DNA from: Acidobacteria bacterium RIFCSPLOWO2_12_FULL_68_19
Lineage (GTDB): Bacteria; Acidobacteriota; Vicinamibacteria; Vicinamibacterales; UBA2999
Assembly: GCA_001767525.1 (NCBI GenBank)
Contig: MELF01000017.1
Coordinates: 137,556-201,555, forward strand
Length of the DNA: 64,000 bases
Direction of reading: 5' to 3'
Part shown: one piece after another, positions 1 through 64,000 of the stretch
Layout: the number at the start of each line of letters is the position of its first letter
How positions within the stretch are numbered: position 1 is the stretch's first letter
Position numbers and translations under genes: made by a program
Notes under the pieces: model-generated
What the model was told of the DNA's origin: nothing
Database searches by the model: none
What the model saw: only the letters and a program-made list of their open reading frames with translations

Positions 1-84
1 GGTTGGTCCGACGGCATCGGCTGGTCCGACGGCATCGGTTGGTCCGACGGCATCGGCTGGTCCGACGGCATCGGCTGGTCCGAC
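1..84. repeat. 18-bp tandem repeat (GGYTGGTCCGACGGCATC)n
   Basis: About 4.7 near-identical copies read directly. Confidence 0.95.
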
Positions 85-87
85 TAG
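1..87 (+). CDS. C-terminal tail of an ORF truncated by the window edge, (GWSDGI)n repeats ending in TAG; possibly a secreted protease-like protein
   Basis: Frame 1 reads GWSDGIGWSDGIGWSDGIGWSDGIGWSD* with TAG at 85-87; the upstream part is outside the window. Confidence 0.6.
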   Translation, partial: GWSDGIGWSDGIGWSDGIGWSDGIGWSD

Positions 88-190
88 CGACTTCACAGCT
101 CTGGATCCGCGAGGAGGGATAGTCAAGTGAGAACGCTAATCATCTGGGGCGAATAGACCGATAAGCCATACGGCCAGCGCCGGCCGATCA

Positions 191-2122
191 ATGGCTGAAG
201 AATCTTCTGGATTGCCGCGTACGGGGCGCTTGTACGTCGTCGGCGTCATCGTACTTGGAATATCCACAGTTCTCTATTCAGTCGCATCGCTGATTCACGA
301 CCCGCTCGAATGGGATTGGATCGTACTGGCCGCCCTGACCTTGCTTACAGGTTCGTTCAGCATCAAGGTTCCTTCCGTAAACGCTCGGATCTCCGTCTCA
401 GAGGCGTTCGTCTTTGCAGCCGTCCTGTCATTCGGGCAACACGTTGCCACTGTCATAGTCGCGCTTGATTCCCTCGTCCTGACCAGTTGGCTACGTAGGC
501 CCAGTCGGTCGCCTCTACGTGTGATGTTCAATATGGCAGCGGGCGCTCTGGCCATTTCGTCTGCTGCCCATATCTTGGAGCGTATACTCCCATACGGTCG
601 AGCGACGTCGGCTCCCCTTGATCAGCTCCTCGGTCCAGTCCTTGTGCTCGCGATTTCATACTTCCTGATCAATAGTTGGCTCATCGCGGTCGCGGTTGCG
701 TACGAACAGCAATCATCAGCTCGAGAGATTTGGCGCCGACATTTCCTGTGGTTCGGACTTAATTATCTCGGCGGAGCATCGGTGGCTATCGTGCTTGTCA
801 ATTTCACGCGAGATCTCAACCTCGCAGCGATTAGTGCGATTGTACCGTTCATAGTAATTCTGTACGTCACTTTTCGAACCTCGTGGGGACGCGTTGAAGA
901 CGCGAACAGGCACGTTTCGCAGGTCAGCGAACTCTACCTCTCAACAATTGAAACGTTGGCGATGGCCGTTGATGCAAAGGACCAAATTACGCACGGTCAC
1001 ATTCGGCGTGTACAGGTATTCGCTCTTGAACTTGCAAGACGACTAGGAGTCAGCGACGAGGGTCAACTAAAAGCAATTACGACAGCCGCCCTTCTCCACG
1101 ACATGGGCAAGCTGGCGATCCCGGAGCACATTCTCAACAAGCCTGGCAGGTTGACCGGCGCTGAGTTCGAGAAGATGAAGCGCCACGCCGACATTGGCGC
1201 GGACCTCTTGTCGTCAGTGAAGTTTCCGTACCCAGTTGTCCCTATAGTTAGGCACCACCATGAGAACTGGGATGGCAGCGGGTATCCATCCGGCATCTCC
1301 GGAACCGACATTCCCCTTGGCGCTCGCATACTCTCGGTGGTCGATTGTTTTGATGCGTTGACGTCGGATCGGCCGTACCGCCCGCGATTGTCAACGGAAG
1401 AAGCGTTCGCAATCATTCGTGAACGACGGTGTACGACCTACGACCCACTCGTAGTCGATACGTTCCTAAGAGCGTATTCTGAAATTGCTCCGGCTGCAGT
1501 TCGCGCCGGACAAGAGGCTCGTAGCGTGATCGATGCCGCAGATCTTGCGGTGCCCACCGATGAATCGGTTTCAGCTCTATTACGGCAGATCCGCACAAGT
1601 GCGTCGGAGACTGCGCATTTGGATACATGCGCGCGGGAAGTCGCGCGAGCCCCATCAGTTCATACGGCTCTGCAGTTAGGTGTTCAGTGCTTGCGGCAGC
1701 TCACGCCAGCAACCGTCTACGCGCTGTTTCTTTATGACCGAAACGCGGATGTCCTAACTTGTGTAGACGCGATTGGAGATGAACAACGCCTTCTCCACGG
1801 GTTGAACATCAGACTGGGGGAGAAGGTTACGGGATGGGTGGGCGCGAATGGGCGTGCTTCAGTTAACTCAGATGCTTCCCTGGACCTCGCTCAAATCGCC
1901 GGGTTGTTCACACCTGCACTCCGCAGCACAATCAGCGCGCCACTGATCACGGCGGAAGACATAGTCGGAGTCCTGACGATCTACTGCACCAAGGACAACG
2001 CCTTCGATGACAATCATCGTTACGCGGTCGAGCAGGTAGCCTCTTGCTTGGTTGACAGGATTGGCTCACGCCGATCGATTCCATCAACGAACATAGTTTC
2101 ATTTCCGCGACACCAGAGCTAG
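191..2122 (+). CDS. Membrane HD-GYP domain phosphodiesterase with C-terminal GAF-like domain
   Basis: Multiple N-terminal hydrophobic segments; HDMGKLAIP...HHHENWDGSGYP...DALTSDRPYRP; GAF-like C-terminus. Confidence 0.9.
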   Translation: MAEESSGLPRTGRLYVVGVIVLGISTVLYSVASLIHDPLEWDWIVLAALTLLTGSFSIKVPSVNARISVSEAFVFAAVLSFGQHVATVIVALDSLVLTSWLRRPSRSPLRVMFNMAAGALAISSAAHILERILPYGRATSAPLDQLLGPVLVLAISYFLINSWLIAVAVAYEQQSSAREIWRRHFLWFGLNYLGGASVAIVLVNFTRDLNLAAISAIVPFIVILYVTFRTSWGRVEDANRHVSQVSELYLSTIETLAMAVDAKDQITHGHIRRVQVFALELARRLGVSDEGQLKAITTAALLHDMGKLAIPEHILNKPGRLTGAEFEKMKRHADIGADLLSSVKFPYPVVPIVRHHHENWDGSGYPSGISGTDIPLGARILSVVDCFDALTSDRPYRPRLSTEEAFAIIRERRCTTYDPLVVDTFLRAYSEIAPAAVRAGQEARSVIDAADLAVPTDESVSALLRQIRTSASETAHLDTCAREVARAPSVHTALQLGVQCLRQLTPATVYALFLYDRNADVLTCVDAIGDEQRLLHGLNIRLGEKVTGWVGANGRASVNSDASLDLAQIAGLFTPALRSTISAPLITAEDIVGVLTIYCTKDNAFDDNHRYAVEQVASCLVDRIGSRRSIPSTNIVSFPRHQS

Positions 2123-2139
2123 TCCAGCGGACGGGCGCT

Positions 2140-4887
2140 ATGAGTCTCACTTACGAAACGGCGGCGAGACTGTTTAGACAGGGCGCGTTCATTGAACTTA
2201 TTGCTGCGTCTGGACGTGACGAAACCGAACGACGCACACTGGATCCTTGCAGTCGCGTCTTGGTTGCAAACGCGCTGGCCATCGCTGGCCACCTAGACGA
2301 AGCAGCGCTACTTGCTGAGGTCGACAGGCAGCCTGGGCTGGCGCCGGCAATTCGGTCTCATGCCGAATGGGTACTCGGATTAATACGATGGCGAACGGGA
2401 GAGATGTCTTCGGCGCTGCGGCATGCACTTACGGCGGCACGGCTTGCGGATGAGTCTCGAAGTCTCGAGCGAATTGCATGGACCCGCCTGCATCTCTTTC
2501 GTCTGGTGATTGATGCTGGGCGCACGGATGCAATCAGCGCCATCCTTCCCGAAGTCAGGGGTGCTGTCGCAAGAGCAGGGTCACCACAAGCTGCGGCGTA
2601 CCTTCACAATTGCGTCGGCGTACTTGAAGCGCAGACCGGACGGATCACTGAGGCCCGCCGACATCTGACCATTGCTGAATCATTACTCAACCTGGAACCA
2701 AACGGCTGGATCGCTGCTTCAATACGACTGAATGGTGCCCTACTAGAATGTGCGCAGTATGAATTTGAGGCAGCAGCGAACCATTTCCCAGCAGCCAAGA
2801 AGTTATCCGCAAGAAGTGGGTTCCATGGCAACACGTCCTCGGCTGAGGCTGGCCTCGGCTATGTTCAATTCCTAACTGGACAATTCGAAAAGGCCAAACA
2901 GACTCTCTATGGCTTAATGCGAGATCCTCAGGTGTCGGCTTCAGCCACGCTAGCCGCAGCCGATAGCATCGCGCGGATGCACTTGGCGCTCGGCGAGTTC
3001 GAAGATTGCGACCGAATTCTTCGCATTATTGAGGATAAGGTGCGGGAGCAGCCTGAAATCGCCTTGAGCTATCAGGCTCGGTGGGCCCCTCTTTCGCGCG
3101 CTCGATTGCTGATGAGGGAGAATGAGTTTGAGCACGCGCTGGACTCGCTGCGTACGACGGAACGGCAAGCTCGCCAGGTTACAGACACGCCCCTTGAGAT
3201 CGCTGCGCATCTCCTCGCTGCGCAGGTTCTGTCCAAGCTAGGACGCCTTTCGGAAAGTACAGCTCGCCTGTGGAAGGCCGACGCAGTAGGGATAACAGAC
3301 ATCCGCGAGCTCCAGGCACAGTACTACTACGGATCGGCTCAGATCCTACGCGACCTAGCGACACCTCTTTCTGAACATCTTCGGCATCGCGCGCTACGGA
3401 TGTGGAAGGACCAAGGCATCGTGTCGGTGCGCCTCGAAATGGACGACGCGCCGCTCGAGACGACGCAGGCCGCTGAGGCCGTAGAGCCGCAGGGGGCATC
3501 GGGGCCGGCGACGATCGAGTGCGTCGCCGACTCCCTGTCCGCCTTCGCCGATCTCGCCCACCGGCCGCGCCTGCTGGCCGACGAGATGCTCTGGACCATC
3601 CGGGCGCTCGAGTGTTCGCCCGACGCCGGGCTCGTCGAAACACGCGAGCACGCGCAGCCTCCGCAGGCCTCGGACACCACGGCGGCGCTGCCGCTCGGCA
3701 TCGACCGGAAGAGGCATCTGACGCTCGTCTGCCGCATCCCGGAGAACCCGGCCAAGGCCATCCTCCTCGCCGACATCCTTCGCATGGGCCGCTCCGCCCT
3801 CGCGCTGGAGCGCCTGCGCGAGGAGGAGCGCAATCGCGCCGCGCTCTGGCCGGCGCCGCCTCTCGAGGAACAGGCGGGAGCGCTCTTCATCGCCGAAGAC
3901 ATGCAGACGCTGCTCGCCACGGCGCGCCGCATCGCGCCCACGACCGTCCCGGTCCTCCTCACCGGAGAAACGGGCACGGGCAAGGAGGTGCTCGCGCGGA
4001 CGATCCACGCCTACTCCAGCCGCGCGTCGGCGGCCTTCCTGCCCTTCAACTGCAGCAGCGTGCCGAAGGAGATGCTCGACTCGCAGCTCTTCGGTCACCG
4101 CAAGGGCGCCTTCACCGGCGCCGCCGAGCACTTCCCGGGCGTTATCCGCGCCGCCGCCGGCGGCACGCTCTTCCTCGACGAGATCGGCGAAACGACGCTC
4201 GACGTGCAGCCGAAGCTGCTCCGGTTCCTCGAGTCGAACGAGGTGCACCCGATCGGCGAAGCGCAGCCGGTGCGCGCCGACGTCCGCGTGATTGCGGCCA
4301 CCAACGCCAATCTCGACGCCCTCGTCGCGCAGGGCCGCTTTCGCGAAGACCTCTTCTACCGCCTGAACATCGTCCGCCTGCACGTGCCGCCGCTGCGCGA
4401 ACGCCGCGTCGAGATCCCGTCGCTCGCGCACCACTACCTGCAGAAATACGCGCAGGAATACGGCAAGGGAAACCTCCGAATCGCCGAGGACACGATGGAG
4501 TACCTGGTGCTCTACCGGTGGCCGGGCAACGTGCGGCAGCTTGCCAACGAGACGCGGCGCCTGGCCGCGCTGGCCGAAACCGACGCCGTCCTCATGCCCG
4601 AGCATCTCTCGGAGGAGATTGCCGCCTCGAGACGCACCGTCCCCGCCTCCGAGCGCGTCCTGGAGCCGACCGAGCTCGTCGTCCGCATCGATCAGCCGAT
4701 GCCCGCCGCGGTCCAGCACCTCGAACGGGCCATGATCCAGCACGCGCTTCGCCTCACCGGCGGCCGGATGGAGGAAACGGCGGCCATGCTCGGCGTGTCG
4801 CGCAAGGGCCTCTACCTCAAGCGGGTCCGCTACGGCCTCAAGCCGCCGGAAGACGCCTCGGCACCAGCCGTGGCGACCGACGTCTAG
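2140..4887 (+). CDS. TPR-rich sigma54-dependent transcriptional activator (AAA+ with GAFTGA, Fis-type HTH)
   Basis: GETGTGKE Walker A, GAFTGA loop, FLDEIGE, ATNANLD, RLNIVRLHVPPLRERR; C-terminal HTH; N-terminal TPR-like helices. Confidence 0.92.
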   Translation: MSLTYETAARLFRQGAFIELIAASGRDETERRTLDPCSRVLVANALAIAGHLDEAALLAEVDRQPGLAPAIRSHAEWVLGLIRWRTGEMSSALRHALTAARLADESRSLERIAWTRLHLFRLVIDAGRTDAISAILPEVRGAVARAGSPQAAAYLHNCVGVLEAQTGRITEARRHLTIAESLLNLEPNGWIAASIRLNGALLECAQYEFEAAANHFPAAKKLSARSGFHGNTSSAEAGLGYVQFLTGQFEKAKQTLYGLMRDPQVSASATLAAADSIARMHLALGEFEDCDRILRIIEDKVREQPEIALSYQARWAPLSRARLLMRENEFEHALDSLRTTERQARQVTDTPLEIAAHLLAAQVLSKLGRLSESTARLWKADAVGITDIRELQAQYYYGSAQILRDLATPLSEHLRHRALRMWKDQGIVSVRLEMDDAPLETTQAAEAVEPQGASGPATIECVADSLSAFADLAHRPRLLADEMLWTIRALECSPDAGLVETREHAQPPQASDTTAALPLGIDRKRHLTLVCRIPENPAKAILLADILRMGRSALALERLREEERNRAALWPAPPLEEQAGALFIAEDMQTLLATARRIAPTTVPVLLTGETGTGKEVLARTIHAYSSRASAAFLPFNCSSVPKEMLDSQLFGHRKGAFTGAAEHFPGVIRAAAGGTLFLDEIGETTLDVQPKLLRFLESNEVHPIGEAQPVRADVRVIAATNANLDALVAQGRFREDLFYRLNIVRLHVPPLRERRVEIPSLAHHYLQKYAQEYGKGNLRIAEDTMEYLVLYRWPGNVRQLANETRRLAALAETDAVLMPEHLSEEIAASRRTVPASERVLEPTELVVRIDQPMPAAVQHLERAMIQHALRLTGGRMEETAAMLGVSRKGLYLKRVRYGLKPPEDASAPAVATDV

Positions 4888-5035
4888 GCCGCGGTTCGCC
4901 AGGTCCGCCTTCAGCGGCCCCCGCAGAACTTGACGTTACAGAGATCGTCCGGACGGCGGGCAGGCCAGGCGGCACGGCCCGGTACACCGGCACGGCGAAG
5001 GCAAGACGACGGCGCGCCGGGTAAGATCACTGCCG

Positions 5036-5620
5036 ATGGCCGTCGCGGGTCCGCTCGCGCTCACGCCCGAAATCGAGACGTTCCGCCGGCAGTTCGAAGC
5101 ACTGTCGGTCGAAGCCGACGCGCTCGTCGCCCCTCTCGACGACGAGCAGTTCAGCTGGCGACCAGCGCCGGGGGCATGGTCCGTCGGGCAGTGCCTCGAT
5201 CATCTCAACGCCACCGCGCGGATGTACCTGCCGGTGATGGACGAAGGCATCGCCGTCGCGATTCGCCGGGGACTCTACGGAGCCGGACCGTTCAGGTACA
5301 ACTGGGTAGGCCGGCTGTTCGTCTACCTCGTCCAGCCCACGACGCGCCTGCGGGCGAAGGCGCCGGCGCAGTTCCTGCCGGCGCCGGCGCGCCCGCGTCA
5401 TGATGTGATGGCGGCGTTTCGCGCCTACCAGGTGCAGTACGTCGATCGGCTGCGCCAAGCCAACGGTCTCGACCTCGCGCGCGCCCGTGTGGCCTCGCCG
5501 GCGGCCTCATGGCTGCGCATTCCGCTCGGCTCCAGCTTCGAGCTGATGGCTGCGCACGAGCGCCGTCATCTCGTCCAGGCCCGGCGCCTGCTCGACGCGC
5601 CCGGATTTCCGAGGAGGTGA
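5036..5620 (+). CDS. DinB-like superfamily protein
   Basis: RPAPGAWSVGQCLDHLN...AAHERRHLVQARRLL signature. Confidence 0.85.
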   Translation: MAVAGPLALTPEIETFRRQFEALSVEADALVAPLDDEQFSWRPAPGAWSVGQCLDHLNATARMYLPVMDEGIAVAIRRGLYGAGPFRYNWVGRLFVYLVQPTTRLRAKAPAQFLPAPARPRHDVMAAFRAYQVQYVDRLRQANGLDLARARVASPAASWLRIPLGSSFELMAAHERRHLVQARRLLDAPGFPRR

Positions 5621-5642
5621 GACCGCGCTGCCCGCGCGGCAG

Positions 5643-7493
5643 CTACGCGCGCACGGCCGCAACGATGTGACGTGCGGAGATGCCGTACTGGTCGAGCAGT
5701 TGCGCCGGTGTGCCGCTGCGGGGAATGTCGCGCACCGCGAGGCGGCGGACGGCGAAGCCGCCCGCGGCGACCGCCGACGCCACCGCGTCGCCGATGCCAC
5801 CGCCCGCGTAGTGATCTTCCACCGTAATCAGGCGCCCGTTCGTCTCGCGGGCGCACCGCAGGAGCGCGGGCGCATCGACCGGCTGCACCGAATAGAGGTC
5901 GACGACGCGGATGCTGACGCCTTCCTTCTTCAGTTCGTCATACGCCTCGAGCGCCTCGAACACCGTGACGCCCGCGCCGATGACGGTGGCGGCGTCGGCG
6001 GCGCTCTCGCGCAGGATCTTCAAGCCGCCGATTTCGAACGTCTCCTCCGGCCCGTAGATCACGGGCGTCTTCGGGCGTGTCGTCCGCATGTACGCGGGGC
6101 CCGGATGGTACGCCATCCGCTCGACCAGCCGCTCGGTGCTGACGCCGTCGCAGGGATACAGCACGGTGACGTTCGGCTGCGCGCGCATCATTGCAAGGTC
6201 CTCGAGCGCCATCTGCGACGGTCCGTCCTCCCCGATCGACACGCCGGCGTGGGAACCGGCCATCTTGATGGCCAGATTGCTGATGGCCGCCATGCGGACG
6301 AAGTCGTACGCGCGCGTGAGAAACGCCGCAAAGGTCGACGGAAATGGAATGGCCCCGCGGCTCGCCAGTCCCATCGCCGCCCCGAGCATGGCCTGCTCCG
6401 CGATGAACATCTGATGGAAGCGCTCGGGGTGCGCCTGCTCGAATTTCTCGCTGAACGTGGAATTCTTCACGTCCGCGTCGATGGCGACAATACGGTCGTC
6501 GCCCGCGGCGAGGCGGGCGAGGGCGGCGCCGTAGGCCTCGCGCGTCGCCACGCTGTCGCCGGGCTTGTAGGCGGATGCCCCGACGCTCCCCTGGCGCGAC
6601 GGCGCGCGGCGGAGCGGGTGCGGCGCCGCCGGCCGAAGGGACACCCCCTCGTCGGGCACGAACTGCGATTCGAGCTCGGCCAGCGCCCGGTCGAGCTCCG
6701 GCCCCTTCTTGAGCGGCTTGCCGTGCCAGCCGCCCAGCCCTTCCATGAACGACACGCCCTTCCCCTTGACCGTCTTCGCCAGGATCATCGTCGGGCGGCC
6801 CCGGGACTGCCGCGCCTTCTCGAGGGCGTCGACGAGCGCCAGCAAGTCGTGGCCGTCAACCATCGCCACGTGCCAGCCGAAGGCGCGCCACCGGGCGGCG
6901 AGCGACTCGAGGTCGTGCTGCCACTGGGTCGGCGCGCTCTGCCCAAGCGCGTTCACGTCGGTGATGCCGCAGAGGGAGTCGAGCCGCTCGAACGCGGCGA
7001 CGTTGGCCGCCTCCCACACCGCGCCCTCGGCCGACTCTCCGTCACCGAGCAGCACGTAGGTCCGATGGTCGGACTTGATCCGCCGCGCGTTGAGGGCGAT
7101 GCCGACGGCGGCCGCCAGCCCCTGGCCGAGCGAGCCGGTCGCCACGTCGACAAACGGCAGCCGCGGCGTCGGATGACCCTCGAGGTCGGAGTCGAACCGG
7201 CGCAACGACAGCAGATCCCCACGATCGAGAAACCCCGCCTCGGCCCACGCCGCGTACAGAATCGGCGCCGCGTGTCCCTTCGACAGCACGAAGCGGTCGT
7301 TGTCGGGATTCTGCGGGTCTGTCGGGTCGTACCGCATCTCGGCAAAGAACAGGGCTGCGACGGCCTCGGCCGCCGAGCAGCAGGTACTCGGATGGCCGCT
7401 GCCGGCTTGGGCGGTGGCCCGCACCGAGGCGATGCGCAGGCGTGTGGCGATGTTCCTCAGCGCCGGCACGCGCACGGATGTCTGCACCGACAA
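5643..7493 (-). CDS. tkt: Transketolase (single-chain)
   Basis: SGHPSTCCSAAE, SKGHAAPILYA, GDGESAEGAVWEA, EDHYAGGGIGDAV; TTG start preceded by GGAGGAGATGAC, preferred over the track's upstream start. Confidence 0.88.
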   Translation of the reverse strand: MSVQTSVRVPALRNIATRLRIASVRATAQAGSGHPSTCCSAAEAVAALFFAEMRYDPTDPQNPDNDRFVLSKGHAAPILYAAWAEAGFLDRGDLLSLRRFDSDLEGHPTPRLPFVDVATGSLGQGLAAAVGIALNARRIKSDHRTYVLLGDGESAEGAVWEAANVAAFERLDSLCGITDVNALGQSAPTQWQHDLESLAARWRAFGWHVAMVDGHDLLALVDALEKARQSRGRPTMILAKTVKGKGVSFMEGLGGWHGKPLKKGPELDRALAELESQFVPDEGVSLRPAAPHPLRRAPSRQGSVGASAYKPGDSVATREAYGAALARLAAGDDRIVAIDADVKNSTFSEKFEQAHPERFHQMFIAEQAMLGAAMGLASRGAIPFPSTFAAFLTRAYDFVRMAAISNLAIKMAGSHAGVSIGEDGPSQMALEDLAMMRAQPNVTVLYPCDGVSTERLVERMAYHPGPAYMRTTRPKTPVIYGPEETFEIGGLKILRESAADAATVIGAGVTVFEALEAYDELKKEGVSIRVVDLYSVQPVDAPALLRCARETNGRLITVEDHYAGGGIGDAVASAVAAGGFAVRRLAVRDIPRSGTPAQLLDQYGISARHIVAAVRA

Positions 7494-7549
7494 GTCATCT
7501 CCTCCAGATAAGAGAGTGCTGGGTCTCGAACGAGAATTATAATGCGCGG

Positions 7550-8041
7550 ATGCTCGCGCTGCGGTACGTGTACACACTGGCGCTGGTGGTCTGGCTCGGT
7601 GGGATGGTCGTGCTGGGCGCGCTGGTGGCGCCGACCACCTTCGAGGTGCTGCAGTCGCGCGAGGCGACCGCCGGCCGCGCGCTGGCCGGCGACGTCTTCG
7701 GCACGACGATCGCGCGCTTCCACTATGTCGAGTACGCGGCTGGCGCGCTGCTGCTCGTGACGCTGACGGGGATGCGGCTGCTCGGCCCGCGGCCGGCCGC
7801 CTTCGGTGCGCGGGCGCTCATCGCCGCCGGCATGCTCACAGCCGCCCTCTACTCGGGACTGGTCGTCTTCCGCCGAATCGACGCGGTTCAGCTGGAGGCA
7901 GGGGGCCTGGCGTCACGTCTCCCGCCCGGCGACGCCCGGCGCGCCCGTTTCGACGAGCTGCACGAACTCTCCACTCGCCTCATGCTCCTCAACATGGCCG
8001 GCGCCCTCGTCCTGCTGTACTGGGAAGCCCGGGAGAAATAG
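7550..8041 (+). CDS. DUF4149/TMEM205-like membrane protein
   Basis: MLALRYVYTLALVVWLGGMVVLGALVAPTTF..., four hydrophobic segments; ATG directly follows TATAAT-N6. Confidence 0.75.
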   Translation: MLALRYVYTLALVVWLGGMVVLGALVAPTTFEVLQSREATAGRALAGDVFGTTIARFHYVEYAAGALLLVTLTGMRLLGPRPAAFGARALIAAGMLTAALYSGLVVFRRIDAVQLEAGGLASRLPPGDARRARFDELHELSTRLMLLNMAGALVLLYWEAREK

Positions 8042-8048
8042 CCGTACG

Positions 8049-9056
8049 TTGCGACACACCATCACCCTTGTTCCCGGCGATGGGATCGGGCCGGAGGTCA
8101 CCTCCGCCGTCGTGCACATCCTCGAGTGCGCCGGGTTCGACGTCGGGTGGGACAGCCACGTGGCCGGCGCGGCGGCGCTCGAGCGCCACGGCGTCGCCCT
8201 CCCTGAGGGGCTGCTGGCCTCGATCCGGCGGACCCGCGTCGCGCTGAAAGGACCGCTCACGACCCCGGTCGGCACCGGATTCACCAGCGTCAACGTCGGG
8301 CTGCGCAAAGCGCTCGACCTGTTCGTCAACCTCCGTCCCGTGCGCAGCCTGCCGTCGGTGACGACGCGGTACGAGCACGTCGACCTCGTCATCGTGCGCG
8401 AGAACACCGAGGATCTCTATGCGGGCCTCGAACACGAAGTGGCTCCAGGCATCGTGGAAAGCCTGAAGATCACCACGGAAGCCGCCTCGAGCCGAATTGC
8501 GCGATTCGCCTTCGACTACGCGCGCGCGCACCGCCGCCGGCGGGTGACGGCCGTGCACAAGGCGAACATCATGAAGATGGGCGACGGGCTGTTCCTGGAG
8601 AGCGTCCGGAAGGTGGCGGCGGCGTACCCCGAGATTGCCGCCGACGACCGCATCGTCGATGCCGCGTGCATGCGCCTCGTGCTGGACCCGACGCAGTTCG
8701 ACGTGCTGCTCCTTCCGAACCTGTACGGCGACATCGTCTCGGACCTGTGCGCGGGGCTGGTCGGCGGACTGGGTGTCGTGCCGGGCGCGAATCTCGGCGC
8801 CGACCTGGCGGTCTTCGAGGCGGTGCACGGCAGCGCGCCGGACATCGCCGGCAGGAACATCGCCAACCCAACGGCGCTCCTGCTCTCCGCGACGCTCATG
8901 CTGCGGCACATCGGCGAGGCGGCGATCGCCGACCGGGTGACGCGCGCGCTCGAGGAGGTGCTCGCGGCCGGGCGCGTTCGCACGCGGGATCTGGGCGGCA
9001 CGGCGACGACCACCGAGTTCACCGAGGCGATCTGCGCCAGGCTCACCGCCTCCTGA
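8049..9056 (+). CDS. Isocitrate/isopropylmalate dehydrogenase family, NAD-type
   Basis: TLVPGDGIGPEV, VNLRPVRSLP, IVRENTEDLYAG, NLYGDIVSDLCAGLVGGLG, HGSAPDIAGRNIANPTA; TTG start. Confidence 0.88.
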   Translation: MRHTITLVPGDGIGPEVTSAVVHILECAGFDVGWDSHVAGAAALERHGVALPEGLLASIRRTRVALKGPLTTPVGTGFTSVNVGLRKALDLFVNLRPVRSLPSVTTRYEHVDLVIVRENTEDLYAGLEHEVAPGIVESLKITTEAASSRIARFAFDYARAHRRRRVTAVHKANIMKMGDGLFLESVRKVAAAYPEIAADDRIVDAACMRLVLDPTQFDVLLLPNLYGDIVSDLCAGLVGGLGVVPGANLGADLAVFEAVHGSAPDIAGRNIANPTALLLSATLMLRHIGEAAIADRVTRALEEVLAAGRVRTRDLGGTATTTEFTEAICARLTAS

Positions 9057-9089
9057 CTCCTGTCTCCTATACTCCTGCCTCCTGTCTCC
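9050..9089. repeat. Short-period CTCCTGN heptamer array spanning the stop codon and 5' spacer
   Basis: cctcctgactcctgtctcctatactcctgcctcctgtctcctg. Confidence 0.8.
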
Positions 9090-9103
9090 TGATATAGTCG
9101 CCT

Positions 9104-10231
9104 GTGCCGATGCTCGACGAGATCACCGAGGCCGTGCTCGCCAGGGAAGAGGTGGCGCGCTATCTCGAAGGGAGCCACGGCGAGAGCGGACGCACCGCGC
9201 GAGAGCGTGTCCGGGGCTACCTCGAGGAGCTGCGGACGACGCAGCGGTATCCGATCTATCGCGCGCTCAAGCATCCGCTCTATCCGATCCTGCGGAAGAT
9301 CGATCGCGTGGCCGAGCACGTCGAATCGGCCCGCGCAGCCACGCGCGCCGGCCGCGTGGTGTACGCCTCCAACCACAAGAGCCACACCGATTATCTCGTC
9401 GAGCTGCTGGTGCTCGATGAGAGCGGCATCCGGCCGCCGATCATCGCCGCCGGCATCAACCTGTTCGGGGGGCCGCTCGGGCTGCTGCACCGGCACGTGA
9501 CCGGTGCGATTCCAATCCGGCGCAACATGAAGGATCCGGCCTACCTCATCACGCTGAAGGCGTACGTCGCCGAGCTGCTGCGGAAGCACGACCTGTTCCT
9601 CTACCCGGAGGGCGGCCGCAGCTACAGCGGAGAGATCAAGAGCCCGAAGACAGGGCTCATCCATGCGGCGCTCCAGTCGGAACACTCGCAGCTCGTGGTG
9701 CTGCCGACGGCCGTCGCCTACGATCTCGTGCTCGAGGACCACGTCCTTGCACGCCAGCGCGTCAAGCGCGTGCAGCGCCCGTTCAGCCGCGAGCTGGCGG
9801 AGATGGTGCGCTACGCGGTCGGGTACCGGTCGCGCGCGTTCGTCACGTTCGGCAAGCCGATCAGCGTCGAGATCGATCCCGCCTCCCGCCGCGACGTGCT
9901 CGAGTTCGCGCGCACCGTCATGGATGCGATCGGCCGGCTCTACAAGGTGCTGCCGACGGCGGTCGTCGCCAACGCGATGCGCCCGTCGATCACCCGGAGC
10001 GATCTCGAGGCGCGCGCCGACGCGGTCATCGACACGCTGCGATCGAAGGGAGCCAATCTTGGCGTGACGAGCGGCGCCGAAGCGATCGACGGCGGCCTGG
10101 AGCTGCTGGAGACGCGCGGCATCGTGGTCGTCGAGCGCAGCCGCGTCCGCGTCCGCGAGCGCAACGTGCTCCGCTACTACGCCCGGACCCTGAGTCATCT
10201 GCTCGCGTCCCCGTCGCGCCGTACGCACTGA
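9104..10231 (+). CDS. PlsB-like glycerol-3-phosphate/1-acylglycerol acyltransferase
   Basis: NHKSHTDYL (HX4D) ... LYPEGGRSYSGE; GTG start after TATAGT. Confidence 0.8.
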   Translation: MPMLDEITEAVLAREEVARYLEGSHGESGRTARERVRGYLEELRTTQRYPIYRALKHPLYPILRKIDRVAEHVESARAATRAGRVVYASNHKSHTDYLVELLVLDESGIRPPIIAAGINLFGGPLGLLHRHVTGAIPIRRNMKDPAYLITLKAYVAELLRKHDLFLYPEGGRSYSGEIKSPKTGLIHAALQSEHSQLVVLPTAVAYDLVLEDHVLARQRVKRVQRPFSRELAEMVRYAVGYRSRAFVTFGKPISVEIDPASRRDVLEFARTVMDAIGRLYKVLPTAVVANAMRPSITRSDLEARADAVIDTLRSKGANLGVTSGAEAIDGGLELLETRGIVVVERSRVRVRERNVLRYYARTLSHLLASPSRRTH

Positions 10232-11163
10232 TGTACGGCGGGGCGAAGGCCGTCTTCTACGCGCTGTCCCGCAGCCCCGTCCTGAAGCGCCTGGCGTCGC
10301 GCTACGGCATGGCCACGAGCGCGAGCTTTGCGCGTCGCTTCATCGCGGGCGAGACGATCGACGCGGCGATCGACGTGGCGCAACGGCTCGAGGCGCAGGG
10401 CCTGCTGCTCACGCTCGACTACCTCGGCGAACGGGTGAAGACACTCGACGAGGCGCAGGCGGCGACCCGCGAGTACGTGCGGCTGCTCGACCTGCTCGTC
10501 TCGGCCGGCATCGAGCGAAACATCTCGCTCAAGCTGACGCAGCTCGGCATCGACGTCGACCGCGCCACCTGCGTGGACAACCTGCGGCGGATCCTCGACC
10601 CGGCCGGGCGGCACGGATTCTTCGTGCGGATCGACATGGAGAACTCGCCCTACACGCAGGTGACGCTCGACATCTTCGAAACGCTCTGGGAGCAGCAGTA
10701 CCGCAACCTCGGCGTGGCGCTCCAGGCCTACCTGTACCGCACGGAACTGGACCTCCGGCGGATGAACGCGCTCGGCGCACGCGTGCGGCTCGTGAAAGGC
10801 GCGTACAAGGAATCGCCGACGATCGCCTACCGCCGTAAGGCCGACGTCGACGCGGCATTCGTGCAACTCGCGCGTGAGCTGCTCGAGACGGGCACCTACC
10901 CGGCCATCGCCACGCACGACGAGCGCATCATCGACGCGGTTCGCGCCCATGCCGGCGAACACGCAATCGCCGGCGATCGATTCGAGTTTCAGTTGCTCTA
11001 CGGTATCCGCCGCGATCTGCAGGCGTCGCTCGTGGCAGCGGGCTGCCGCGTTCGCGTCTACGTCCCGTTCGGGCGCGAATGGTTTCCGTACTTCATGCGG
11101 CGGCTTGGCGAGCGGCCGGCCAACCTGGGCTTCGTGCTCGGCGCCCTCCTTCGCGAGCGCTGA
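10231..11163 (+). CDS. Proline dehydrogenase family protein
   Basis: FVRIDMENSPYT, LQAYLYRTELDL, VRLVKGAYKE, IATHDERII, FQLLYGIRRDLQ, YVPFGREWFPYFMRRLGERPAN. Confidence 0.88.
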   Translation: MYGGAKAVFYALSRSPVLKRLASRYGMATSASFARRFIAGETIDAAIDVAQRLEAQGLLLTLDYLGERVKTLDEAQAATREYVRLLDLLVSAGIERNISLKLTQLGIDVDRATCVDNLRRILDPAGRHGFFVRIDMENSPYTQVTLDIFETLWEQQYRNLGVALQAYLYRTELDLRRMNALGARVRLVKGAYKESPTIAYRRKADVDAAFVQLARELLETGTYPAIATHDERIIDAVRAHAGEHAIAGDRFEFQLLYGIRRDLQASLVAAGCRVRVYVPFGREWFPYFMRRLGERPANLGFVLGALLRER

Positions 11164-11180
11164 GGCGGGCGCCGGTCCGA

Positions 11181-12326
11181 CTAGGGTGAGCCGCTCGTGA
11201 ACGCCCGCGCCAGCGCCGTCAGCGCGTCACGACAGAGACAGACGTCCTCGATTCTCACGTATTCCTCATGGCTGTGCAGGCCCGCTCCGCCCGGTCCGAA
11301 CAGGACCGACGGGATGCGCGCCGCTCCGAGAATCGCGGCGTCGCTCCAGAAGGTCATCCCGACGCGGCGCGGCGCGCACCCGGCCGACGCGGCGGCGCGG
11401 GCAAGCGTGTCCGGCAGCGGGTGCGCGGACTCGATCTGGTATGCCTCGCGGCTGAACAGGAACCTCGCCTCCGCCTCGAAGGCCGCGTCCTCCCGGCGAA
11501 GCTGGTCGAGGATCCCCGTGACTTCCCGCAAACCGGCGTCGGCGGGCTCACCCGGGAGCGTACGCCGCTCGATCCTGAGGAGACAGCGCTCCGGGTACAC
11601 GCTCAGCTCCTGTCCGCCGGCAATCGTCGACGCGTGGAGCGAGGCGGCCCCGAGCAGCGGGTGCGCCGGCCCGCTCTCTAGGCGCCGGTCGAGTGCCTCG
11701 AGGTGGTGGAGCACGCGCCCCATCCGGAGGATCGCGTCGCGCCCCTCAGCCGGGCGGCTGCCGTGGGCGGCGCGGCCCCGCGTGTCCACCTCGATCCACT
11801 GGAACCCCTTGTGCGCCACCGCGATGTCCAGATCGGTCGGCTCGGTCACGACAGCCGCATCGGCGCGCCAGCGGGCGGCCATGGCCTCCGCGCCGATGCT
11901 GGCGTGCTCCTCGTCGACCACGGCCGCGAGGACGAGCCGTCCGCGCTCGAGTCCCCCCGCGTCGACGAGCTGCCTGGCGGCGCCGAACATCGCGGCAATG
12001 CCGCCCTTCATGTCCTGCGCGCCGCGGCCGTACAGTCGCCCCTCGCGCTGCACCGGCTGAAAGGGACGATCCATGCCGGAGACGCCGACCGTGTCGAGAT
12101 GGCCGCAGAACATGAGCGTCGGCCCCGGGCGGCGCCCGTCGAGGACCGCGACGACGTTGGGACGGCCGGGCGCCACTTCCGCGACATCCACCGCCAGTCC
12201 GAGGGCGATGCACTCGACGGCAATGCGCCGGGCGATGTCGGCTTCCCCCCGCGCGCCCGGCACGAGCGACGGATTGACCGAGTCGATGGCCACGAGCTCG
12301 GCGAGGAGCGCGATCGTCGGATCCAT
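11181..12326 (-). CDS. M20 family metallopeptidase (ArgE/DapE-like)
   Basis: FCGHLDTVG, GRGAQDMKGGIAA, VDEEHASIGAE, SDAAIL. Confidence 0.87.
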   Translation of the reverse strand: MDPTIALLAELVAIDSVNPSLVPGARGEADIARRIAVECIALGLAVDVAEVAPGRPNVVAVLDGRRPGPTLMFCGHLDTVGVSGMDRPFQPVQREGRLYGRGAQDMKGGIAAMFGAARQLVDAGGLERGRLVLAAVVDEEHASIGAEAMAARWRADAAVVTEPTDLDIAVAHKGFQWIEVDTRGRAAHGSRPAEGRDAILRMGRVLHHLEALDRRLESGPAHPLLGAASLHASTIAGGQELSVYPERCLLRIERRTLPGEPADAGLREVTGILDQLRREDAAFEAEARFLFSREAYQIESAHPLPDTLARAAASAGCAPRRVGMTFWSDAAILGAARIPSVLFGPGGAGLHSHEEYVRIEDVCLCRDALTALARAFTSGSP

Positions 12327-12352
12327 AACCGTGGAACAATGCTACCCGAACG

Positions 12353-13738
12353 ATGTCTCTCGATCTGGCCCGTGCCATCGCGGCCGCCGTTCGCGACGCC
12401 GGGGGACGCGCGCTCATCGTCGGCGGCTGGGTCCGCGACCGCTTGAGGGGCCGCCCGTCCAAGGACATCGACCTGGAGGTGTTCGGGATCCCCGAGAATC
12501 GTCTGGCGGCGCTCCTGACGCCGTTCGGCCGGGTCGAGCCGGTGGGCCAGAGCTTTCCGGTGTACAAGGTCAGCCCACGGGACGCACGGGACAGCGATCG
12601 CGGAGCGATCGACGTGGCGCTCCCCCGCCGCGAATCCAAGACCGGTCGCGGTCACAAGGGCTTCCAGGTGACGGGCGATCCGTTCATGTCGATCGCGGAC
12701 GCGGCGCAGCGCCGCGACTTCACGATCAACGCGATCTCGTGGGATCCCCTGACCGACACGTACGAAGACCCGTTCGATGGGCGCGCCGATCTCGATCGGC
12801 GTCTGCTGCGTGCGGTGGACCTCACGACGTTCGGCGACGACAGCCTGCGGGTGCTGCGGGCCACTCAATTCGCGGCCCGCTTCGAGTTCGGGCTCGACGA
12901 GGCGACCGCCGCGCTGTGCCGCCGCATCGAGCTCGACGACCTTCCGGCCGAGCGCGTCCGGGGCGAGATCGAGAAGCTGCTGCTCGCCTCCGAGCGTCCG
13001 TCCATCGGACTTGCGCTTGCCCTCGATCTCGGCGTGGTCGACGCGCTGCTGCCGGAGCTCAGGCCGCTCGTCGGCTGCGAGCAGGAGCCGGACTGGCACC
13101 CGGAGGGGGACGTCTGGACGCACACGCTGATGGTCGTCGACATCGCCCGCCGGCTGAACGCCGATCTCGACCGGCCACGGCTCATCGCCGTCATGCTGGG
13201 CGCCGTGTGCCACGACCTCGGCAAGCCGGCGACGACCGCGGTGATCGACGGGCGCATCCGATCGATGAACCATGAGGAAGCGGGCGTGGCGCCGACGATC
13301 GGCCTGCTCGATCGCCTGAACATCCACACCATCGACGGCTTCGACGTGCGGACGCAGGTGCTCGGGCTGGTCGCCCACCACCTGAAGCCGGGGATGCTCT
13401 ACAAGGCGCCGCAGGTCGGCGACGGCGCGTTCCGGCGTCTCGCACAGAAGGTCGACCTCGAGCTGCTCGCGCGGTTTGCGCGGGCGGACTGCCTCGGACG
13501 GACCGGCGAGTTCGACTGCTCGGCGATGGACTGGTTTCTCGGGCGGGCACGCGCGCTCGGCGTGGAGCACCGGCCGCCAGCGCCACTGCTGCTCGGACGC
13601 CATCTGCTGGCGCTCGGCCTCTCGCCGGGGCCGAAAGTGGGCGAGATCCTGAAGCAGGTGTACGAGCGGCAGCTCGACGGGCAGGTCACGACCGTCGAGG
13701 AGGCAACCGAGGAGGCCAAGCGCCTGCTGGCGCGATAG
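12353..13738 (+). CDS. CCA tRNA nucleotidyltransferase/poly(A) polymerase family with HD domain
   Basis: IVGGWVRDRLRGRPSKDIDLEVFG, RRDFTINAI, DPFDGRADLDRRLLRAV, CHDLGKP. Confidence 0.88.
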   Translation: MSLDLARAIAAAVRDAGGRALIVGGWVRDRLRGRPSKDIDLEVFGIPENRLAALLTPFGRVEPVGQSFPVYKVSPRDARDSDRGAIDVALPRRESKTGRGHKGFQVTGDPFMSIADAAQRRDFTINAISWDPLTDTYEDPFDGRADLDRRLLRAVDLTTFGDDSLRVLRATQFAARFEFGLDEATAALCRRIELDDLPAERVRGEIEKLLLASERPSIGLALALDLGVVDALLPELRPLVGCEQEPDWHPEGDVWTHTLMVVDIARRLNADLDRPRLIAVMLGAVCHDLGKPATTAVIDGRIRSMNHEEAGVAPTIGLLDRLNIHTIDGFDVRTQVLGLVAHHLKPGMLYKAPQVGDGAFRRLAQKVDLELLARFARADCLGRTGEFDCSAMDWFLGRARALGVEHRPPAPLLLGRHLLALGLSPGPKVGEILKQVYERQLDGQVTTVEEATEEAKRLLAR

Positions 13739-13739
13739 C

Positions 13740-14123
13740 TCACCAGATCACGCGCACCGGATACTGCGCAATGGCGGGATCCGGCGTGACGATGGCGAGC
13801 CCGTGGGCGATTGCCTGCGAGATCAACATCCGATCGAAGGGGTCGCGGTGCAGCGGCGGCAGCTTCAGCGACTGCAGCGCCGACTCCTCATCGAAGTCGA
13901 GCGACACGATGCCGCGCGTCCCGCGCCTGGCCGGAACCAGGCGGTCTGGAGGCTCCGGGAGCGCCAGCTTCCCGTCGCGATATTTCAACGCGATCTCCCA
14001 GACAGACACCGCGCTGAGCAGCACGTCGTTCGACGGAATGCGAACAGCCGCCGCCGCGGCAGAGGAAAGCGGGCCGCCGCCGATGAGCCAGAGAAACGTG
14101 CACGTATCGAGCAGGAGCCTCAT
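13740..14123 (-). CDS. PIN-domain toxin (VapC-like)
   Basis: MRLLLDTCTFLWLIGG...SAVSVWEIALKYRDGKL...DPFDRMLISQA; ATGA overlap with upstream antitoxin. Confidence 0.85.
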   Translation of the reverse strand: MRLLLDTCTFLWLIGGGPLSSAAAAAVRIPSNDVLLSAVSVWEIALKYRDGKLALPEPPDRLVPARRGTRGIVSLDFDEESALQSLKLPPLHRDPFDRMLISQAIAHGLAIVTPDPAIAQYPVRVIW

Positions 14124-14464
14124 GAGAGGCGGCGGCGGCGACCACCGTCCGGCCCCACGTAGCCGCCCTTCCGCTCCGCAACCTTCGACGACGGTGTATG
14201 GGTGAGCGGGTCGGTCGATCCCTTGCCCTCCCAGAGGTCCAATTCCTCGTCGGACAACGATTCGAAGAACGACGGCGGCACCTCGAAAATGGATTCGCCG
14301 GGCAGCGGCCCGATCGGCCGCGGTTCGGTCCGAACCGACTGCACGGGGCCAAGCTCCGCCACAGGCGTGTTGTGGCGATAGATGACGATGCGCTCGCCCT
14401 TGGCGGCGCGTTCGAGGTACTCGGACAGTTTCGCCTTGATCTCGAACACGTTGACCTTTGACAT
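14120..14464 (-). CDS. Phd/YefM-type antitoxin
   Basis: MSKVNVFEIKAKLSEYLERAAKGERIVIYRHNTPVAEL; immediately upstream of the PIN gene. Confidence 0.85.
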   Translation of the reverse strand: MSKVNVFEIKAKLSEYLERAAKGERIVIYRHNTPVAELGPVQSVRTEPRPIGPLPGESIFEVPPSFFESLSDEELDLWEGKGSTDPLTHTPSSKVAERKGGYVGPDGGRRRRLS

Positions 14465-14477
14465 GACTATATTATAG
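14465..14477 (-). promoter_or_regulatory. Leaderless-type -10 (TATAAT) overlapping a palindromic operator candidate
   Basis: Minus strand CTATAATATAG (palindrome arms CTATA/TATAG); TATAAT is 6 nt before ATG. Confidence 0.5.
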
Positions 14478-14509
14478 ACCAATTATTAAGTCCTAGATAA
14501 AGTCACCGA

Positions 14510-15469
14510 TCAGGCGCCGATGTAGCGTGCGAAGTCCTCGGGTGAGACGTTCCCGCCTGAGACGACTGCCACGCTGCCCGCAGGGGTCATCTTGCGGGCG
14601 AGCACCGCCGCCACGGCTGCCGCGCCGCTCGGCTCCGCGACGATGCGAGCCTCGCGAAACAGCCATCCCACCGCCGCCGCAATCGCCTCATCGTCGACGG
14701 TCACCAGCTCATCGACGAACGCCTGCACGTGGGCGAACGTCAGCTCGCCCGGCTGGAGCGGCAACAGGCCATCGGCGATGCTCGACGTCCGCTCCAGCCG
14801 CACGGGCCGTCCGGCCGAACGCGAGGCCGCCATCTTGGCGGCGCCGACCGGCTCGACGCCGACGATGCGCGTCGCCGGCCGGCAAGACTTGACCGCCGCC
14901 GCAATGCCCGAGATCAAACCGCCGCCGCCGACCGGAACGTAGATCGCCGCGGCGTCGGCAACCTCGTCGAGAATCTCCAGCCCGCACGTGCCGGCGCCCG
15001 CGATGATCCAGGGGTGGTCGAATGGCGGCACCATCGTCAGACCGCGAGCGGCGGCTTCCGCCTCGGCCCGCGCCCGTCGGTCGATCGACGTGGTGCCGGC
15101 CATGATCACTTCCCCGCCATAGCGTCGAACGCCCTCGACTTTCACCCGCGGCGCCGTGTCGGGCATGACGACCACCGCACGCACGCCGAGCCGCTCGGCG
15201 GCGAGCGCCACGGCCTGCCCATGATTGCCGGACGAGTAGGTGATGACGCCGGCGGCGCGCGCCTCCCGCGGCAGCTGCGCCAGAAAGTTGCAGGCGCCGC
15301 GGATCTTGAAGGCGCCCATCGGCTGGAGGTTCTCGCATTTCAGCGCAACGCCGCGAGCGAGCACAACCGGCGTACGCACAGCCGCCATGCGGATGCGTGC
15401 CGCCGCGGCTTCGATGTCGGCACGCGCAACGAGCCCGCCTGCGCGGCTCCCCGACTGGGCAAGGGTCAA
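14510..15469 (-). CDS. PLP-dependent threonine/serine dehydratase
   Basis: CENLQPMGAFKIRGA, TYSSGNHGQA, PVGGGGLISG, VSGGNVS; TTG start overlapping the M28 stop. Confidence 0.85.
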   Translation of the reverse strand: MTLAQSGSRAGGLVARADIEAAAARIRMAAVRTPVVLARGVALKCENLQPMGAFKIRGACNFLAQLPREARAAGVITYSSGNHGQAVALAAERLGVRAVVVMPDTAPRVKVEGVRRYGGEVIMAGTTSIDRRARAEAEAAARGLTMVPPFDHPWIIAGAGTCGLEILDEVADAAAIYVPVGGGGLISGIAAAVKSCRPATRIVGVEPVGAAKMAASRSAGRPVRLERTSSIADGLLPLQPGELTFAHVQAFVDELVTVDDEAIAAAVGWLFREARIVAEPSGAAAVAAVLARKMTPAGSVAVVSGGNVSPEDFARYIGA

Positions 15470-17139
15470 TGGGTCGCCTCGAGACGCGGACGCGCGAACT
15501 GCTCGGTCGGGTGGTAGGCCGGCATGTCGACGAGATGAGCGATCCGCCAGCCGAGGTCGGCCAGCAACCGCATGTCGTTCACCGCCGCCCGGTAGTCCCA
15601 GGACGGCAGAATCTCGTCTCCAGGCTGGTGATAGCGCTTGGCCAAGTACTCCTCGTGCAGCCGCTTCGCCGCGGCCGGATCGGGGCCGATGAAATCCGCC
15701 GGATCGGCGAGCGACAGCGCCGGAATCCCGATCTTGGCCAGCGGAAAGTGATCGGAGCGGAAGAAATGGCCGCGTCCAGGCTCCGGATCCGGACCAACCA
15801 CGCGTCCGTGCTCGGCCGCCACCTGCGAGGCGAGAGCACCGAGCGTCGATCGATCCGCCCCGAGCAGCACGATGTCGCGGCTTGGTCCCGTCATGTTGAG
15901 CGAATCGATGTTGATGTCGGCCGCCCATGCGCCCGCGGGCAGTACCGGGTGCGCGGCGAAGTACTCGGCTCCAAGGAGCCCCGATTCCTCGGCCGTGGTG
16001 AAAACCACGTAAATCGACCGGAGCGGCCGGCTGCCGGCCCGCGCCAGCGCTGCTGCCACTTCGAGCGTGCCGGCCAGTCCCGACGCGTTGTCGGTGGCGC
16101 CGTTGTAGATGCGATCGGTGTCCGCCGGCTCGCCCGGCATCGGGTCGCGCAAGCCGAGGTGATCGTAGTGCGCCGTGTAGATGACACCCTGCGCCGGGTT
16201 CGTCCCGCGCAGCACGCCGATCACGTTCGGCGTCGTCTTCTGCTGGACGGTCTGCAGGATGGTGCCCGAGGCCTGGATGCCGAGGGGCACCGGCTTCGCG
16301 CCCCGCCGGTGCGCCGCACCGCGCAGCGAGTCGAGATCGCGGCCGGCGCGCCGGGCAATCTCCCGGGCGGCGCGGTCCGTCACCCAGGCTTTCAGCGCCA
16401 GGCGCGGGGCGCCCGGCACCGCCGGAATCGAGTACTGCGTCCCGCTCCACGACGACTGCACCACCTGCCACGGGTAGGTGGCGGACTCGTCGGTGTGAAT
16501 CAGAATCGCGCCCGTAGCGCCCTGCCGCGCCGCCTCTTCCAACTTGTAGGTCCAGCGGCCGTAGTACGTGAGTGCCGGACCGCCAAAGAGCTGCGGCTCT
16601 TCGGCCGAGGCCGGCGGGTCGTTCACCATGATGAGCGCGATGCGGCCGCGCATGTCGACGCCCGCGTAATCGTCCCACTGGTATTCGGGCGCCACGATGC
16701 CGTGGCCGACGAAGACGATCTCGCCGGCGGTCCGTACCTGCGGCTCCTGGACGTCGCTGAACGCCACGACATCCTGCAGGTAGGTGAACGGCGCGCCAGG
16801 GCCCGCGGCCAGGGTGAACGAAGGGTTCACCTCGGCTTCGACGATGGCCACATTCTGAAAATAGGTCCCCTCGCCGCCCGCCGGCTCGAACCCGAGCTGC
16901 GCGAGCTCGGTGGCCAGGTACAGCGCCGCGAGCTGCCCTCCGCGGGTCGAGGGTGCGCGCCCTTCGAGGAGATCGTCGGAAAGGAACCGCACACGTGCGG
17001 CAATCCGCTCGCCGCGAATCTCATCCAGAGCGGGCCCGGCGGCCGCGGCCGGGCGCGCCGGCCCCAGCCGGTTCTGGACCGCGAGCGCGCCCGCAATCAC
17101 GAGGGCAACGGCAGCTGCCAGCCAGATCGCTCTCCGCAT
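15466..17139 (-). CDS. M28 family Zn-peptidase with PA-like insert, exported
   Basis: MRRAIWLAAAVALVIAGALA signal; YTAHYDHLG, GATDNASGLA, TTAEESGLLGAEYF, FFRSDHFPLAKIG. Confidence 0.88.
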   Translation of the reverse strand: MRRAIWLAAAVALVIAGALAVQNRLGPARPAAAAGPALDEIRGERIAARVRFLSDDLLEGRAPSTRGGQLAALYLATELAQLGFEPAGGEGTYFQNVAIVEAEVNPSFTLAAGPGAPFTYLQDVVAFSDVQEPQVRTAGEIVFVGHGIVAPEYQWDDYAGVDMRGRIALIMVNDPPASAEEPQLFGGPALTYYGRWTYKLEEAARQGATGAILIHTDESATYPWQVVQSSWSGTQYSIPAVPGAPRLALKAWVTDRAAREIARRAGRDLDSLRGAAHRRGAKPVPLGIQASGTILQTVQQKTTPNVIGVLRGTNPAQGVIYTAHYDHLGLRDPMPGEPADTDRIYNGATDNASGLAGTLEVAAALARAGSRPLRSIYVVFTTAEESGLLGAEYFAAHPVLPAGAWAADINIDSLNMTGPSRDIVLLGADRSTLGALASQVAAEHGRVVGPDPEPGRGHFFRSDHFPLAKIGIPALSLADPADFIGPDPAAAKRLHEEYLAKRYHQPGDEILPSWDYRAAVNDMRLLADLGWRIAHLVDMPAYHPTEQFARPRLEATH

Positions 17140-17224
17140 CGGGCCAGTATAGGGCAGCCGTTCGAGGCGTTCGGATCGTTCGGTTCGAGGTGCCGGGTTC
17201 AGGGGGCCGGGACGAGTCGCTTCA

Positions 17225-17440
17225 TCTCTCGGATGGTTCAGCGCCGCGAGCGTCCTGGCTTCGCGCTCGAATCGCGCGATCCGTTCCTGGTCGTGTGCGA
17301 CCGTGGCGGGCAGGATCTTGATCGCCACGTCGCGCCCCGAGCTTCGTGTCGCGTGCCCGGTAGACCTCGCCCATGCCGCCGGCGCCGAGGACGGACTGAA
17401 TCTCGTAAACACCGAAGCGAGTTCCGACCGCGAGAGACAT
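17225..17440 (-). pseudogene. Relic of a Ser/Thr protein kinase N-lobe: frameshifted and truncated
   Basis: One frame [35 protein letters not shown], the other [36 protein letters not shown]; no C-lobe or HRD/DFG follows. Confidence 0.8.
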
Positions 17441-17486
17441 CCTTGGAGGGCGGATTGCCGCGCAATTGTAGCTGGGATTATTCAAA

Positions 17487-17516
17487 CAAGGACTATATCC
17501 TTGCTACAGTAAGGAC
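17487..17516 (+). promoter_or_regulatory. Operator-like inverted repeat CAAGGA-N5-TCCTTG and -10-like TACAGT upstream of the antitoxin
   Basis: caaggactatatccttg at 17487-17503; TACAGT at 17505-17510; ATG at 17517. Confidence 0.5.
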
Positions 17517-17804
17517 ATGGCAAAGGTAACCAGCAAGCTGCAGGTGACCGTCCCCAAGGCGATTGCTGAACAATTCGACATCCGCCCCGGCAGCGATATC
17601 ACGTGGGTACCGGCCGGCGACTCTATTCGGATCGTTCCGCCCGGACGACGGCGGTGGCGGCTGAGCCGCGAGGCGCGGATCGAGTTGTTCGACGAGGCGA
17701 GCCGCCGCCAGCACAAACGCGACGCCGCCCGCCCCTCCTCGAAACCGCCGGGCGACCGGGCGTGGACACGCGACGAGCTGTACGGTCGTGGCCGCGCTCG
17801 TTGA
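17517..17804 (+). CDS. AbrB/SpoVT-type antitoxin
   Basis: MAKVTSKLQVTVPKAIAEQFDIRPGSDITWVPAGDSIRI. Confidence 0.88.
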   Translation: MAKVTSKLQVTVPKAIAEQFDIRPGSDITWVPAGDSIRIVPPGRRRWRLSREARIELFDEASRRQHKRDAARPSSKPPGDRAWTRDELYGRGRAR

Positions 17805-18225
17805 CACCAATATCCTCGTGTACCGGTTCGACGGCCGGTTTCCGGACAAGCAGCAAATCGCCACTGCGCTCCTTCGCCAGGGAATCGAGGAGGATTCGGT
17901 GCGCCTTCCGCACCAGGCGCTCATCGAGTTCGTCTCGGTGGTGACGCGGCCGCTCGACGACGGGCGCCCGCTGCTCCCGCTGGAAGCCGCCTACCGCGAA
18001 GCGGAGGAGCTGCTCAGCCAGTTCGAGCTGCTCTATCCCACCGAGGATGTCGTCCGGATGGCGATGCGCGGTGCGGCGGCGTATCAGCTCTCCTGGTTCG
18101 ACGCGCACCTGTGGGCGTATGCGGAACATTACGGGCTGAACGAATTGATCTCGGAGGACTTTCAGCACGGCCGTCTGTACGGCACCGTCCGCGCCAGGAA
18201 TCCGTTTGTCACCTCCGGCCGGTGA
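17788..18225 (+). CDS. PIN-domain toxin (VapC-like)
   Basis: MAALVDTNILVYRFDGRFPDKQ...FDAHLWAYAEHYGLNELISEDFQHG; GTG start overlapping antitoxin. Confidence 0.87.
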   Translation: MAALVDTNILVYRFDGRFPDKQQIATALLRQGIEEDSVRLPHQALIEFVSVVTRPLDDGRPLLPLEAAYREAEELLSQFELLYPTEDVVRMAMRGAAAYQLSWFDAHLWAYAEHYGLNELISEDFQHGRLYGTVRARNPFVTSGR

Positions 18226-18302
18226 CGGCCGAGGGATTGGGATCGAGCAATTCGCTCCGGGTCCTGGGCGGCCGCGCCGGGGCGTGATAGAGGAGTGCGT
18301 CG

Positions 18303-19304
18303 ATGAAGGCAGTTGTCCTCCGTGCGCTCGGCGAACCTGAAGTCCTCCGGATTGAGGAGGCGCCCGATCCGCAGCCGGAGCGGGGCGAAGCGGTGGTCAG
18401 GCTGCGGGCGGCGGCGCTCAATCACCGGGACGTCTGGATCCGCACGGGACGCTACGCCGGCATCACGCTGCCGGTCATCCTCGGCTCCGACGGCGCCGGC
18501 GAAGTCGTTGAAACGGGCGCGGACGTGGATCCCGCGTGGCGCGGACGCGCGGTCGTGATCGACCCGACGTTCAACTGGGGCGACGACGAGCGCGCGCAGG
18601 GTCCGGCCTTTCAGATTCTCGGCCTGCCCGGCGATGGCACGTACGCGGACCTCGTCCGGGTCCCCGCCGACGCGCTGCACGACAAGCCTCCCCATCTCTC
18701 CTTCGAGGAGGCGGCGGCCGTGCCGCTGGCGTCCGTCACGGCGTACCGCGCGCTCGTCACCCGCGGGCGGATTGCGGCCGGTGAGACCGTCGTCGTCACC
18801 GGGATCGGCGGCGGCGTCGCGACGTGCGCCCTGCTCATCGGCGCCCGTCTGGGCGCCAAGGTGTACGTGACGTCGGGAAGCGACGCGAAGCTCGACACGG
18901 CGCGCCGGCACGGCGCCGCCGGCGGCGTCAGCTACCACGACCCGGAATGGCCGAAAGCTCTCGTCGCGCAGATCGGCGGTCGGCCCGACGTGGTCGTCGA
19001 CGGCGCCGGCGGCGACACCTTCAACAAGGCGCTCGACCTGGTCACACCCGGCGGCCGCGTCGTCTCGTACGGCGCGACGCTCGGGCCCGTCCAGAACCTG
19101 GAGGTGCGGCGCATCTTCTGGAAGCAGCTGAACGTGCTGGGCAGCACGATGGGCACCCGGCGCGATTTCGCCGCGATGCTCCGGCTCTACGCCGACGGCC
19201 TGCGGCCGATTGTCGACACGGTGCTGCCGCTCGACCAGGCGGCGCAGGCGCATCGCCGGATGGAAGAAGGACGGCAGTTCGGGAAGATCGTCCTGAGGAT
19301 CTGA
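18303..19304 (+). CDS. Zinc-binding-type MDR alcohol dehydrogenase/quinone oxidoreductase
   Basis: LRAAALNHRDVWIRTGRYAGITLPVILGSDGAGEV; VVTGIGGGVATCALLIG. Confidence 0.87.
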   Translation: MKAVVLRALGEPEVLRIEEAPDPQPERGEAVVRLRAAALNHRDVWIRTGRYAGITLPVILGSDGAGEVVETGADVDPAWRGRAVVIDPTFNWGDDERAQGPAFQILGLPGDGTYADLVRVPADALHDKPPHLSFEEAAAVPLASVTAYRALVTRGRIAAGETVVVTGIGGGVATCALLIGARLGAKVYVTSGSDAKLDTARRHGAAGGVSYHDPEWPKALVAQIGGRPDVVVDGAGGDTFNKALDLVTPGGRVVSYGATLGPVQNLEVRRIFWKQLNVLGSTMGTRRDFAAMLRLYADGLRPIVDTVLPLDQAAQAHRRMEEGRQFGKIVLRI

Positions 19305-19314
19305 GAAAGACGCC

Positions 19315-19340
19315 CCACGGAACACCGAGGCACCGAGAAA
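19315..19340. repeat. 9-nt periodic intergenic repeat (CACGGAA/CACCGAGG/CACCGAGAA)
   Basis: ccacggaacaccgaggcaccgagaaa between convergent genes. Confidence 0.65.
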
Positions 19341-19348
19341 TCTCCTTT

Positions 19349-22342
19349 CTAGAATTGCGTGCGGAAGCCGAGCTGCAGCACCCGCGGCGCGTAGGCGATG
19401 TTGGTATGCGGGTTCGGCCGTCCGAACCGGGCGTTCTGCTCGTTGCGCACGTACGTCTCGTAGTTGGCGCGGTCGAACAGATTGAACACCTCGGCGATGC
19501 CGTCGATGCTCACGCGGCTGCCCAGTCGAAATCGACGCTGCACGCGCAGGTCGACGCGGTGCATCGACTTCCTGTCCAGGCTCCTGCGGGCGATCAGGGT
19601 GCCGTCCCGGCGAAGCCGGCTGTCGGCCTCCTGCAGGCCGACCTTGCCGCGTACATCCACGCCGGCCTGTGGAGTCTCCCAACCCTCATCGCCGTACACG
19701 TAGAGGCCGCTCAGTTGGAACCCGTATCCGGCGTCCCAGATGCCATTGAACGTGGCGCGATGGCGCTGGCTCGTGCCGGTGCCGTCGCCGTCCTCGGCGA
19801 GGTACCAGTCGTTCTCCGCGATGTCCGGCGCCAGGGTCACGGGCACGTCACACGTGAAACCAGTGGCCGCGGTCCACGTCATCGGGTTGCCGCACCCGGG
19901 ATTGAGCGGCAACTGGTCGAAGTTCCATTGGGCGCCGAGCGAGTAGGTCGCCGACGCCTGCCACCGGTTGCTCATGCGCTTGGTGAGTCCCACCTGGAGC
20001 GCGTGGTACCGCTGGTCCCGATCGGCGCGGTTGATGCTGAGATTGCCCCAGTCCGGATACGGCCTGCGGCTGATGTCGTTGAACGGAAAGTTGGCGCCCG
20101 TCGCCGGGTCGAACGACAGATTGATGTTGCGCGACACGATGATGTCCTGGTTCCCCGTGTACACCCAGTCGGCCTCGACGGCCATCATGCTGGTCAGCTG
20201 TCGCTGGACGCCGAGAGACGCCTGATGGCTGAAGGGCGACTTCAGATCGGGTGCCACGAAGTTCAGCTGCAGCGTGGGACGCAGGCACCCCGTCCGCCGT
20301 TCGACCGAGCAGAGGAGACGGGCAGCCTGTTCGTAGGTTGGCGCAGGCCCGTTGAACGGATTGGCGGCGAAATCGGGCCGCCCGTCGTTCAGAATCTGCG
20401 GCGTGATCTGCTGGACATTGCGCAGCGTGAAGATGGCAGGCTGGCCGGTCATCTCGGCGTAGTACATGCCGTACCCGCCGCGCAGCACCGTCCGCTCGAT
20501 GAGCGAATAGGCGAACCCCAGCCGTGGTCCCCAGTTGTTCGTGTCGTCCGGGCGGCCCGCCTCGATGAACGGCGGGTACGATACCCAGTTGACGAACGCG
20601 CCGATGGACAGGTCGTGGCGCAGTCCGAGGTTCAGGGTGAGGCGCGGCGTCACGGCCCAGTTGTCCTGAAACCAGGATGCGTAGACGTGGCGCGGAGCGT
20701 ACTCGGTGAATCCGGAGTTCCCGGACGGCCGCGAGTACGGTGAGCTGTCCATCGCGATCGCCCGCTGATAGAAGCGCGTGATCGGCGACAGCGGCGCCAG
20801 ATTCCACGTCGAGACGTCCCACACGTCCCCGATGAGAGCCTCGATATTGGCGGGGACCGGGCCGCCTCGCATGTCGAATTGCCCCATGCACTGGTTGCAG
20901 ACGTCCTCGAACGTGAAGTGGTACATGTACTCGCCGCCGATGCGCAGGTCGTGGCGGCCGCCCCGGTTGAACGAGAGGCTGAGGTCGTCGCGAGCCGTGT
21001 AGAAATCCTCGCCAATGTCCTGCGGCGTGATCGCGTGCGTCTGTCCGAGCGTGAACCCGTTCATCAGGATGTTCGGCGCGCCGATCCCTGGAGTCATGCC
21101 CGGCAGCGTGTTCGAGTTCCTGACGTGCGCGTACTGATTCCAGTGGAACATGCTGTGGCCGCCCTTGACTTCGTTGACGGCCCGGTTCCCGAGCACCTGC
21201 GTCCAGGTCGCCAGCACCTGCTCGCTGCGCCGGTTCGTCCCGATTGCCGACGCCATCGTCCGATCGGACCCCCCGGTATAGCGCGAGTCGTAGGGGATCC
21301 GGTTGTCGTACCGCGACAGACGCACCGACAGGCGGTTCTGCGGCGAGAACTGGTAGTCGACGCGGCCGAGCTGTTTGTACTCCTTGCGCGTACCGATCAG
21401 GCTGCCGTTGAACTTGGGGTACGGCGTCGTGTAGGTGAACGTCTGCGGCTCCCGCTCGTACTCGAAACTGCCGAAGAAGTGGAACCGGTCCTTCCGGATC
21501 GGGCCGCCAAACGTCGTGCTGATCTGCTGGTTGGAGTACGGCAGGACCCGTCCAACGACGTGATCGGCCGCATTGAACCGGTCGCTGCGGAAGTAGCCCG
21601 AAAAGGTGCCCGCGTACTGGTTCGTCCCCGACTTCGTCACCGCGTTCACCTGCACGCCCATCGACCGCCCCTGGCTGGCGTCGAACCGGTTGGCGACGAA
21701 CTCGAATTCGCCGATCGCGTCACGGCTGTAGCGCGGCTGGCCGAAGCCGAGCGCCACCATGTTGGTGACTTGCTGGCCGTCGAGGTTCATCTGGACGCCG
21801 ACGCTCGAGACCTCCGACGTGACGGGAACCTCCCGCACCGCGTTCACGCGGCTGCCGGGCGCCAGCATCGTCAGGTTCATCCAGTTGCGCCCCTGGACCG
21901 GGAGCTCCTGCATCTGCCGGGGGTCGATGTTGCCGGACACCCGCGACCGGGTGACGTCGACGAGCGGCGCCTCCGCGGTGACGGTCACCGTCTCCTGCAG
22001 CGCCGCCGGCTGCATCTCGATGTTGACGACGACCTGCTGCCCCACGAGCACTTCCACGCCGGCTCGTGTGACGGTCGCGAATCCGGACAGATCCGCCGAG
22101 ATACGGTAGAGGCCGACGCGGACGGCCAGCCGATACCCGCCGGCCTCGTCGGTGACCGCCTCGAAGCTGTTGCCGGTCGCCTCGTGAACGGCGCGAACGA
22201 CGACGCCCGGCAGGACGCCGCCGGTGGTATCTCTCACGGCGCCGCTGAGCACCGCCTCCTGTTGCGCAAAGCTCGCGACGGGAACGACGAACGCGGCCAC
22301 GAGCACGACGAACAGACGAACGAAAGGCTGTTTCATATCCAT
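19349..22342 (-). CDS. TonB-dependent receptor, Oar-like, with carboxypeptidase-regulatory-like N-terminal domain
   Basis: Signal peptide, QEAVLSGAVRDTTGGVLPGV, ETVTVTAEAPLVD, plug ELPVQGRNWMNL, barrel ending RVLQLGFRTQF. The track's 1648-aa ORF reads through from an out-of-frame acs region. Confidence 0.9.
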   Translation of the reverse strand: MDMKQPFVRLFVVLVAAFVVPVASFAQQEAVLSGAVRDTTGGVLPGVVVRAVHEATGNSFEAVTDEAGGYRLAVRVGLYRISADLSGFATVTRAGVEVLVGQQVVVNIEMQPAALQETVTVTAEAPLVDVTRSRVSGNIDPRQMQELPVQGRNWMNLTMLAPGSRVNAVREVPVTSEVSSVGVQMNLDGQQVTNMVALGFGQPRYSRDAIGEFEFVANRFDASQGRSMGVQVNAVTKSGTNQYAGTFSGYFRSDRFNAADHVVGRVLPYSNQQISTTFGGPIRKDRFHFFGSFEYEREPQTFTYTTPYPKFNGSLIGTRKEYKQLGRVDYQFSPQNRLSVRLSRYDNRIPYDSRYTGGSDRTMASAIGTNRRSEQVLATWTQVLGNRAVNEVKGGHSMFHWNQYAHVRNSNTLPGMTPGIGAPNILMNGFTLGQTHAITPQDIGEDFYTARDDLSLSFNRGGRHDLRIGGEYMYHFTFEDVCNQCMGQFDMRGGPVPANIEALIGDVWDVSTWNLAPLSPITRFYQRAIAMDSSPYSRPSGNSGFTEYAPRHVYASWFQDNWAVTPRLTLNLGLRHDLSIGAFVNWVSYPPFIEAGRPDDTNNWGPRLGFAYSLIERTVLRGGYGMYYAEMTGQPAIFTLRNVQQITPQILNDGRPDFAANPFNGPAPTYEQAARLLCSVERRTGCLRPTLQLNFVAPDLKSPFSHQASLGVQRQLTSMMAVEADWVYTGNQDIIVSRNINLSFDPATGANFPFNDISRRPYPDWGNLSINRADRDQRYHALQVGLTKRMSNRWQASATYSLGAQWNFDQLPLNPGCGNPMTWTAATGFTCDVPVTLAPDIAENDWYLAEDGDGTGTSQRHRATFNGIWDAGYGFQLSGLYVYGDEGWETPQAGVDVRGKVGLQEADSRLRRDGTLIARRSLDRKSMHRVDLRVQRRFRLGSRVSIDGIAEVFNLFDRANYETYVRNEQNARFGRPNPHTNIAYAPRVLQLGFRTQF

Positions 22343-22356
22343 CTCCGTTCTTCCGG

Positions 22357-24444
22357 TCATTCCTGTTCGCCGAAGCGCTTGACGTCCTCGGGGCCTTCCT
22401 GCAGCTCCACGGGGCCCTCGCCCTGCACCTGTTTGCGAATCTGCTCGACGATCTCCGGGTTGGCGAGCGTCGTGACGTCGCCGGTGTCCATCCGGTTGGA
22501 AATGGCCGCCAGGATCCGCCGCATGATCTTGCCGGACCGCGTCTTGGGCAGGTCCGGGACGATGTGCACCGATTTCGGCCGGGCGATCTTTCCGATGATC
22601 GTCTCCACCGTCGCAACGATGTGCTCGGACACCTGCCGGCTCTCGGCCACGCCCGGTTTGAGCGACACGTAGATCGTGGGCATGCGCCCTTTGATCTCGT
22701 CGACGACCGGCACCACGGCCGCCTCGGCGACCTGCGGCACGGTGAGGCACGCCGACTCGATTTCCTTCGTTCCGAGCCGGTGCCCCGCCACGTTGATCAC
22801 GTCGTCGACGCGGCCGAGGATGCGGTAGTAGCCGTCGGCAGCCCACACGGCGCCGTCGGCGGCGAAGTACGGCCAGTCGCGCCAGTCCTTGCTCTCCGGG
22901 TTCTTGCAGTACTTCGAGTAGTACTGGCGGACGAACCGCTCGTCGTCGTTGAGGATCGTCTGCATGATGCCCGGCCACGGGTTGCGGATGCCCAAATTGC
23001 CGGCGCGGCCGGAGCCCTTCGTCAGCTCCTTCCCGTTCTCGTCGTAGATGACGGGGAAGATGCCGAGCGCCGGCGGTCCGGCGCTGCCCGGCTTCATCGG
23101 ATCGAGCGCCGGCTTGGTCGTGATGAGGAATCCGCCGGTCTCGGTCTGCCACCACGTATCGACGATGACCGCCTCCCCTTTGCCGACGACCTCGTGGTAC
23201 CAGCGCCAGGCTTCCGGTTCGATCGGCTCGCCGACCGTCGTCATGTGCTTGAAGCGGTAGTGATACTTGAGCGGCTCGTTCGGCCCCGCCTTGCGCAGCA
23301 TCCGGATGGCCGTCGGCGACGTGTGGAAGATGTTCACGTCGAGCTGCTCGGCGATGCGCCAGGGCCGCCCGGCGTCCGGATAGCCTGGAACGCCCTCGTA
23401 GATCACCGACGTCGCCGCCAGCGAGAGCGGCCCGTAGACGATGTAGGAGTGGCCGGTGATCCAGCCGATATCGGCCATGCACCAGTAGACGTCCTCGGGA
23501 CGAAGGTCCTGGTAGTACTTCGCCGTCCCGGTGACGTAGGCGAGATAGCCGCCGGTGCGGTGCTGGCATCCCTTGGGCTTGCCGGTCGAGCCGCTCGTGT
23601 ACATGAGGAACAGGGGGTGCTCGGCGTCGAGCGACACCGGCGCGACCTTGGCGCGTCGGACGTTCTCGAGCAGGTCGTCCATGTAATGGTCGCGCCCTGG
23701 CACCATCGCGGTCTTCGACAGGTTCTCCCCGTGCCGCCGCCGCCACACGAGCACCTTGTCGACCCTCAGCCCCTCGGCCGCGGCGGTCCGCACCGCCAGG
23801 TCGGCGCTCGCCTTGTGGTCGACGAGCTTGCCGTTGCGCCAGTACGCGTCGGCGTAGATCATCACGCGGCTGCCCGAATCGGCCGCCCGGAGCCCGGCCG
23901 CCTCGCCGCTGAAGCCGCCGAACACGACCGAATGGACGATCCCGAGCCGCGCGCACGCCAGCATCGTGATTGGCAGCTCCAGGATCATCGGCATGTGGAT
24001 GGTGACCCGGTCGCCCGCCTCGAGGCCACAGAAGTCGCGCAGCACCGCCGCGGCTTCGTTCACGCGCGTGTACAGTTCCTGGTAGGTCAGCGCCCGAATC
24101 GGCTCCGTCTCGGATTCGGGCACGAAGATCAGCGCCGCCTTGTTCTTGTCTCTCGCCAGGTGCCGATCCACGCAGTTGTAGCAGGCGTTCAGCCTCCCGC
24201 CGACGAACCACTTCCAGAACGGCGGATGGCTCGTATCGAGCGTGGTGTGCCAGTAACGGTCCCATACGAGCAGGTCCGCGTACTCCCTGAAGCACTCGGG
24301 GAAGTGCTCTTCCGTGAAGCGCTCGAGAACAGCCGGATCGACCAGGTTCGCCTGTCCGATGAACCGCGCCGGCGGATGAACGTATTCCTCTTCCTTCCAG
24401 TGAACCGCAATTTCGCTCGCGTCGGTTCTCGCTACAGTGCTCAT
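22357..24444 (-). CDS. acs: Acetate-CoA ligase
   Basis: YTSGSTGKPKGCQH, WWQTETGG, GRVDDVINVAGHRLGT, KTRSGKIMRR. Confidence 0.95.
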   Translation of the reverse strand: MSTVARTDASEIAVHWKEEEYVHPPARFIGQANLVDPAVLERFTEEHFPECFREYADLLVWDRYWHTTLDTSHPPFWKWFVGGRLNACYNCVDRHLARDKNKAALIFVPESETEPIRALTYQELYTRVNEAAAVLRDFCGLEAGDRVTIHMPMILELPITMLACARLGIVHSVVFGGFSGEAAGLRAADSGSRVMIYADAYWRNGKLVDHKASADLAVRTAAAEGLRVDKVLVWRRRHGENLSKTAMVPGRDHYMDDLLENVRRAKVAPVSLDAEHPLFLMYTSGSTGKPKGCQHRTGGYLAYVTGTAKYYQDLRPEDVYWCMADIGWITGHSYIVYGPLSLAATSVIYEGVPGYPDAGRPWRIAEQLDVNIFHTSPTAIRMLRKAGPNEPLKYHYRFKHMTTVGEPIEPEAWRWYHEVVGKGEAVIVDTWWQTETGGFLITTKPALDPMKPGSAGPPALGIFPVIYDENGKELTKGSGRAGNLGIRNPWPGIMQTILNDDERFVRQYYSKYCKNPESKDWRDWPYFAADGAVWAADGYYRILGRVDDVINVAGHRLGTKEIESACLTVPQVAEAAVVPVVDEIKGRMPTIYVSLKPGVAESRQVSEHIVATVETIIGKIARPKSVHIVPDLPKTRSGKIMRRILAAISNRMDTGDVTTLANPEIVEQIRKQVQGEGPVELQEGPEDVKRFGEQE

Positions 24445-24465
24445 ATCTCCTGGTCTCCTAGGAAT

Positions 24466-25701
24466 TCACGCTCGCGCGGCCGATGGGCTCACCGAGGCCG
24501 CCGGGCTCGCCACGCCGGGCGGCCGCGCCACCGCGAGCGATCCGAACGACACGAGCGCCAGCGCTCCAGCTGCGTAGAACGCGTACCGATAGTCGCCGAA
24601 CGCGTCGAACACCTGCGCGCCGATCATCGGGCCGAGGATGCCAGCCACGCCCCAGGCGCTGAACAGCAGGCCGTAGTTCATACCCAGGTGGCGGGTGCCG
24701 TAGAAGTCGGCGGTCGTCGAGGCGAAGACCGACAACTGCGTGCCGTAGCACCAGTAGACAGCCACGGCCAGCAGATAGAAGAGGACCAGCTCCCCACGCG
24801 CGATGAACCACGTCGGCATCGCGACGGCCGACAGCAGCACCATGACGCGCAGCGTCGTCAGCCGGCCGAGCGTGTCCGACAGCCACCCGGACAGGATCCG
24901 GCCGCCGGCATTGCCGACGGCGCCGATCGTGATGGCAAACGTCGCCGCGGCGGCGGTCAGCCCGGCTGCCCGCGCGAACGGCACGAGCTGGCTGATTACC
25001 ATCAGACCGGCGGTTGCGCCCAGGCAGTAGGCGATCCACAGCGCGTAGAAGGTCGGCGTCCTCACCATGTCGGCGGTGGTCCAGTCGCGGGTACTGCGCT
25101 GGACCGCCGCGCCCGCCGCCGACCGCGTCCATCCCGGCGGCTGATAGCCGGCTGGCGGGTTCCGGAGCAAACACGCCCCGATCATGCCCATCACGAAGAA
25201 GAGCACGCCGAGAATCTGGAACGCCGGCCGCCAGCCGACGCCGCCGATGAGGGACGTCGCGACGGGGCCGAAGATCGCCGAGCCGGCACCGTAGCCACCC
25301 ACCATCAGGCCGACGACCAGACCCCGCTTGTCGGGAAACCATTTCGAGGCGACCGGTACCGGCGTGGCATAGCCGAACCCGTTGCCCAGGCCAACGACGA
25401 CGCCGAACATCGCGTAGAGATAGAGGAGCGAGGTGGTGAAGCTCGACAGGATGAAGCCGAGGCCGACCAGCGTCCCGCCGATGGCGGCGCAGATCCGCGG
25501 ACCCCGCAGGTCCTGCAGCCGCCCCGCCACGATGAACGATGCGGCGAAGGTCACGATCGCGATCGTGAAGGTCCATGACGTTTGCGCGCGCGTCCAGCCG
25601 AACTCCTGTTCGAGCGGCAGCACGAACACACTCCACGCGTAGAGCGCGCCGAGCGCCAGGTTCATGCATACACCACCGACAACGGGCAGCCATCGATTCA
25701 T
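24466..25701 (-). CDS. MFS transporter, OFA (oxalate/formate antiporter)-like
   Basis: NLALGALYAWSVFVLPLEQEFGWTRAQTSWTFTIAI...GGYGAGSAIF, 12-TM pattern. Confidence 0.87.
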   Translation of the reverse strand: MNRWLPVVGGVCMNLALGALYAWSVFVLPLEQEFGWTRAQTSWTFTIAIVTFAASFIVAGRLQDLRGPRICAAIGGTLVGLGFILSSFTTSLLYLYAMFGVVVGLGNGFGYATPVPVASKWFPDKRGLVVGLMVGGYGAGSAIFGPVATSLIGGVGWRPAFQILGVLFFVMGMIGACLLRNPPAGYQPPGWTRSAAGAAVQRSTRDWTTADMVRTPTFYALWIAYCLGATAGLMVISQLVPFARAAGLTAAAATFAITIGAVGNAGGRILSGWLSDTLGRLTTLRVMVLLSAVAMPTWFIARGELVLFYLLAVAVYWCYGTQLSVFASTTADFYGTRHLGMNYGLLFSAWGVAGILGPMIGAQVFDAFGDYRYAFYAAGALALVSFGSLAVARPPGVASPAASVSPSAARA

Positions 25702-25799
25702 GTCTCGCTCCTGACGACTGGAGTCGGTTGCCGAAGGCCGTTCGCCGCGCCGCTCGGGCCCTCGACGCAGAAGAACGGGATAATAGTAGACTTCCGCCA

Positions 25800-27260
25800 A
25801 TGCCGGCAACTCTCGACGCGCGGATCGTGCGCGAACTCGAACGCATCTCGGGCGGCGGCAGCATCGTGCGCGAACGGCTGGAACTGCTCACCTACGAGTG
25901 CGATGCGCTCCCGCACATGCGCGCCGAGCCCGCGCTCGTCGTGTTGCCGAGTTCAGCCGCGGAGATCCAGGCGATCGTCCGCATCTGCAGCCGCGAAGGC
26001 GTGCCGTTTGTCGCACGCGGCCACGGCACGGGACTCTCGGGAGGCGCGCTTCCCGTGCCGGGTGGGGTCGTGATCGGCCTCTCCCGTCTCAATCGAGTCC
26101 TCGACATCGATGTCCCGAATCGCCGCGTCACGGTGGAACCGGGCGTCACCAACCTGGAGATCACGCGGCGCGTGGCGCCCTACGGCTATTACTACGCGCC
26201 CGATCCGTCCAGCCAGCAGGTGTGCTCGATTGGCGGGAACGTCGCGGAAAACTCCGGAGGAGCGCACTGCCTGAAGTACGGGTTCACCACGCACCACGTG
26301 CTGGCGCTCGACGCCGTGATGCCCGACGGCGAGCTGGTGCACCTCGACAGCGCCATGGCCGGCGGAACGGGGCCCGATCTGGTCGGGTTGATCGTCGGAT
26401 CGGAAGGCACGTTGGCGGTCGTGACGCGCGCGGTCGTCCGCATCCTGCGGCGGCCCGAAAGCGTGCGCACCCTGCTCGCGGCGTTCGACAGCATCAGCGG
26501 CGCCGGCGCGGCCGTCTCGGACATCATCGCCGCCGGCATCGTCCCCGGCGCCGTCGAAATGATGGACGCCCTCGCGATCGAGGCGGCCGAAGCGGCGGTG
26601 CATCCCGGATTCCCCGCAGCGGACGCCGTGCTGATCGTCGAATTGGACGGTCCCGAACCTGAAGTGGCGGAACTCTTTCCGCTCGCGGAGCAGATCTGCC
26701 GACGTACCGGCGCCACCAGCATCGAGGTCGCCACGAGCGACGCGCACCGTGCGCGCATCTGGACGGGGCGGAAGGCCGCCTTCGCCGCCATGGGGCGCGT
26801 GTCGCCGAACTACTACGTGCAGGACGGCGTGGTGCCGCGCACCAAGCTCCCCGAGGTGCTGGGCCGGGTCCGGCAGCTCGAAGCGCGGTGCGGCCTTCGG
26901 ATCGCCAACGTCTTCCATGCCGGCGACGGCAACCTCCATCCGCTCATCTGCTACGACGAGAAGGTGCCCGGACAGGCCGACCGCGCCGTCGAAGCCGCCG
27001 GCGAGATCCTCACCTACTGCGTCGAGGCGGGCGGATCGATTACGGGCGAACATGGCGTCGGTATGGACAAGCGGGAGTTCATGCCGAAGATGTTCACCGA
27101 CGACGATCTCGACGTCATGCAGCGGGTGCGCGAGGCAATCGACCCGAAACGGCTGTGCAACCCGGGCAAGGTATTCCCGACGCCCAGGCTGTGCGGCGAG
27201 GTGCCGGGCCCGTACCGCGAGCATCCGACCGAAAAGGCCGGCCTGGCCGAACGGTTCTGA
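25800..27260 (+). CDS. glcD: Glycolate oxidase FAD-binding subunit
   Basis: FVARGHGTGLSGGALP, GNVAENSGGAHCLKYG, NVFHAGDGNLHPLICYD, GEHGVGMDKREFM. Confidence 0.92.
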   Translation: MPATLDARIVRELERISGGGSIVRERLELLTYECDALPHMRAEPALVVLPSSAAEIQAIVRICSREGVPFVARGHGTGLSGGALPVPGGVVIGLSRLNRVLDIDVPNRRVTVEPGVTNLEITRRVAPYGYYYAPDPSSQQVCSIGGNVAENSGGAHCLKYGFTTHHVLALDAVMPDGELVHLDSAMAGGTGPDLVGLIVGSEGTLAVVTRAVVRILRRPESVRTLLAAFDSISGAGAAVSDIIAAGIVPGAVEMMDALAIEAAEAAVHPGFPAADAVLIVELDGPEPEVAELFPLAEQICRRTGATSIEVATSDAHRARIWTGRKAAFAAMGRVSPNYYVQDGVVPRTKLPEVLGRVRQLEARCGLRIANVFHAGDGNLHPLICYDEKVPGQADRAVEAAGEILTYCVEAGGSITGEHGVGMDKREFMPKMFTDDDLDVMQRVREAIDPKRLCNPGKVFPTPRLCGEVPGPYREHPTEKAGLAERF

Positions 27261-28546
27261 TGACGGCGTCGCTCGACACGCTGCTGCAGGCGCCCATCCT
27301 GGCCGGCGCGCGCGTGCGCGCCGGCACGGATGCCGACCGCATCGACGGCGTTCGTCCGCGGCTCGTGGTGGAGCCGCGGACCGCCGAGGAGACGGCCGCC
27401 CTGCTGGCGTGGGCCTCGCGGGAGCGGCTGACGGTCGTCTTCCGGGGGGGCGGGACGAAGCTCGGATGGGGGCGCGTGCCGACCGCCGTCGATCTCCTCG
27501 TCAGCCTGCGCGGGCTCAACCGCGTGCTCGCGCACGAGCACGCCGATCTCACGGCGACGGTCGAGGCGGGCGCGACGCTCGAGGAATTCAACGCCTCACT
27601 CGGCCGCCACCGTCAGTGGCTGCCGGTCGACCCCGCGGGCGACGAGGCGACCGTCGGCGGCGCCGTCGCCACCAACGACACGGGGCCGCTGCGGCACCGC
27701 TACGGGACCCCGCGCGACTTGTTGATCGGCGTGCGGCTGGCCACCGCCGACGGACGGCTGGTCAAGGCGGGCGGCAGCGTCGTTAAGAACGTCGCCGGCT
27801 ACGACCTGGGAAGACTCGTGAGCGGATCGTTCGGCAGCCTGGCAGCCCTCGTCGGCGCCACGTTCAAGCTGCTGCCGATGCCGGCGTCCTCGCACACGCT
27901 CAGCGTGACGTTTCACGACAAGGATCGCGCGGCGGCCGCCGTCACACGGCTGAACGACAGCCAGCTGGAGCCGACGGCGATGGAACTGCAGGCGAGGCGT
28001 ACGGCGACCGGCGCAGTAGCCCCTGCGGGCCGTGAAGGCCCGCCCTACGTCTTGCTCGTGCGGTTTGCCACCTCGCCTGCCGCCGCCGCGGCGCAGGTCG
28101 AACAGGCGCGCGCGTTGGTCGGCGACGGCGAGGCGATCACCGGCGACGGCGAAGCGGCGCTCTGGCGCCGGTACCAGCGGCGGGCGTCCGCCTCGGCGGG
28201 TACTGTCATCAGGATGAGCTGGCTTCCCGCCGCGCTGGCACAGGTCCTCGCGCTCGTCGAGGAAGTCGGCCGCACCGAAGGGTCCGTCGAGCTCGTGGCG
28301 CGCGCGGGGATCGGCACCGGTCTGCTCCGGATTGACGGCGGCGTCGACTGGCAGATCGCGACAGTCGAACGGCTCCGCGCGCGGACCGAGACCGTCGCGC
28401 ACGTGACGATCCAGGACGCGCCGCCCGAGGTCAAGGCGAAGGTCGACGTGTGGGGCTCGCCCGGCGCGGAAGAGTCGGTGGCCTCGGCCATCAAACGCGC
28501 GCTCGATCCCGTCGGGATCCTCAATGCCGGCCGGGGGCCGGTCTGA
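27260..28546 (+). CDS. glcE: Glycolate oxidase FAD-binding subunit GlcE
   Basis: FRGGGTKLGWGR, GGAVATNDTGPLRHRYGTPRDLLIGV, NVAGYDLGRLVSGSFG; ATGA overlap with glcD. Confidence 0.9.
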   Translation: MTASLDTLLQAPILAGARVRAGTDADRIDGVRPRLVVEPRTAEETAALLAWASRERLTVVFRGGGTKLGWGRVPTAVDLLVSLRGLNRVLAHEHADLTATVEAGATLEEFNASLGRHRQWLPVDPAGDEATVGGAVATNDTGPLRHRYGTPRDLLIGVRLATADGRLVKAGGSVVKNVAGYDLGRLVSGSFGSLAALVGATFKLLPMPASSHTLSVTFHDKDRAAAAVTRLNDSQLEPTAMELQARRTATGAVAPAGREGPPYVLLVRFATSPAAAAAQVEQARALVGDGEAITGDGEAALWRRYQRRASASAGTVIRMSWLPAALAQVLALVEEVGRTEGSVELVARAGIGTGLLRIDGGVDWQIATVERLRARTETVAHVTIQDAPPEVKAKVDVWGSPGAEESVASAIKRALDPVGILNAGRGPV

Positions 28547-29877
28547 TGGCGGCCGACCCCGCCGTCGATCGTGTCGATGCACCGTCGCGTTCGCTCATCG
28601 ACGCGTGCGTCCACTGCGGCTTCTGCCTGCCGACATGTCCCACGTACTTGCTGTGGAGCGAGGAAATGGATTCGCCGCGCGGCCGGATCTACCTGATGAA
28701 GGCCGGCCTGGAAGGGCGCGCGGCGCTGACGCCCACCTTCGTGCGACATTTCGACACGTGCCTCGGATGCATGGCGTGCGTGACCGCGTGTCCGTCGGGC
28801 GTGCGGTACGGGCCGCTCATCGAGCGCACACGAACGCAGATCGAGCGCCGCTACAGGCGGCCGCTCGCAGATCGCGTGTTTCGCTCCATGCTGTTCGCGC
28901 TGCTCCCCTACCCGGGACGCCTGCGGATCGCGCTCGCACCGCTCGTCGTTCTCGGGTGGCTGCTCGAAGCGGCCGACCGATCGGGGCTGCTCGGCGTGCT
29001 GCCGCCGCGACTCCGCTCGCTCGTCAGGTTGGCGCCGCCGGTCTCATGGAGCTCGCTGACCGCGCGCGTCCCGGTGGAGACGACGGCTGCCGGCGCCGAA
29101 CGGATGACAGTCGGCCTGCTGACGGGCTGCGTGCAGCGACTGGCCTTTCCGCACGTCAATCAGGCGACGATCAATGTCCTCGCGGCGGAAGGGTGCCGAG
29201 TGGTGGCGCCAGCGGCCCAGGGATGCTGCGGCGCGCTCGCCCTTCACGCCGGCCGGATCGACCAGGCGCGCGCGCTCGCGCGCCAGACGATTGCCGCCTT
29301 CGAGCGCACCGGCGTCGACCGCATCGTCGTCAACGCCGCCGGCTGCGGATCGTGCATGAAGGAGTACGGCGAGCTCTTTGCGGACGACCCGGCATGGGCC
29401 GAGCGCGCGCGCGCCTTCAGCGCGGGTGTGCGCGACGTGTCGGAAGTCCTCGTCGAGCTGGGCGAGCGCCGCGCCCCACGGCATCCGATCCCGGCGCGGG
29501 TCGCGTACCACGACGCCTGCCACCTGGCACACGCCCAGGGCGTCCGCGCCGAGCCGCGCGCCCTGCTGGCGGCCATTCCGGGACTCGACGTACAGACGCC
29601 CGCGGAGAGCGACATCTGCTGCGGGAGCGCCGGGATCTACAACCTGGTGGAGCCCGAGGCCGCCGCGGAGCTGGGAGCCCGGAAGGCGCGGCAACTCGCA
29701 GCGCTCGCGCCGGACTTCGTCGCGACAGCGAACCCCGGCTGCATCCTCCAGATCGCCGCCGCCGGCCGGCGACTGGGCTTCACCTGGCGGATCGTGCACC
29801 CCATCGAGCTCGTCGACGCCTCGATTCGCGGAGGATTTCAACGGGGCCGTGTCGCCGGACCCACCCTCGGTACGTAG
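28546..29877 (+). CDS. glcF: Glycolate oxidase iron-sulfur subunit
   Basis: CVHCGFCLPTCPTY, CLGCMACVTACPSGV, two CCG-type cysteine motifs; TGATG overlap with glcE. Confidence 0.92.
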   Translation: MAADPAVDRVDAPSRSLIDACVHCGFCLPTCPTYLLWSEEMDSPRGRIYLMKAGLEGRAALTPTFVRHFDTCLGCMACVTACPSGVRYGPLIERTRTQIERRYRRPLADRVFRSMLFALLPYPGRLRIALAPLVVLGWLLEAADRSGLLGVLPPRLRSLVRLAPPVSWSSLTARVPVETTAAGAERMTVGLLTGCVQRLAFPHVNQATINVLAAEGCRVVAPAAQGCCGALALHAGRIDQARALARQTIAAFERTGVDRIVVNAAGCGSCMKEYGELFADDPAWAERARAFSAGVRDVSEVLVELGERRAPRHPIPARVAYHDACHLAHAQGVRAEPRALLAAIPGLDVQTPAESDICCGSAGIYNLVEPEAAAELGARKARQLAALAPDFVATANPGCILQIAAAGRRLGFTWRIVHPIELVDASIRGGFQRGRVAGPTLGT

Positions 29878-30127
29878 TTTGCCGCGGACGTTGTCGATCC
29901 ACACCGTCGACCTTTTCGAGAGCCAGTCCTTCAGCCAGACTACTCCCACCCAGTTACAACGGTCCGCCAAGAATGAGACAATTGCGCTATTGACGACCGC
30001 GCCGGCCAGCCATAGGTTGGCGCGTATCGCCGGGCCCTGGGATCCCTCGCAGCGGGAAGGCACGTCGGTCGCATCGGTGGCAAGATCGCCTGGAGAGGCG
30101 GTGAGCATGCGGTCGGGAGATGGGCGA

Positions 30128-31066
30128 ATGCGAAAGCTGGTCGTTCTCATCGTGGCGAGTCTGGTGGGGGTGACCGGTGTCAAGGCCCAGGAGGCGTCTG
30201 CCGGACGCGGGGGGCCACCGCCGGCGGCACCTGCCTGTCCACCAGGCGGCTACTCGCCGCCGTACTACGCCCTGTTCGGACAAAACGGAGGCGATGGACA
30301 GACAGCCTTCGAAATCGCCAGCCCGTGCATCGGCAAAGACGTGCGGGAGGTCGCCGAGGCGATCGGGATGGGCCGCAGCAGGCTGCTGGGCGTCAAGAAC
30401 GTGATCACGATCATGTTCTCCGCGCAGGGCACGATGACCGAGGCGGGCGGGACGGCCAAGCTCAGCAAGGCGGACTTCCACATGGCGTACTACCTGCCGG
30501 CCATGCGGATGTTCCTCAAGGGCACCCGCGCCGACGGCACACCGCTCGAAGAGATTCGCGTCTTCGCGGATCAGTACGCGTGGAACGAAGCCCAGGAGGG
30601 CAGGGGCGCAACGCCAGCGATGAGCACGCTGAATGCCCGCGCGCCGCTTCTCAAGCTGACGCCGTTCGGCGCGATGTGGTCGGTGATCGAGGCCGAGGGC
30701 CACGCCGTGGTCAGCAAGCGCGCGGACGGAAGGACCGTGCTGACCGGCACCTCGCCGCACGACGGCATCGAGGTGTCGGTGACGGTCGACGATCAGCATC
30801 ACAATCTGGGGCCTTACACCGTGGAGGAGACGATCCGGCTTCCGATCGAGGTCACGGCGAAGGCGAACGGTCACGTGTACGGAGCGACGTTTGCCGAGTA
30901 CCGTGATGACATGGAGCCGAATGCGTGGGTCCTCTTCCCGCGCCTGATCAGATGGACCCTCGACGGCAAGCCGTTTGCCGATCTCACCGTCACGTATTTC
31001 CGTTCGAATCCATATGTCGTCTTTCCGGTTCCCGATGTCGTGAAACAAAGATCGCCGTCGTTCTAG
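30128..31066 (+). CDS. Exported protein of unknown function
   Basis: MRKLVVLIVASLVGVTGVKAQ signal; no family recognised in the remainder. Confidence 0.75.
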   Translation: MRKLVVLIVASLVGVTGVKAQEASAGRGGPPPAAPACPPGGYSPPYYALFGQNGGDGQTAFEIASPCIGKDVREVAEAIGMGRSRLLGVKNVITIMFSAQGTMTEAGGTAKLSKADFHMAYYLPAMRMFLKGTRADGTPLEEIRVFADQYAWNEAQEGRGATPAMSTLNARAPLLKLTPFGAMWSVIEAEGHAVVSKRADGRTVLTGTSPHDGIEVSVTVDDQHHNLGPYTVEETIRLPIEVTAKANGHVYGATFAEYRDDMEPNAWVLFPRLIRWTLDGKPFADLTVTYFRSNPYVVFPVPDVVKQRSPSF

Positions 31067-31100
31067 AGACGACTGAGAGCTCACAGAAAGGACTCAAGTA

Positions 31101-31490
31101 ATGGTCAAGCACATCGGCAAGGCGTTCGCCGCGTTTGCAGTGGTGCTGATGGTCACGAGTGCGCCCCTGGCGGCTCATCACTCGGCAGCGGCCGAGTTCG
31201 ACGTGACCAAGGAAATCACGCTGACCGGCGTGCTCACGAAGTTCGAGCTGGTGAACCCGCACACCTGGTTCTACGTGGACGTCACCGGCCCCGATGGAAG
31301 AGTCACCTCGTGGAGATTGGAGGGGCTGAGCCCCAACGGCCTGATCCGACAGGGCCTCAAGATGAGGGACGACTTCAAGCTCGGGGGTACCTATACCTTC
31401 AGGATCGCTCCCGCCAGGAAGGAACCGGCGCTTGGATTCCTGAAGGCGGTGACCGTCAACGGCAAGGAGTACGTCGTCGTCGAACTGTAG
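31101..31490 (+). CDS. DUF6152-like exported protein
   Basis: APLAAHHSAAAEFDVTKEITLTGVLTKFELVNPHTWFYVDV; SD AAAGGA. Confidence 0.8.
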   Translation: MVKHIGKAFAAFAVVLMVTSAPLAAHHSAAAEFDVTKEITLTGVLTKFELVNPHTWFYVDVTGPDGRVTSWRLEGLSPNGLIRQGLKMRDDFKLGGTYTFRIAPARKEPALGFLKAVTVNGKEYVVVEL

Positions 31491-31498
31491 GAGGGCAC

Positions 31499-32437
31499 GT
31501 GGCGTACACAATCCGATCTTCGGGGGCAGCGGCGGTCGCGCTCCTCGCCGCCGTGGTGTCGGTACCGGTGGGGTCGGCGGCTCAGCAGGCGCCGCAGGGC
31601 ACTCCGCAGGTGCCTCCGAGCAACGCGCAGCGGACGGGAAACCTTCCCCTTCGGGACGTGCGAACCTCGTACAGCCCGGCGGGCAAGCGGGTGTCCCCGC
31701 AGGACGGGCTCGTCATGCAGCAGCGGTCGTCGCGGCCGACGCCGCGCGACGCCGACGGCCACCCCGACCTGTCCGGAAACTGGGTGGTGAACTTCCCCAA
31801 CCCGATCGGCACGCCGGGATTGCGCAGGCGCGGGGCGTTCGAACCCGACCAGGCGGTGATGCAGCGCGGCGCGCAATGGAACAAGCCGCTCTACAAACCC
31901 GAGTACTGGGAGAAGGTCAGGAGCCTCGACTTCAGCAAGGCCGACGTCGACCCGAATTACGGGTGCGGCAAACCCAGCGGCGTGCCGCGGCAGAACGTGC
32001 CGTCGCGGATCGTGCAGAAGGACGGACAGATCTGGCTCTTCAACAACGTCACCGACAGCGGCCTTCGCATCCTCCCGCTCGACGGCCGGCCGCGGGACCC
32101 GCAGGACGAGCAGTTCTCGACGTGGAACGGCATGGGGCACGCCCGCTGGGAGGGCGACGTGCTGGTCGTCGAATCGGTCGGGTTCAACGACCAGTCATGG
32201 CTCGGCTGGGAAGGGTACTTCCACAGCGACAAGATGAAGGTGACCGAGCGCTTCCTCCGAGAGGGCGATCTGCTCTTCTACACCTTCACCGTGGACGATC
32301 CGGAGGTGCTGATGGAACCCTGGACGTCGTACACGTATGTCAGGAGGTTGAACCCGAACCCCTCGCGCATCGACGAGGCGGCACCGTGCGACGAGCGCGA
32401 TATCGACCTGCTGGTAGACCCGTTCTTGCGCGGCTGA
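31499..32437 (+). CDS. Exported 'DGxPDxxGxW' family protein, paralogue 1
   Basis: RDADGHPDLSGNWVV...RWEGDVLVVESVGFNDQSWLGWEGYFHSDKMKVTERF; GTG start. Confidence 0.75.
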   Translation: MAYTIRSSGAAAVALLAAVVSVPVGSAAQQAPQGTPQVPPSNAQRTGNLPLRDVRTSYSPAGKRVSPQDGLVMQQRSSRPTPRDADGHPDLSGNWVVNFPNPIGTPGLRRRGAFEPDQAVMQRGAQWNKPLYKPEYWEKVRSLDFSKADVDPNYGCGKPSGVPRQNVPSRIVQKDGQIWLFNNVTDSGLRILPLDGRPRDPQDEQFSTWNGMGHARWEGDVLVVESVGFNDQSWLGWEGYFHSDKMKVTERFLREGDLLFYTFTVDDPEVLMEPWTSYTYVRRLNPNPSRIDEAAPCDERDIDLLVDPFLRG

Positions 32438-32507
32438 TCACGATTCACGTCTGCCGTCAACGAACGTAGGGCGCTGGCGCGGGATCGTCAATCGCCCCGC
32501 GGCCGTA

Positions 32508-32528
32508 CCCGGCGCACCAGGCGCCGGG
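32508..32528. terminator. GC hairpin between convergent genes (candidate bidirectional terminator)
   Basis: CCCGGCGC-ACCAG-GCGCCGGG, perfect 8-bp stem; no clear U tract. Confidence 0.4.
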
Positions 32529-32554
32529 CGCGGCCGACACTGGCACGCCCCACA

Positions 32555-35548
32555 TCAGAACGCGAGACGGATACCGAGCTGCAGCACGCGCGGCCCGTAG
32601 GCGATGTTGCTGTTGAACGACGGGCGGCCGTACAGGGCGTTGCTCTCGTTGGTCACGTACGATCCGTAGTTGGCATGGTTGAAGATGTTGAAGACTTCGA
32701 ACATGCCGTCGAGGCGCATGGCGCCGCCAATCGGGATCCGCTGCTGCAGCCGGAGATCCACGCGGTGAATCGACTCGCCGCTGAAGCCGTTCCGGGCGAC
32801 GATCGAGCCGTCGGCGCGCAGCCGCTGCTCGTTCGAGCCGCCGACCTGGTTCGCGGTCGGCGCCTGTCCTCCCTCACCACGCCGGTCGACGCCCGTGTTG
32901 ACCGCGAGCCGCTCGCCGGCGCCGTAGAAGTAGATGCCGCTCACCTGGAAACCCCGGCCGACGTCCCAGATGCCGTTGGCGGTGACCCGGTGACGTTGAT
33001 CGCCAACCGCGTAGGTGTACTCGCCGCCCATATCCGGCGCCAGCGCAAACGGGATCGGCCCGTGCTGCGCCAGGCCGTCGTCCCCGATGAACCACTGCTC
33101 CCGGCGTGGATACGCGTCCTTGAAATGGGCGAGCGTGTAGCTGGCTGAGAACTGCCAGTTGTCGCTGTATCGCTTGGTGAACGTGAAGTCGGTGCCGTAG
33201 TAGTTGGACCATCCGGCCAGCCACTCGAAGTTCACGGTGCCCCATCCCGGAAACGGCCGCCGGCTGACATCGCTGAACGGGTAGTTGGCCCCGGTCGCCT
33301 GGTTGTACGACAGGTTGCCGTTCGTCGAGCTCTCCTCGCGCCGCCCGGCCGTGTAGTTGAAGTTCACTTCAACGACCGCGACGGTGCCCACCTGCCGCTG
33401 CACGCCCGCGCCGGCTTGATGGCTGTACTGCGGCGGACGCCCGGCGTAGCCGATCTCCTGCACGAGCGACCTGTACGAGCAGCGCGGCGCCGAGCGGTTC
33501 ACGTCGCAGGCGTTTCCGAGCGCCTGCTCCCACGTCGGCTTCGGTCCGCCCCACTCCCCTTCCGGGCTGGGCCCGGTCCCGTGCCAGTTCGGCACGAAGT
33601 CCGCCCGGCCGTCAGGAAAGATCTGCTCCTCGAAGCGTGGGCAGTCATTCGACTCGAACGTGCACCGGTAACCGACCGACTGCTGCACGGCGTCGTTCGG
33701 CTGGAACGCGAAGAAGAGCCCGTAGCCGCCCCGGAGGACCGTCCGATCGTCGAGACGCAGGTTCACCCCCAGCCGCGGCGCGAAGTTCGCCTTGTTCCGT
33801 GGAAGATCGCCCGGCAGCCACGGCCGGAATTCGAGCTTCTCGTTGTTCCCGTTGCTGTCGAAGTCGTAGCGCAGGCCGACGTTGAGCGTCAGCCGGTCGT
33901 TGACGCGCCAGTCGTCCTGCGCCCAGCCTGCGAACAGATGACGCGTCACGTCGTAGGTATGCTCGGTGCTGGATTTCGCATGGAAGACCCAGCGGGTGAT
34001 CGGCGTCAGCGGCTGCAGGTTCCACGTCGAAGGATCGTTCCAGACGGGGAAGAGCGCCTCCAGGTTCGCCGGCGCCGGACCGCCCGTGGCGTCGATCTGG
34101 CCCATGCACCGCAGGCACCAGCGGAAATCGTTGTAGAACCGCATGTATTCGCCGCCGAGCTTCACGTCATGACGCCCCCGCCAGTCGAACGACGTGGTGA
34201 GATCATCGCGGACGTTCGCCGTGTCCTGGACGATGTTCAGCGGGTTGATGCCGATGTTGAAACCACGCACGTTGACGAGCACCGTTCCGCCGTTCAGGAC
34301 CGGATGGTAGGGCATCGTCTCTTGTCCCTTCCACGTCAGCGTGGCGGAGCCGTCGCGCCGTTCGTAGAAGGTGGCGCCGCCTCTGACTTCGTTGACCGAG
34401 CGGTTGCTCAGCACTTGTGTGAAGGAGCCGACGTACTGGCTCGATATCCGTCCGTGCCGCCCCATGTTGATCGGGTGCTCGGTCGACCCTCCCCCGCCAC
34501 GCTGTACGTGGAACCACCGGTTGTAGGCCGACACCCGGCCCGAGATCCGGGTCTGAGGGGTGATCTGGTAGTCCACGCGCCCGATCGGCTTGTGCGTCCG
34601 ATCGGTGAACGCGAGGTCCATGTTGAAGGAGGGATACGGCGTGCTGTAGACGAACGTCTTCGGCTCGCGCTCGTACTCGTAGGCGCCGAAGAAGTGCAGC
34701 CGGTCGCGGATGATCGGACCGCCCACGGTGCTGCTGAGCTGCTGATTCGAGTAGGGGAGAACCCGATTGGCGACGAAATCCTCCGAGTTGAACCTGTCGT
34801 TCCGGAAGTAGCCGCCGACCGTGCCGGTGAAGTCGTTCGTCCCCGACTTGGTGATCGCGTTCACGACCATGCCGGCCGAACGTCCGACGCTCGCGTCGAA
34901 GCGGTTCTGCACCACCTGGAACTCCGCAATCGCGTCACGACTCCATTGCGGCTGCTCGTCGTCGCCACTCGAGTGATAGTTCGTCGTGACCTGCTGGCCG
35001 TCGACGTTGGTCTGCGAATAGCTCTGCCGGGGCTGCACGTACCCGCCCGACTCGTTCCGGCGCGCCCCGGGCGTCAGCAGCGCCAGGTCCATCCAGTTGC
35101 GGCCGTTGATGGGGAGTTCCTCTACTTGTCGCGGATCGATGTTGGAGGCGACGATCGAGGCGGTGGTGTCGATGAGCGGCGCCTCGCCCGTGACCGTCAC
35201 CGTTTCCTGCAGCGCCGCCGGCGCCAGCTGCAGCGCGAGGTTCACCTGCTGCCCGAGCAGCAACTGGAGATTCGTGCGGGTGACGGTCTGAAACCCCGAC
35301 AACCGCGCCGTCACGCGGAACGTGCCGACGCGCACCGGCATACGGAAGCTGCCGGTGCCGTCCGTGACCGCCTCGAACGTATTGCCGGACGCCTCATGGA
35401 CCGCCACGACGGTCACACCAGGCAGTACGCCGCCCGTGGTGTCGGCAACGGTGCCCATCAGGACGGCTTCTTGCGCTTCACCGGCCGCCGGCCACATCAC
35501 GATCACCGCGATCATGAGCAGCCATCGGCCCATCTTGGACCTTCTCAT
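32555..35548 (-). CDS. TonB-dependent receptor, Oar-like (second copy)
   Basis: QEAVLMGTVADTTGGVLPGV, ETVTVTGEAPLID, ELPINGRNWMDL, C-terminus RVLQLGIRLAF; SD GGGAGGAGAC before ATG. Confidence 0.9.
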   Translation of the reverse strand: MRRSKMGRWLLMIAVIVMWPAAGEAQEAVLMGTVADTTGGVLPGVTVVAVHEASGNTFEAVTDGTGSFRMPVRVGTFRVTARLSGFQTVTRTNLQLLLGQQVNLALQLAPAALQETVTVTGEAPLIDTTASIVASNIDPRQVEELPINGRNWMDLALLTPGARRNESGGYVQPRQSYSQTNVDGQQVTTNYHSSGDDEQPQWSRDAIAEFQVVQNRFDASVGRSAGMVVNAITKSGTNDFTGTVGGYFRNDRFNSEDFVANRVLPYSNQQLSSTVGGPIIRDRLHFFGAYEYEREPKTFVYSTPYPSFNMDLAFTDRTHKPIGRVDYQITPQTRISGRVSAYNRWFHVQRGGGGSTEHPINMGRHGRISSQYVGSFTQVLSNRSVNEVRGGATFYERRDGSATLTWKGQETMPYHPVLNGGTVLVNVRGFNIGINPLNIVQDTANVRDDLTTSFDWRGRHDVKLGGEYMRFYNDFRWCLRCMGQIDATGGPAPANLEALFPVWNDPSTWNLQPLTPITRWVFHAKSSTEHTYDVTRHLFAGWAQDDWRVNDRLTLNVGLRYDFDSNGNNEKLEFRPWLPGDLPRNKANFAPRLGVNLRLDDRTVLRGGYGLFFAFQPNDAVQQSVGYRCTFESNDCPRFEEQIFPDGRADFVPNWHGTGPSPEGEWGGPKPTWEQALGNACDVNRSAPRCSYRSLVQEIGYAGRPPQYSHQAGAGVQRQVGTVAVVEVNFNYTAGRREESSTNGNLSYNQATGANYPFSDVSRRPFPGWGTVNFEWLAGWSNYYGTDFTFTKRYSDNWQFSASYTLAHFKDAYPRREQWFIGDDGLAQHGPIPFALAPDMGGEYTYAVGDQRHRVTANGIWDVGRGFQVSGIYFYGAGERLAVNTGVDRRGEGGQAPTANQVGGSNEQRLRADGSIVARNGFSGESIHRVDLRLQQRIPIGGAMRLDGMFEVFNIFNHANYGSYVTNESNALYGRPSFNSNIAYGPRVLQLGIRLAF

Positions 35549-35860
35549 GTCTCCTCCCGCGTCCTTGGTGATCGGTTGAACCCGAATCGCCGCACAGCTC
35601 CGGGCCCATTCGGGTATTCGAGGGTGCCGTATTCTAGGACCGGCGCTCGAGTCGGTCAATGCGTCGGAGCGGGGTCCCGGGCGCGCAACAGGGTCAACCA
35701 CGACCGATCGAGCGTGAGTGGCGCGCGCGAACAGCGCGCGACCGCGAAGCCGAGCGCCTGCGGGGTCGCCGGTGAGAGATTTTCCCCGGCGAGGTGTTTC
35801 CCGGCGCCTGACGTGGGGTCGCCTTCTGTGGGCTCGGCGAACGGATTGGAATGAGGCGAT

Positions 35861-35892
35861 GCAGGGGGGGGCTGACGGCCGCCCCCCTCTGC
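35861..35892. terminator. Strong GC hairpin immediately 3' of the diheme protein gene
   Basis: GCAGGGGGGGGC-TGACGGCC-GCCCCCCTCTGC, 12-bp stem with one G.T pair; lacks a U tract. Confidence 0.45.
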
Positions 35893-35904
35893 GGGATGTG
35901 TAAC

Positions 35905-36780
35905 CTACGAACAGCTGTTGCCGGCGCGCTGACCGCGGACCCAGGCGGCCAGTACCTGCCACTCAGGATCGTCTTTGCTCTGCCAGCGTCGTACGCCGTT
36001 GTGGGCGTACGAGCCTCCGCCGTCGGGATGCAGCGGCTTGATCATGAACCGGCTCTGATCGGGGTTGCCGGGAATGATCAATCGTGAGATCACCTGGAAC
36101 GCCCGCTTGGCTTCTTCGTCGTTCCACGCCGTCCGGCCTTCTCCGGGCACGGGCGCGAAGCCGATCTGGCCGGCGCCGTGGCAGTTGCTGCACCGGACGT
36201 GCCCCTCGCGGGGAGTCTGGAAGACGCGCTGCACGCACGAGCGGAAGAACTCGAAGTCCACCGTCGGATCGGGCGGCGGCACGTACCGATCGGACGGCAG
36301 GCTCTTGATCCACGCCAGCACGGACTGGTACTCCGGATCGTCGCGGGAGGTCCAGAACGTGCCGCCGGTGTGCATCAGGCCGCCTGCGGCCGGGGCGAGC
36401 GGCTTGAGCAGCAGTCGGCTCCGCTCCGGCTCCGCCGTGTTGATGAGCTTGGTGACGACATCGAAGTTGCGCCGCGATTGCTCCGCGGTCCATCCGGCGT
36501 CGGTTGCGGGCGTGTCGAGGCTGAACCGCAGCGGCCGCACCTGCCAGGTGTGGCACATCACGCACGACGCGTAGCCTGGGCTCGTCCCGCCGCGAGGCTT
36601 GAGGAACACCGATTCGATGGTCGTGCGAAACGATGCGACGTTGGCGTCCGAGGGGCCTGCGGAGGCCTGTGCCGAGGCCGACGCCCCCGGCGGAGCCGAG
36701 TCGGCCCGGCTCGACGTTGCCAGACCGACGGCCAGGAAGAAGAGCACTGCGTACCACACGCGTCGCTGTCCACTGGTCAT
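35905..36780 (-). CDS. Exported diheme c-type cytochrome-like protein
   Basis: Signal peptide; two CxxCH motifs (CVMCH, CSNCH). Confidence 0.8.
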   Translation of the reverse strand: MTSGQRRVWYAVLFFLAVGLATSSRADSAPPGASASAQASAGPSDANVASFRTTIESVFLKPRGGTSPGYASCVMCHTWQVRPLRFSLDTPATDAGWTAEQSRRNFDVVTKLINTAEPERSRLLLKPLAPAAGGLMHTGGTFWTSRDDPEYQSVLAWIKSLPSDRYVPPPDPTVDFEFFRSCVQRVFQTPREGHVRCSNCHGAGQIGFAPVPGEGRTAWNDEEAKRAFQVISRLIIPGNPDQSRFMIKPLHPDGGGSYAHNGVRRWQSKDDPEWQVLAAWVRGQRAGNSCS

Positions 36781-36805
36781 GAGGGTTGCTCTCCGAAAAT
36801 CCACG

Positions 36806-37978
36806 TCAGCGACCCGCAGCCTGGGTCGGCGCCTGGACCGCGTTGCTCGCAGTCGGGGTGTTCACACGGTTCAACGGCAGGATGGCGGTGCTGATCCGGG
36901 CCGGGCGCGCGCCGGTCCTGATCTTCGCGACGATCTGACGCTTCTGCAGGTCCACGGCAAGCGTGTGATCGGATCCCGAGACGGCCACGTACATGTACCG
37001 GCTGTCCGGCGTCGGCGTCATCCAGTTCGCCGTCGGACCCACTTCGACCGACCCGATGTACTTCAGATCCGGCAGCGTCCAGCCGTAGATCCGGCTGTCG
37101 AGGCGGCTCGACGCCCAGACGGCGGAGCGGTCCGGCAGCACTTCGAGCCCGTGCATGTCGCCGCCCTGGATGCCGTCGGCGTTCTGGCGCCATAGCGGCA
37201 GCGGCGGCGGCCACAGCATGTCGACGACCTTGTGCGTGCTCCAGTCGATGACCCAGACCGCATTGATGCGGGCCGCCTGCGCGAACATCCGCTTCGTGGA
37301 GCCGTCGGGATTCGCCTCGAACGCCATCGGCCGCACTTCGTGGTTGTCCCGGCCGTACTGCCGGTGCCCGGTCAGCTCCATGCTCCACACCACCGTGTCG
37401 GTCGCGGCGTCGATCACTTGAATGGTCGGCTCGCCGGGCTCCGGGTCGCCGGCAAGGCCGGCCACGACGAAGTTCTCGTCCGGCGTCACGTAGGTGTTGT
37501 GGACCGGATGGTGGACGGGAATGCTGCGCACCAGTGTGTGCGTCGTGATGTCGATGACGTCGAGGAGTGCACGACCCTGCGCGCGCTGGCGGATCGCCGC
37601 GTAGATCTTCTTGTGCTTCTTGTTGACCGCGATCTTGTTCGGCCGCGCGGACAGCTTGATCTGCTGGACGCGCTGCAGCGTGACCGTGTCGAACACGTCG
37701 ACCGTCTGCTCCTGCTCGTTCGAGCAGTAGTAGTACAGCCCGTCCGGATGGGTCGTCAGATTGTGCGCGTGCGGACAGCCCCGAATGAGGCCCACGACCT
37801 GATTGACGGTCGGATCGATGATGTGGTGGACGGTTCCGGCGTTGTTGCTCTGCAGGATCCGCACGGCGACTCCCTTGTAGGAGTCGAGCCGCGGCACGCC
37901 CTGCGCCGCCGTCAGTGCCGTAAGAAGCAGGATGCCGAAAGCCGTCAGCCATCCGCGAATAGCCGGTGAACGGGTCAT
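36806..37978 (-). CDS. Exported YVTN/YncE-like beta-propeller protein
   Basis: Repeated ...VIDITTHTLV..., VIDAATDTVVWS, VAVSGSDHTLAVDLQKRQIVAKI; SD GGAGGT before ATG. Confidence 0.78.
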   Translation of the reverse strand: MTRSPAIRGWLTAFGILLLTALTAAQGVPRLDSYKGVAVRILQSNNAGTVHHIIDPTVNQVVGLIRGCPHAHNLTTHPDGLYYYCSNEQEQTVDVFDTVTLQRVQQIKLSARPNKIAVNKKHKKIYAAIRQRAQGRALLDVIDITTHTLVRSIPVHHPVHNTYVTPDENFVVAGLAGDPEPGEPTIQVIDAATDTVVWSMELTGHRQYGRDNHEVRPMAFEANPDGSTKRMFAQAARINAVWVIDWSTHKVVDMLWPPPLPLWRQNADGIQGGDMHGLEVLPDRSAVWASSRLDSRIYGWTLPDLKYIGSVEVGPTANWMTPTPDSRYMYVAVSGSDHTLAVDLQKRQIVAKIRTGARPARISTAILPLNRVNTPTASNAVQAPTQAAGR

Positions 37979-38110
37979 CGTGACCTCCATCGAACGTTCG
38001 TACTGCCGCCTTGACGGGAACTCCAGCGCGCGGATGTTGCGCGCCGGGGTGCGCTGGGGTCTCCCATGAGAGGCTTTAGGGTACCACGAAGTCGCAACGG
38101 AGGAAGCCCT

Positions 38111-39187
38111 CTACCGGCTCGACGTCACCGCGCCGTTCTGCGGCCGGTACTGCTTGGTGAACCCGTTCCGGCCGTTCGTCATCGTGAAGCTGCCGTCGCT
38201 GCGCGCCGACAGCTTGATATGATGGCCCCCGTCGCGGTCGGTGAAGTTCGCGATGAACTGCTCGGCCGAGTTCACCTCCCGCGCCACGTTGTCCGAGTAG
38301 TGGAGCTGCCAGAAGTCTTCCAGACCCGGTGAGCTCTTCACGATCTGGAAGGTTCCCGGCGTGCCGCCCTTGGTCGGATTGTTGTTCATGACGGCGACTC
38401 TCGGCCGCACGGCATGGACGAGCGGCTGCGCGCCGGCCCAGTCGGTGCCGTGGCGCGAGGTGCGGTACACCGCCACCGTGCCGAGCAGGTTGGACGGACA
38501 GGCGAGCTCGAGCTCCTGATTCCAGGTCAGGTCGGCCAGGTCGAGAAACCGAAAGCGGCCGTACTCGACGAGGACGCCGATGCTCTCGTAGTTGTTCGGC
38601 GTGTTGTCCTGCGCCCGGCGCTGGGCGGTGGCGCACAGCGGATTCGGCGCGCGCCGGACGCCCGCGAGCGGCGCCGTGATCAGATCGCCCGCCGACGAAA
38701 TGACGTGCACCTCGAGGCCCGCGACCGGAATCTTCATCGCCGGCTTCGGGATCGTTACGTGGGCGTGCTGCCGTACCGGCACGTAGGACAGATATCCAGC
38801 TTCACGGTTGCCGTGCTGCTCGGGCACGAACGCGCCGGGATCGAGCACCCGCCGGACGGGCACCTTGTCGAAGAGGGCGGCGACCCCGCCCACGTGATCG
38901 CCGTGGTAGTGCGACACCACGAGCGTGTCGACGCGTTCGACGCCGGCGTCCTTCATCGCCGCCACGATGCGGTCCGCATCGCGCCCGGGCGGGTTGAGGT
39001 TGCCCGCGTCGAGCAGCAGCACCTCCTTGGTGCCGAGGATCCCGTCGGTCGGCGAGACAATAAGCGTTGACATCCCGCCTTCGGTATCGATGAAGTAGAT
39101 GTCGGTGGTCGCCTGGCTGTTGGTTTGCGCGGCTGCCATCGCCGCCAGCAACGCCACCGCCACTCCCGTCGCGAATATCTTGCGCAT
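38111..39187 (-). CDS. Exported metallo-beta-lactamase fold hydrolase
   Basis: LLLDAGN, SHYHGDHVGG, VMNNNPTKGG; SD GGAGG. Confidence 0.82.
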   Translation of the reverse strand: MRKIFATGVAVALLAAMAAAQTNSQATTDIYFIDTEGGMSTLIVSPTDGILGTKEVLLLDAGNLNPPGRDADRIVAAMKDAGVERVDTLVVSHYHGDHVGGVAALFDKVPVRRVLDPGAFVPEQHGNREAGYLSYVPVRQHAHVTIPKPAMKIPVAGLEVHVISSAGDLITAPLAGVRRAPNPLCATAQRRAQDNTPNNYESIGVLVEYGRFRFLDLADLTWNQELELACPSNLLGTVAVYRTSRHGTDWAGAQPLVHAVRPRVAVMNNNPTKGGTPGTFQIVKSSPGLEDFWQLHYSDNVAREVNSAEQFIANFTDRDGGHHIKLSARSDGSFTMTNGRNGFTKQYRPQNGAVTSSR

Positions 39188-39213
39188 CATTGCCTCCAAG
39201 CCAGCTGGTAGCT

Positions 39214-39244
39214 GGTAGGCGGTAGCACGTCGCTACCGCCTACC
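39214..39244. repeat. Perfect 13-bp inverted repeat (hairpin) upstream of the MBL-fold gene
   Basis: GGTAGGCGGTAGC-ACGTC-GCTACCGCCTACC. Confidence 0.9.
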
Positions 39245-39281
39245 GGCTACTACCTACCGGCTACTACCTACCGGCTACCGG
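39240..39281. repeat. 14-bp direct repeat (CTACCGGCTACTAC)n overlapping the end of the upstream CDS
   Basis: Two exact copies at 39240-39253 and 39254-39267 plus a partial third. Confidence 0.9.
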
Positions 39282-41110
39282 CTAGCCGTCTGCCGGGTCG
39301 CCGCCGCCGGGAACTGCAGCCGGACCACCTTGTTGGACCGGTTGTACGGCGCCCACACGGTCACCGGGTCCGTCCGGTTGTCGATCTGCACGTGGCGGAT
39401 CTCGGTGCCGCGGGTCGGCAGGACATATTCCGTGAACCGCTCCGTCCGTGGATCGAACTTGGTCAGCACGTCATGGTTCATCGTGTTGATCCAGACCACG
39501 CCGTTCTTGTCCACGGCCAGCGCGTAGGGCGACGCGTACGGCGTGGGCATCGCATATTCCCTCACCTGGTTCGTCTTGGTGTCGATGCGCGCGATCCGGT
39601 CGGAGGTGTACAGCGCGACCCACACGAGGTCGCGGTTCGGATCGGCCGCCAGGCGCCGGGGCGCCTTGTGTCCGGGCGGCGCGCTGTTCTGGCTCGCGCG
39701 CACGGTCCGGCGCCGCTGCCGGTCGACGTCGGTGACCTCCGGCATCACGAGCGGCTCGAGATTGACCGCCGTCACCTGTCCGGTCCTGCTGTCGATCTTC
39801 AGCACGCGATCGAGTCCCGGATTGGTGGCCCACACGTTGTCGTCCTTGTCGACGGTGTTGCCGTAGGTGCCCCATCCGCCGCACGGGGCGCCGCAGAGGC
39901 CTTCCGGCGCCGGAGGCCCTTCGTAGTGCTTGTATTCACCGGTGTCGGGGTCCACCATGATGACGCCGTTGAGCGAGGTCGCCCACGGGCGACCCTTCGA
40001 GTCGACGTCGAGGGTGCCGCCGACGGCCGCCCGCATGCCCGCCGGCCGGCGGAACTCCTTCATGTTGCCCGTCCGGGTATCCAGCACAACGAAATTGCCG
40101 TGACCGGTGGCCCACACGCGTCCGACGTAGTCGACCACCACGCTGTGGGTGGCGATCGACTTGCCGTCCTCACCCTTCAGCGCGTAGTCGGTGACCTTGC
40201 CCGTCGTCGGGTCCAGCTTGGCAAAGGTCCGCCCGGGAACGAGGTCGTCGGCCATCCAGATGTTCCCCTCGGCGTCGGGCCACACGTCGTGAGCCGCCCG
40301 CCCGATGAACCGCGACGGCGTGCCCATCGACCAGTCCGTGCCGTCATCGAAATGGTTCGGGCGATCCGTGCGGGGCAGGTCGTACTCGGTAATCACGACC
40401 TGCGTCGCCTCACCCGTCGGTCGCGGCAGGAGCTTGAGATTCTGCAGCTCGGTGGCGCCGCGGGCACGGCCGAGATACTCCGCCAGCTCGTCGCGGTACG
40501 CCCTGATCATCGGATTGCCCGGCCGCTCCGGGGTCGGCCGCATCGCCGGGACGGGTTCGCCCGTGCTCGGGAAGACGGCCATCAGGTCCACGAGCACGCC
40601 CCATCCGCGGGCGTCCCAGCGGTTCTGCAGTGTGTAGCTGGCCGTGTGGCAGCCGGTGCAGTTGTTCTTGTACGCGTGCGCCATGCGGCGATCGGCCGGC
40701 GTGCTCTGCGGCAGGCTCTGGAGGTACTCGACTCCGGACATCTGCTTCACAATCCGTCCGACTTCCTTGATGGGGGTCAGCGTGAGGTTCCGCTCCGTCC
40801 TGCCGCCGGCGAGCGCGAACTCGGCCCTACCGGCCTCGAAGCCGACCGCCTGCGCCCACACCTTGTACTGACCGCCGTCAAGGGACGGAAAACTGTAGTT
40901 CCCCTGCCGGTCGGTGAACACTGACGTCGTGAAGGTCTTGTCGGCCGCGCGCGCCGACACGATGACGCCTTCCATCGGCCGGCCGTCGGCCGACTTGACG
41001 TTTCCAGCGATGACGCCGGGGCCTCGTGTCTGCGCCGCCGGCGGCATCTGAACCGCCGCCGCGGCCACGATCACCCCGAGAACGAGAGCCAGCGATTTCC
41101 AGTGAGACAT
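39275..41110 (-). CDS. Exported fusion: carboxypeptidase-regulatory-like domain, c-type heme motif and virginiamycin-B-lyase-like beta-propeller
   Basis: GVIAGNVKSADGRPMEGVIV; NNCTGCHTASY; repeated NIWMADD/VWATG/VWVALYTSDRIARIDTKTNQVREY/VWINTMNHDVLTKFDPRTERFTEY. Confidence 0.82.
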   Translation of the reverse strand: MSHWKSLALVLGVIVAAAAVQMPPAAQTRGPGVIAGNVKSADGRPMEGVIVSARAADKTFTTSVFTDRQGNYSFPSLDGGQYKVWAQAVGFEAGRAEFALAGGRTERNLTLTPIKEVGRIVKQMSGVEYLQSLPQSTPADRRMAHAYKNNCTGCHTASYTLQNRWDARGWGVLVDLMAVFPSTGEPVPAMRPTPERPGNPMIRAYRDELAEYLGRARGATELQNLKLLPRPTGEATQVVITEYDLPRTDRPNHFDDGTDWSMGTPSRFIGRAAHDVWPDAEGNIWMADDLVPGRTFAKLDPTTGKVTDYALKGEDGKSIATHSVVVDYVGRVWATGHGNFVVLDTRTGNMKEFRRPAGMRAAVGGTLDVDSKGRPWATSLNGVIMVDPDTGEYKHYEGPPAPEGLCGAPCGGWGTYGNTVDKDDNVWATNPGLDRVLKIDSRTGQVTAVNLEPLVMPEVTDVDRQRRRTVRASQNSAPPGHKAPRRLAADPNRDLVWVALYTSDRIARIDTKTNQVREYAMPTPYASPYALAVDKNGVVWINTMNHDVLTKFDPRTERFTEYVLPTRGTEIRHVQIDNRTDPVTVWAPYNRSNKVVRLQFPAAATRQTASR

Positions 41111-41170
41111 TGAACCTCCAGAACTCACGGTGTCTAGGGTACCTGAGATCCTACAGGCACCTTCGCCACG

Positions 41171-41536
41171 CTAGAGCGTCTTCATAAAAGCGATCAGGTC
41201 CTCGAACTCCGCCGGGGTAAAGGTGTACTGAAATCCGGGCATGCGCGGCGACCCCTGCTGAATCTGCGTCCGCACCACCTTTTCCCGCTCCGGCGTCACA
41301 TTCTTGAACACCCCGCTCAGCCGCGGTCCCATCGGGTCGTACACGTCGTCCTTGACGATGCGTCCCATGTGACAGAGGGAGCAGTGCTGGTAGAACCGGG
41401 CCTCGCCGCGCCTGGTTCGGTCCACCGACGCCGGCGCCGCCGTCGTCTGCGGCGATGCGTCGCGCGGGACAATCACGGCGGCGGCGGCCATCGCGATGGC
41501 CACCGCCGCGGTCTTGCGCCATGTCGATCTTGTCAT
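41171..41536 (-). CDS. Small exported c-type cytochrome
   Basis: Signal peptide; CSLCH; MGPRLSGVFKN; PEFEDLIAFMKTL-type C-terminus. Confidence 0.85.
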   Translation of the reverse strand: MTRSTWRKTAAVAIAMAAAAVIVPRDASPQTTAAPASVDRTRRGEARFYQHCSLCHMGRIVKDDVYDPMGPRLSGVFKNVTPEREKVVRTQIQQGSPRMPGFQYTFTPAEFEDLIAFMKTL

Positions 41537-41543
41537 CCCAGTA

Positions 41544-41562
41544 TCCTCGTGTCTTCGTGTCT
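41544..41562. repeat. 9-nt periodic intergenic repeat (AGACACGAAGACACGAGGA on minus)
   Basis: tcctcgtgtcttcgtgtct between TBDR stop and cytochrome start. Confidence 0.55.
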
Positions 41563-44515
41563 AGAACGCGAACCGGAACCCGAGCTGCACCATCCGCGGC
41601 TGGTACGCCACGTTGGGGTTGAACGACGGCTGCCCATAGTTGCGGTTGCTCTCAAGCACCGTGTACGACCCGTAGTTCTCGTGATCGAACACGTTGAACA
41701 CTTCCAGGAGGCCGTCGATGTTCGTCCGCCCCAGCAGCGCGAACCGCTTCTGCAGGCGCACGTCGACACGGTGGAGGGCCTCTCCCTCGAGGCCGACCCG
41801 CGGCGTCGCGCCGCCACCGGCGCTGGCCGGGCGGGCTCTCAGACCGGAGACAGACGCGCCCAGTCCAGGAGTCGTGCCGCCGGTGCCACCCGTGTTGAGC
41901 GCATCACCGCCGTATGCGGTGGCAAACCGCTGGCCGGACCCGAAGAAGTACAACCCGCTCAACTGGAACCCGTACGCCATCTGCCAGATGCCGTTGAAGA
42001 CCGCGCGGTGCCGCTGGTCGGTCGCGGCCAGGCTGTAGTCTTCGCCGAGCGGCGCCTGCAGCCTGAACGGCACCGGACTCATCACCCCGCTCCAGGGGTT
42101 CGGGACACCGTCGCGGAAGACAGACGCGCTGTACGTCGCCGAGGCCTGCCAGCGGTTGCTCATCCGCTTCGTGAACGAGACCTCCAGGCCGTGGTAGTTG
42201 CTCCAGCCCTCGAAGATGTCCATCGGCACCTGGCCCCACTCCGGATACGGCCGGCGGCTGATGTCGGTGAACGGGTAGTTCAGCCCGGTCGCCTCATTGA
42301 AGCTGAGGTTGATGTTGTAGTTCTGGACCCGATCCTTGCGCCCGCCGTTGTACGAATAGTCCGCCGTCACGCCCATCGTGTCGCCGACCTGCCGCTGCAC
42401 GCCGACCGACGCCTGATACGCGTACGGGTTCTCGGCGTCGGGCGGCGCGATCGTCTGCCCGAGCGCGCGCCGGATGCACCCCGGCCGAAAGTTCACGTTG
42501 CAGAACGCCTGCTCCAGATCCTCCGCCCTCGGCAGCGGGCCGTTCCACGGGTTGACCGCAAAGTCCGCGCGGCCGTCGTAGAGCGCCGACAGCACGCGCT
42601 GCGTGTTCGCGAACCGGATCGGATGCGCCACCTGGTTGATCAGCCACGCGTAGTACTTGCCGAATCCGCCGCGAATCACCGTCCGGTCGTTCAGGCTGTA
42701 GGCGAAGCCGAGGCGCGGCACGATGTTGTCGGTGTCGAGAGGGCGATCGGCCGGCAGGAACGGCGGCACGCCCAGCTCGTTGGCGAACGTGTCGGTCTCG
42801 ACGTCATACCGGACGCCGACGTTCAGCGTCAGCCGCGAGGTCGGGTGCCAGTCGTCCTGGAACCAGACCGCGAAGATGTCCCGCGGACTGTTGATGTTAC
42901 AGGGACCGAACGACGTGCGGTACTCGCGTGAGATCGGCGAGAGCGCCGCGAGATTCCACGTGTTCGGATCGTTCCACACCGGGAACAACTGCTCGATGTT
43001 GGCCGGCACGGGCCCGTTGTCGGCAATCAGGTTGCCCCGCAGGAAATTGCACCAGTCGTGCCACATCTCGTACTTGAGGTACTCGCCCCCCACCCGCATG
43101 TCGTGGCGGCCCCGCAGATCCGCGGAGATCGTCAGGTCGTTGCGCAGCGTGTAGACGTCCTGGCCGATGAACTGCGGGAAGTTCGTCCCGCCGCCGACGT
43201 TGAACCCGCGGAGCGTAATCACGGGCGGGTACTGCCGCTCGTTGGCGACCGGATTCCGCGCATTGGCCAGCCCCGTCGGGGTCGCCCACTTGACGTTCGG
43301 CTCCATCCGCCACCGGTTCGCCGCCCAGCCGACCTTCGTCTCGTTGAACGCCCGGTTGCTCAGCACGCGGGTGAAGGTGCCCTGCAGCGCCTCGGCGTAC
43401 TTGTCGAAGCTGATGGTGTTCGCCGGATGGTTCGTCGCGCCGCCGGTCGTCGTCTGCGTGCCGTCGATCGGCACGTAATCGCGCCAGAGATTGCCGGACA
43501 CGGTGAGGCGCATCGCGCTGGAGATCTGGCCGTCCACGCGCAGGCTCGGCTTGTGCTGCGTGTGCGTGGATGTGAGATCGAGGTTGAAGCTCGGATACGG
43601 TGTGTTGTGCGTCACCGTCGTCGGCTCGCGCTCGTACTCGTAGGCGAAGAAGAAGTGCATCCGGTCGCGGCGGATCGGGCCCCCGGCCGTGGTGCTGATC
43701 TGCTGGTTCGAGTACGGCAGCACCCGGTGCTGGATGAAATCCTCCGCGTTGAGATCGTCGTGCCGGAAGTAGCCCGAGACCGACCCGGACGGCGTGTTCG
43801 TGCCCGACTTGGTGATGACGTTCACCTGCGCCCCCGAGGAGCGCCCCTGCGTCGCGTCGAAGCGGTTCGAGATGAACTGGAACTCCGCGATCGCGTCGCG
43901 GCCGAAGCTCGGCTGCCGGTTGGAGCCGCCGCAGCAGTTGTTGGTCACCTGCATGCCGTCGATGTTGAGCTGCACGGTCCCCAGCCCCGTGGTGACCGGC
44001 AGTCCGCCGGTATCGGCGTGGTTGGCCCGGTTGCCCGGGGCGAGCAGCGTGAGGTCGAGGAAGTTGCGCCCGTTGACCGGCAGCTCCTGCATCTGCCGCG
44101 AATCGATGTTGCCGCCAAGCTGAGACGAGGCGACGTTGACGAGCGGCGCCTCGCCGGTCACGGTCACGGTTTCGGTCACCGTCGAAGGCTTCAACTCCAG
44201 ATTCAGCGTCACCTGCTGCCCGACGAGCACTTCCAGGCCCATCCGGTCGAGCTTGGCAAACCCGGCCAGGTCCGCGGTGATGCGGTAGACGCCGATGCGC
44301 ACCGGTACGCGGAAGGTGCCACGATCGTCCGTGAACGTCTCGAACACGGTGCCTGTGGCATCGTGCACCGCCTGCACGGCGACGCCAGGGAGCACGCCGC
44401 CCGTCGAGTCCCTGACCGTACCGCTAATCACTGCCTCCTGCGCCAGCACGACGCCGGGCAGCGCGAGCATGCCGGCTACCGCTACTATCCGAGCGAATAC
44501 GAGCACTCGTCCCAT
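41561..44515 (-). CDS. TonB-dependent receptor, Oar-like (third copy)
   Basis: QEAVISGTVRDSTGGVLPGV, ETVTVTGEAPLVN, ELPVNGRNFLDL, C-terminus MVQLGFRFAF. Confidence 0.9.
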   Translation of the reverse strand: MGRVLVFARIVAVAGMLALPGVVLAQEAVISGTVRDSTGGVLPGVAVQAVHDATGTVFETFTDDRGTFRVPVRIGVYRITADLAGFAKLDRMGLEVLVGQQVTLNLELKPSTVTETVTVTGEAPLVNVASSQLGGNIDSRQMQELPVNGRNFLDLTLLAPGNRANHADTGGLPVTTGLGTVQLNIDGMQVTNNCCGGSNRQPSFGRDAIAEFQFISNRFDATQGRSSGAQVNVITKSGTNTPSGSVSGYFRHDDLNAEDFIQHRVLPYSNQQISTTAGGPIRRDRMHFFFAYEYEREPTTVTHNTPYPSFNLDLTSTHTQHKPSLRVDGQISSAMRLTVSGNLWRDYVPIDGTQTTTGGATNHPANTISFDKYAEALQGTFTRVLSNRAFNETKVGWAANRWRMEPNVKWATPTGLANARNPVANERQYPPVITLRGFNVGGGTNFPQFIGQDVYTLRNDLTISADLRGRHDMRVGGEYLKYEMWHDWCNFLRGNLIADNGPVPANIEQLFPVWNDPNTWNLAALSPISREYRTSFGPCNINSPRDIFAVWFQDDWHPTSRLTLNVGVRYDVETDTFANELGVPPFLPADRPLDTDNIVPRLGFAYSLNDRTVIRGGFGKYYAWLINQVAHPIRFANTQRVLSALYDGRADFAVNPWNGPLPRAEDLEQAFCNVNFRPGCIRRALGQTIAPPDAENPYAYQASVGVQRQVGDTMGVTADYSYNGGRKDRVQNYNINLSFNEATGLNYPFTDISRRPYPEWGQVPMDIFEGWSNYHGLEVSFTKRMSNRWQASATYSASVFRDGVPNPWSGVMSPVPFRLQAPLGEDYSLAATDQRHRAVFNGIWQMAYGFQLSGLYFFGSGQRFATAYGGDALNTGGTGGTTPGLGASVSGLRARPASAGGGATPRVGLEGEALHRVDVRLQKRFALLGRTNIDGLLEVFNVFDHENYGSYTVLESNRNYGQPSFNPNVAYQPRMVQLGFRFAF

Positions 44516-44585
44516 GGGCCCTTACTCCTTATGTTGAAAAGGATTGAGACCGGAACCGACACCAACCGGACTACGGGTGACCCAC

Positions 44586-45464
44586 CTACTTTCCGTTCTC
44601 GCTTCTGTCGAAGGGAATGCCGAAGGCCACGTGCGCGGTCTTGTTCCCTTCGCAAATCGCGCTTTCCCACTGCTCTTCAGGCTTGTTGCGCCCGAGACGC
44701 ACGTAGAGCTTCCAGGGCTTCGTGAACACCTTCGGATCGTCGATCGTCGCCACGTAATCGATCCGATCCTTGTTGACGAACGTCCACCGTTCCGTCACCC
44801 GCATCGCGTCGCTGTGGAAGCTGCCGACGATGTCGAACCACGTCCTGTCGTTGTGGTTGGTGACATCGACCACCAGGGTGTTGCCTTCCCACCGGCCGCG
44901 GGAGTCTCCCATCCACAGCTTCAGCGAGTCGCCGATATGAGGCCGTCCGTCGAGGTAGATCACGCGGTAGTGATGAGAGTACTCGTGCACCATCACGATG
45001 TAGGTCGGGAACTGCAGGATGCGCATGTTCTGCTGATAGATGATGCGGGGAACGCCTTCCAGGAAGCACCGGGAGACCGGATCGAGCAATTCCGGCCGCG
45101 ATGGCTTCCGGTGCTGCGCGTAATGGAACGCCGCCTGCTTGGCTGCCCATGGCTGATAGGGAATCACGCCGTCTGGTGGATCGATGATCGGCCTGCCCAG
45201 TTGCGGCGCCTGGCCGCCGATCGTCACGTGTTCTGCCCGATCCTGGAGGCCAGCCTGGATACTGTAGGTCGTGATGTCGCTTCTCTGCCCCCAGTTGCCC
45301 TGGATGTCAGGCTGCCCATCCGCCGTCCGCGGCGCATCCCACTGGGTCTCAGCCGCCGGCAGCAGTTGGCCCGCCTCCTGGCCCGCCGCGTAGGGCGGCG
45401 CCGACAGCGCAGCAGCGCTAGCAGCCGCAAGCATCACCCCGAAGGCTCGATTCCTCACGCGCAC
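44586..45464 (-). CDS. Exported 'DGxPDxxGxW' family protein, paralogue 2
   Basis: RTADGQPDIQGNWGQ...RWEGNTLVVDVTNHNDRTWFDIVGSFHSDAMRVTERW. Confidence 0.75.
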   Translation of the reverse strand: MRVRNRAFGVMLAAASAAALSAPPYAAGQEAGQLLPAAETQWDAPRTADGQPDIQGNWGQRSDITTYSIQAGLQDRAEHVTIGGQAPQLGRPIIDPPDGVIPYQPWAAKQAAFHYAQHRKPSRPELLDPVSRCFLEGVPRIIYQQNMRILQFPTYIVMVHEYSHHYRVIYLDGRPHIGDSLKLWMGDSRGRWEGNTLVVDVTNHNDRTWFDIVGSFHSDAMRVTERWTFVNKDRIDYVATIDDPKVFTKPWKLYVRLGRNKPEEQWESAICEGNKTAHVAFGIPFDRSENGK

Positions 45465-45569
45465 CCCTCCTTCGACTTCCGCCAGGTTCCCGGTGCTGTC
45501 CGATGGCTTCTCCGCTCCGTGTCTACCGCCGACGGTCCCGCAGTCCGTCCGGTGCTCGTTCCCCCGCCT

Positions 45570-46388
45570 CTACCTGGGCGCGATCCGATCGCCCGGCCGT
45601 GTGCCCACCGCCACGCCGTCAAACGCATAACACTCGTGCTCCAGCAACTGGAAGTTCGGCTCCTTGTGCCGATAGAGGAGCATGCTCATCTTCCAGGGGC
45701 GCGTGAAGACTTTCGGATCCTCGACCGTCACCTCGTACCGGATCGTGTCCTCGTCGGCAAATGTATAGCGCTCCGTCAGCTGCATCTGCTCGCTGTGAAA
45801 ATTCCCGGCGCGATCGAACCACGTGCTGTCGTTGAAATGCCGCACGCTGACGACGAGCGTGTCGCCGTCCCATCGCCCGCGCGAGTCGCCCATCCACCAG
45901 TCGATCGGCCCCTCGGGGTGCCCGCTGCCGTCCACGAAGATGTGGCGGACCGTATGCACGTACTCGTAGAGGATCGCGATGTAGTTCGGTGTCTGGACGA
46001 CCTGGAACGGAAACGGCATGTAGGTGATACGCGGCACGCCGGGCAGGTAGCAATTGACTTCGGGATCGAGCGTCCGTCGATTCTTGTAGTTCTCTTCTTT
46101 CTGCTTACGGGCCCACGGCTGGTACGGAATCTCGTTGCCTTCGACCACGCCTCGACTTGCGGGAATCCCGAGCCACGGCGCGCTGTGGGGACCCGGCTCC
46201 GCGTTCTGATCCTGGAGGTTCCAGGCGGCGCCGTTCATCACCTGCCAGATCCCGGAGAAGTCGGGATGGCCGTCCTTGCCCCTGGGAACAGCCTGTCCAC
46301 CCGCGCCCTGGCCCGCCACGGGCACTCCCAGCAACGCGACGACCGCCGTCACTCCCACCGCCCAGCGCGTGAGCCGACCGTTCATCAC
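45570..46388 (-). CDS. Exported 'DGxPDxxGxW' family protein, paralogue 3
   Basis: GKDGHPDFSGIWQVMNG...RWDGDTLVVSVRHFNDSTWFDRAGNFHSEQMQLTERY. Confidence 0.75.
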   Translation of the reverse strand: MMNGRLTRWAVGVTAVVALLGVPVAGQGAGGQAVPRGKDGHPDFSGIWQVMNGAAWNLQDQNAEPGPHSAPWLGIPASRGVVEGNEIPYQPWARKQKEENYKNRRTLDPEVNCYLPGVPRITYMPFPFQVVQTPNYIAILYEYVHTVRHIFVDGSGHPEGPIDWWMGDSRGRWDGDTLVVSVRHFNDSTWFDRAGNFHSEQMQLTERYTFADEDTIRYEVTVEDPKVFTRPWKMSMLLYRHKEPNFQLLEHECYAFDGVAVGTRPGDRIAPR

Positions 46389-46489
46389 CCCTCCGAGGGC
46401 AGCCCCAACCGCACGACAGGGACCGGCCCTAAACTGGTTAGCTGGGCGATCTTAGGGGTGATGCGGCGTCAGAGGCAAGAGGGGATTTT

Positions 46490-47407
46490 TCAAGCCGCCT
46501 CGCGGGCCGCACGGAATTCCTCGAGCAGCCGGGCCACGTTGCCGGCGACCGAATGCAGCGTCGGACCCCAGCCGAGTTCCCGTGCGCGCGGACTCCGCAC
46601 AATCTGATTGAGCGCGAGCGCATCGGCATACGGGCCCATCTTCGCGCGCGCCTCCTCGAGCGGCACGTGACGCACGTCCGGGCGCATCTTTGCGTGCCGG
46701 GCCACGGCATCGACGATGTCCCCGACGCGTTCGTCGGCCTCGTCGTTGGCGTGAAAGATGCCGGACGCCTGCGGCTGGGTGGCCACGCGCACGTACAAAT
46801 CGGCCAGGTCTCGTTCGTACACGCACGCCCACCGGTTCCTGCCGTCGCCGATGACGCGTACGAGGCCGTTGGCCGCGTCCTTCAGCACGTCGCCGATGAT
46901 GCCGCGCGCGCCGCCGTAAACGATCCCCGGCCGGATGACCGCCGTGCGGAGCAAACGGCCACGGCCGGCATCGAGCACGAGCTGTTCGTGGCCGGGTCGC
47001 CAGGCGACGAGCGGCGTCGGCCGGGCCTCAGCGCTCTCGTTGGCCGCCCCGACCGTGTTGCCCAGCACCCAGACACCCGAGGTGTACAGGAAGCTCACCG
47101 TCTGTCCTCGCGCGGCGTGACGGATGGCCGCGCCGAGCAGGGCGTCAATCGCCTGCCGATCCACCTCTGGCCCGCGCTTGGACTGCTCGAACGCGGCGTG
47201 CACGATGCAGTCGCACTGCTCCGCAGCCGAGCCGTACGACCGCGGCTCCACGAGATCGCCGACGACCGGGTGCACGCCGCGCAGCGTCATGCGTTCCGCT
47301 TTCTCCGGATCGCGCACGAGCGCGGTCACGGAGTGCCCACTCCGCAGCAGAGCATCACGCACCGCCGACCCAATGTACCCGGTCGCTCCTGTCAGGAAGA
47401 CGCGCAT
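46490..47407 (-). CDS. NAD-dependent epimerase/dehydratase (extended SDR)
   Basis: MRVFLTGATGYIGSAVRDALL...; YTSGVWV; IRPGIVYGG. Confidence 0.85.
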   Translation of the reverse strand: MRVFLTGATGYIGSAVRDALLRSGHSVTALVRDPEKAERMTLRGVHPVVGDLVEPRSYGSAAEQCDCIVHAAFEQSKRGPEVDRQAIDALLGAAIRHAARGQTVSFLYTSGVWVLGNTVGAANESAEARPTPLVAWRPGHEQLVLDAGRGRLLRTAVIRPGIVYGGARGIIGDVLKDAANGLVRVIGDGRNRWACVYERDLADLYVRVATQPQASGIFHANDEADERVGDIVDAVARHAKMRPDVRHVPLEEARAKMGPYADALALNQIVRSPRARELGWGPTLHSVAGNVARLLEEFRAAREAA

Positions 47408-47477
47408 CGAGAAGCCCACATTGTAGTCGGTCTTGCGCCTGCGCCAAGCACGAACACCGAAAGGACGAATCGGTGAA

Positions 47478-50054
47478 ATGCCCAAGGTCGAAAAGACGCA
47501 GCATAATGCAGTGGTGCGCCGCGACACGCTGATTGACTTCTTCCACGACCTGTCTCGTCTGCGCGGCGAGTTCCTCGTCTACGACGACGGGTACCGGCAA
47601 AGGAGGTACAGCTACGACGACGTCGCGCGCGCGGCGCGCGGCGTGGCCGCCAAGCTCGCCGCGTCGGGTCTGGGAAAGGGCGACAAGGTCGTCTTCTGGG
47701 GCGAGAACCGGCCGGAATGGATCGCGTGCTTCTGGGGTTGCCTGATCGCCGGCATCATCGTCGTACCGATCGACTATCGATCGTCGTCCGAGTTCGTCGC
47801 GCGCGTACGCCGGCTCGTGCGGGCGCGACTCCTCATCGTCGGCGACGACGTGCGCGCGATCGCGGCGGGGGTCGATCTCGGCGGCGCCGATGTCTGGCGC
47901 TTCACCGACCTCGACTGGTCCCTGGACGCGCCGATGCCGTCGGTGGCGCTCACGCGCGACGACATCATCGAGATCATCTTCACCTCGGGCGCCACCGCCG
48001 AGCCGAAGGGTGTGGTCATCCGCCACCGGAACGTGCTGGCGAACATCGTTCCAGTCGAGAGGGAAGTCCTTAAGTATCAGAAATTTACGTGGCCCGTTCG
48101 ACCCATTCGCTTCCTCGACCTGCTCCCCCTCAGCCACATGTTCGGCCAGGCGATGGCGACGAGCATTCCGCCGATGGTGCGCGGGACCGTCGTCTTCACG
48201 CGCAGCTTCAATCCGCACGACATCGTGGAGCTCGTCCGCGCCAGGCGCGTCTCCGTGCTGGTGTGCGTGCCGAAGATTCTCGATGTGTTGCGCGAGCACG
48301 TCATCCATGTCGTGCCGGAGTCGGCGCAGGCGCCGCCATCGGGCATCTCGATACCGGGACGATGGTGGAAGTACCGCCGCGTGCATTCCGCCTTCGGCCT
48401 GAAGTTCTGGGCGTTCGTCGTCGGCGCCGCACCGCTGCCCGCCGGCGTCGAGCAGTTCTGGCGGCGCATGGGCTTTGCCGTCATCCAGGGGTACGGGCTC
48501 ACCGAAACCGCGCCAATCGTCACGCTCAATCACCCGTTCAAGTCGAAAGGGGGCGGGTCGGTGGGAACGCCGATTGCCGGCGTGGACGTGCGCATTGCAG
48601 AGGACGGAGAGATCCTCGTGCGCGGGGAGAACGTCACCTCCGGCTACTACGTTCCGGAGGACGGACGCGAAAGCGGACGCGCGGCACCGGTCGAGGGCGT
48701 AATCGACGCGGAGGGATGGCTCCATACCGGCGACATCGGCGAGCGCGACGGGGAAGGGCGGCTGTTCATCAAGGGCCGCAAGAAAGAGATGATCGTCACG
48801 CCGGAGGGGCTGAACGTCTTCCCCGAGGACGTTGAACGGGTGCTGAACGAGCTGTCGCTGGTGCGCGACTCAGCCGTCGTTGGCGTGACCGACCGCGGAC
48901 AGGAGCGGGTGCACGCGGTGCTGGTGGTGGAGCCCGGCGCCGATGCGAGCGTGATTGTGCGCGAGGCGAACGCGCGGCTCCTGGACCATCAGCGGATCCG
49001 GGGTGCGTCGGTCTGGCCCGGCGCCGAGCTGCCGCGCACCGAAGGGACGCGCAAGCTCAGACGGGCGGCGATTCGTGAGTGGGTCGCCTCGGGCGCCAGG
49101 CCGATCGAAGCGTCGGGCGACACCGTCGAGGCGCTCGTCGCCAGGTTCGCCCGCGGCCGCGACGTGAGCGGCGCTACCACGCTGGAGGAACTGGGCCTGA
49201 GCTCGCTCGAGCGCGTCGAGCTCATGGTTGCGCTCGAGGACAGGTTTCAGACGCGCGTCGACGAGGCGCGCGTCACCGAAACGGCGAACGTCGACGATCT
49301 GAAACGCCTGGTGCAGCAGGGGCCGGCGGCCGAGGACACGCAGGAGGCGGTCGAGTTCCCGGCGTGGAATCGCGCATGGCCGGTGCGCGTCATCCGCCGG
49401 CTGTCGCTGGCCACATGGATCGTGCCGCTCACCCGCCTCTTTGCGCACCTGCGCGTGGAGGGACTCGAACACCTGCGGCAGTTGCAGGGGCCCGTCATCT
49501 TCGCCTCGAACCATCAGAGCCACATGGACGTGCCGGTCATCTTCGCCGCCTTGCCCGGCCGGTGGCGCGGCCGGGTCGCGCCGGCGATGCTGAAGGAATT
49601 CTTCACGGCCCATTTCCATCCCTCCGCACACAGCTGGCGTCAGTGGCTCACGAACTCGCTGAACTACTACCTGGCGTGCTGCTACTTCAATACGTTTCCG
49701 ATTCCGCAGCGCGAGGTCGGTACGCGCCATACGCTCCGCTACATGGGCGAGCTGGTGGGCAGCGGCGCGTCGATCCTGATCTTTCCAGAGGGCGTGCGGT
49801 CCGAAACGGGCACCATCAGGCCGTTCCGCGGCGGCATCGGCATGATGGCGTCGCGGCTCGACGTTCCGGTCGTGCCGATCCGGATCGACGGCGTCGATCG
49901 GGTGCTCCACCCGAACTGGAGGATGGCGCGACCCGGCCGTGTGCGCGTTGCCTTCGGCGCGCCGCTGCGCCTTGGAGGCGACGACTACGCGGATTTGGCG
50001 CGGCAAGTGGAGGAACGGGTGCGATTGCTCGCGCCAAACGACACGATTCGTTGA
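47478..50054 (+). CDS. Fused AMP-dependent acyl-CoA/ACP synthetase, acyl carrier domain and PlsC-type acyltransferase
   Basis: IFTSGATAEPKGVVIRH, HTGDIGERDGEGRLFIKGRKKEMIV; LEELGLSSLERVELM (carrier serine); NHQSHMDVPV (HX4D), FPEGVRS. Confidence 0.88.
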   Translation: MPKVEKTQHNAVVRRDTLIDFFHDLSRLRGEFLVYDDGYRQRRYSYDDVARAARGVAAKLAASGLGKGDKVVFWGENRPEWIACFWGCLIAGIIVVPIDYRSSSEFVARVRRLVRARLLIVGDDVRAIAAGVDLGGADVWRFTDLDWSLDAPMPSVALTRDDIIEIIFTSGATAEPKGVVIRHRNVLANIVPVEREVLKYQKFTWPVRPIRFLDLLPLSHMFGQAMATSIPPMVRGTVVFTRSFNPHDIVELVRARRVSVLVCVPKILDVLREHVIHVVPESAQAPPSGISIPGRWWKYRRVHSAFGLKFWAFVVGAAPLPAGVEQFWRRMGFAVIQGYGLTETAPIVTLNHPFKSKGGGSVGTPIAGVDVRIAEDGEILVRGENVTSGYYVPEDGRESGRAAPVEGVIDAEGWLHTGDIGERDGEGRLFIKGRKKEMIVTPEGLNVFPEDVERVLNELSLVRDSAVVGVTDRGQERVHAVLVVEPGADASVIVREANARLLDHQRIRGASVWPGAELPRTEGTRKLRRAAIREWVASGARPIEASGDTVEALVARFARGRDVSGATTLEELGLSSLERVELMVALEDRFQTRVDEARVTETANVDDLKRLVQQGPAAEDTQEAVEFPAWNRAWPVRVIRRLSLATWIVPLTRLFAHLRVEGLEHLRQLQGPVIFASNHQSHMDVPVIFAALPGRWRGRVAPAMLKEFFTAHFHPSAHSWRQWLTNSLNYYLACCYFNTFPIPQREVGTRHTLRYMGELVGSGASILIFPEGVRSETGTIRPFRGGIGMMASRLDVPVVPIRIDGVDRVLHPNWRMARPGRVRVAFGAPLRLGGDDYADLARQVEERVRLLAPNDTIR

Positions 50055-50076
50055 CGTTGCGCACCGAATGTCCCTG

Positions 50077-50092
50077 TGGCACACTGATTGCT
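50077..50092 (+). promoter_or_regulatory. Sigma54-type promoter match upstream of infA
   Basis: TGGCAC-ACTGA-TTGCT; correct -24 GG / -12 GC spacing, in the spacer 25 nt before the TTG start. Confidence 0.6.
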
Positions 50093-50116
50093 ACGGTTGT
50101 GTGAAAGGACGAGCTA

Positions 50117-50335
50117 TTGAGCAAAGACGATCTGATCGACATGCAGGGCACAGTTGTCGCCGTTCATTCCGGCGGCCTGTACCGCGTTCAGTGCGATGCG
50201 GGCCACGAAGTCCTGGCGCAGTTGAGCGGCCGGATGCGCCGGTTCCGCATCAAAGTCGTGCCGGGCGATCGCGTGACCGTCGGCGTTTCCCCCTACGATC
50301 CGGTCCGCGGCATCATCACCTTCCGCGCACGATAA
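50117..50335 (+). CDS. infA: Translation initiation factor IF-1
   Basis: MSKDDLIDMQGTVVAVHSGGLYRVQCDAGHEVLAQLSGRMRRFRIKVVPGDRVTVGVSPYD; TTG start, SD AAAGGA. Confidence 0.93.
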   Translation: MSKDDLIDMQGTVVAVHSGGLYRVQCDAGHEVLAQLSGRMRRFRIKVVPGDRVTVGVSPYDPVRGIITFRAR

Positions 50336-50345
50336 GCAGTGAATC

Positions 50346-51611
50346 TTGAAGACCAGCGCCACACACCCCAAACAGACCGACCGTAGCCGCCGCGAGCGCC
50401 CGGGCCGCCGCGGCCGACGCCCATCCGAGCGCTCGAGAACGGCAGCCCGCCCCGATCGGGACGACACGGCGCCGCTCCCGTACGAGCCGGCGGAGTTCGA
50501 TGCCGCGCCGATGGCGTTCGAGGCCCTCGGGCTCGACGCGCGTCTGCTGAGCGGCATCCGCGATCTCGGATGGGACGAGACGCGTCCCGTGCAGAGCGGC
50601 GTGATCCCGATCGCGCTGTCCGGCGCCGACCTCATCGCGTGTGCGGAGACCGGCACAGGAAAGACCGCGGCGTTTCTCGTCCCCATGCTGCAGCGGTTCC
50701 TGAGCCGCCCCCAGGCCGAGGCGAGCACACGCGCCCTGGTGCTCGCGCCGACGCGCGAACTCGCCGTCCAGATTGAAGATCAGGTGCAGGGGCTCACCTA
50801 CCACACGACGATCTCGAGCGCTGCGGTCTTCGGCGGCGTTCCGATGGACCCGCAGGAGCGCGCCCTCCGCGCCGGCGTCGACATCGTCGTGGCCACGCCC
50901 GGGCGGCTGATGGATCACATGCGGCACGACGCCGTGAACTTCACCGCTCTCGAGATCCTCGTCCTGGACGAAGCGGACCGCATGCTCGACATGGGCTTTC
51001 TGCCGGACGTCCAGCGGATCCTCGCCGCGCTTCCACAGGTGCGACAGACGCTGCTCTTCTCGGCGACGATGCCCGGGGAGGTTCTGAAGCTGACGCAGGA
51101 ATTCTTGCGCGCCCCCCGGTACGTACAGGTGGGGCGCCGCGGCGGACCGGCGCAGACGATTTCGCATGCGATTCAGACGGTTGCAAGGGGCGAGAAGGCC
51201 GAATGGCTGGCGCGGTGGCTGCGGCACGAGGCCGAGGGCCCAGTGCTCGTCTTCTGCCGGACCAAGATCGGGGCCGATCGACTCGCGTCGCGGCTGAGCG
51301 GACTGGGCATTCGGGCGGCCGTGGTGCACGCGGACCGATCGCAGCCGCAGCGGCTCGCGGCCGTCGAGGGGTTCCGTTCGGGAACGTATCCGGTCCTGGT
51401 GGCGACCGACGTCGCCGCCCGCGGCCTCGACATCGACGGCATCGCCCATGTCGTGAACTACGAAGTGCCTGACACGCCGGAAATGTACGTCCACCGAGTG
51501 GGCCGTACCGGACGCGCCGAGTCCACCGGTCGTGCGTTGACGTTGGTGGCACCTGACGAGGTGCGCGCGCTCCGCGCGCTGGAGAAGGCCGTTGGGGTTC
51601 AACTTCAATAA
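50346..51611 (+). CDS. DEAD-box RNA helicase
   Basis: ACAETGTGKTAAF, APTRELA, VATPGRLMDHM, LDEADRMLDMGF, FSATMPGE, HRVGRTGRA. Confidence 0.93.
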   Translation: MKTSATHPKQTDRSRRERPGRRGRRPSERSRTAARPDRDDTAPLPYEPAEFDAAPMAFEALGLDARLLSGIRDLGWDETRPVQSGVIPIALSGADLIACAETGTGKTAAFLVPMLQRFLSRPQAEASTRALVLAPTRELAVQIEDQVQGLTYHTTISSAAVFGGVPMDPQERALRAGVDIVVATPGRLMDHMRHDAVNFTALEILVLDEADRMLDMGFLPDVQRILAALPQVRQTLLFSATMPGEVLKLTQEFLRAPRYVQVGRRGGPAQTISHAIQTVARGEKAEWLARWLRHEAEGPVLVFCRTKIGADRLASRLSGLGIRAAVVHADRSQPQRLAAVEGFRSGTYPVLVATDVAARGLDIDGIAHVVNYEVPDTPEMYVHRVGRTGRAESTGRALTLVAPDEVRALRALEKAVGVQLQ

Positions 51612-51855
51612 CCCGGGATCCGGGATCCCGGCCCCGGCCGACCGGCCGGAGTCGGCGGCGCTCGTACGGTTCCATTCCTGCCGCTGGATGCAGCCCGCGG
51701 AAAACGGGAACGCGGAATACTGCACGCACCGCGAGGTCAAACCCTACGCGGGGACGGCCGGGTTCGACGCCGAGGCGTGGTGCCCCGAGTGCCAGCACTA
51801 CAAGCTCCGCCGCTCGCCGAAGAAGCGGAAGCCCGAGGATAGTTACAGCTATTGA
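51592..51855 (+). CDS. Small Cys-rich (zinc-binding-like) protein
   Basis: RFHSCRWMQP...EYCTHREVKPY...WCPECQHYKLRR; TTG start overlapping helicase end. Confidence 0.55.
   Translation: MGFNFNNPGSGIPAPADRPESAALVRFHSCRWMQPAENGNAEYCTHREVKPYAGTAGFDAEAWCPECQHYKLRRSPKKRKPEDSYSY
51613..51631. terminator. Hairpin 1 nt after the helicase stop
   Basis: CCGGGATC-CGG-GATCCCGG; lies inside the 5' part of the next small ORF. Confidence 0.35.
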
Positions 51856-51870
51856 CGACTTGACGAGCCG

Positions 51871-52683
51871 TCAGTCCGAGAATTCCTTCGCCAGATCCAC
51901 CCACTCGCCCTTCGGCGCCAGCTGCTGGTACGCCCGCCAGTGAACGCGCGCTTCCCGCGAGTGCCCGCCTTTCTCGAGCGTCACGGCCAGATAGAAGTGC
52001 GCGTCGGCGTAGGCCGGATTCAGTTTGAGCGCGTCCCGGTAGCACGTCTGCGCCAGGGGATACCGGCCGAGATCGTGAAAGATGTTCCCCAGATTGAAAT
52101 GGGCCTCGAACACGTCGGGCTCGAGCGCGATGGCTCGCTCGTAGAGCGCCTGCGCCTCGGCAATTTCGTCGCGGGCGTAGTGGATGTTCGCCAGATTGAT
52201 CAGCCCTGGAACCAGGTACGGGTCGATCTCGAGCGCACGCCGGTACGCCGTCGCCGCACTGTCGAAATTGGCGGGATCTCCATCGTCGAGGAGCGACGCG
52301 GTCAGGAAATACTGCTCGGCCGTCGATTCGGGCGGCGGCGGGGGCGGATCCAACAGCGCCGCCAGCGGCGGCAGCTCGCGACGACGCAGTTGCAGCACCT
52401 TGGCCGGCTGCGCCTCGAGACGGAAGTCGAACGTCAACTGCCCTGATCGCGACGCCAGCAGATGGCGAAGCACGGAACGGAAGCTGGAGCCCGCGGCCAA
52501 TGCCTCGTCGGCCTGCTTGATGACCGCGACATCGGCAAACGAGTACGACTCGTCACCGCTCCCGCTCCGCTCGGGGCGGATGAGGCCCCACTTCTGCATG
52601 TAGCGAAGATGATCGTCGCGCACCTGCGTGTACCGCTCGAGCAGCTGACGCCGCGACGTAAAGGCAGGGCCCGTGGTTGTCAC
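51871..52683 (-). CDS. MerR-like HTH fused to TPR repeats
   Basis: LRYMQKWGLIRPERSGSGDESYSFADVAVIKQ; repeated AxxxYRRALEIDPYLVPGLINLANIHY / ALYERAIALEPDVFEAHFNLGNIFHDLGR. Confidence 0.82.
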   Translation of the reverse strand: MTTTGPAFTSRRQLLERYTQVRDDHLRYMQKWGLIRPERSGSGDESYSFADVAVIKQADEALAAGSSFRSVLRHLLASRSGQLTFDFRLEAQPAKVLQLRRRELPPLAALLDPPPPPPESTAEQYFLTASLLDDGDPANFDSAATAYRRALEIDPYLVPGLINLANIHYARDEIAEAQALYERAIALEPDVFEAHFNLGNIFHDLGRYPLAQTCYRDALKLNPAYADAHFYLAVTLEKGGHSREARVHWRAYQQLAPKGEWVDLAKEFSD

Positions 52684-52797
52684 ACCGCGTTCACTATAAT
52701 CTTAGTTCGGGGTCGGTAGCTGGCGGGTAGCTGTTCCTGTTGCTCGGCGACCAGCTGCCGACCGGCAACGGCCGCCCTACCACTTCCCGACTACCGT

Positions 52798-53775
52798 ATG
52801 CTGCTCGCAGGAGACGTCGGCGGTACGAAGACGCTCCTCGGCCTGTTCGAACGCGCCGATCGGCGCCCACGTCGGATTCACGCCTTCAGCTATCCCACCA
52901 CGGCGTTCGACAGCTTCGGCGCCATGCTCGACGCGTTCGCGCGAGAGGCGGGTCGCCCCCTGCGAATCGACGCCGCGGCGGTCGGCGTCGCTGGCCCCGT
53001 GCTCGCCGGCCACGCCCGCCTGACGAACATAGTCTGGGACATCGGCGACGACGAGATCGCGGCACGGCTCGGCACCTCGCGCGTGCGGCTCGTCAACGAT
53101 CTCGAAGCGCTGGCGAACAGCGCCGACGTGCTGGCCGACGAAGAAGTCGCCGTGCTCCAGCAGGGTGTGCTCCGTGAGGACGGTCACGCCGTCGTCATTG
53201 CGGCCGGCACCGGCCTCGGGCAGGCGCACCTCCTCCGCGTCGGCCGCCGGCTTCGGCCGGTCCCCTCCGAAGGAGGACATGCCGATTTCGCCCCGCGCAC
53301 CGACCGCGAGATCGAACTGTTGCGGATGCTTCGCGCCGAGTACGGCCGCGCGGAGGTCGAGCACGTGTTGAGCGGACCGGGCCTGCTGAATCTGCACCGC
53401 TTCACCCACGGCGGCCGGCCCTGCGGCGAGGTCGGCGCGCTGACCTCGGCGACCAGCCCTGCGGCCGTCTCGCAGGCCGCCATGAGCGCGCGGTGTCAGG
53501 CCTGCGTGGAATCGCTGGCGATCTTCGTGAGTGCTTACGGCGCAGAGGCCGGGAATCTGGCGCTGCGCGGGATGGCGACCTCTGGCGTGTGGGTGGGCGG
53601 CGGCATTGCGCCGAAGATCCTCCCGCTCCTGCAGGACGGGCGCTTCATCGAGGCGTTTTGCGCCAAAGGGGTCATGGCTCCCCTCGTCGCGCAGATTCCC
53701 GTCAAAGTCATCGTGAACCCCGAAGCGGGCCTGCTCGGAGCCGCCGTGTTCGCGCAGGAACTCGTGGACGCGTGA
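52798..53775 (+). CDS. glk: Glucokinase
   Basis: LLAGDVGGTKTLLGLF, GVAGPVLAGHARLTN, LVNDLEALA, AAGTGLGQA, PSEGGHADFAPR, GVWVGGGIAPK. Confidence 0.92.
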   Translation: MLLAGDVGGTKTLLGLFERADRRPRRIHAFSYPTTAFDSFGAMLDAFAREAGRPLRIDAAAVGVAGPVLAGHARLTNIVWDIGDDEIAARLGTSRVRLVNDLEALANSADVLADEEVAVLQQGVLREDGHAVVIAAGTGLGQAHLLRVGRRLRPVPSEGGHADFAPRTDREIELLRMLRAEYGRAEVEHVLSGPGLLNLHRFTHGGRPCGEVGALTSATSPAAVSQAAMSARCQACVESLAIFVSAYGAEAGNLALRGMATSGVWVGGGIAPKILPLLQDGRFIEAFCAKGVMAPLVAQIPVKVIVNPEAGLLGAAVFAQELVDA

Positions 53776-53808
53776 AGGGCAACGGGGGCCTGGTTCACAG
53801 TACGCGTG

Positions 53809-55497
53809 CTACCGCTCCGCCATCCTCTCGAGCGCCCTCACGCCCGCCCGCATCGCGACAAGACAGGTCACGACGCTCAACGCCATCGCCAGCGTGAAGC
53901 TTGCCGCCATGAGGAACTCGCGCATGGCCGAGAGCTGAATGCGGCGGATGCGGCTGAACAGCCACAATGACGAGGGCCACCCGAGCAGGACAATCGTGGC
54001 GATGACATAGAGAACGGCGAGAATCATGAACGTGACGCCGCCGTACGACCCGGCCGCCTGCGTCGGATCGGCGCCGAACCGCGGGTAGCACGCGCCCAGC
54101 CCGACCGCCAGCCCCACCAGGGCGCCCGTCATGAAGACGACGGCCACCGCTGCGACGATCTTGAGGAAGGGGTCGACCCCCATCAGCTCGTTGGCGGCAA
54201 CCGTGAGCCCTTCGGTGAAGAGAAGGACCGGAATCAGACCGATCCAGAACTTCGACCAGAGGAAATCACCGAGCGAGATCGGCGAGCTGCGGATGACCCA
54301 GAATGCCGCACCTTCGGTCGAGACTGCCGGGAAGACGAACCGCACCGCCACGGTCGCGAGCACGAAGCCGGCCATCGCGAGGTTCACGAAAGCATAGACA
54401 TTCTTGAGGAAGCCGCTCATGTAGGGGATGCGCTCCAGGTCCAGCGTCCGGAAGTTGTAGAGATACAGCAGGACCAGGGCGAAGAGCGGCAGCAGTTGGA
54501 GCCATTGACTGACGTCGCGCAGGAAGACCTTGGCATCCTTGATGAGGAGCTGCCGTCGCACCGTGGAGACCGGGAGCGCGTGCGCCACTCGATCGATCAC
54601 GCCGAGCGGCGTGACGCGCGCCTTGGGCGCCTCCTGCGACCTGGAATAGCCGGCACGATGCCAGCGGCGATCCTCCGCGCTCAACACCACCGTACAGGCG
54701 AGCGCCGTCGTCCAGAGCGCCGCGCCGTGCAGCAGGTCGTGGCCGCCCTGCAGCTCGGCAAACAGCAACTCCCCCGCCCAGAACGACGGCAGCAGCGGCG
54801 TGAGGGGCGACTGCAGCGTCGCGAAGAAGTCGGCGATGTCGGGGAGCGACTCGACGCGCAGCAGTCGCTCGGGCTGGATGAAGCGCAGGATCAGCACGAG
54901 CGCCGCCGCGAACCCGATTCCGACCAGCGCCAGCAGATCGCGGGCGCGCCGCGCCGGGAGCACGTTCACGAGCAGCAGTGTGGCGCCCGTGCCCGCAGCG
55001 ACCGGAATCATGGCAAACGGCGCCACGATCAGGACGCCCGCCGCGTAGAACGCGACCGGCGCACACCGCGCGGCGCCGACGCCGAGCAGCACCGGCGTCA
55101 GGAACATGACCACCATCCACGACGCCTGCCCGACCGTCCGGGTGAACCGGGCGAGGAACAGCCGGCCCGAGGCAATCGGCGCCGTGAGCAGCAGGCGCAA
55201 GTCGTCGGCGAGAAAGAACGTCGAGAACGCGGTCACGACGCCGCTGAAGGCCAGAAAGGCGAGGAACGTCAGGAACAGCCACGACAGTCCCAGCCGGAGC
55301 AGGTAGTCACCGAACTCCGCGTACGCCAGCAGCTGCCGTGTCACCCAGAACGACCCGGCGAAGAGCGCGGCGCACACGCCGATGCCGATGCCGCCGACGA
55401 GCGACGCCCGCAGCAGGTCGCCCGGTTCCCGCCGCCGCAGGCGGTTCCGCGACGACCAGACCCACGGCAGCAGCAGAAACGGGAATGGACGCGTCAT
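53809..55497 (-). CDS. ABC exporter permease-like protein
   Basis: Many hydrophobic segments; adjacent to cognate ATPase; MTRPFPFLLLPWVWSSRNRLRRREPGDLLR... Confidence 0.75.
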   Translation of the reverse strand: MTRPFPFLLLPWVWSSRNRLRRREPGDLLRASLVGGIGIGVCAALFAGSFWVTRQLLAYAEFGDYLLRLGLSWLFLTFLAFLAFSGVVTAFSTFFLADDLRLLLTAPIASGRLFLARFTRTVGQASWMVVMFLTPVLLGVGAARCAPVAFYAAGVLIVAPFAMIPVAAGTGATLLLVNVLPARRARDLLALVGIGFAAALVLILRFIQPERLLRVESLPDIADFFATLQSPLTPLLPSFWAGELLFAELQGGHDLLHGAALWTTALACTVVLSAEDRRWHRAGYSRSQEAPKARVTPLGVIDRVAHALPVSTVRRQLLIKDAKVFLRDVSQWLQLLPLFALVLLYLYNFRTLDLERIPYMSGFLKNVYAFVNLAMAGFVLATVAVRFVFPAVSTEGAAFWVIRSSPISLGDFLWSKFWIGLIPVLLFTEGLTVAANELMGVDPFLKIVAAVAVVFMTGALVGLAVGLGACYPRFGADPTQAAGSYGGVTFMILAVLYVIATIVLLGWPSSLWLFSRIRRIQLSAMREFLMAASFTLAMALSVVTCLVAMRAGVRALERMAER

Positions 55498-55557
55498 GAC
55501 AGCGCCCGCGGCCACGGCGTCTCGCCGACGCGCTGAGACACTGGAGAACACACCTGG

Positions 55558-55584
55558 CCTCGGTGGTTCTTCGTGTCGTCGGTG
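55558..55584. repeat. 9-nt periodic intergenic repeat
   Basis: Minus strand CACCGACGA-CACGAAGAA-CCACCGAGG. Confidence 0.55.
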
Positions 55585-55594
55585 CGCATCGACA

Positions 55595-56347
55595 TCACAC
55601 GATCTCGTCGATTTCCTGCAGCCCGCTGCCGCCCGTGAGCCTCAGGAAGATCGATGTGAAGTGCTCGTCGCCCGCGCCGGTGAGCCGGCGCACATCCTCG
55701 ACGGTGCCCTGCACGACGATGCGCCCTTTGTTGATGATGCTGATCCGGTGGCTCATCTCCTCGGCAACTTCGAGCGTATGGGTGCTCATCAGGATCGCGA
55801 CGCCGCCCTCGCTCATGCGACGGAACACCGCCTTGATGAGTCTGGCCCCGCGCGGGTCGAGGCCCACCATCGGCTCATCGACGACCACGGCGCGCGGCCG
55901 GTGCAGGAACGCCGCGCTCATCACGAGCCGCTGCTTCATGCCGTGGGAAAAGCTCTCCACCAGCTCGTGTTCCCAGCGCCGCAGCTCGAACAGGTCGAGC
56001 ATCTCGTGCACCCGCGGAGCGATGTCGGCGCCGTCGATCCCGTACAGGCCGCCGTGGAACCGCAGGAACTCGCCGGCCGTGAGCTTCTCGTAGATGAACG
56101 GCCGATCCGGCACGAACCCGAGCGACCCCTTGGCCGCCTCGGGCTCCAGGGCCATGTCGTGGCCGTTGACGACCACGCGTCCGGCCGTGGGCTGCAGCAG
56201 CCCGGCAATCATCCGCAGCGTGGTCGTCTTGCCCGCGCCGTTCGGCCCGAGGAACCCGTGAATCTCGCCCGGTTGCACCTCGAGGTCCACATCGTCCACC
56301 GCCGCGAAGGCGCCATACCGCTTGACGACGTGCTCGACGGCAATCAT
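55595..56347 (-). CDS. ABC transporter ATP-binding protein
   Basis: GFLGPNGAGKTTTLRMIAGLL, SFSHGMKQRLVMSAAFLHRPRAVVVDEPMVGLDP. Confidence 0.93.
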   Translation of the reverse strand: MIAVEHVVKRYGAFAAVDDVDLEVQPGEIHGFLGPNGAGKTTTLRMIAGLLQPTAGRVVVNGHDMALEPEAAKGSLGFVPDRPFIYEKLTAGEFLRFHGGLYGIDGADIAPRVHEMLDLFELRRWEHELVESFSHGMKQRLVMSAAFLHRPRAVVVDEPMVGLDPRGARLIKAVFRRMSEGGVAILMSTHTLEVAEEMSHRISIINKGRIVVQGTVEDVRRLTGAGDEHFTSIFLRLTGGSGLQEIDEIV

Positions 56348-57969
56348 GGAGTGTCGCACCCGCATCCGCGCGGCTGGGAACGCGGGGCCGGCAGCGGCGG
56401 GAGCCCCGCCTGTTCCCGGCCGACGAGCACCGGCGTGATGCGCGGATCGAGATCCAGATCGAGCACCGTCATTCGAATCCGCCCGATGAGCGGCACGATG
56501 GCCGCCTGCGCGTCGAGCCCGCCGCGCACCAGCCGCAGATGCGTGCCGTCGGCGGGGAACTGGTTGAGCGTCGGATCCACCGGCAGCCAGAGGCCGCGAC
56601 CGTCGCCCTCGTCGAGGTACACTTCGGGCCACGCGTGATAGTAGAAGGCGCCCTGCGCGCCGCGGACGAAGACGAGGCCCACGGCAATGCGCGCGGGAAT
56701 GCCGGCTGCGCGCGCCATCGCAACATAGAGCGCCGTGTGCTCGTTGCAGTCGCCCACCTTGGTGCGGAGCACCTCGAGCGCCGACGGCAGGCTGACGGTC
56801 GGTTTCTTGTCGAGCAGCGCGTTCACGTACCGCGTCAGGCGCTCGGCCCTGGCACGCTGGCCGGCCACACCTTGGAGCGCCCGGCGGGCTTCCTCCGCTA
56901 TTTCCGGCGCGTCGCTCTCGATGAACGGTTCCGGAGCGAGATACTGCGCGGCGTCGGCGTCGCCAGGACCCGACCGCAGCGTCTGCGGATCGCGAATCTC
57001 GATGACGGCGCCCTCGACTGTCTGGCCGACGCCGTCGAGGTCCCGCCGAGGCAGATCGACGCCGTCGAGGCGAAGCCGGAGGCGCCGCACGGCGCGCGGC
57101 TCGTCGATTCGCTGCGACATGACGGGCACGACCGCCGACATGCGCAGCAGATCCTCCTGCACGCCTCCGGGAATGGCCAGCCCCTGAGCCTGCTCCGGCG
57201 TCTCCCGCACCGTCATGAGCCCGAGCGGACTTTCCTCGCGGATGACTTCGCCGGTGTCGGTCACCCAGGCGGTCGTCTTCAGACCCTGGAATGCCATCTC
57301 GACCCGAAAGGCGGGCATGCTCCCGTCCCGCGTGCGCACGATCTCGCGCGCGCGGATCGCCACGTCCATCGGTGTGTTCTGCAACGTGGCCGGATCGAAG
57401 ACGGTCCAGCGAAGGCGGGGACGGCCGGCCAGGCCGCGGCTCGCCAGCATCCGAAACAGGTTCAGGCTCGTGGCCGGAGGTTCGTCGAGGCGGCGTTCCT
57501 CGGTGCGCGTCGTGCCACCCGACCTGATCGCCAGACGCAGCAGGTGCGCTCCACCCGAGGCGGCGGGCTCGATCGTGCCGCGCACCTCCACGGGTCCGGT
57601 CCCGGGATCGAGTGCGAACACGAACGCCCGCAGCACGAATGCGCTGTCGACCTGCGCGGTGGTGCGGATCGTCGTCGTCGTGGCCGATCCGAGCAGCGTC
57701 AGCAGCAGGCGTGCGTCTTCCTGGAGCTCGAAGCCGGTGTCGGTGCGTATCGTCTGGCTGACGGTGAAGCCGATCTTCTCGCCGCGGTAGTACACGCCGC
57801 GCCAGGTCGCCGTCGGGCCGTACCGGGCGAGGTCCGTCGCGAGATTCGCCGGCGCCGCCTGCACGTAGGAGCGGTGCACGAGCACCGCCATACAGCCAGC
57901 CCACGCCACGAGGACGAGGAGGGAGAGCGGTCGGGTGACCGTTGGCGAAACCGGCCGTAGCAGCTTCAT
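56344..57969 (-). CDS. Transglutaminase-like domain protein, membrane anchored
   Basis: VGDCNEHTALYVAMARAAGIPARIAVGLVFV...YHAWPEVYLDEG...WLPVDPTLNQFPAD. Confidence 0.88.
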   Translation of the reverse strand: MKLLRPVSPTVTRPLSLLVLVAWAGCMAVLVHRSYVQAAPANLATDLARYGPTATWRGVYYRGEKIGFTVSQTIRTDTGFELQEDARLLLTLLGSATTTTIRTTAQVDSAFVLRAFVFALDPGTGPVEVRGTIEPAASGGAHLLRLAIRSGGTTRTEERRLDEPPATSLNLFRMLASRGLAGRPRLRWTVFDPATLQNTPMDVAIRAREIVRTRDGSMPAFRVEMAFQGLKTTAWVTDTGEVIREESPLGLMTVRETPEQAQGLAIPGGVQEDLLRMSAVVPVMSQRIDEPRAVRRLRLRLDGVDLPRRDLDGVGQTVEGAVIEIRDPQTLRSGPGDADAAQYLAPEPFIESDAPEIAEEARRALQGVAGQRARAERLTRYVNALLDKKPTVSLPSALEVLRTKVGDCNEHTALYVAMARAAGIPARIAVGLVFVRGAQGAFYYHAWPEVYLDEGDGRGLWLPVDPTLNQFPADGTHLRLVRGGLDAQAAIVPLIGRIRMTVLDLDLDPRITPVLVGREQAGLPPLPAPRSQPRGCGCDTP

Positions 57970-58085
57970 CGAACCCGGAAATCCCGATCGTGTATCGGTC
58001 GTCCAGCCTGGCGCCTGCAGACGCCGCCGCGCCCAGCGCGGCCCGCGGGCAACCCGCGCAACCCGCACCGAATCAAGGGCTTACC

Positions 58086-58115
58086 TTGACTTGGCTGGAA
58101 CCCGCGCGGTACGCT
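58086..58115 (+). promoter_or_regulatory. Sigma70-like promoter candidate for thiS
   Basis: TTGACT-N18-TACGCT. Confidence 0.4.
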
Positions 58116-58140
58116 GGGGTGGTCCTCCAAGCGACGGTCC

Positions 58141-58341
58141 TTGCTGATCACGCTCAACGGCGACGCGTACGAGCTCGACGAGCCTCTGTCTGTGGCCGAC
58201 TTGCTTCAGACGTTGTCGATCGACCCCCGCCGCGTGGCCGTGGAGTACAACTACTCGATCCTCAAGCGGCAGCTCTTCGCGGAGACGATCGTGCACGAGG
58301 GCGACTGCATCGAGATCGTGAATTTCGTGGGTGGTGGCTGA
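58141..58341 (+). CDS. thiS: Thiamine biosynthesis sulfur carrier protein
   Basis: 66 aa, [24 protein letters not shown]...[10 protein letters not shown]...[13 protein letters not shown] start; followed by thiG. Confidence 0.9.
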
Positions 58342-58342
58342 C

Positions 58343-59122
58343 ATGAGCAACACGCCGTTCGTTATCGCGGGCCGCAGCTTCACGTCGAGGCTGATCGTCG
58401 GCACCGGCAAGTATTCGTCATTCCCCGTGATGGCGCAGGCACATGCGGCCTCGGGCGCTGAGATCGTGACGGTGGCGGTGCGGCGTGTGAACATCAGCGA
58501 CCGCTCGCGCGAGTCGCTCCTCGACTACATCGACACCGACCGCATCTTCGTCCTGCCGAACACGGCCGGATGCTACACGGCCGAGGAAGCGGTGCGGACA
58601 GCGCACCTGGCGCGCGAAGCCGGGCTGTCGCACTGGGTGAAGCTGGAGGTGATCGGCGACGAGCGCACGCTGTTCCCCGACACCGAAGCGCTCGTGGCGG
58701 CCACGCGCACGCTGGTGCGCGACGGCTTCGTCGTATTGCCCTACACCAACGACGATCCCATCGTCTGCCGGAAGCTCGAGGACGCCGGCGCCGCTGCCGT
58801 CATGCCGCTCGGCGCGCCGATCGGATCGGGGCTCGGGATTCAGAACGCGAACAACCTGCGCATCATCCGGGAATTCGCCCGTGTGCCGGTCGTCGTCGAT
58901 GCCGGTGTCGGAACCGCGTCGGATGCGGCGCTCGCCATGGAACTCGGCGCCGACGGCGTCCTGATGAATACGGCCATTGCGGGCGCCGACGATCCGGTCG
59001 CCATGGCGGAGGCGATGCGGCACGCGGTCGTCGCGGGACGGCTGGCGTACCTGGCGGGCCGCATCCCCCGCAAGATGTACGCGACGGCCAGCAGCCCGGT
59101 GGAAGGCATGGTCGGCCGTTAG
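58343..59122 (+). CDS. thiG: Thiazole synthase
   Basis: [82 protein letters not shown]. Confidence 0.95.
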
Positions 59123-59125
59123 CCG

Positions 59126-60388
59126 ATGAGCGATACGCTGCCGCCGCGTCCGGCGCCGATCCCTCCTCCCGACCGCTCCCAAATCGAACGCCTCAACGCG
59201 CTGTACGACTTCACTGCGCCCGTCACGCCGGGCGGCTGGCGCAGCCGGCTGACCGACCGCGTTCGGGCCTGGCTGGGCCGCATCCTGTTCCGTCAGCGCG
59301 AGTTCAACGCCGCGCTGGTGGAACATCTCAACCGGAACGAAGCGGTTGCGACGGCGGCGCACCACGCCAGCGCTCAGACGATCCGCTGGATCGAGGAGCA
59401 GATCCAGGAGCAGATCCGGGAGCCGATCCGATCGTTTACGGAAGAGCTCGAGCGCCAGGCCGGCGAGATGGAGGGCTACCGGGACGAGATCGAGCGACAC
59501 CACCAGGCCCTGGCCGCATGGGAGCGCCGCACCGGCAGTGCCGTCGCGTCGCTGACGACGGCGCATGAGGAGCTGCGGACCTCGTTTGGCGTGCTGCAGC
59601 AGGCGGTCCAGAACCTCAAACGCGAGATCGGCCGCCTGAGCGAGGGAACAGCGCGTCCGGCAGTCGCGGCCAGCGTGTCTACCGCCGCTCCAGCCATCGA
59701 ATCGCTCGACAGCCACAAGTACGTGGGGTTCGAGGACCAGTTTCGCGGCTCTTCGAGCGACATCCGGCAGCGGGTATCGGAGTATGTGCCGCTCTTCCAG
59801 GGAGCCCAGAACGTCCTCGATATCGGTTGCGGCCGGGGCGAATTCCTCACGCTGCTCCGCGACGCGGGAATCCCGGCGCGGGGCGTTGACATCAACGGTG
59901 CGATGATCGACGTCTGCCGGCAGCAGGGAATGGAGGCCGAGGAAGCCGACGCGGTGGCGTACCTGTCACGGCAGCCCGACCGATCGGTGGGTGGCCTGTT
60001 CGCCGCCCAGGTTGTCGAGCACCTCGAGCCCCACTATCTCAACGCGCTCCTGGAGGCCGCCTACGACAAGCTGCAGCCTGGCGCGCCCATCGTGCTCGAG
60101 ACGATCAATCCGGCCTGTTGGTTCGCGTTCTTCGAGAGCTACCTCCGCGACATCACGCACGTACGGGCCTTGCATCCCGACACGCTCAAGTTCCTGCTCA
60201 TCGCCAGCGGGTTCCAGGGCGTGGAGATCCGCTACCGTTCGCCCTATCCAGAGCACGAAAAGCTGCAGCCGCTCGCCCCGCATGCATCGCTCGGCGACAC
60301 AGTGGACACGCTGAACGCCAACGTGGAGCGGATCAACCGCCTGCTGTTCACGTGGCTCGACTACGCGGCGATCGGCCGACGGCCGTGA
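59126..60388 (+). CDS. Coiled-coil plus class I SAM-dependent methyltransferase
   Basis: Helical/coiled-coil stretch ~aa 70-175; VLDIGCGRGEFLTLLRDAGIPARGVDIN; adjacent polysaccharide genes. Confidence 0.82.
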   Translation: MSDTLPPRPAPIPPPDRSQIERLNALYDFTAPVTPGGWRSRLTDRVRAWLGRILFRQREFNAALVEHLNRNEAVATAAHHASAQTIRWIEEQIQEQIREPIRSFTEELERQAGEMEGYRDEIERHHQALAAWERRTGSAVASLTTAHEELRTSFGVLQQAVQNLKREIGRLSEGTARPAVAASVSTAAPAIESLDSHKYVGFEDQFRGSSSDIRQRVSEYVPLFQGAQNVLDIGCGRGEFLTLLRDAGIPARGVDINGAMIDVCRQQGMEAEEADAVAYLSRQPDRSVGGLFAAQVVEHLEPHYLNALLEAAYDKLQPGAPIVLETINPACWFAFFESYLRDITHVRALHPDTLKFLLIASGFQGVEIRYRSPYPEHEKLQPLAPHASLGDTVDTLNANVERINRLLFTWLDYAAIGRRP

Positions 60389-62313
60389 CGCTGGTCGTCC
60401 GAGTCGCCCAGGTCCTCCTCGGCGCCACACTGGCGGCATGGGTGGGCCCGGCGATGCTGGCGCCCGACGTCCCGCGAACCGCCGGGCTCGCCGCCGCCCT
60501 CGTCTTCCTGGCGACGCTCTGGCGTCCCGGCGCCGGCCTCTTGCTCGTGGCGGGACTCGCTCCCGCGGCCTCGCTCCTGGCACCGCCGCCGGCGCGTCCC
60601 GCGGAACTGCTCGCATGGGCGCTGTTCTCCGCATGGCTCCTTCGGGTGTGGCCGCCGCTCGCGCCGCGGGGACCGGACACGGGCGCCGGAGGGCGCGCCG
60701 TCACGACGGCCGCTGCGCTCTATGCGGCGGCCCTCATCGCATCGTGGCTGATGCTGACGATCGCCGGCGCCGCAGGAGTGCCCGTCCGGGCGCTGCCCCT
60801 CTTTCTGTTCCAGTCGATTCCGACCGATCATCTGGTCTATTCGAGCCCAGAGCCCGAAACGTGGACGCTCCTGCAGAGCCTCACCGGAATGGGACTGCTG
60901 TGTGCATCCACCGCCATCGTGCGCGGCGATCCCCGGCTTCGCCGCGCTGTGGCGTGGACGCTGGTCGGCGCGCTGGCCGTGCTCGCCGGCGCGACGCTGG
61001 TCGACATCGCGCGGCAGTGGGCCGGGGCGCAGTACGGCGCGTGGTTCCTGCTCCGGTACGTGCGCGGCGAACGGGCGAGCCTCCATCTGCGCGATCTGAA
61101 CGCGGCCGGGTCGCTGTACGTGCTTGCCGGCCTGACGTCGGTGGCGCTGGCGATGCTCGAGCCACGCCGCCGCGCGAGCTGGCTGCTGCCGCTTCTCCCG
61201 ATCGTTCCTGCGCTGTGGCTCACAGGATCGAGGACATCCTTCCTCGCGGCACTGGGCGGACTGGCTATCCTGGCGATCGCACAGCGCCGGTGGCCACTGA
61301 CGCGGCGGCAGGCCACCGTCTCCGTCACGGTGGTGGGGCTGGTGCTGCTCGCCGGCGCCGCCACGATGGAATGGCAGCCGGACGTCCAGGGGAGCGCGGG
61401 ACGGGCGGCCAGTCTGCGATCGCAGTTCCTCGAGACGACCGCCCGCATGTTCGTCTCGGCGCCACTCTACGGCGTCGGAGTCGGACGGTACTTCGACCGG
61501 TCCGCGCAGTTCATGCCGGCCGCGCTGCGCGAACTGTACGGCAACGAGAACGCACACAACTATTTCGCGCAGCAGTTCGCCGAGCTCGGCATCGTCGGAG
61601 GGCTGTTGTTCCTGTGGCTGGTCGCGGCCATGGTTGCCTCGGGGTGGAGTGCCGCGCGCGAGCGACCATCCGACGCGACGCCGGGGGTGGTCGGGCTCTT
61701 TGCCGGGATGAGCGCCTATCTCCTGACCTGTCTAACCGGCCACCCGCTGCTCGTCTCGGAGGCGGCCTTCCCCTTCTGGATTGCGTGCGGAGCGCTCGTC
61801 GGCGGGATGGATACCCCCCCGCGGCTGCCGTACAGGAACGGCGCGCTCGTTGCAGCGGCGTGCGCGCTCCTTGCCGTCGGCGTGGCATGGGCGACCCTCT
61901 CGTACGCGCGCGTGACGGCTCCGCCGTCCGAACAGGGATTCCACGGCATCGAGACCGCGCCGGACGGTACGGCGTTCCGCTGGATGACGCGCCACGCGGT
62001 GACGTACGTGTCGAGCGACGCAGGCTTCCTTCGGCTGCGCGCACGCGCACCGGACATCACGCTCCGGCGACCGCTCGTCGTTGAGATGGCCGTTGCTGGT
62101 GAGGTCGTCGATCGGCGGGAGATTCCGGCGGGCCGCTGGCTGACCTACGACGTGCCGGTCCCTCGGCCGAGCTCCGCGCCGTTTCGGCGCATCGATCTGC
62201 GGGCCAACCAGTTCACGACGCAGGAGACGCGGCTGGGCAGGCGGCGGGCCGAGCGGCCCATTGCCGCGATGATCGGCGGGATCAGGTGGATCTCGCTCGA
62301 GGAGGTCCCGTAG
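60385..62313 (+). CDS. O-antigen ligase/polymerase family membrane protein
   Basis: Many TM segments; GVGVGRYF...NENAHNYFAQQFAELGIVGGLLFLWL; GTG start overlapping upstream stop. Confidence 0.82.
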   Translation: MTLVVRVAQVLLGATLAAWVGPAMLAPDVPRTAGLAAALVFLATLWRPGAGLLLVAGLAPAASLLAPPPARPAELLAWALFSAWLLRVWPPLAPRGPDTGAGGRAVTTAAALYAAALIASWLMLTIAGAAGVPVRALPLFLFQSIPTDHLVYSSPEPETWTLLQSLTGMGLLCASTAIVRGDPRLRRAVAWTLVGALAVLAGATLVDIARQWAGAQYGAWFLLRYVRGERASLHLRDLNAAGSLYVLAGLTSVALAMLEPRRRASWLLPLLPIVPALWLTGSRTSFLAALGGLAILAIAQRRWPLTRRQATVSVTVVGLVLLAGAATMEWQPDVQGSAGRAASLRSQFLETTARMFVSAPLYGVGVGRYFDRSAQFMPAALRELYGNENAHNYFAQQFAELGIVGGLLFLWLVAAMVASGWSAARERPSDATPGVVGLFAGMSAYLLTCLTGHPLLVSEAAFPFWIACGALVGGMDTPPRLPYRNGALVAAACALLAVGVAWATLSYARVTAPPSEQGFHGIETAPDGTAFRWMTRHAVTYVSSDAGFLRLRARAPDITLRRPLVVEMAVAGEVVDRREIPAGRWLTYDVPVPRPSSAPFRRIDLRANQFTTQETRLGRRRAERPIAAMIGGIRWISLEEVP

Positions 62314-62330
62314 CGACGACGGGCGTCGCC

Positions 62331-63623
62331 CTACAGGCGGAAGATGTGCGGCGCCTGGAAGCCCTTCAGGGCGTTCCGGGTATCGACGACGAGCGGATAG
62401 CGGGCCACGATCGCACCGTAGTCGAATGCGCGGTGATTCGTGCAGATGACGGCACAGTCGACGCCGTCGCCCTGGTCTTCATGAACCGAACACAGGTTCA
62501 GACCCCCGTGCTGCAGCTTCGGGATGTACGGGTCGGTGTAGCTCACGATGGCGCCGCGGCGATGCAGCAGCTCGAGAATATCCAGCGCCGGGGACTCGCG
62601 GATGTCGCTCACGTCCTTCTTGTACGCCACGCCGAACAGGTGCACCCGCGAGCCGTTGATCGCCTTGCGCATGGTGTTCAGCGCCTCGCCGATCCGCTCC
62701 ACCACGTAGGACGGCATCGACCCGTTGACGTGGCCCGCCAGCTCGATGAAGCGGCACTCGAATCCGTTCTGGCGCGCCTTCCAGGAGAGGTAGAACGGAT
62801 CGATCGGGATGCAGTGGCCCCCCAGGCCCGGGCCCGGATAGAAGGGCATGAAGCCGAACGGCTTCGTGCTGGCGGCGTCGATGACCTCCCACACGTCGAT
62901 GTTCATCCGGTGGGACATCAGGGCAATCTCGTTGACGAGTCCGATGTTCACGGCCCGAAACGTGTTCTCCAGCAGCTTGACCATCTCCGCCACCTGGGTC
63001 GAGCTGACGGGAACGACCGTCTCGATGATCGAGCCGTACAAGTCGGAGGCGAGCTCCGTGCTCAGCCGGTTCACGCCGCCGACCACCTTCGGAATGGTGC
63101 GCGTCGTGTGCGTGGCGTTGCCGGGATCGACGCGCTCGGGCGAGAACGCCAGGTGGAAATCGACGCCGGCTCTGAACCCACGCTCCTCGAGCGCCGGCTG
63201 CACCACCTCATCGGTCGTTCCCGGATACGTCGTCGACTCGAGAATGACGAGCTGCCCAGGCCTCAGGTGCGTCTTCACGGCATCCACGGCCTGCACGACG
63301 TACGACAGGTCCGGGTCTTTCGTCTTCCGCAGCGGCGTCGGCACGCAGATATCGACGACGTCCATGTCGCGGAGGTGCGACATGTCGGTCGTCGCCCGCA
63401 GCCGACCCTCGCGCACCGAGGCGGCGATGTCGTCGCTCGCGACATCGAGGATGTAGCTGCGGCCCGCGTTGATGGCATCCACCTTGGCCGTGTCGATGTC
63501 GAATCCGGTCACGTCGAAACCGTTCTTCGCGAACTCGGCAGCCAGCGGCAGCCCCACGTACCCGAGCCCGATGATGCCGACGCGCGCGGATCGATCGCGG
63601 ATCCTCTCCTTCAAGGTCGTCAT
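62331..63623 (-). CDS. Nucleotide-sugar (UDP-glucose/UDP-ManNAc-type) dehydrogenase
   Basis: VGIIGLGYVGLPLAAEFAKNGFDVTGFDID; STTYPGTTDEVV; FYPGPGLGGHCIPIDPFYLSWKA; GVAYKKDVSDIRESPA. Confidence 0.92.
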   Translation of the reverse strand: MTTLKERIRDRSARVGIIGLGYVGLPLAAEFAKNGFDVTGFDIDTAKVDAINAGRSYILDVASDDIAASVREGRLRATTDMSHLRDMDVVDICVPTPLRKTKDPDLSYVVQAVDAVKTHLRPGQLVILESTTYPGTTDEVVQPALEERGFRAGVDFHLAFSPERVDPGNATHTTRTIPKVVGGVNRLSTELASDLYGSIIETVVPVSSTQVAEMVKLLENTFRAVNIGLVNEIALMSHRMNIDVWEVIDAASTKPFGFMPFYPGPGLGGHCIPIDPFYLSWKARQNGFECRFIELAGHVNGSMPSYVVERIGEALNTMRKAINGSRVHLFGVAYKKDVSDIRESPALDILELLHRRGAIVSYTDPYIPKLQHGGLNLCSVHEDQGDGVDCAVICTNHRAFDYGAIVARYPLVVDTRNALKGFQAPHIFRL

Positions 63624-63634
63624 GGTCTTCCTGT

Positions 63635-64000
<366 letters not shown>

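Follow-up and report, generated by a model that had tools for sequence, protein, structure and literature searches.

The 12 genes located at positions 30128-46388 of the window (the whole stretch of 64,000 nucleotides analyzed here) are tentatively interpreted as a satellite locus of a widespread and undescribed envelope system, with a core formed by DUF6152 and DUF6644 proteins, usually accompanied by tandem proteins of the DGxPDxxGxW (DG) family, which would carry out a metal-centered processing of ligands. This is a possible reading held with less than even confidence, built on a plainer observation, that DUF6152 and DG are a genuine co-conserved, undescribed pair, found together far above the general abundance expected in the phylum.

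Among 396 genomes of the phylum, DUF6152 was present in 54, DG in 50, DUF6644 in 50 and all three in 48, with no genome of the 396 containing DG or DUF6644 without DUF6152, whereas Oar-type TonB-dependent receptors (TBDRs) were found in 380. In a sample of 119 genomes, DG and DUF6152 were detected in the identical nine, in which DUF6644 also scored above its cut-off. The three genes travel together almost all-or-none in the phylum. Five genomes with a minimal set (G072, G006, G002, G008 and G038) contain a single unit with the arrangement DG-DG-DUF6152 / DUF6644-DUF6644-cytochrome c, and five polypeptides in which DUF6152 is followed by DG were found in metagenome-assembled genomes of Acidobacteria, Gammaproteobacteria and Alphaproteobacteria. 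In the proteobacteria, where the evidence comes from fetched loci and plasmids, plasmid-borne DUF6152 and DUF6644 genes are neighbors in Caballeronia, Cupriavidus, Azospirillum, Sinorhizobium, Novosphingobium and Sphingobium. A c-type cytochrome adjoins DUF6644 in at least 10 of 20 fetched core loci. No paper naming DUF6152 or DUF6644 was found in the literature.

All 12 genes of the block have coding composition and a signal-peptide-like N-terminus according to a simple sequence rule (positive n-region, hydrophobic core and A-x-A), in agreement with the initial annotation, which had considered all of them as exported or outer-membrane proteins; its statement that the block lacks any cytoplasmic enzyme was also upheld. 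Three genes are encoded on the plus strand (30128-32437): an exported protein of 312 amino acids with a signal-peptide-like start at 30128 and without Pfam or NCBIfam matches (E<=1 or 0.1) (30128..31066), the DUF6152 protein (PF19649, E=5e-24; 31101..31490) and DG1 (E=2.6e-20 to DG3, C17:169282-169920; 31499..32437), the last two being divergent members of their families. These genes are convergent with nine genes on the minus strand (46388-32555), which are DG3 (45570..46388), DG2 (46% identity to DG3; 44586..45464), the Oar-like receptor TBDR3 (CarboxypepD_reg and OMP_b-brl_4, PF25183, E=2e-81; 41561..44515), a small cytochrome c with one CSLCH motif (cytochrome CBB3, PF13442, E=1e-9; 41171..41536), a fusion of CarboxypepD_reg, a single heme motif (CTGCH) and a Vgb-like propeller (CarboxypepD_reg and Vgb_lyase matches; 39275..41128), an exported metallo-beta-lactamase-fold (MBL) protein (PF00753, E=4e-9; 38111..39190), a YVTN-type beta-propeller (TIGR02276/TIGR03866/YNCE; 36806..37978), an exported diheme protein with weak cytochrome c matches (35905..36780), whose two motifs, CVMCH and CSNCH, were read directly like the other CXXCH motifs, and a second Oar-like receptor, TBDR2 (CarboxypepD_reg and PF25183, E=3e-76; 32555..35548). 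Intergenic gaps in the minus-strand run were 1-120 nt as far as the diheme gene, with 356 nt before TBDR2. DUF6644 is absent from the block. Promoter and terminator scans gave no excess over shuffled sequences, and tRNA and Rfam searches gave no matches.

The window DUF6152 protein scored 84.7 bits against the curated PF19649 cut-off of 27. Its predicted cleavage places a His-His pair (codons 31176-31181) at the mature N-terminus, and the histidine of the NPH motif corresponds to His29 of the mature protein. Since Ala or Gly precedes His-His in 94 of 97 family members, with a small or aliphatic residue at -3, signal cleavage is predicted to expose the pair at the mature N-terminus throughout the family. 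H1, H2 and H29 are invariant across 79 diverse sequences, and the His-His at the predicted cut end is likely, as judged from sequence, to be a metal site. A histidine at mature position 1 occurs in 2.6% of secreted proteins (PMC12537917). Structure prediction, which the initial annotation had proposed for its unknowns, was applied to DUF6152 and DG. The AF2 model of DUF6152 (pLDDT 93) is a predicted OB fold with matches to SSB, PriB and LysRS. The DG3 model (pLDDT 87.6, pTM 0.81) retrieved with Foldseek 50 listed PDB hits (TM 0.46-0.60 by target length, probability 0.97-1.00, E from 5.5e-4), each of them streptavidin, UnaG, a SAHS protein or a member of FABP/CRBP/CRABP, and DG is thus confidently predicted to be a calycin barrel of the lipocalin/FABP type. 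The GxW motif of DG lies at the first strand, with G45 invariant and W47 nearly invariant in 96 sequences. None of these 96 members matched any Pfam family, nor did the three DG genes of the block match any Pfam or NCBIfam model, and DG proteins carry no lipobox. Sequence searches in the PDB with DUF6152 and DUF6644, and sequence and profile searches with DG, found no relative. Among 19 DUF6644 members, two matched CopD (best E 4e-4, below the Pfam cut-off) and four matched DUF2214 (best E 1e-5). The initial annotation had missed DUF6644 as the third partner, and also that DG is a predicted calycin and that DUF6152 has His-His at its predicted mature N-terminus.

The genome that contains the window has about 85 DG paralogues (with DG3 as query), 34 DUF6152 genes and four DUF6644 genes. 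A random-placement null model was judged too lenient because DG genes cluster, and circularly shifted maps were used instead, with contigs joined end to end and some lengths approximated. Of the 34 DUF6152 genes, 24 have a DG gene no more than 3 kb away, compared to a mean of 2.4 in the shifted maps. All four DUF6644 genes lie within 1.5 kb of a DUF6152 gene. TBDR genes were found within 6 kb of DG genes in 18 of 39 cases, a proximity that may be partly due to the islands of exported proteins in which DG and TBDR genes are clustered. The initial annotation had called for a search of co-conservation among DUF6152-like, DG, heme-Vgb and receptor genes; co-conservation was borne out for DUF6152 and DG (48-54 of 396 genomes, against 380 with Oar-type TBDRs) and for the run from DG3 to MBL. 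Of the heme-Vgb fusions, 4 of 11 are near DG genes (p=0.05, not significant genome-wide), with no enrichment near DG or TBDR genes in this genome. The heme-Vgb fusion was consequently discarded as a general DG partner.

Several known systems share parts of this organization. CopC-CopD and YcnI-YcnJ also form two-gene units with an N-terminal-His exported protein beside a polytopic membrane protein of CopD type, a type to which DUF6644 may belong, and a mature N-terminal His, as in CopC, is predicted for DUF6152 by the sequence rule. However, DUF6152 has a predicted OB fold instead of the cupredoxin-like beta-sandwich of CopC, DUF6644 usually occurs as two small copies weakly similar to CopD, and calycin partners, cytochrome c and a large paralogue expansion are added. 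The predicted N-terminal His plus further conserved histidines recall the histidine brace, and also the signal-strapping N-terminal-His metalloproteins DUF4198, DUF6702, Ang-1 and Ang-2 (PMC12537917), uncharacterized exported families with His at mature position 1 and a conserved internal His; these differ in fold, partners and His conservation (79% in DUF4198 and 65% in DUF6702, against the 94 of 97 in DUF6152, a family not named in that work). LPMOs with a carbohydrate-binding module also fuse an N-terminal-His domain to a binding domain, although with a beta-sandwich and that module instead of a predicted OB fold and calycin barrel. Lipocalins, FABP/CRBP and avidin share with DG the predicted barrel, the GxW opening the first strand and a likely binding of small hydrophobic molecules, whereas DG lacks sequence-family matches, has about 270 amino acids with an extra helical insert, reaches about 85 copies per genome and is partnered with DUF6152. 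SusC/SusD-type loci likewise combine many TonB-dependent receptors with many exported binders, but here the receptors are Oar-type (14.4 bits with the SusC/RagA model TIGR04056, cut-off 368), SusD gave no match, and the DG proteins are tied to DUF6152 and DUF6644.

The best reading of these sequence data is a metal-centered, ligand-processing periplasmic system with a CopC/CopD-like layout, to which calycin binders add diversity. The sequences give, directly or by prediction, the export signals, the histidine pair at the N-terminus, the folds, and the co-occurrence, adjacency and fusions of the genes; from these we infer the metal and ligand binding, direction of transfer and chemistry that follow. 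An Oar-type receptor would import a small hydrophobic ligand to the periplasm, where a DG barrel would bind it. The exported OB-fold DUF6152 would hold copper or nickel through the His-His at its N-terminus together with the invariant histidine of the NPH motif, and could then use redox chemistry or a transfer of metal to act upon the ligand held by the DG barrel. In the inner membrane, a pair of CopD-like DUF6644 proteins would be the source or the sink of metal or electrons, and c-type cytochromes would serve as electron partners; at the window locus these might be the small cytochrome, the heme-Vgb fusion and the diheme protein, with DUF6644 acting from elsewhere in the genome. About 85 DG and 34 DUF6152 genes against only four DUF6644 genes would suit a diversification of ligands around a common membrane partner. 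Arguments against this reading are the absence of DUF6644 from the block, the divergence of its DUF6152 and DG1, the CopD similarity that stays under the Pfam threshold, and the lack of heme-Vgb enrichment near DG genes.

The initial annotation had considered the 12 genes as one dedicated pathway for uptake and oxidation of a large or aromatic substrate, and this now appears very unlikely. In addition to the export of all its products, the order DG3-DG2-TBDR3-cytochrome c-heme/Vgb-MBL is kept in two other genera (G019 and G034), and this run is a conserved operon-like unit, with orthologues of TBDR3 (87% and 71% identity, respectively), the heme-Vgb fusion (79% and 71%) and MBL (77% and 64%); TBDR2 also has an orthologue (75%) at the equivalent position beside glcF in G019. 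However, in G019 a tannase-like DUF6351 hydrolase and a multiheme cytochrome substitute for the YVTN-diheme pair, which recurs in G035 (locus L150), and the first gene, DUF6152 and DG1 have diverged to 32-38% identity, compared to 59-87% in the run from DG3 to MBL; the weak homologue of the first gene (32%) adjoins DUF6152-DG1. In G034, no YVTN, diheme, TBDR2 or DUF6152 gene was found next to the run, and the lack of heme-Vgb enrichment near DG or TBDR genes also argues against a single pathway. A single operon was rejected in view of the convergent strands and the parts replaced in G019.

A somewhat unlikely alternative is metal acquisition, in which DUF6152 would be a periplasmic chaperone giving copper or nickel to a DUF6644 importer, and DG barrels would bind metal-chelating ligands (metallophores) imported by TBDRs. 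The N-terminal His of DUF6152, the weak CopD similarity of DUF6644 and the smallest unit, DUF6152-DUF6644, which in Caballeronia and Cupriavidus forms an operon of two genes that lacks DG and in Azospirillum consists of adjacent genes, are consistent with this function, for which CopC to CopD and YcnI to YcnJ are precedents (PMC12362106, PMC12537917), but the 34 DUF6152 and about 85 DG copies per genome are hard to explain in this way, and the cytochromes next to DUF6644 and the neighboring PQQ-dehydrogenase, hydrolase and propeller genes also argue against it. A generic role in the envelope or in stress, devoid of metal chemistry, is also unlikely for these families; the His-His would then be a feature of signal cleavage or folding, and the clustering would be produced by exported-gene islands. 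Such islands of DG and TBDR genes do exist in this genome, but the near-perfect co-occurrence of three families, the DUF6152-DG fusions and the three invariant histidines argue against this alternative.

The preferred reading of a metal-centered, ligand-processing system can be extended to propose that DUF6152 is a new class of OB-fold exported metalloenzyme with an N-terminal His-His site, working on ligands presented by dedicated calycin proteins that are sometimes fused to it. DUF6644 would be its partner for metal or electrons in the inner membrane, and some soil and sponge-associated bacteria would have developed dozens of ligand-specific paralogues. This proposal probably goes too far. 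If right, an OB-fold class would join the N-terminal-His metalloproteins, and three families without assigned function would acquire a common role, including DG, which lacks any family model and with about 85 genes makes up roughly 2% of the gene content of its genome. This would offer an entry point to a very large fraction of the uncharacterized secreted proteins in an abundant soil phylum.

The 12 genes at 30128-46388 are all real, and their products, considered exported or outer-membrane proteins in the initial annotation, have a signal-peptide-like start in 12/12 cases, as predicted with a simple rule. Three + strand genes (30128-32437) encode an unmatched exported protein, a DUF6152 protein (PF19649) and DG1, a divergent member of the DGxPDxxGxW (DG) family. 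They are convergent with nine - strand genes (46388-32555), in the order DG3, DG2, TBDR3 (an Oar-like TonB-dependent receptor), small cytochrome c, CarboxypepD_reg/heme/Vgb fusion, MBL-fold protein, YVTN propeller, diheme protein and TBDR2 (another Oar-like receptor). The DUF6152 protein is also divergent within its family, and the membrane family DUF6644 is absent from the 12-gene block. The source genome comprises 4.2 Mb in 52 contigs and probably belongs to the Acidobacteriota, since the closest homologues come from Acidobacteria/Vicinamibacteria MAGs. Glycolate oxidase genes (glcD/E/F-like) border the block at one end; at the other end are an NAD-dependent epimerase-like gene and an AMP-ligase. 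An acetyl-CoA-synthetase-like gene and an MFS transporter (- strand), followed by the glcD/E/F-like genes (+ strand), occupy 22357-29993. Another Oar-type TBDR frame (open frame of 1702 aa) is located at 19300-22360, where no partners like those of the block were called, and G+C is 56-62% at 1-4000 versus 66-71% elsewhere in the window.

In G019, a genome from another genus of the same family, the corresponding stretch runs from glcF to the NAD-dependent gene. The run DG3-DG2-TBDR3-cytochrome c-heme/Vgb-MBL (59-87% identity) and TBDR2 (75%) are kept, with low identities for DUF6152 (38%), DG1 (38%) and the unmatched gene (32%). The YVTN and diheme genes are missing from this syntenic stretch; in their place (L139:13577-17255) are genes for a tannase-like hydrolase of the DUF6351 family (E=2e-234) and for a multiheme cytochrome (CytoC_RC with a second, unassigned C-terminal domain). 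The glcE/glcF genes adjoin the DUF6152/TBDR block there too. Genome G034 also retains the six-gene run (46-73% identity); the surrounding stretches that were retrieved contained none of the remaining block and flank genes that were looked for. These replacements and the bare run of G034 argue against the single 12-gene pathway initially proposed, and this comparison of sequences indicates a conserved six-gene run with replaceable parts.

Co-occurrence no greater than general abundance in the phylum had been named as what would refute the proposed system. In searches scored as presence/absence, with copy number not used, DG and DUF6152 were found in the identical nine of 119 genomes spread over the phylum, and these nine also had DUF6644 matches exceeding that family's cut-off. 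Among 396 genomes, DUF6152 was present in 54, including every genome with DG (50) or DUF6644 (50); 48 had all three families and 342 had none. At genus level, the 25 DG genera lie inside the 28 DUF6152 genera of 211 (chance p about 1e-29, descent ignored), but presence is patchy within families f1, f3, f6 and f15. The control Oar-type barrel (PF25183) was found in 380/396 of the same genomes, and therefore the three-family pattern is not one of general abundance.

These families are also linked locally. In the source genome, DUF6152 is at most 3 kb from DG in 24/34 cases (circular-shift mean 2.4, maximum 11 over 5000 shifts), DUF6644 is within 1.5 kb of DUF6152 in 4/4 (mean 0.09), TBDR and DG are within 6 kb in 18/39 (mean 4.9, maximum 16) and heme-Vgb is within range of DG in 4/11 (p=0.05). 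In 79 related loci of other genomes, which were found by DG so that its presence is given, DUF6152 is at most 3 kb from DG in 56, DG genes are in tandem in 70 and PQQ dehydrogenases occur in 17. In few-copy genomes (G072, G006, G002, G008, G038) the core unit is DG-DG-DUF6152 facing DUF6644-DUF6644-cytochrome c. A small cytochrome c with a C-terminal CXXCH, a lipoprotein-like start and a weak, below cut-off Cytochrom_C_2 match recurs directly beside the DUF6644 pair (L162:10604-11077, L171:10613-11092, L175:10978-11451). Plasmids of Novosphingobium, Sphingobium, Azospirillum, Cupriavidus, Caballeronia and Sinorhizobium carry DUF6152 adjoining DUF6644, some with DG and some without, and each of these DUF6152 proteins whose start was read has A|HH; a Croceibacterium plasmid carries DUF6152 and DG beside a TBDR, with no DUF6644 in the stretch seen. 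DUF6152 followed by DG in a single polypeptide was found in five proteins (L114:5278-6438, L102:6774-7871, L111:8537-9529, L067:6417-7508, L091:8343-9812), of which four come from proteobacterial MAGs and one comes from an Acidobacteria MAG.

DUF6152 was not named in any paper found by literature search. Ala/Gly directly precedes His-His in 94/97 members from the fetched loci (cleavage predicted), and the -3 residue is small or aliphatic, fitting the signal peptidase I requirement. In the predicted mature form, all 79 sequences compared share H1, H2, P28, H29 and four glycines, and an OB fold is predicted for the window protein (pLDDT 93). Histidine occupies mature position 1 in 2.6% of the SignalP training set, and four classes of N-terminal-His metalloproteins have been described, DUF4198, DUF6702, Ang-1 and Ang-2 (PMC12537917).

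The source genome contains about 85 DG3 relatives, often in tandem; the search gave 88 matches, a few of which are fragments of the same gene. Arrays of five to eight consecutive paralogues are located at G000:C33:53640-61730 and G000:C17:11984-16146. Neither a Pfam match nor, by profile, a solved-structure relative was found for any of 96 diverse DG members. An AlphaFold2 model using these sequences (pLDDT 87.6, pTM 0.81) matched calycins in the PDB with Foldseek (CRBP1, CRABP2, FABP, UnaG, a SAHS protein and streptavidin; probability about 1.0, best E 5.5e-4). The GxW of the motif is placed as in lipocalins, and binding of a small hydrophobe by DG is the natural reading of the model.

DUF6644 has one invariant membrane His, together with R, K, W and GR, and its similarity to CopD/DUF2214 is weak. 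The main rival explanation is metal import by a CopC/CopD-like pair. However, DG and DUF6152 have multiplied and DUF6644 has not, DUF6152 and DG are fused in some species, and cytochromes, PQQ dehydrogenases, propellers and hydrolases recur beside DG/DUF6152; for these reasons, ligand processing is favoured. Building on the export, folds, N-terminal His-His and linkage, each observed or predicted, ligand processing would involve the TBDRs as entry route, DG as ligand presenter, a metal at H1/H2/H29 of DUF6152, and DUF6644 as the membrane partner that may take or give metal or electrons.
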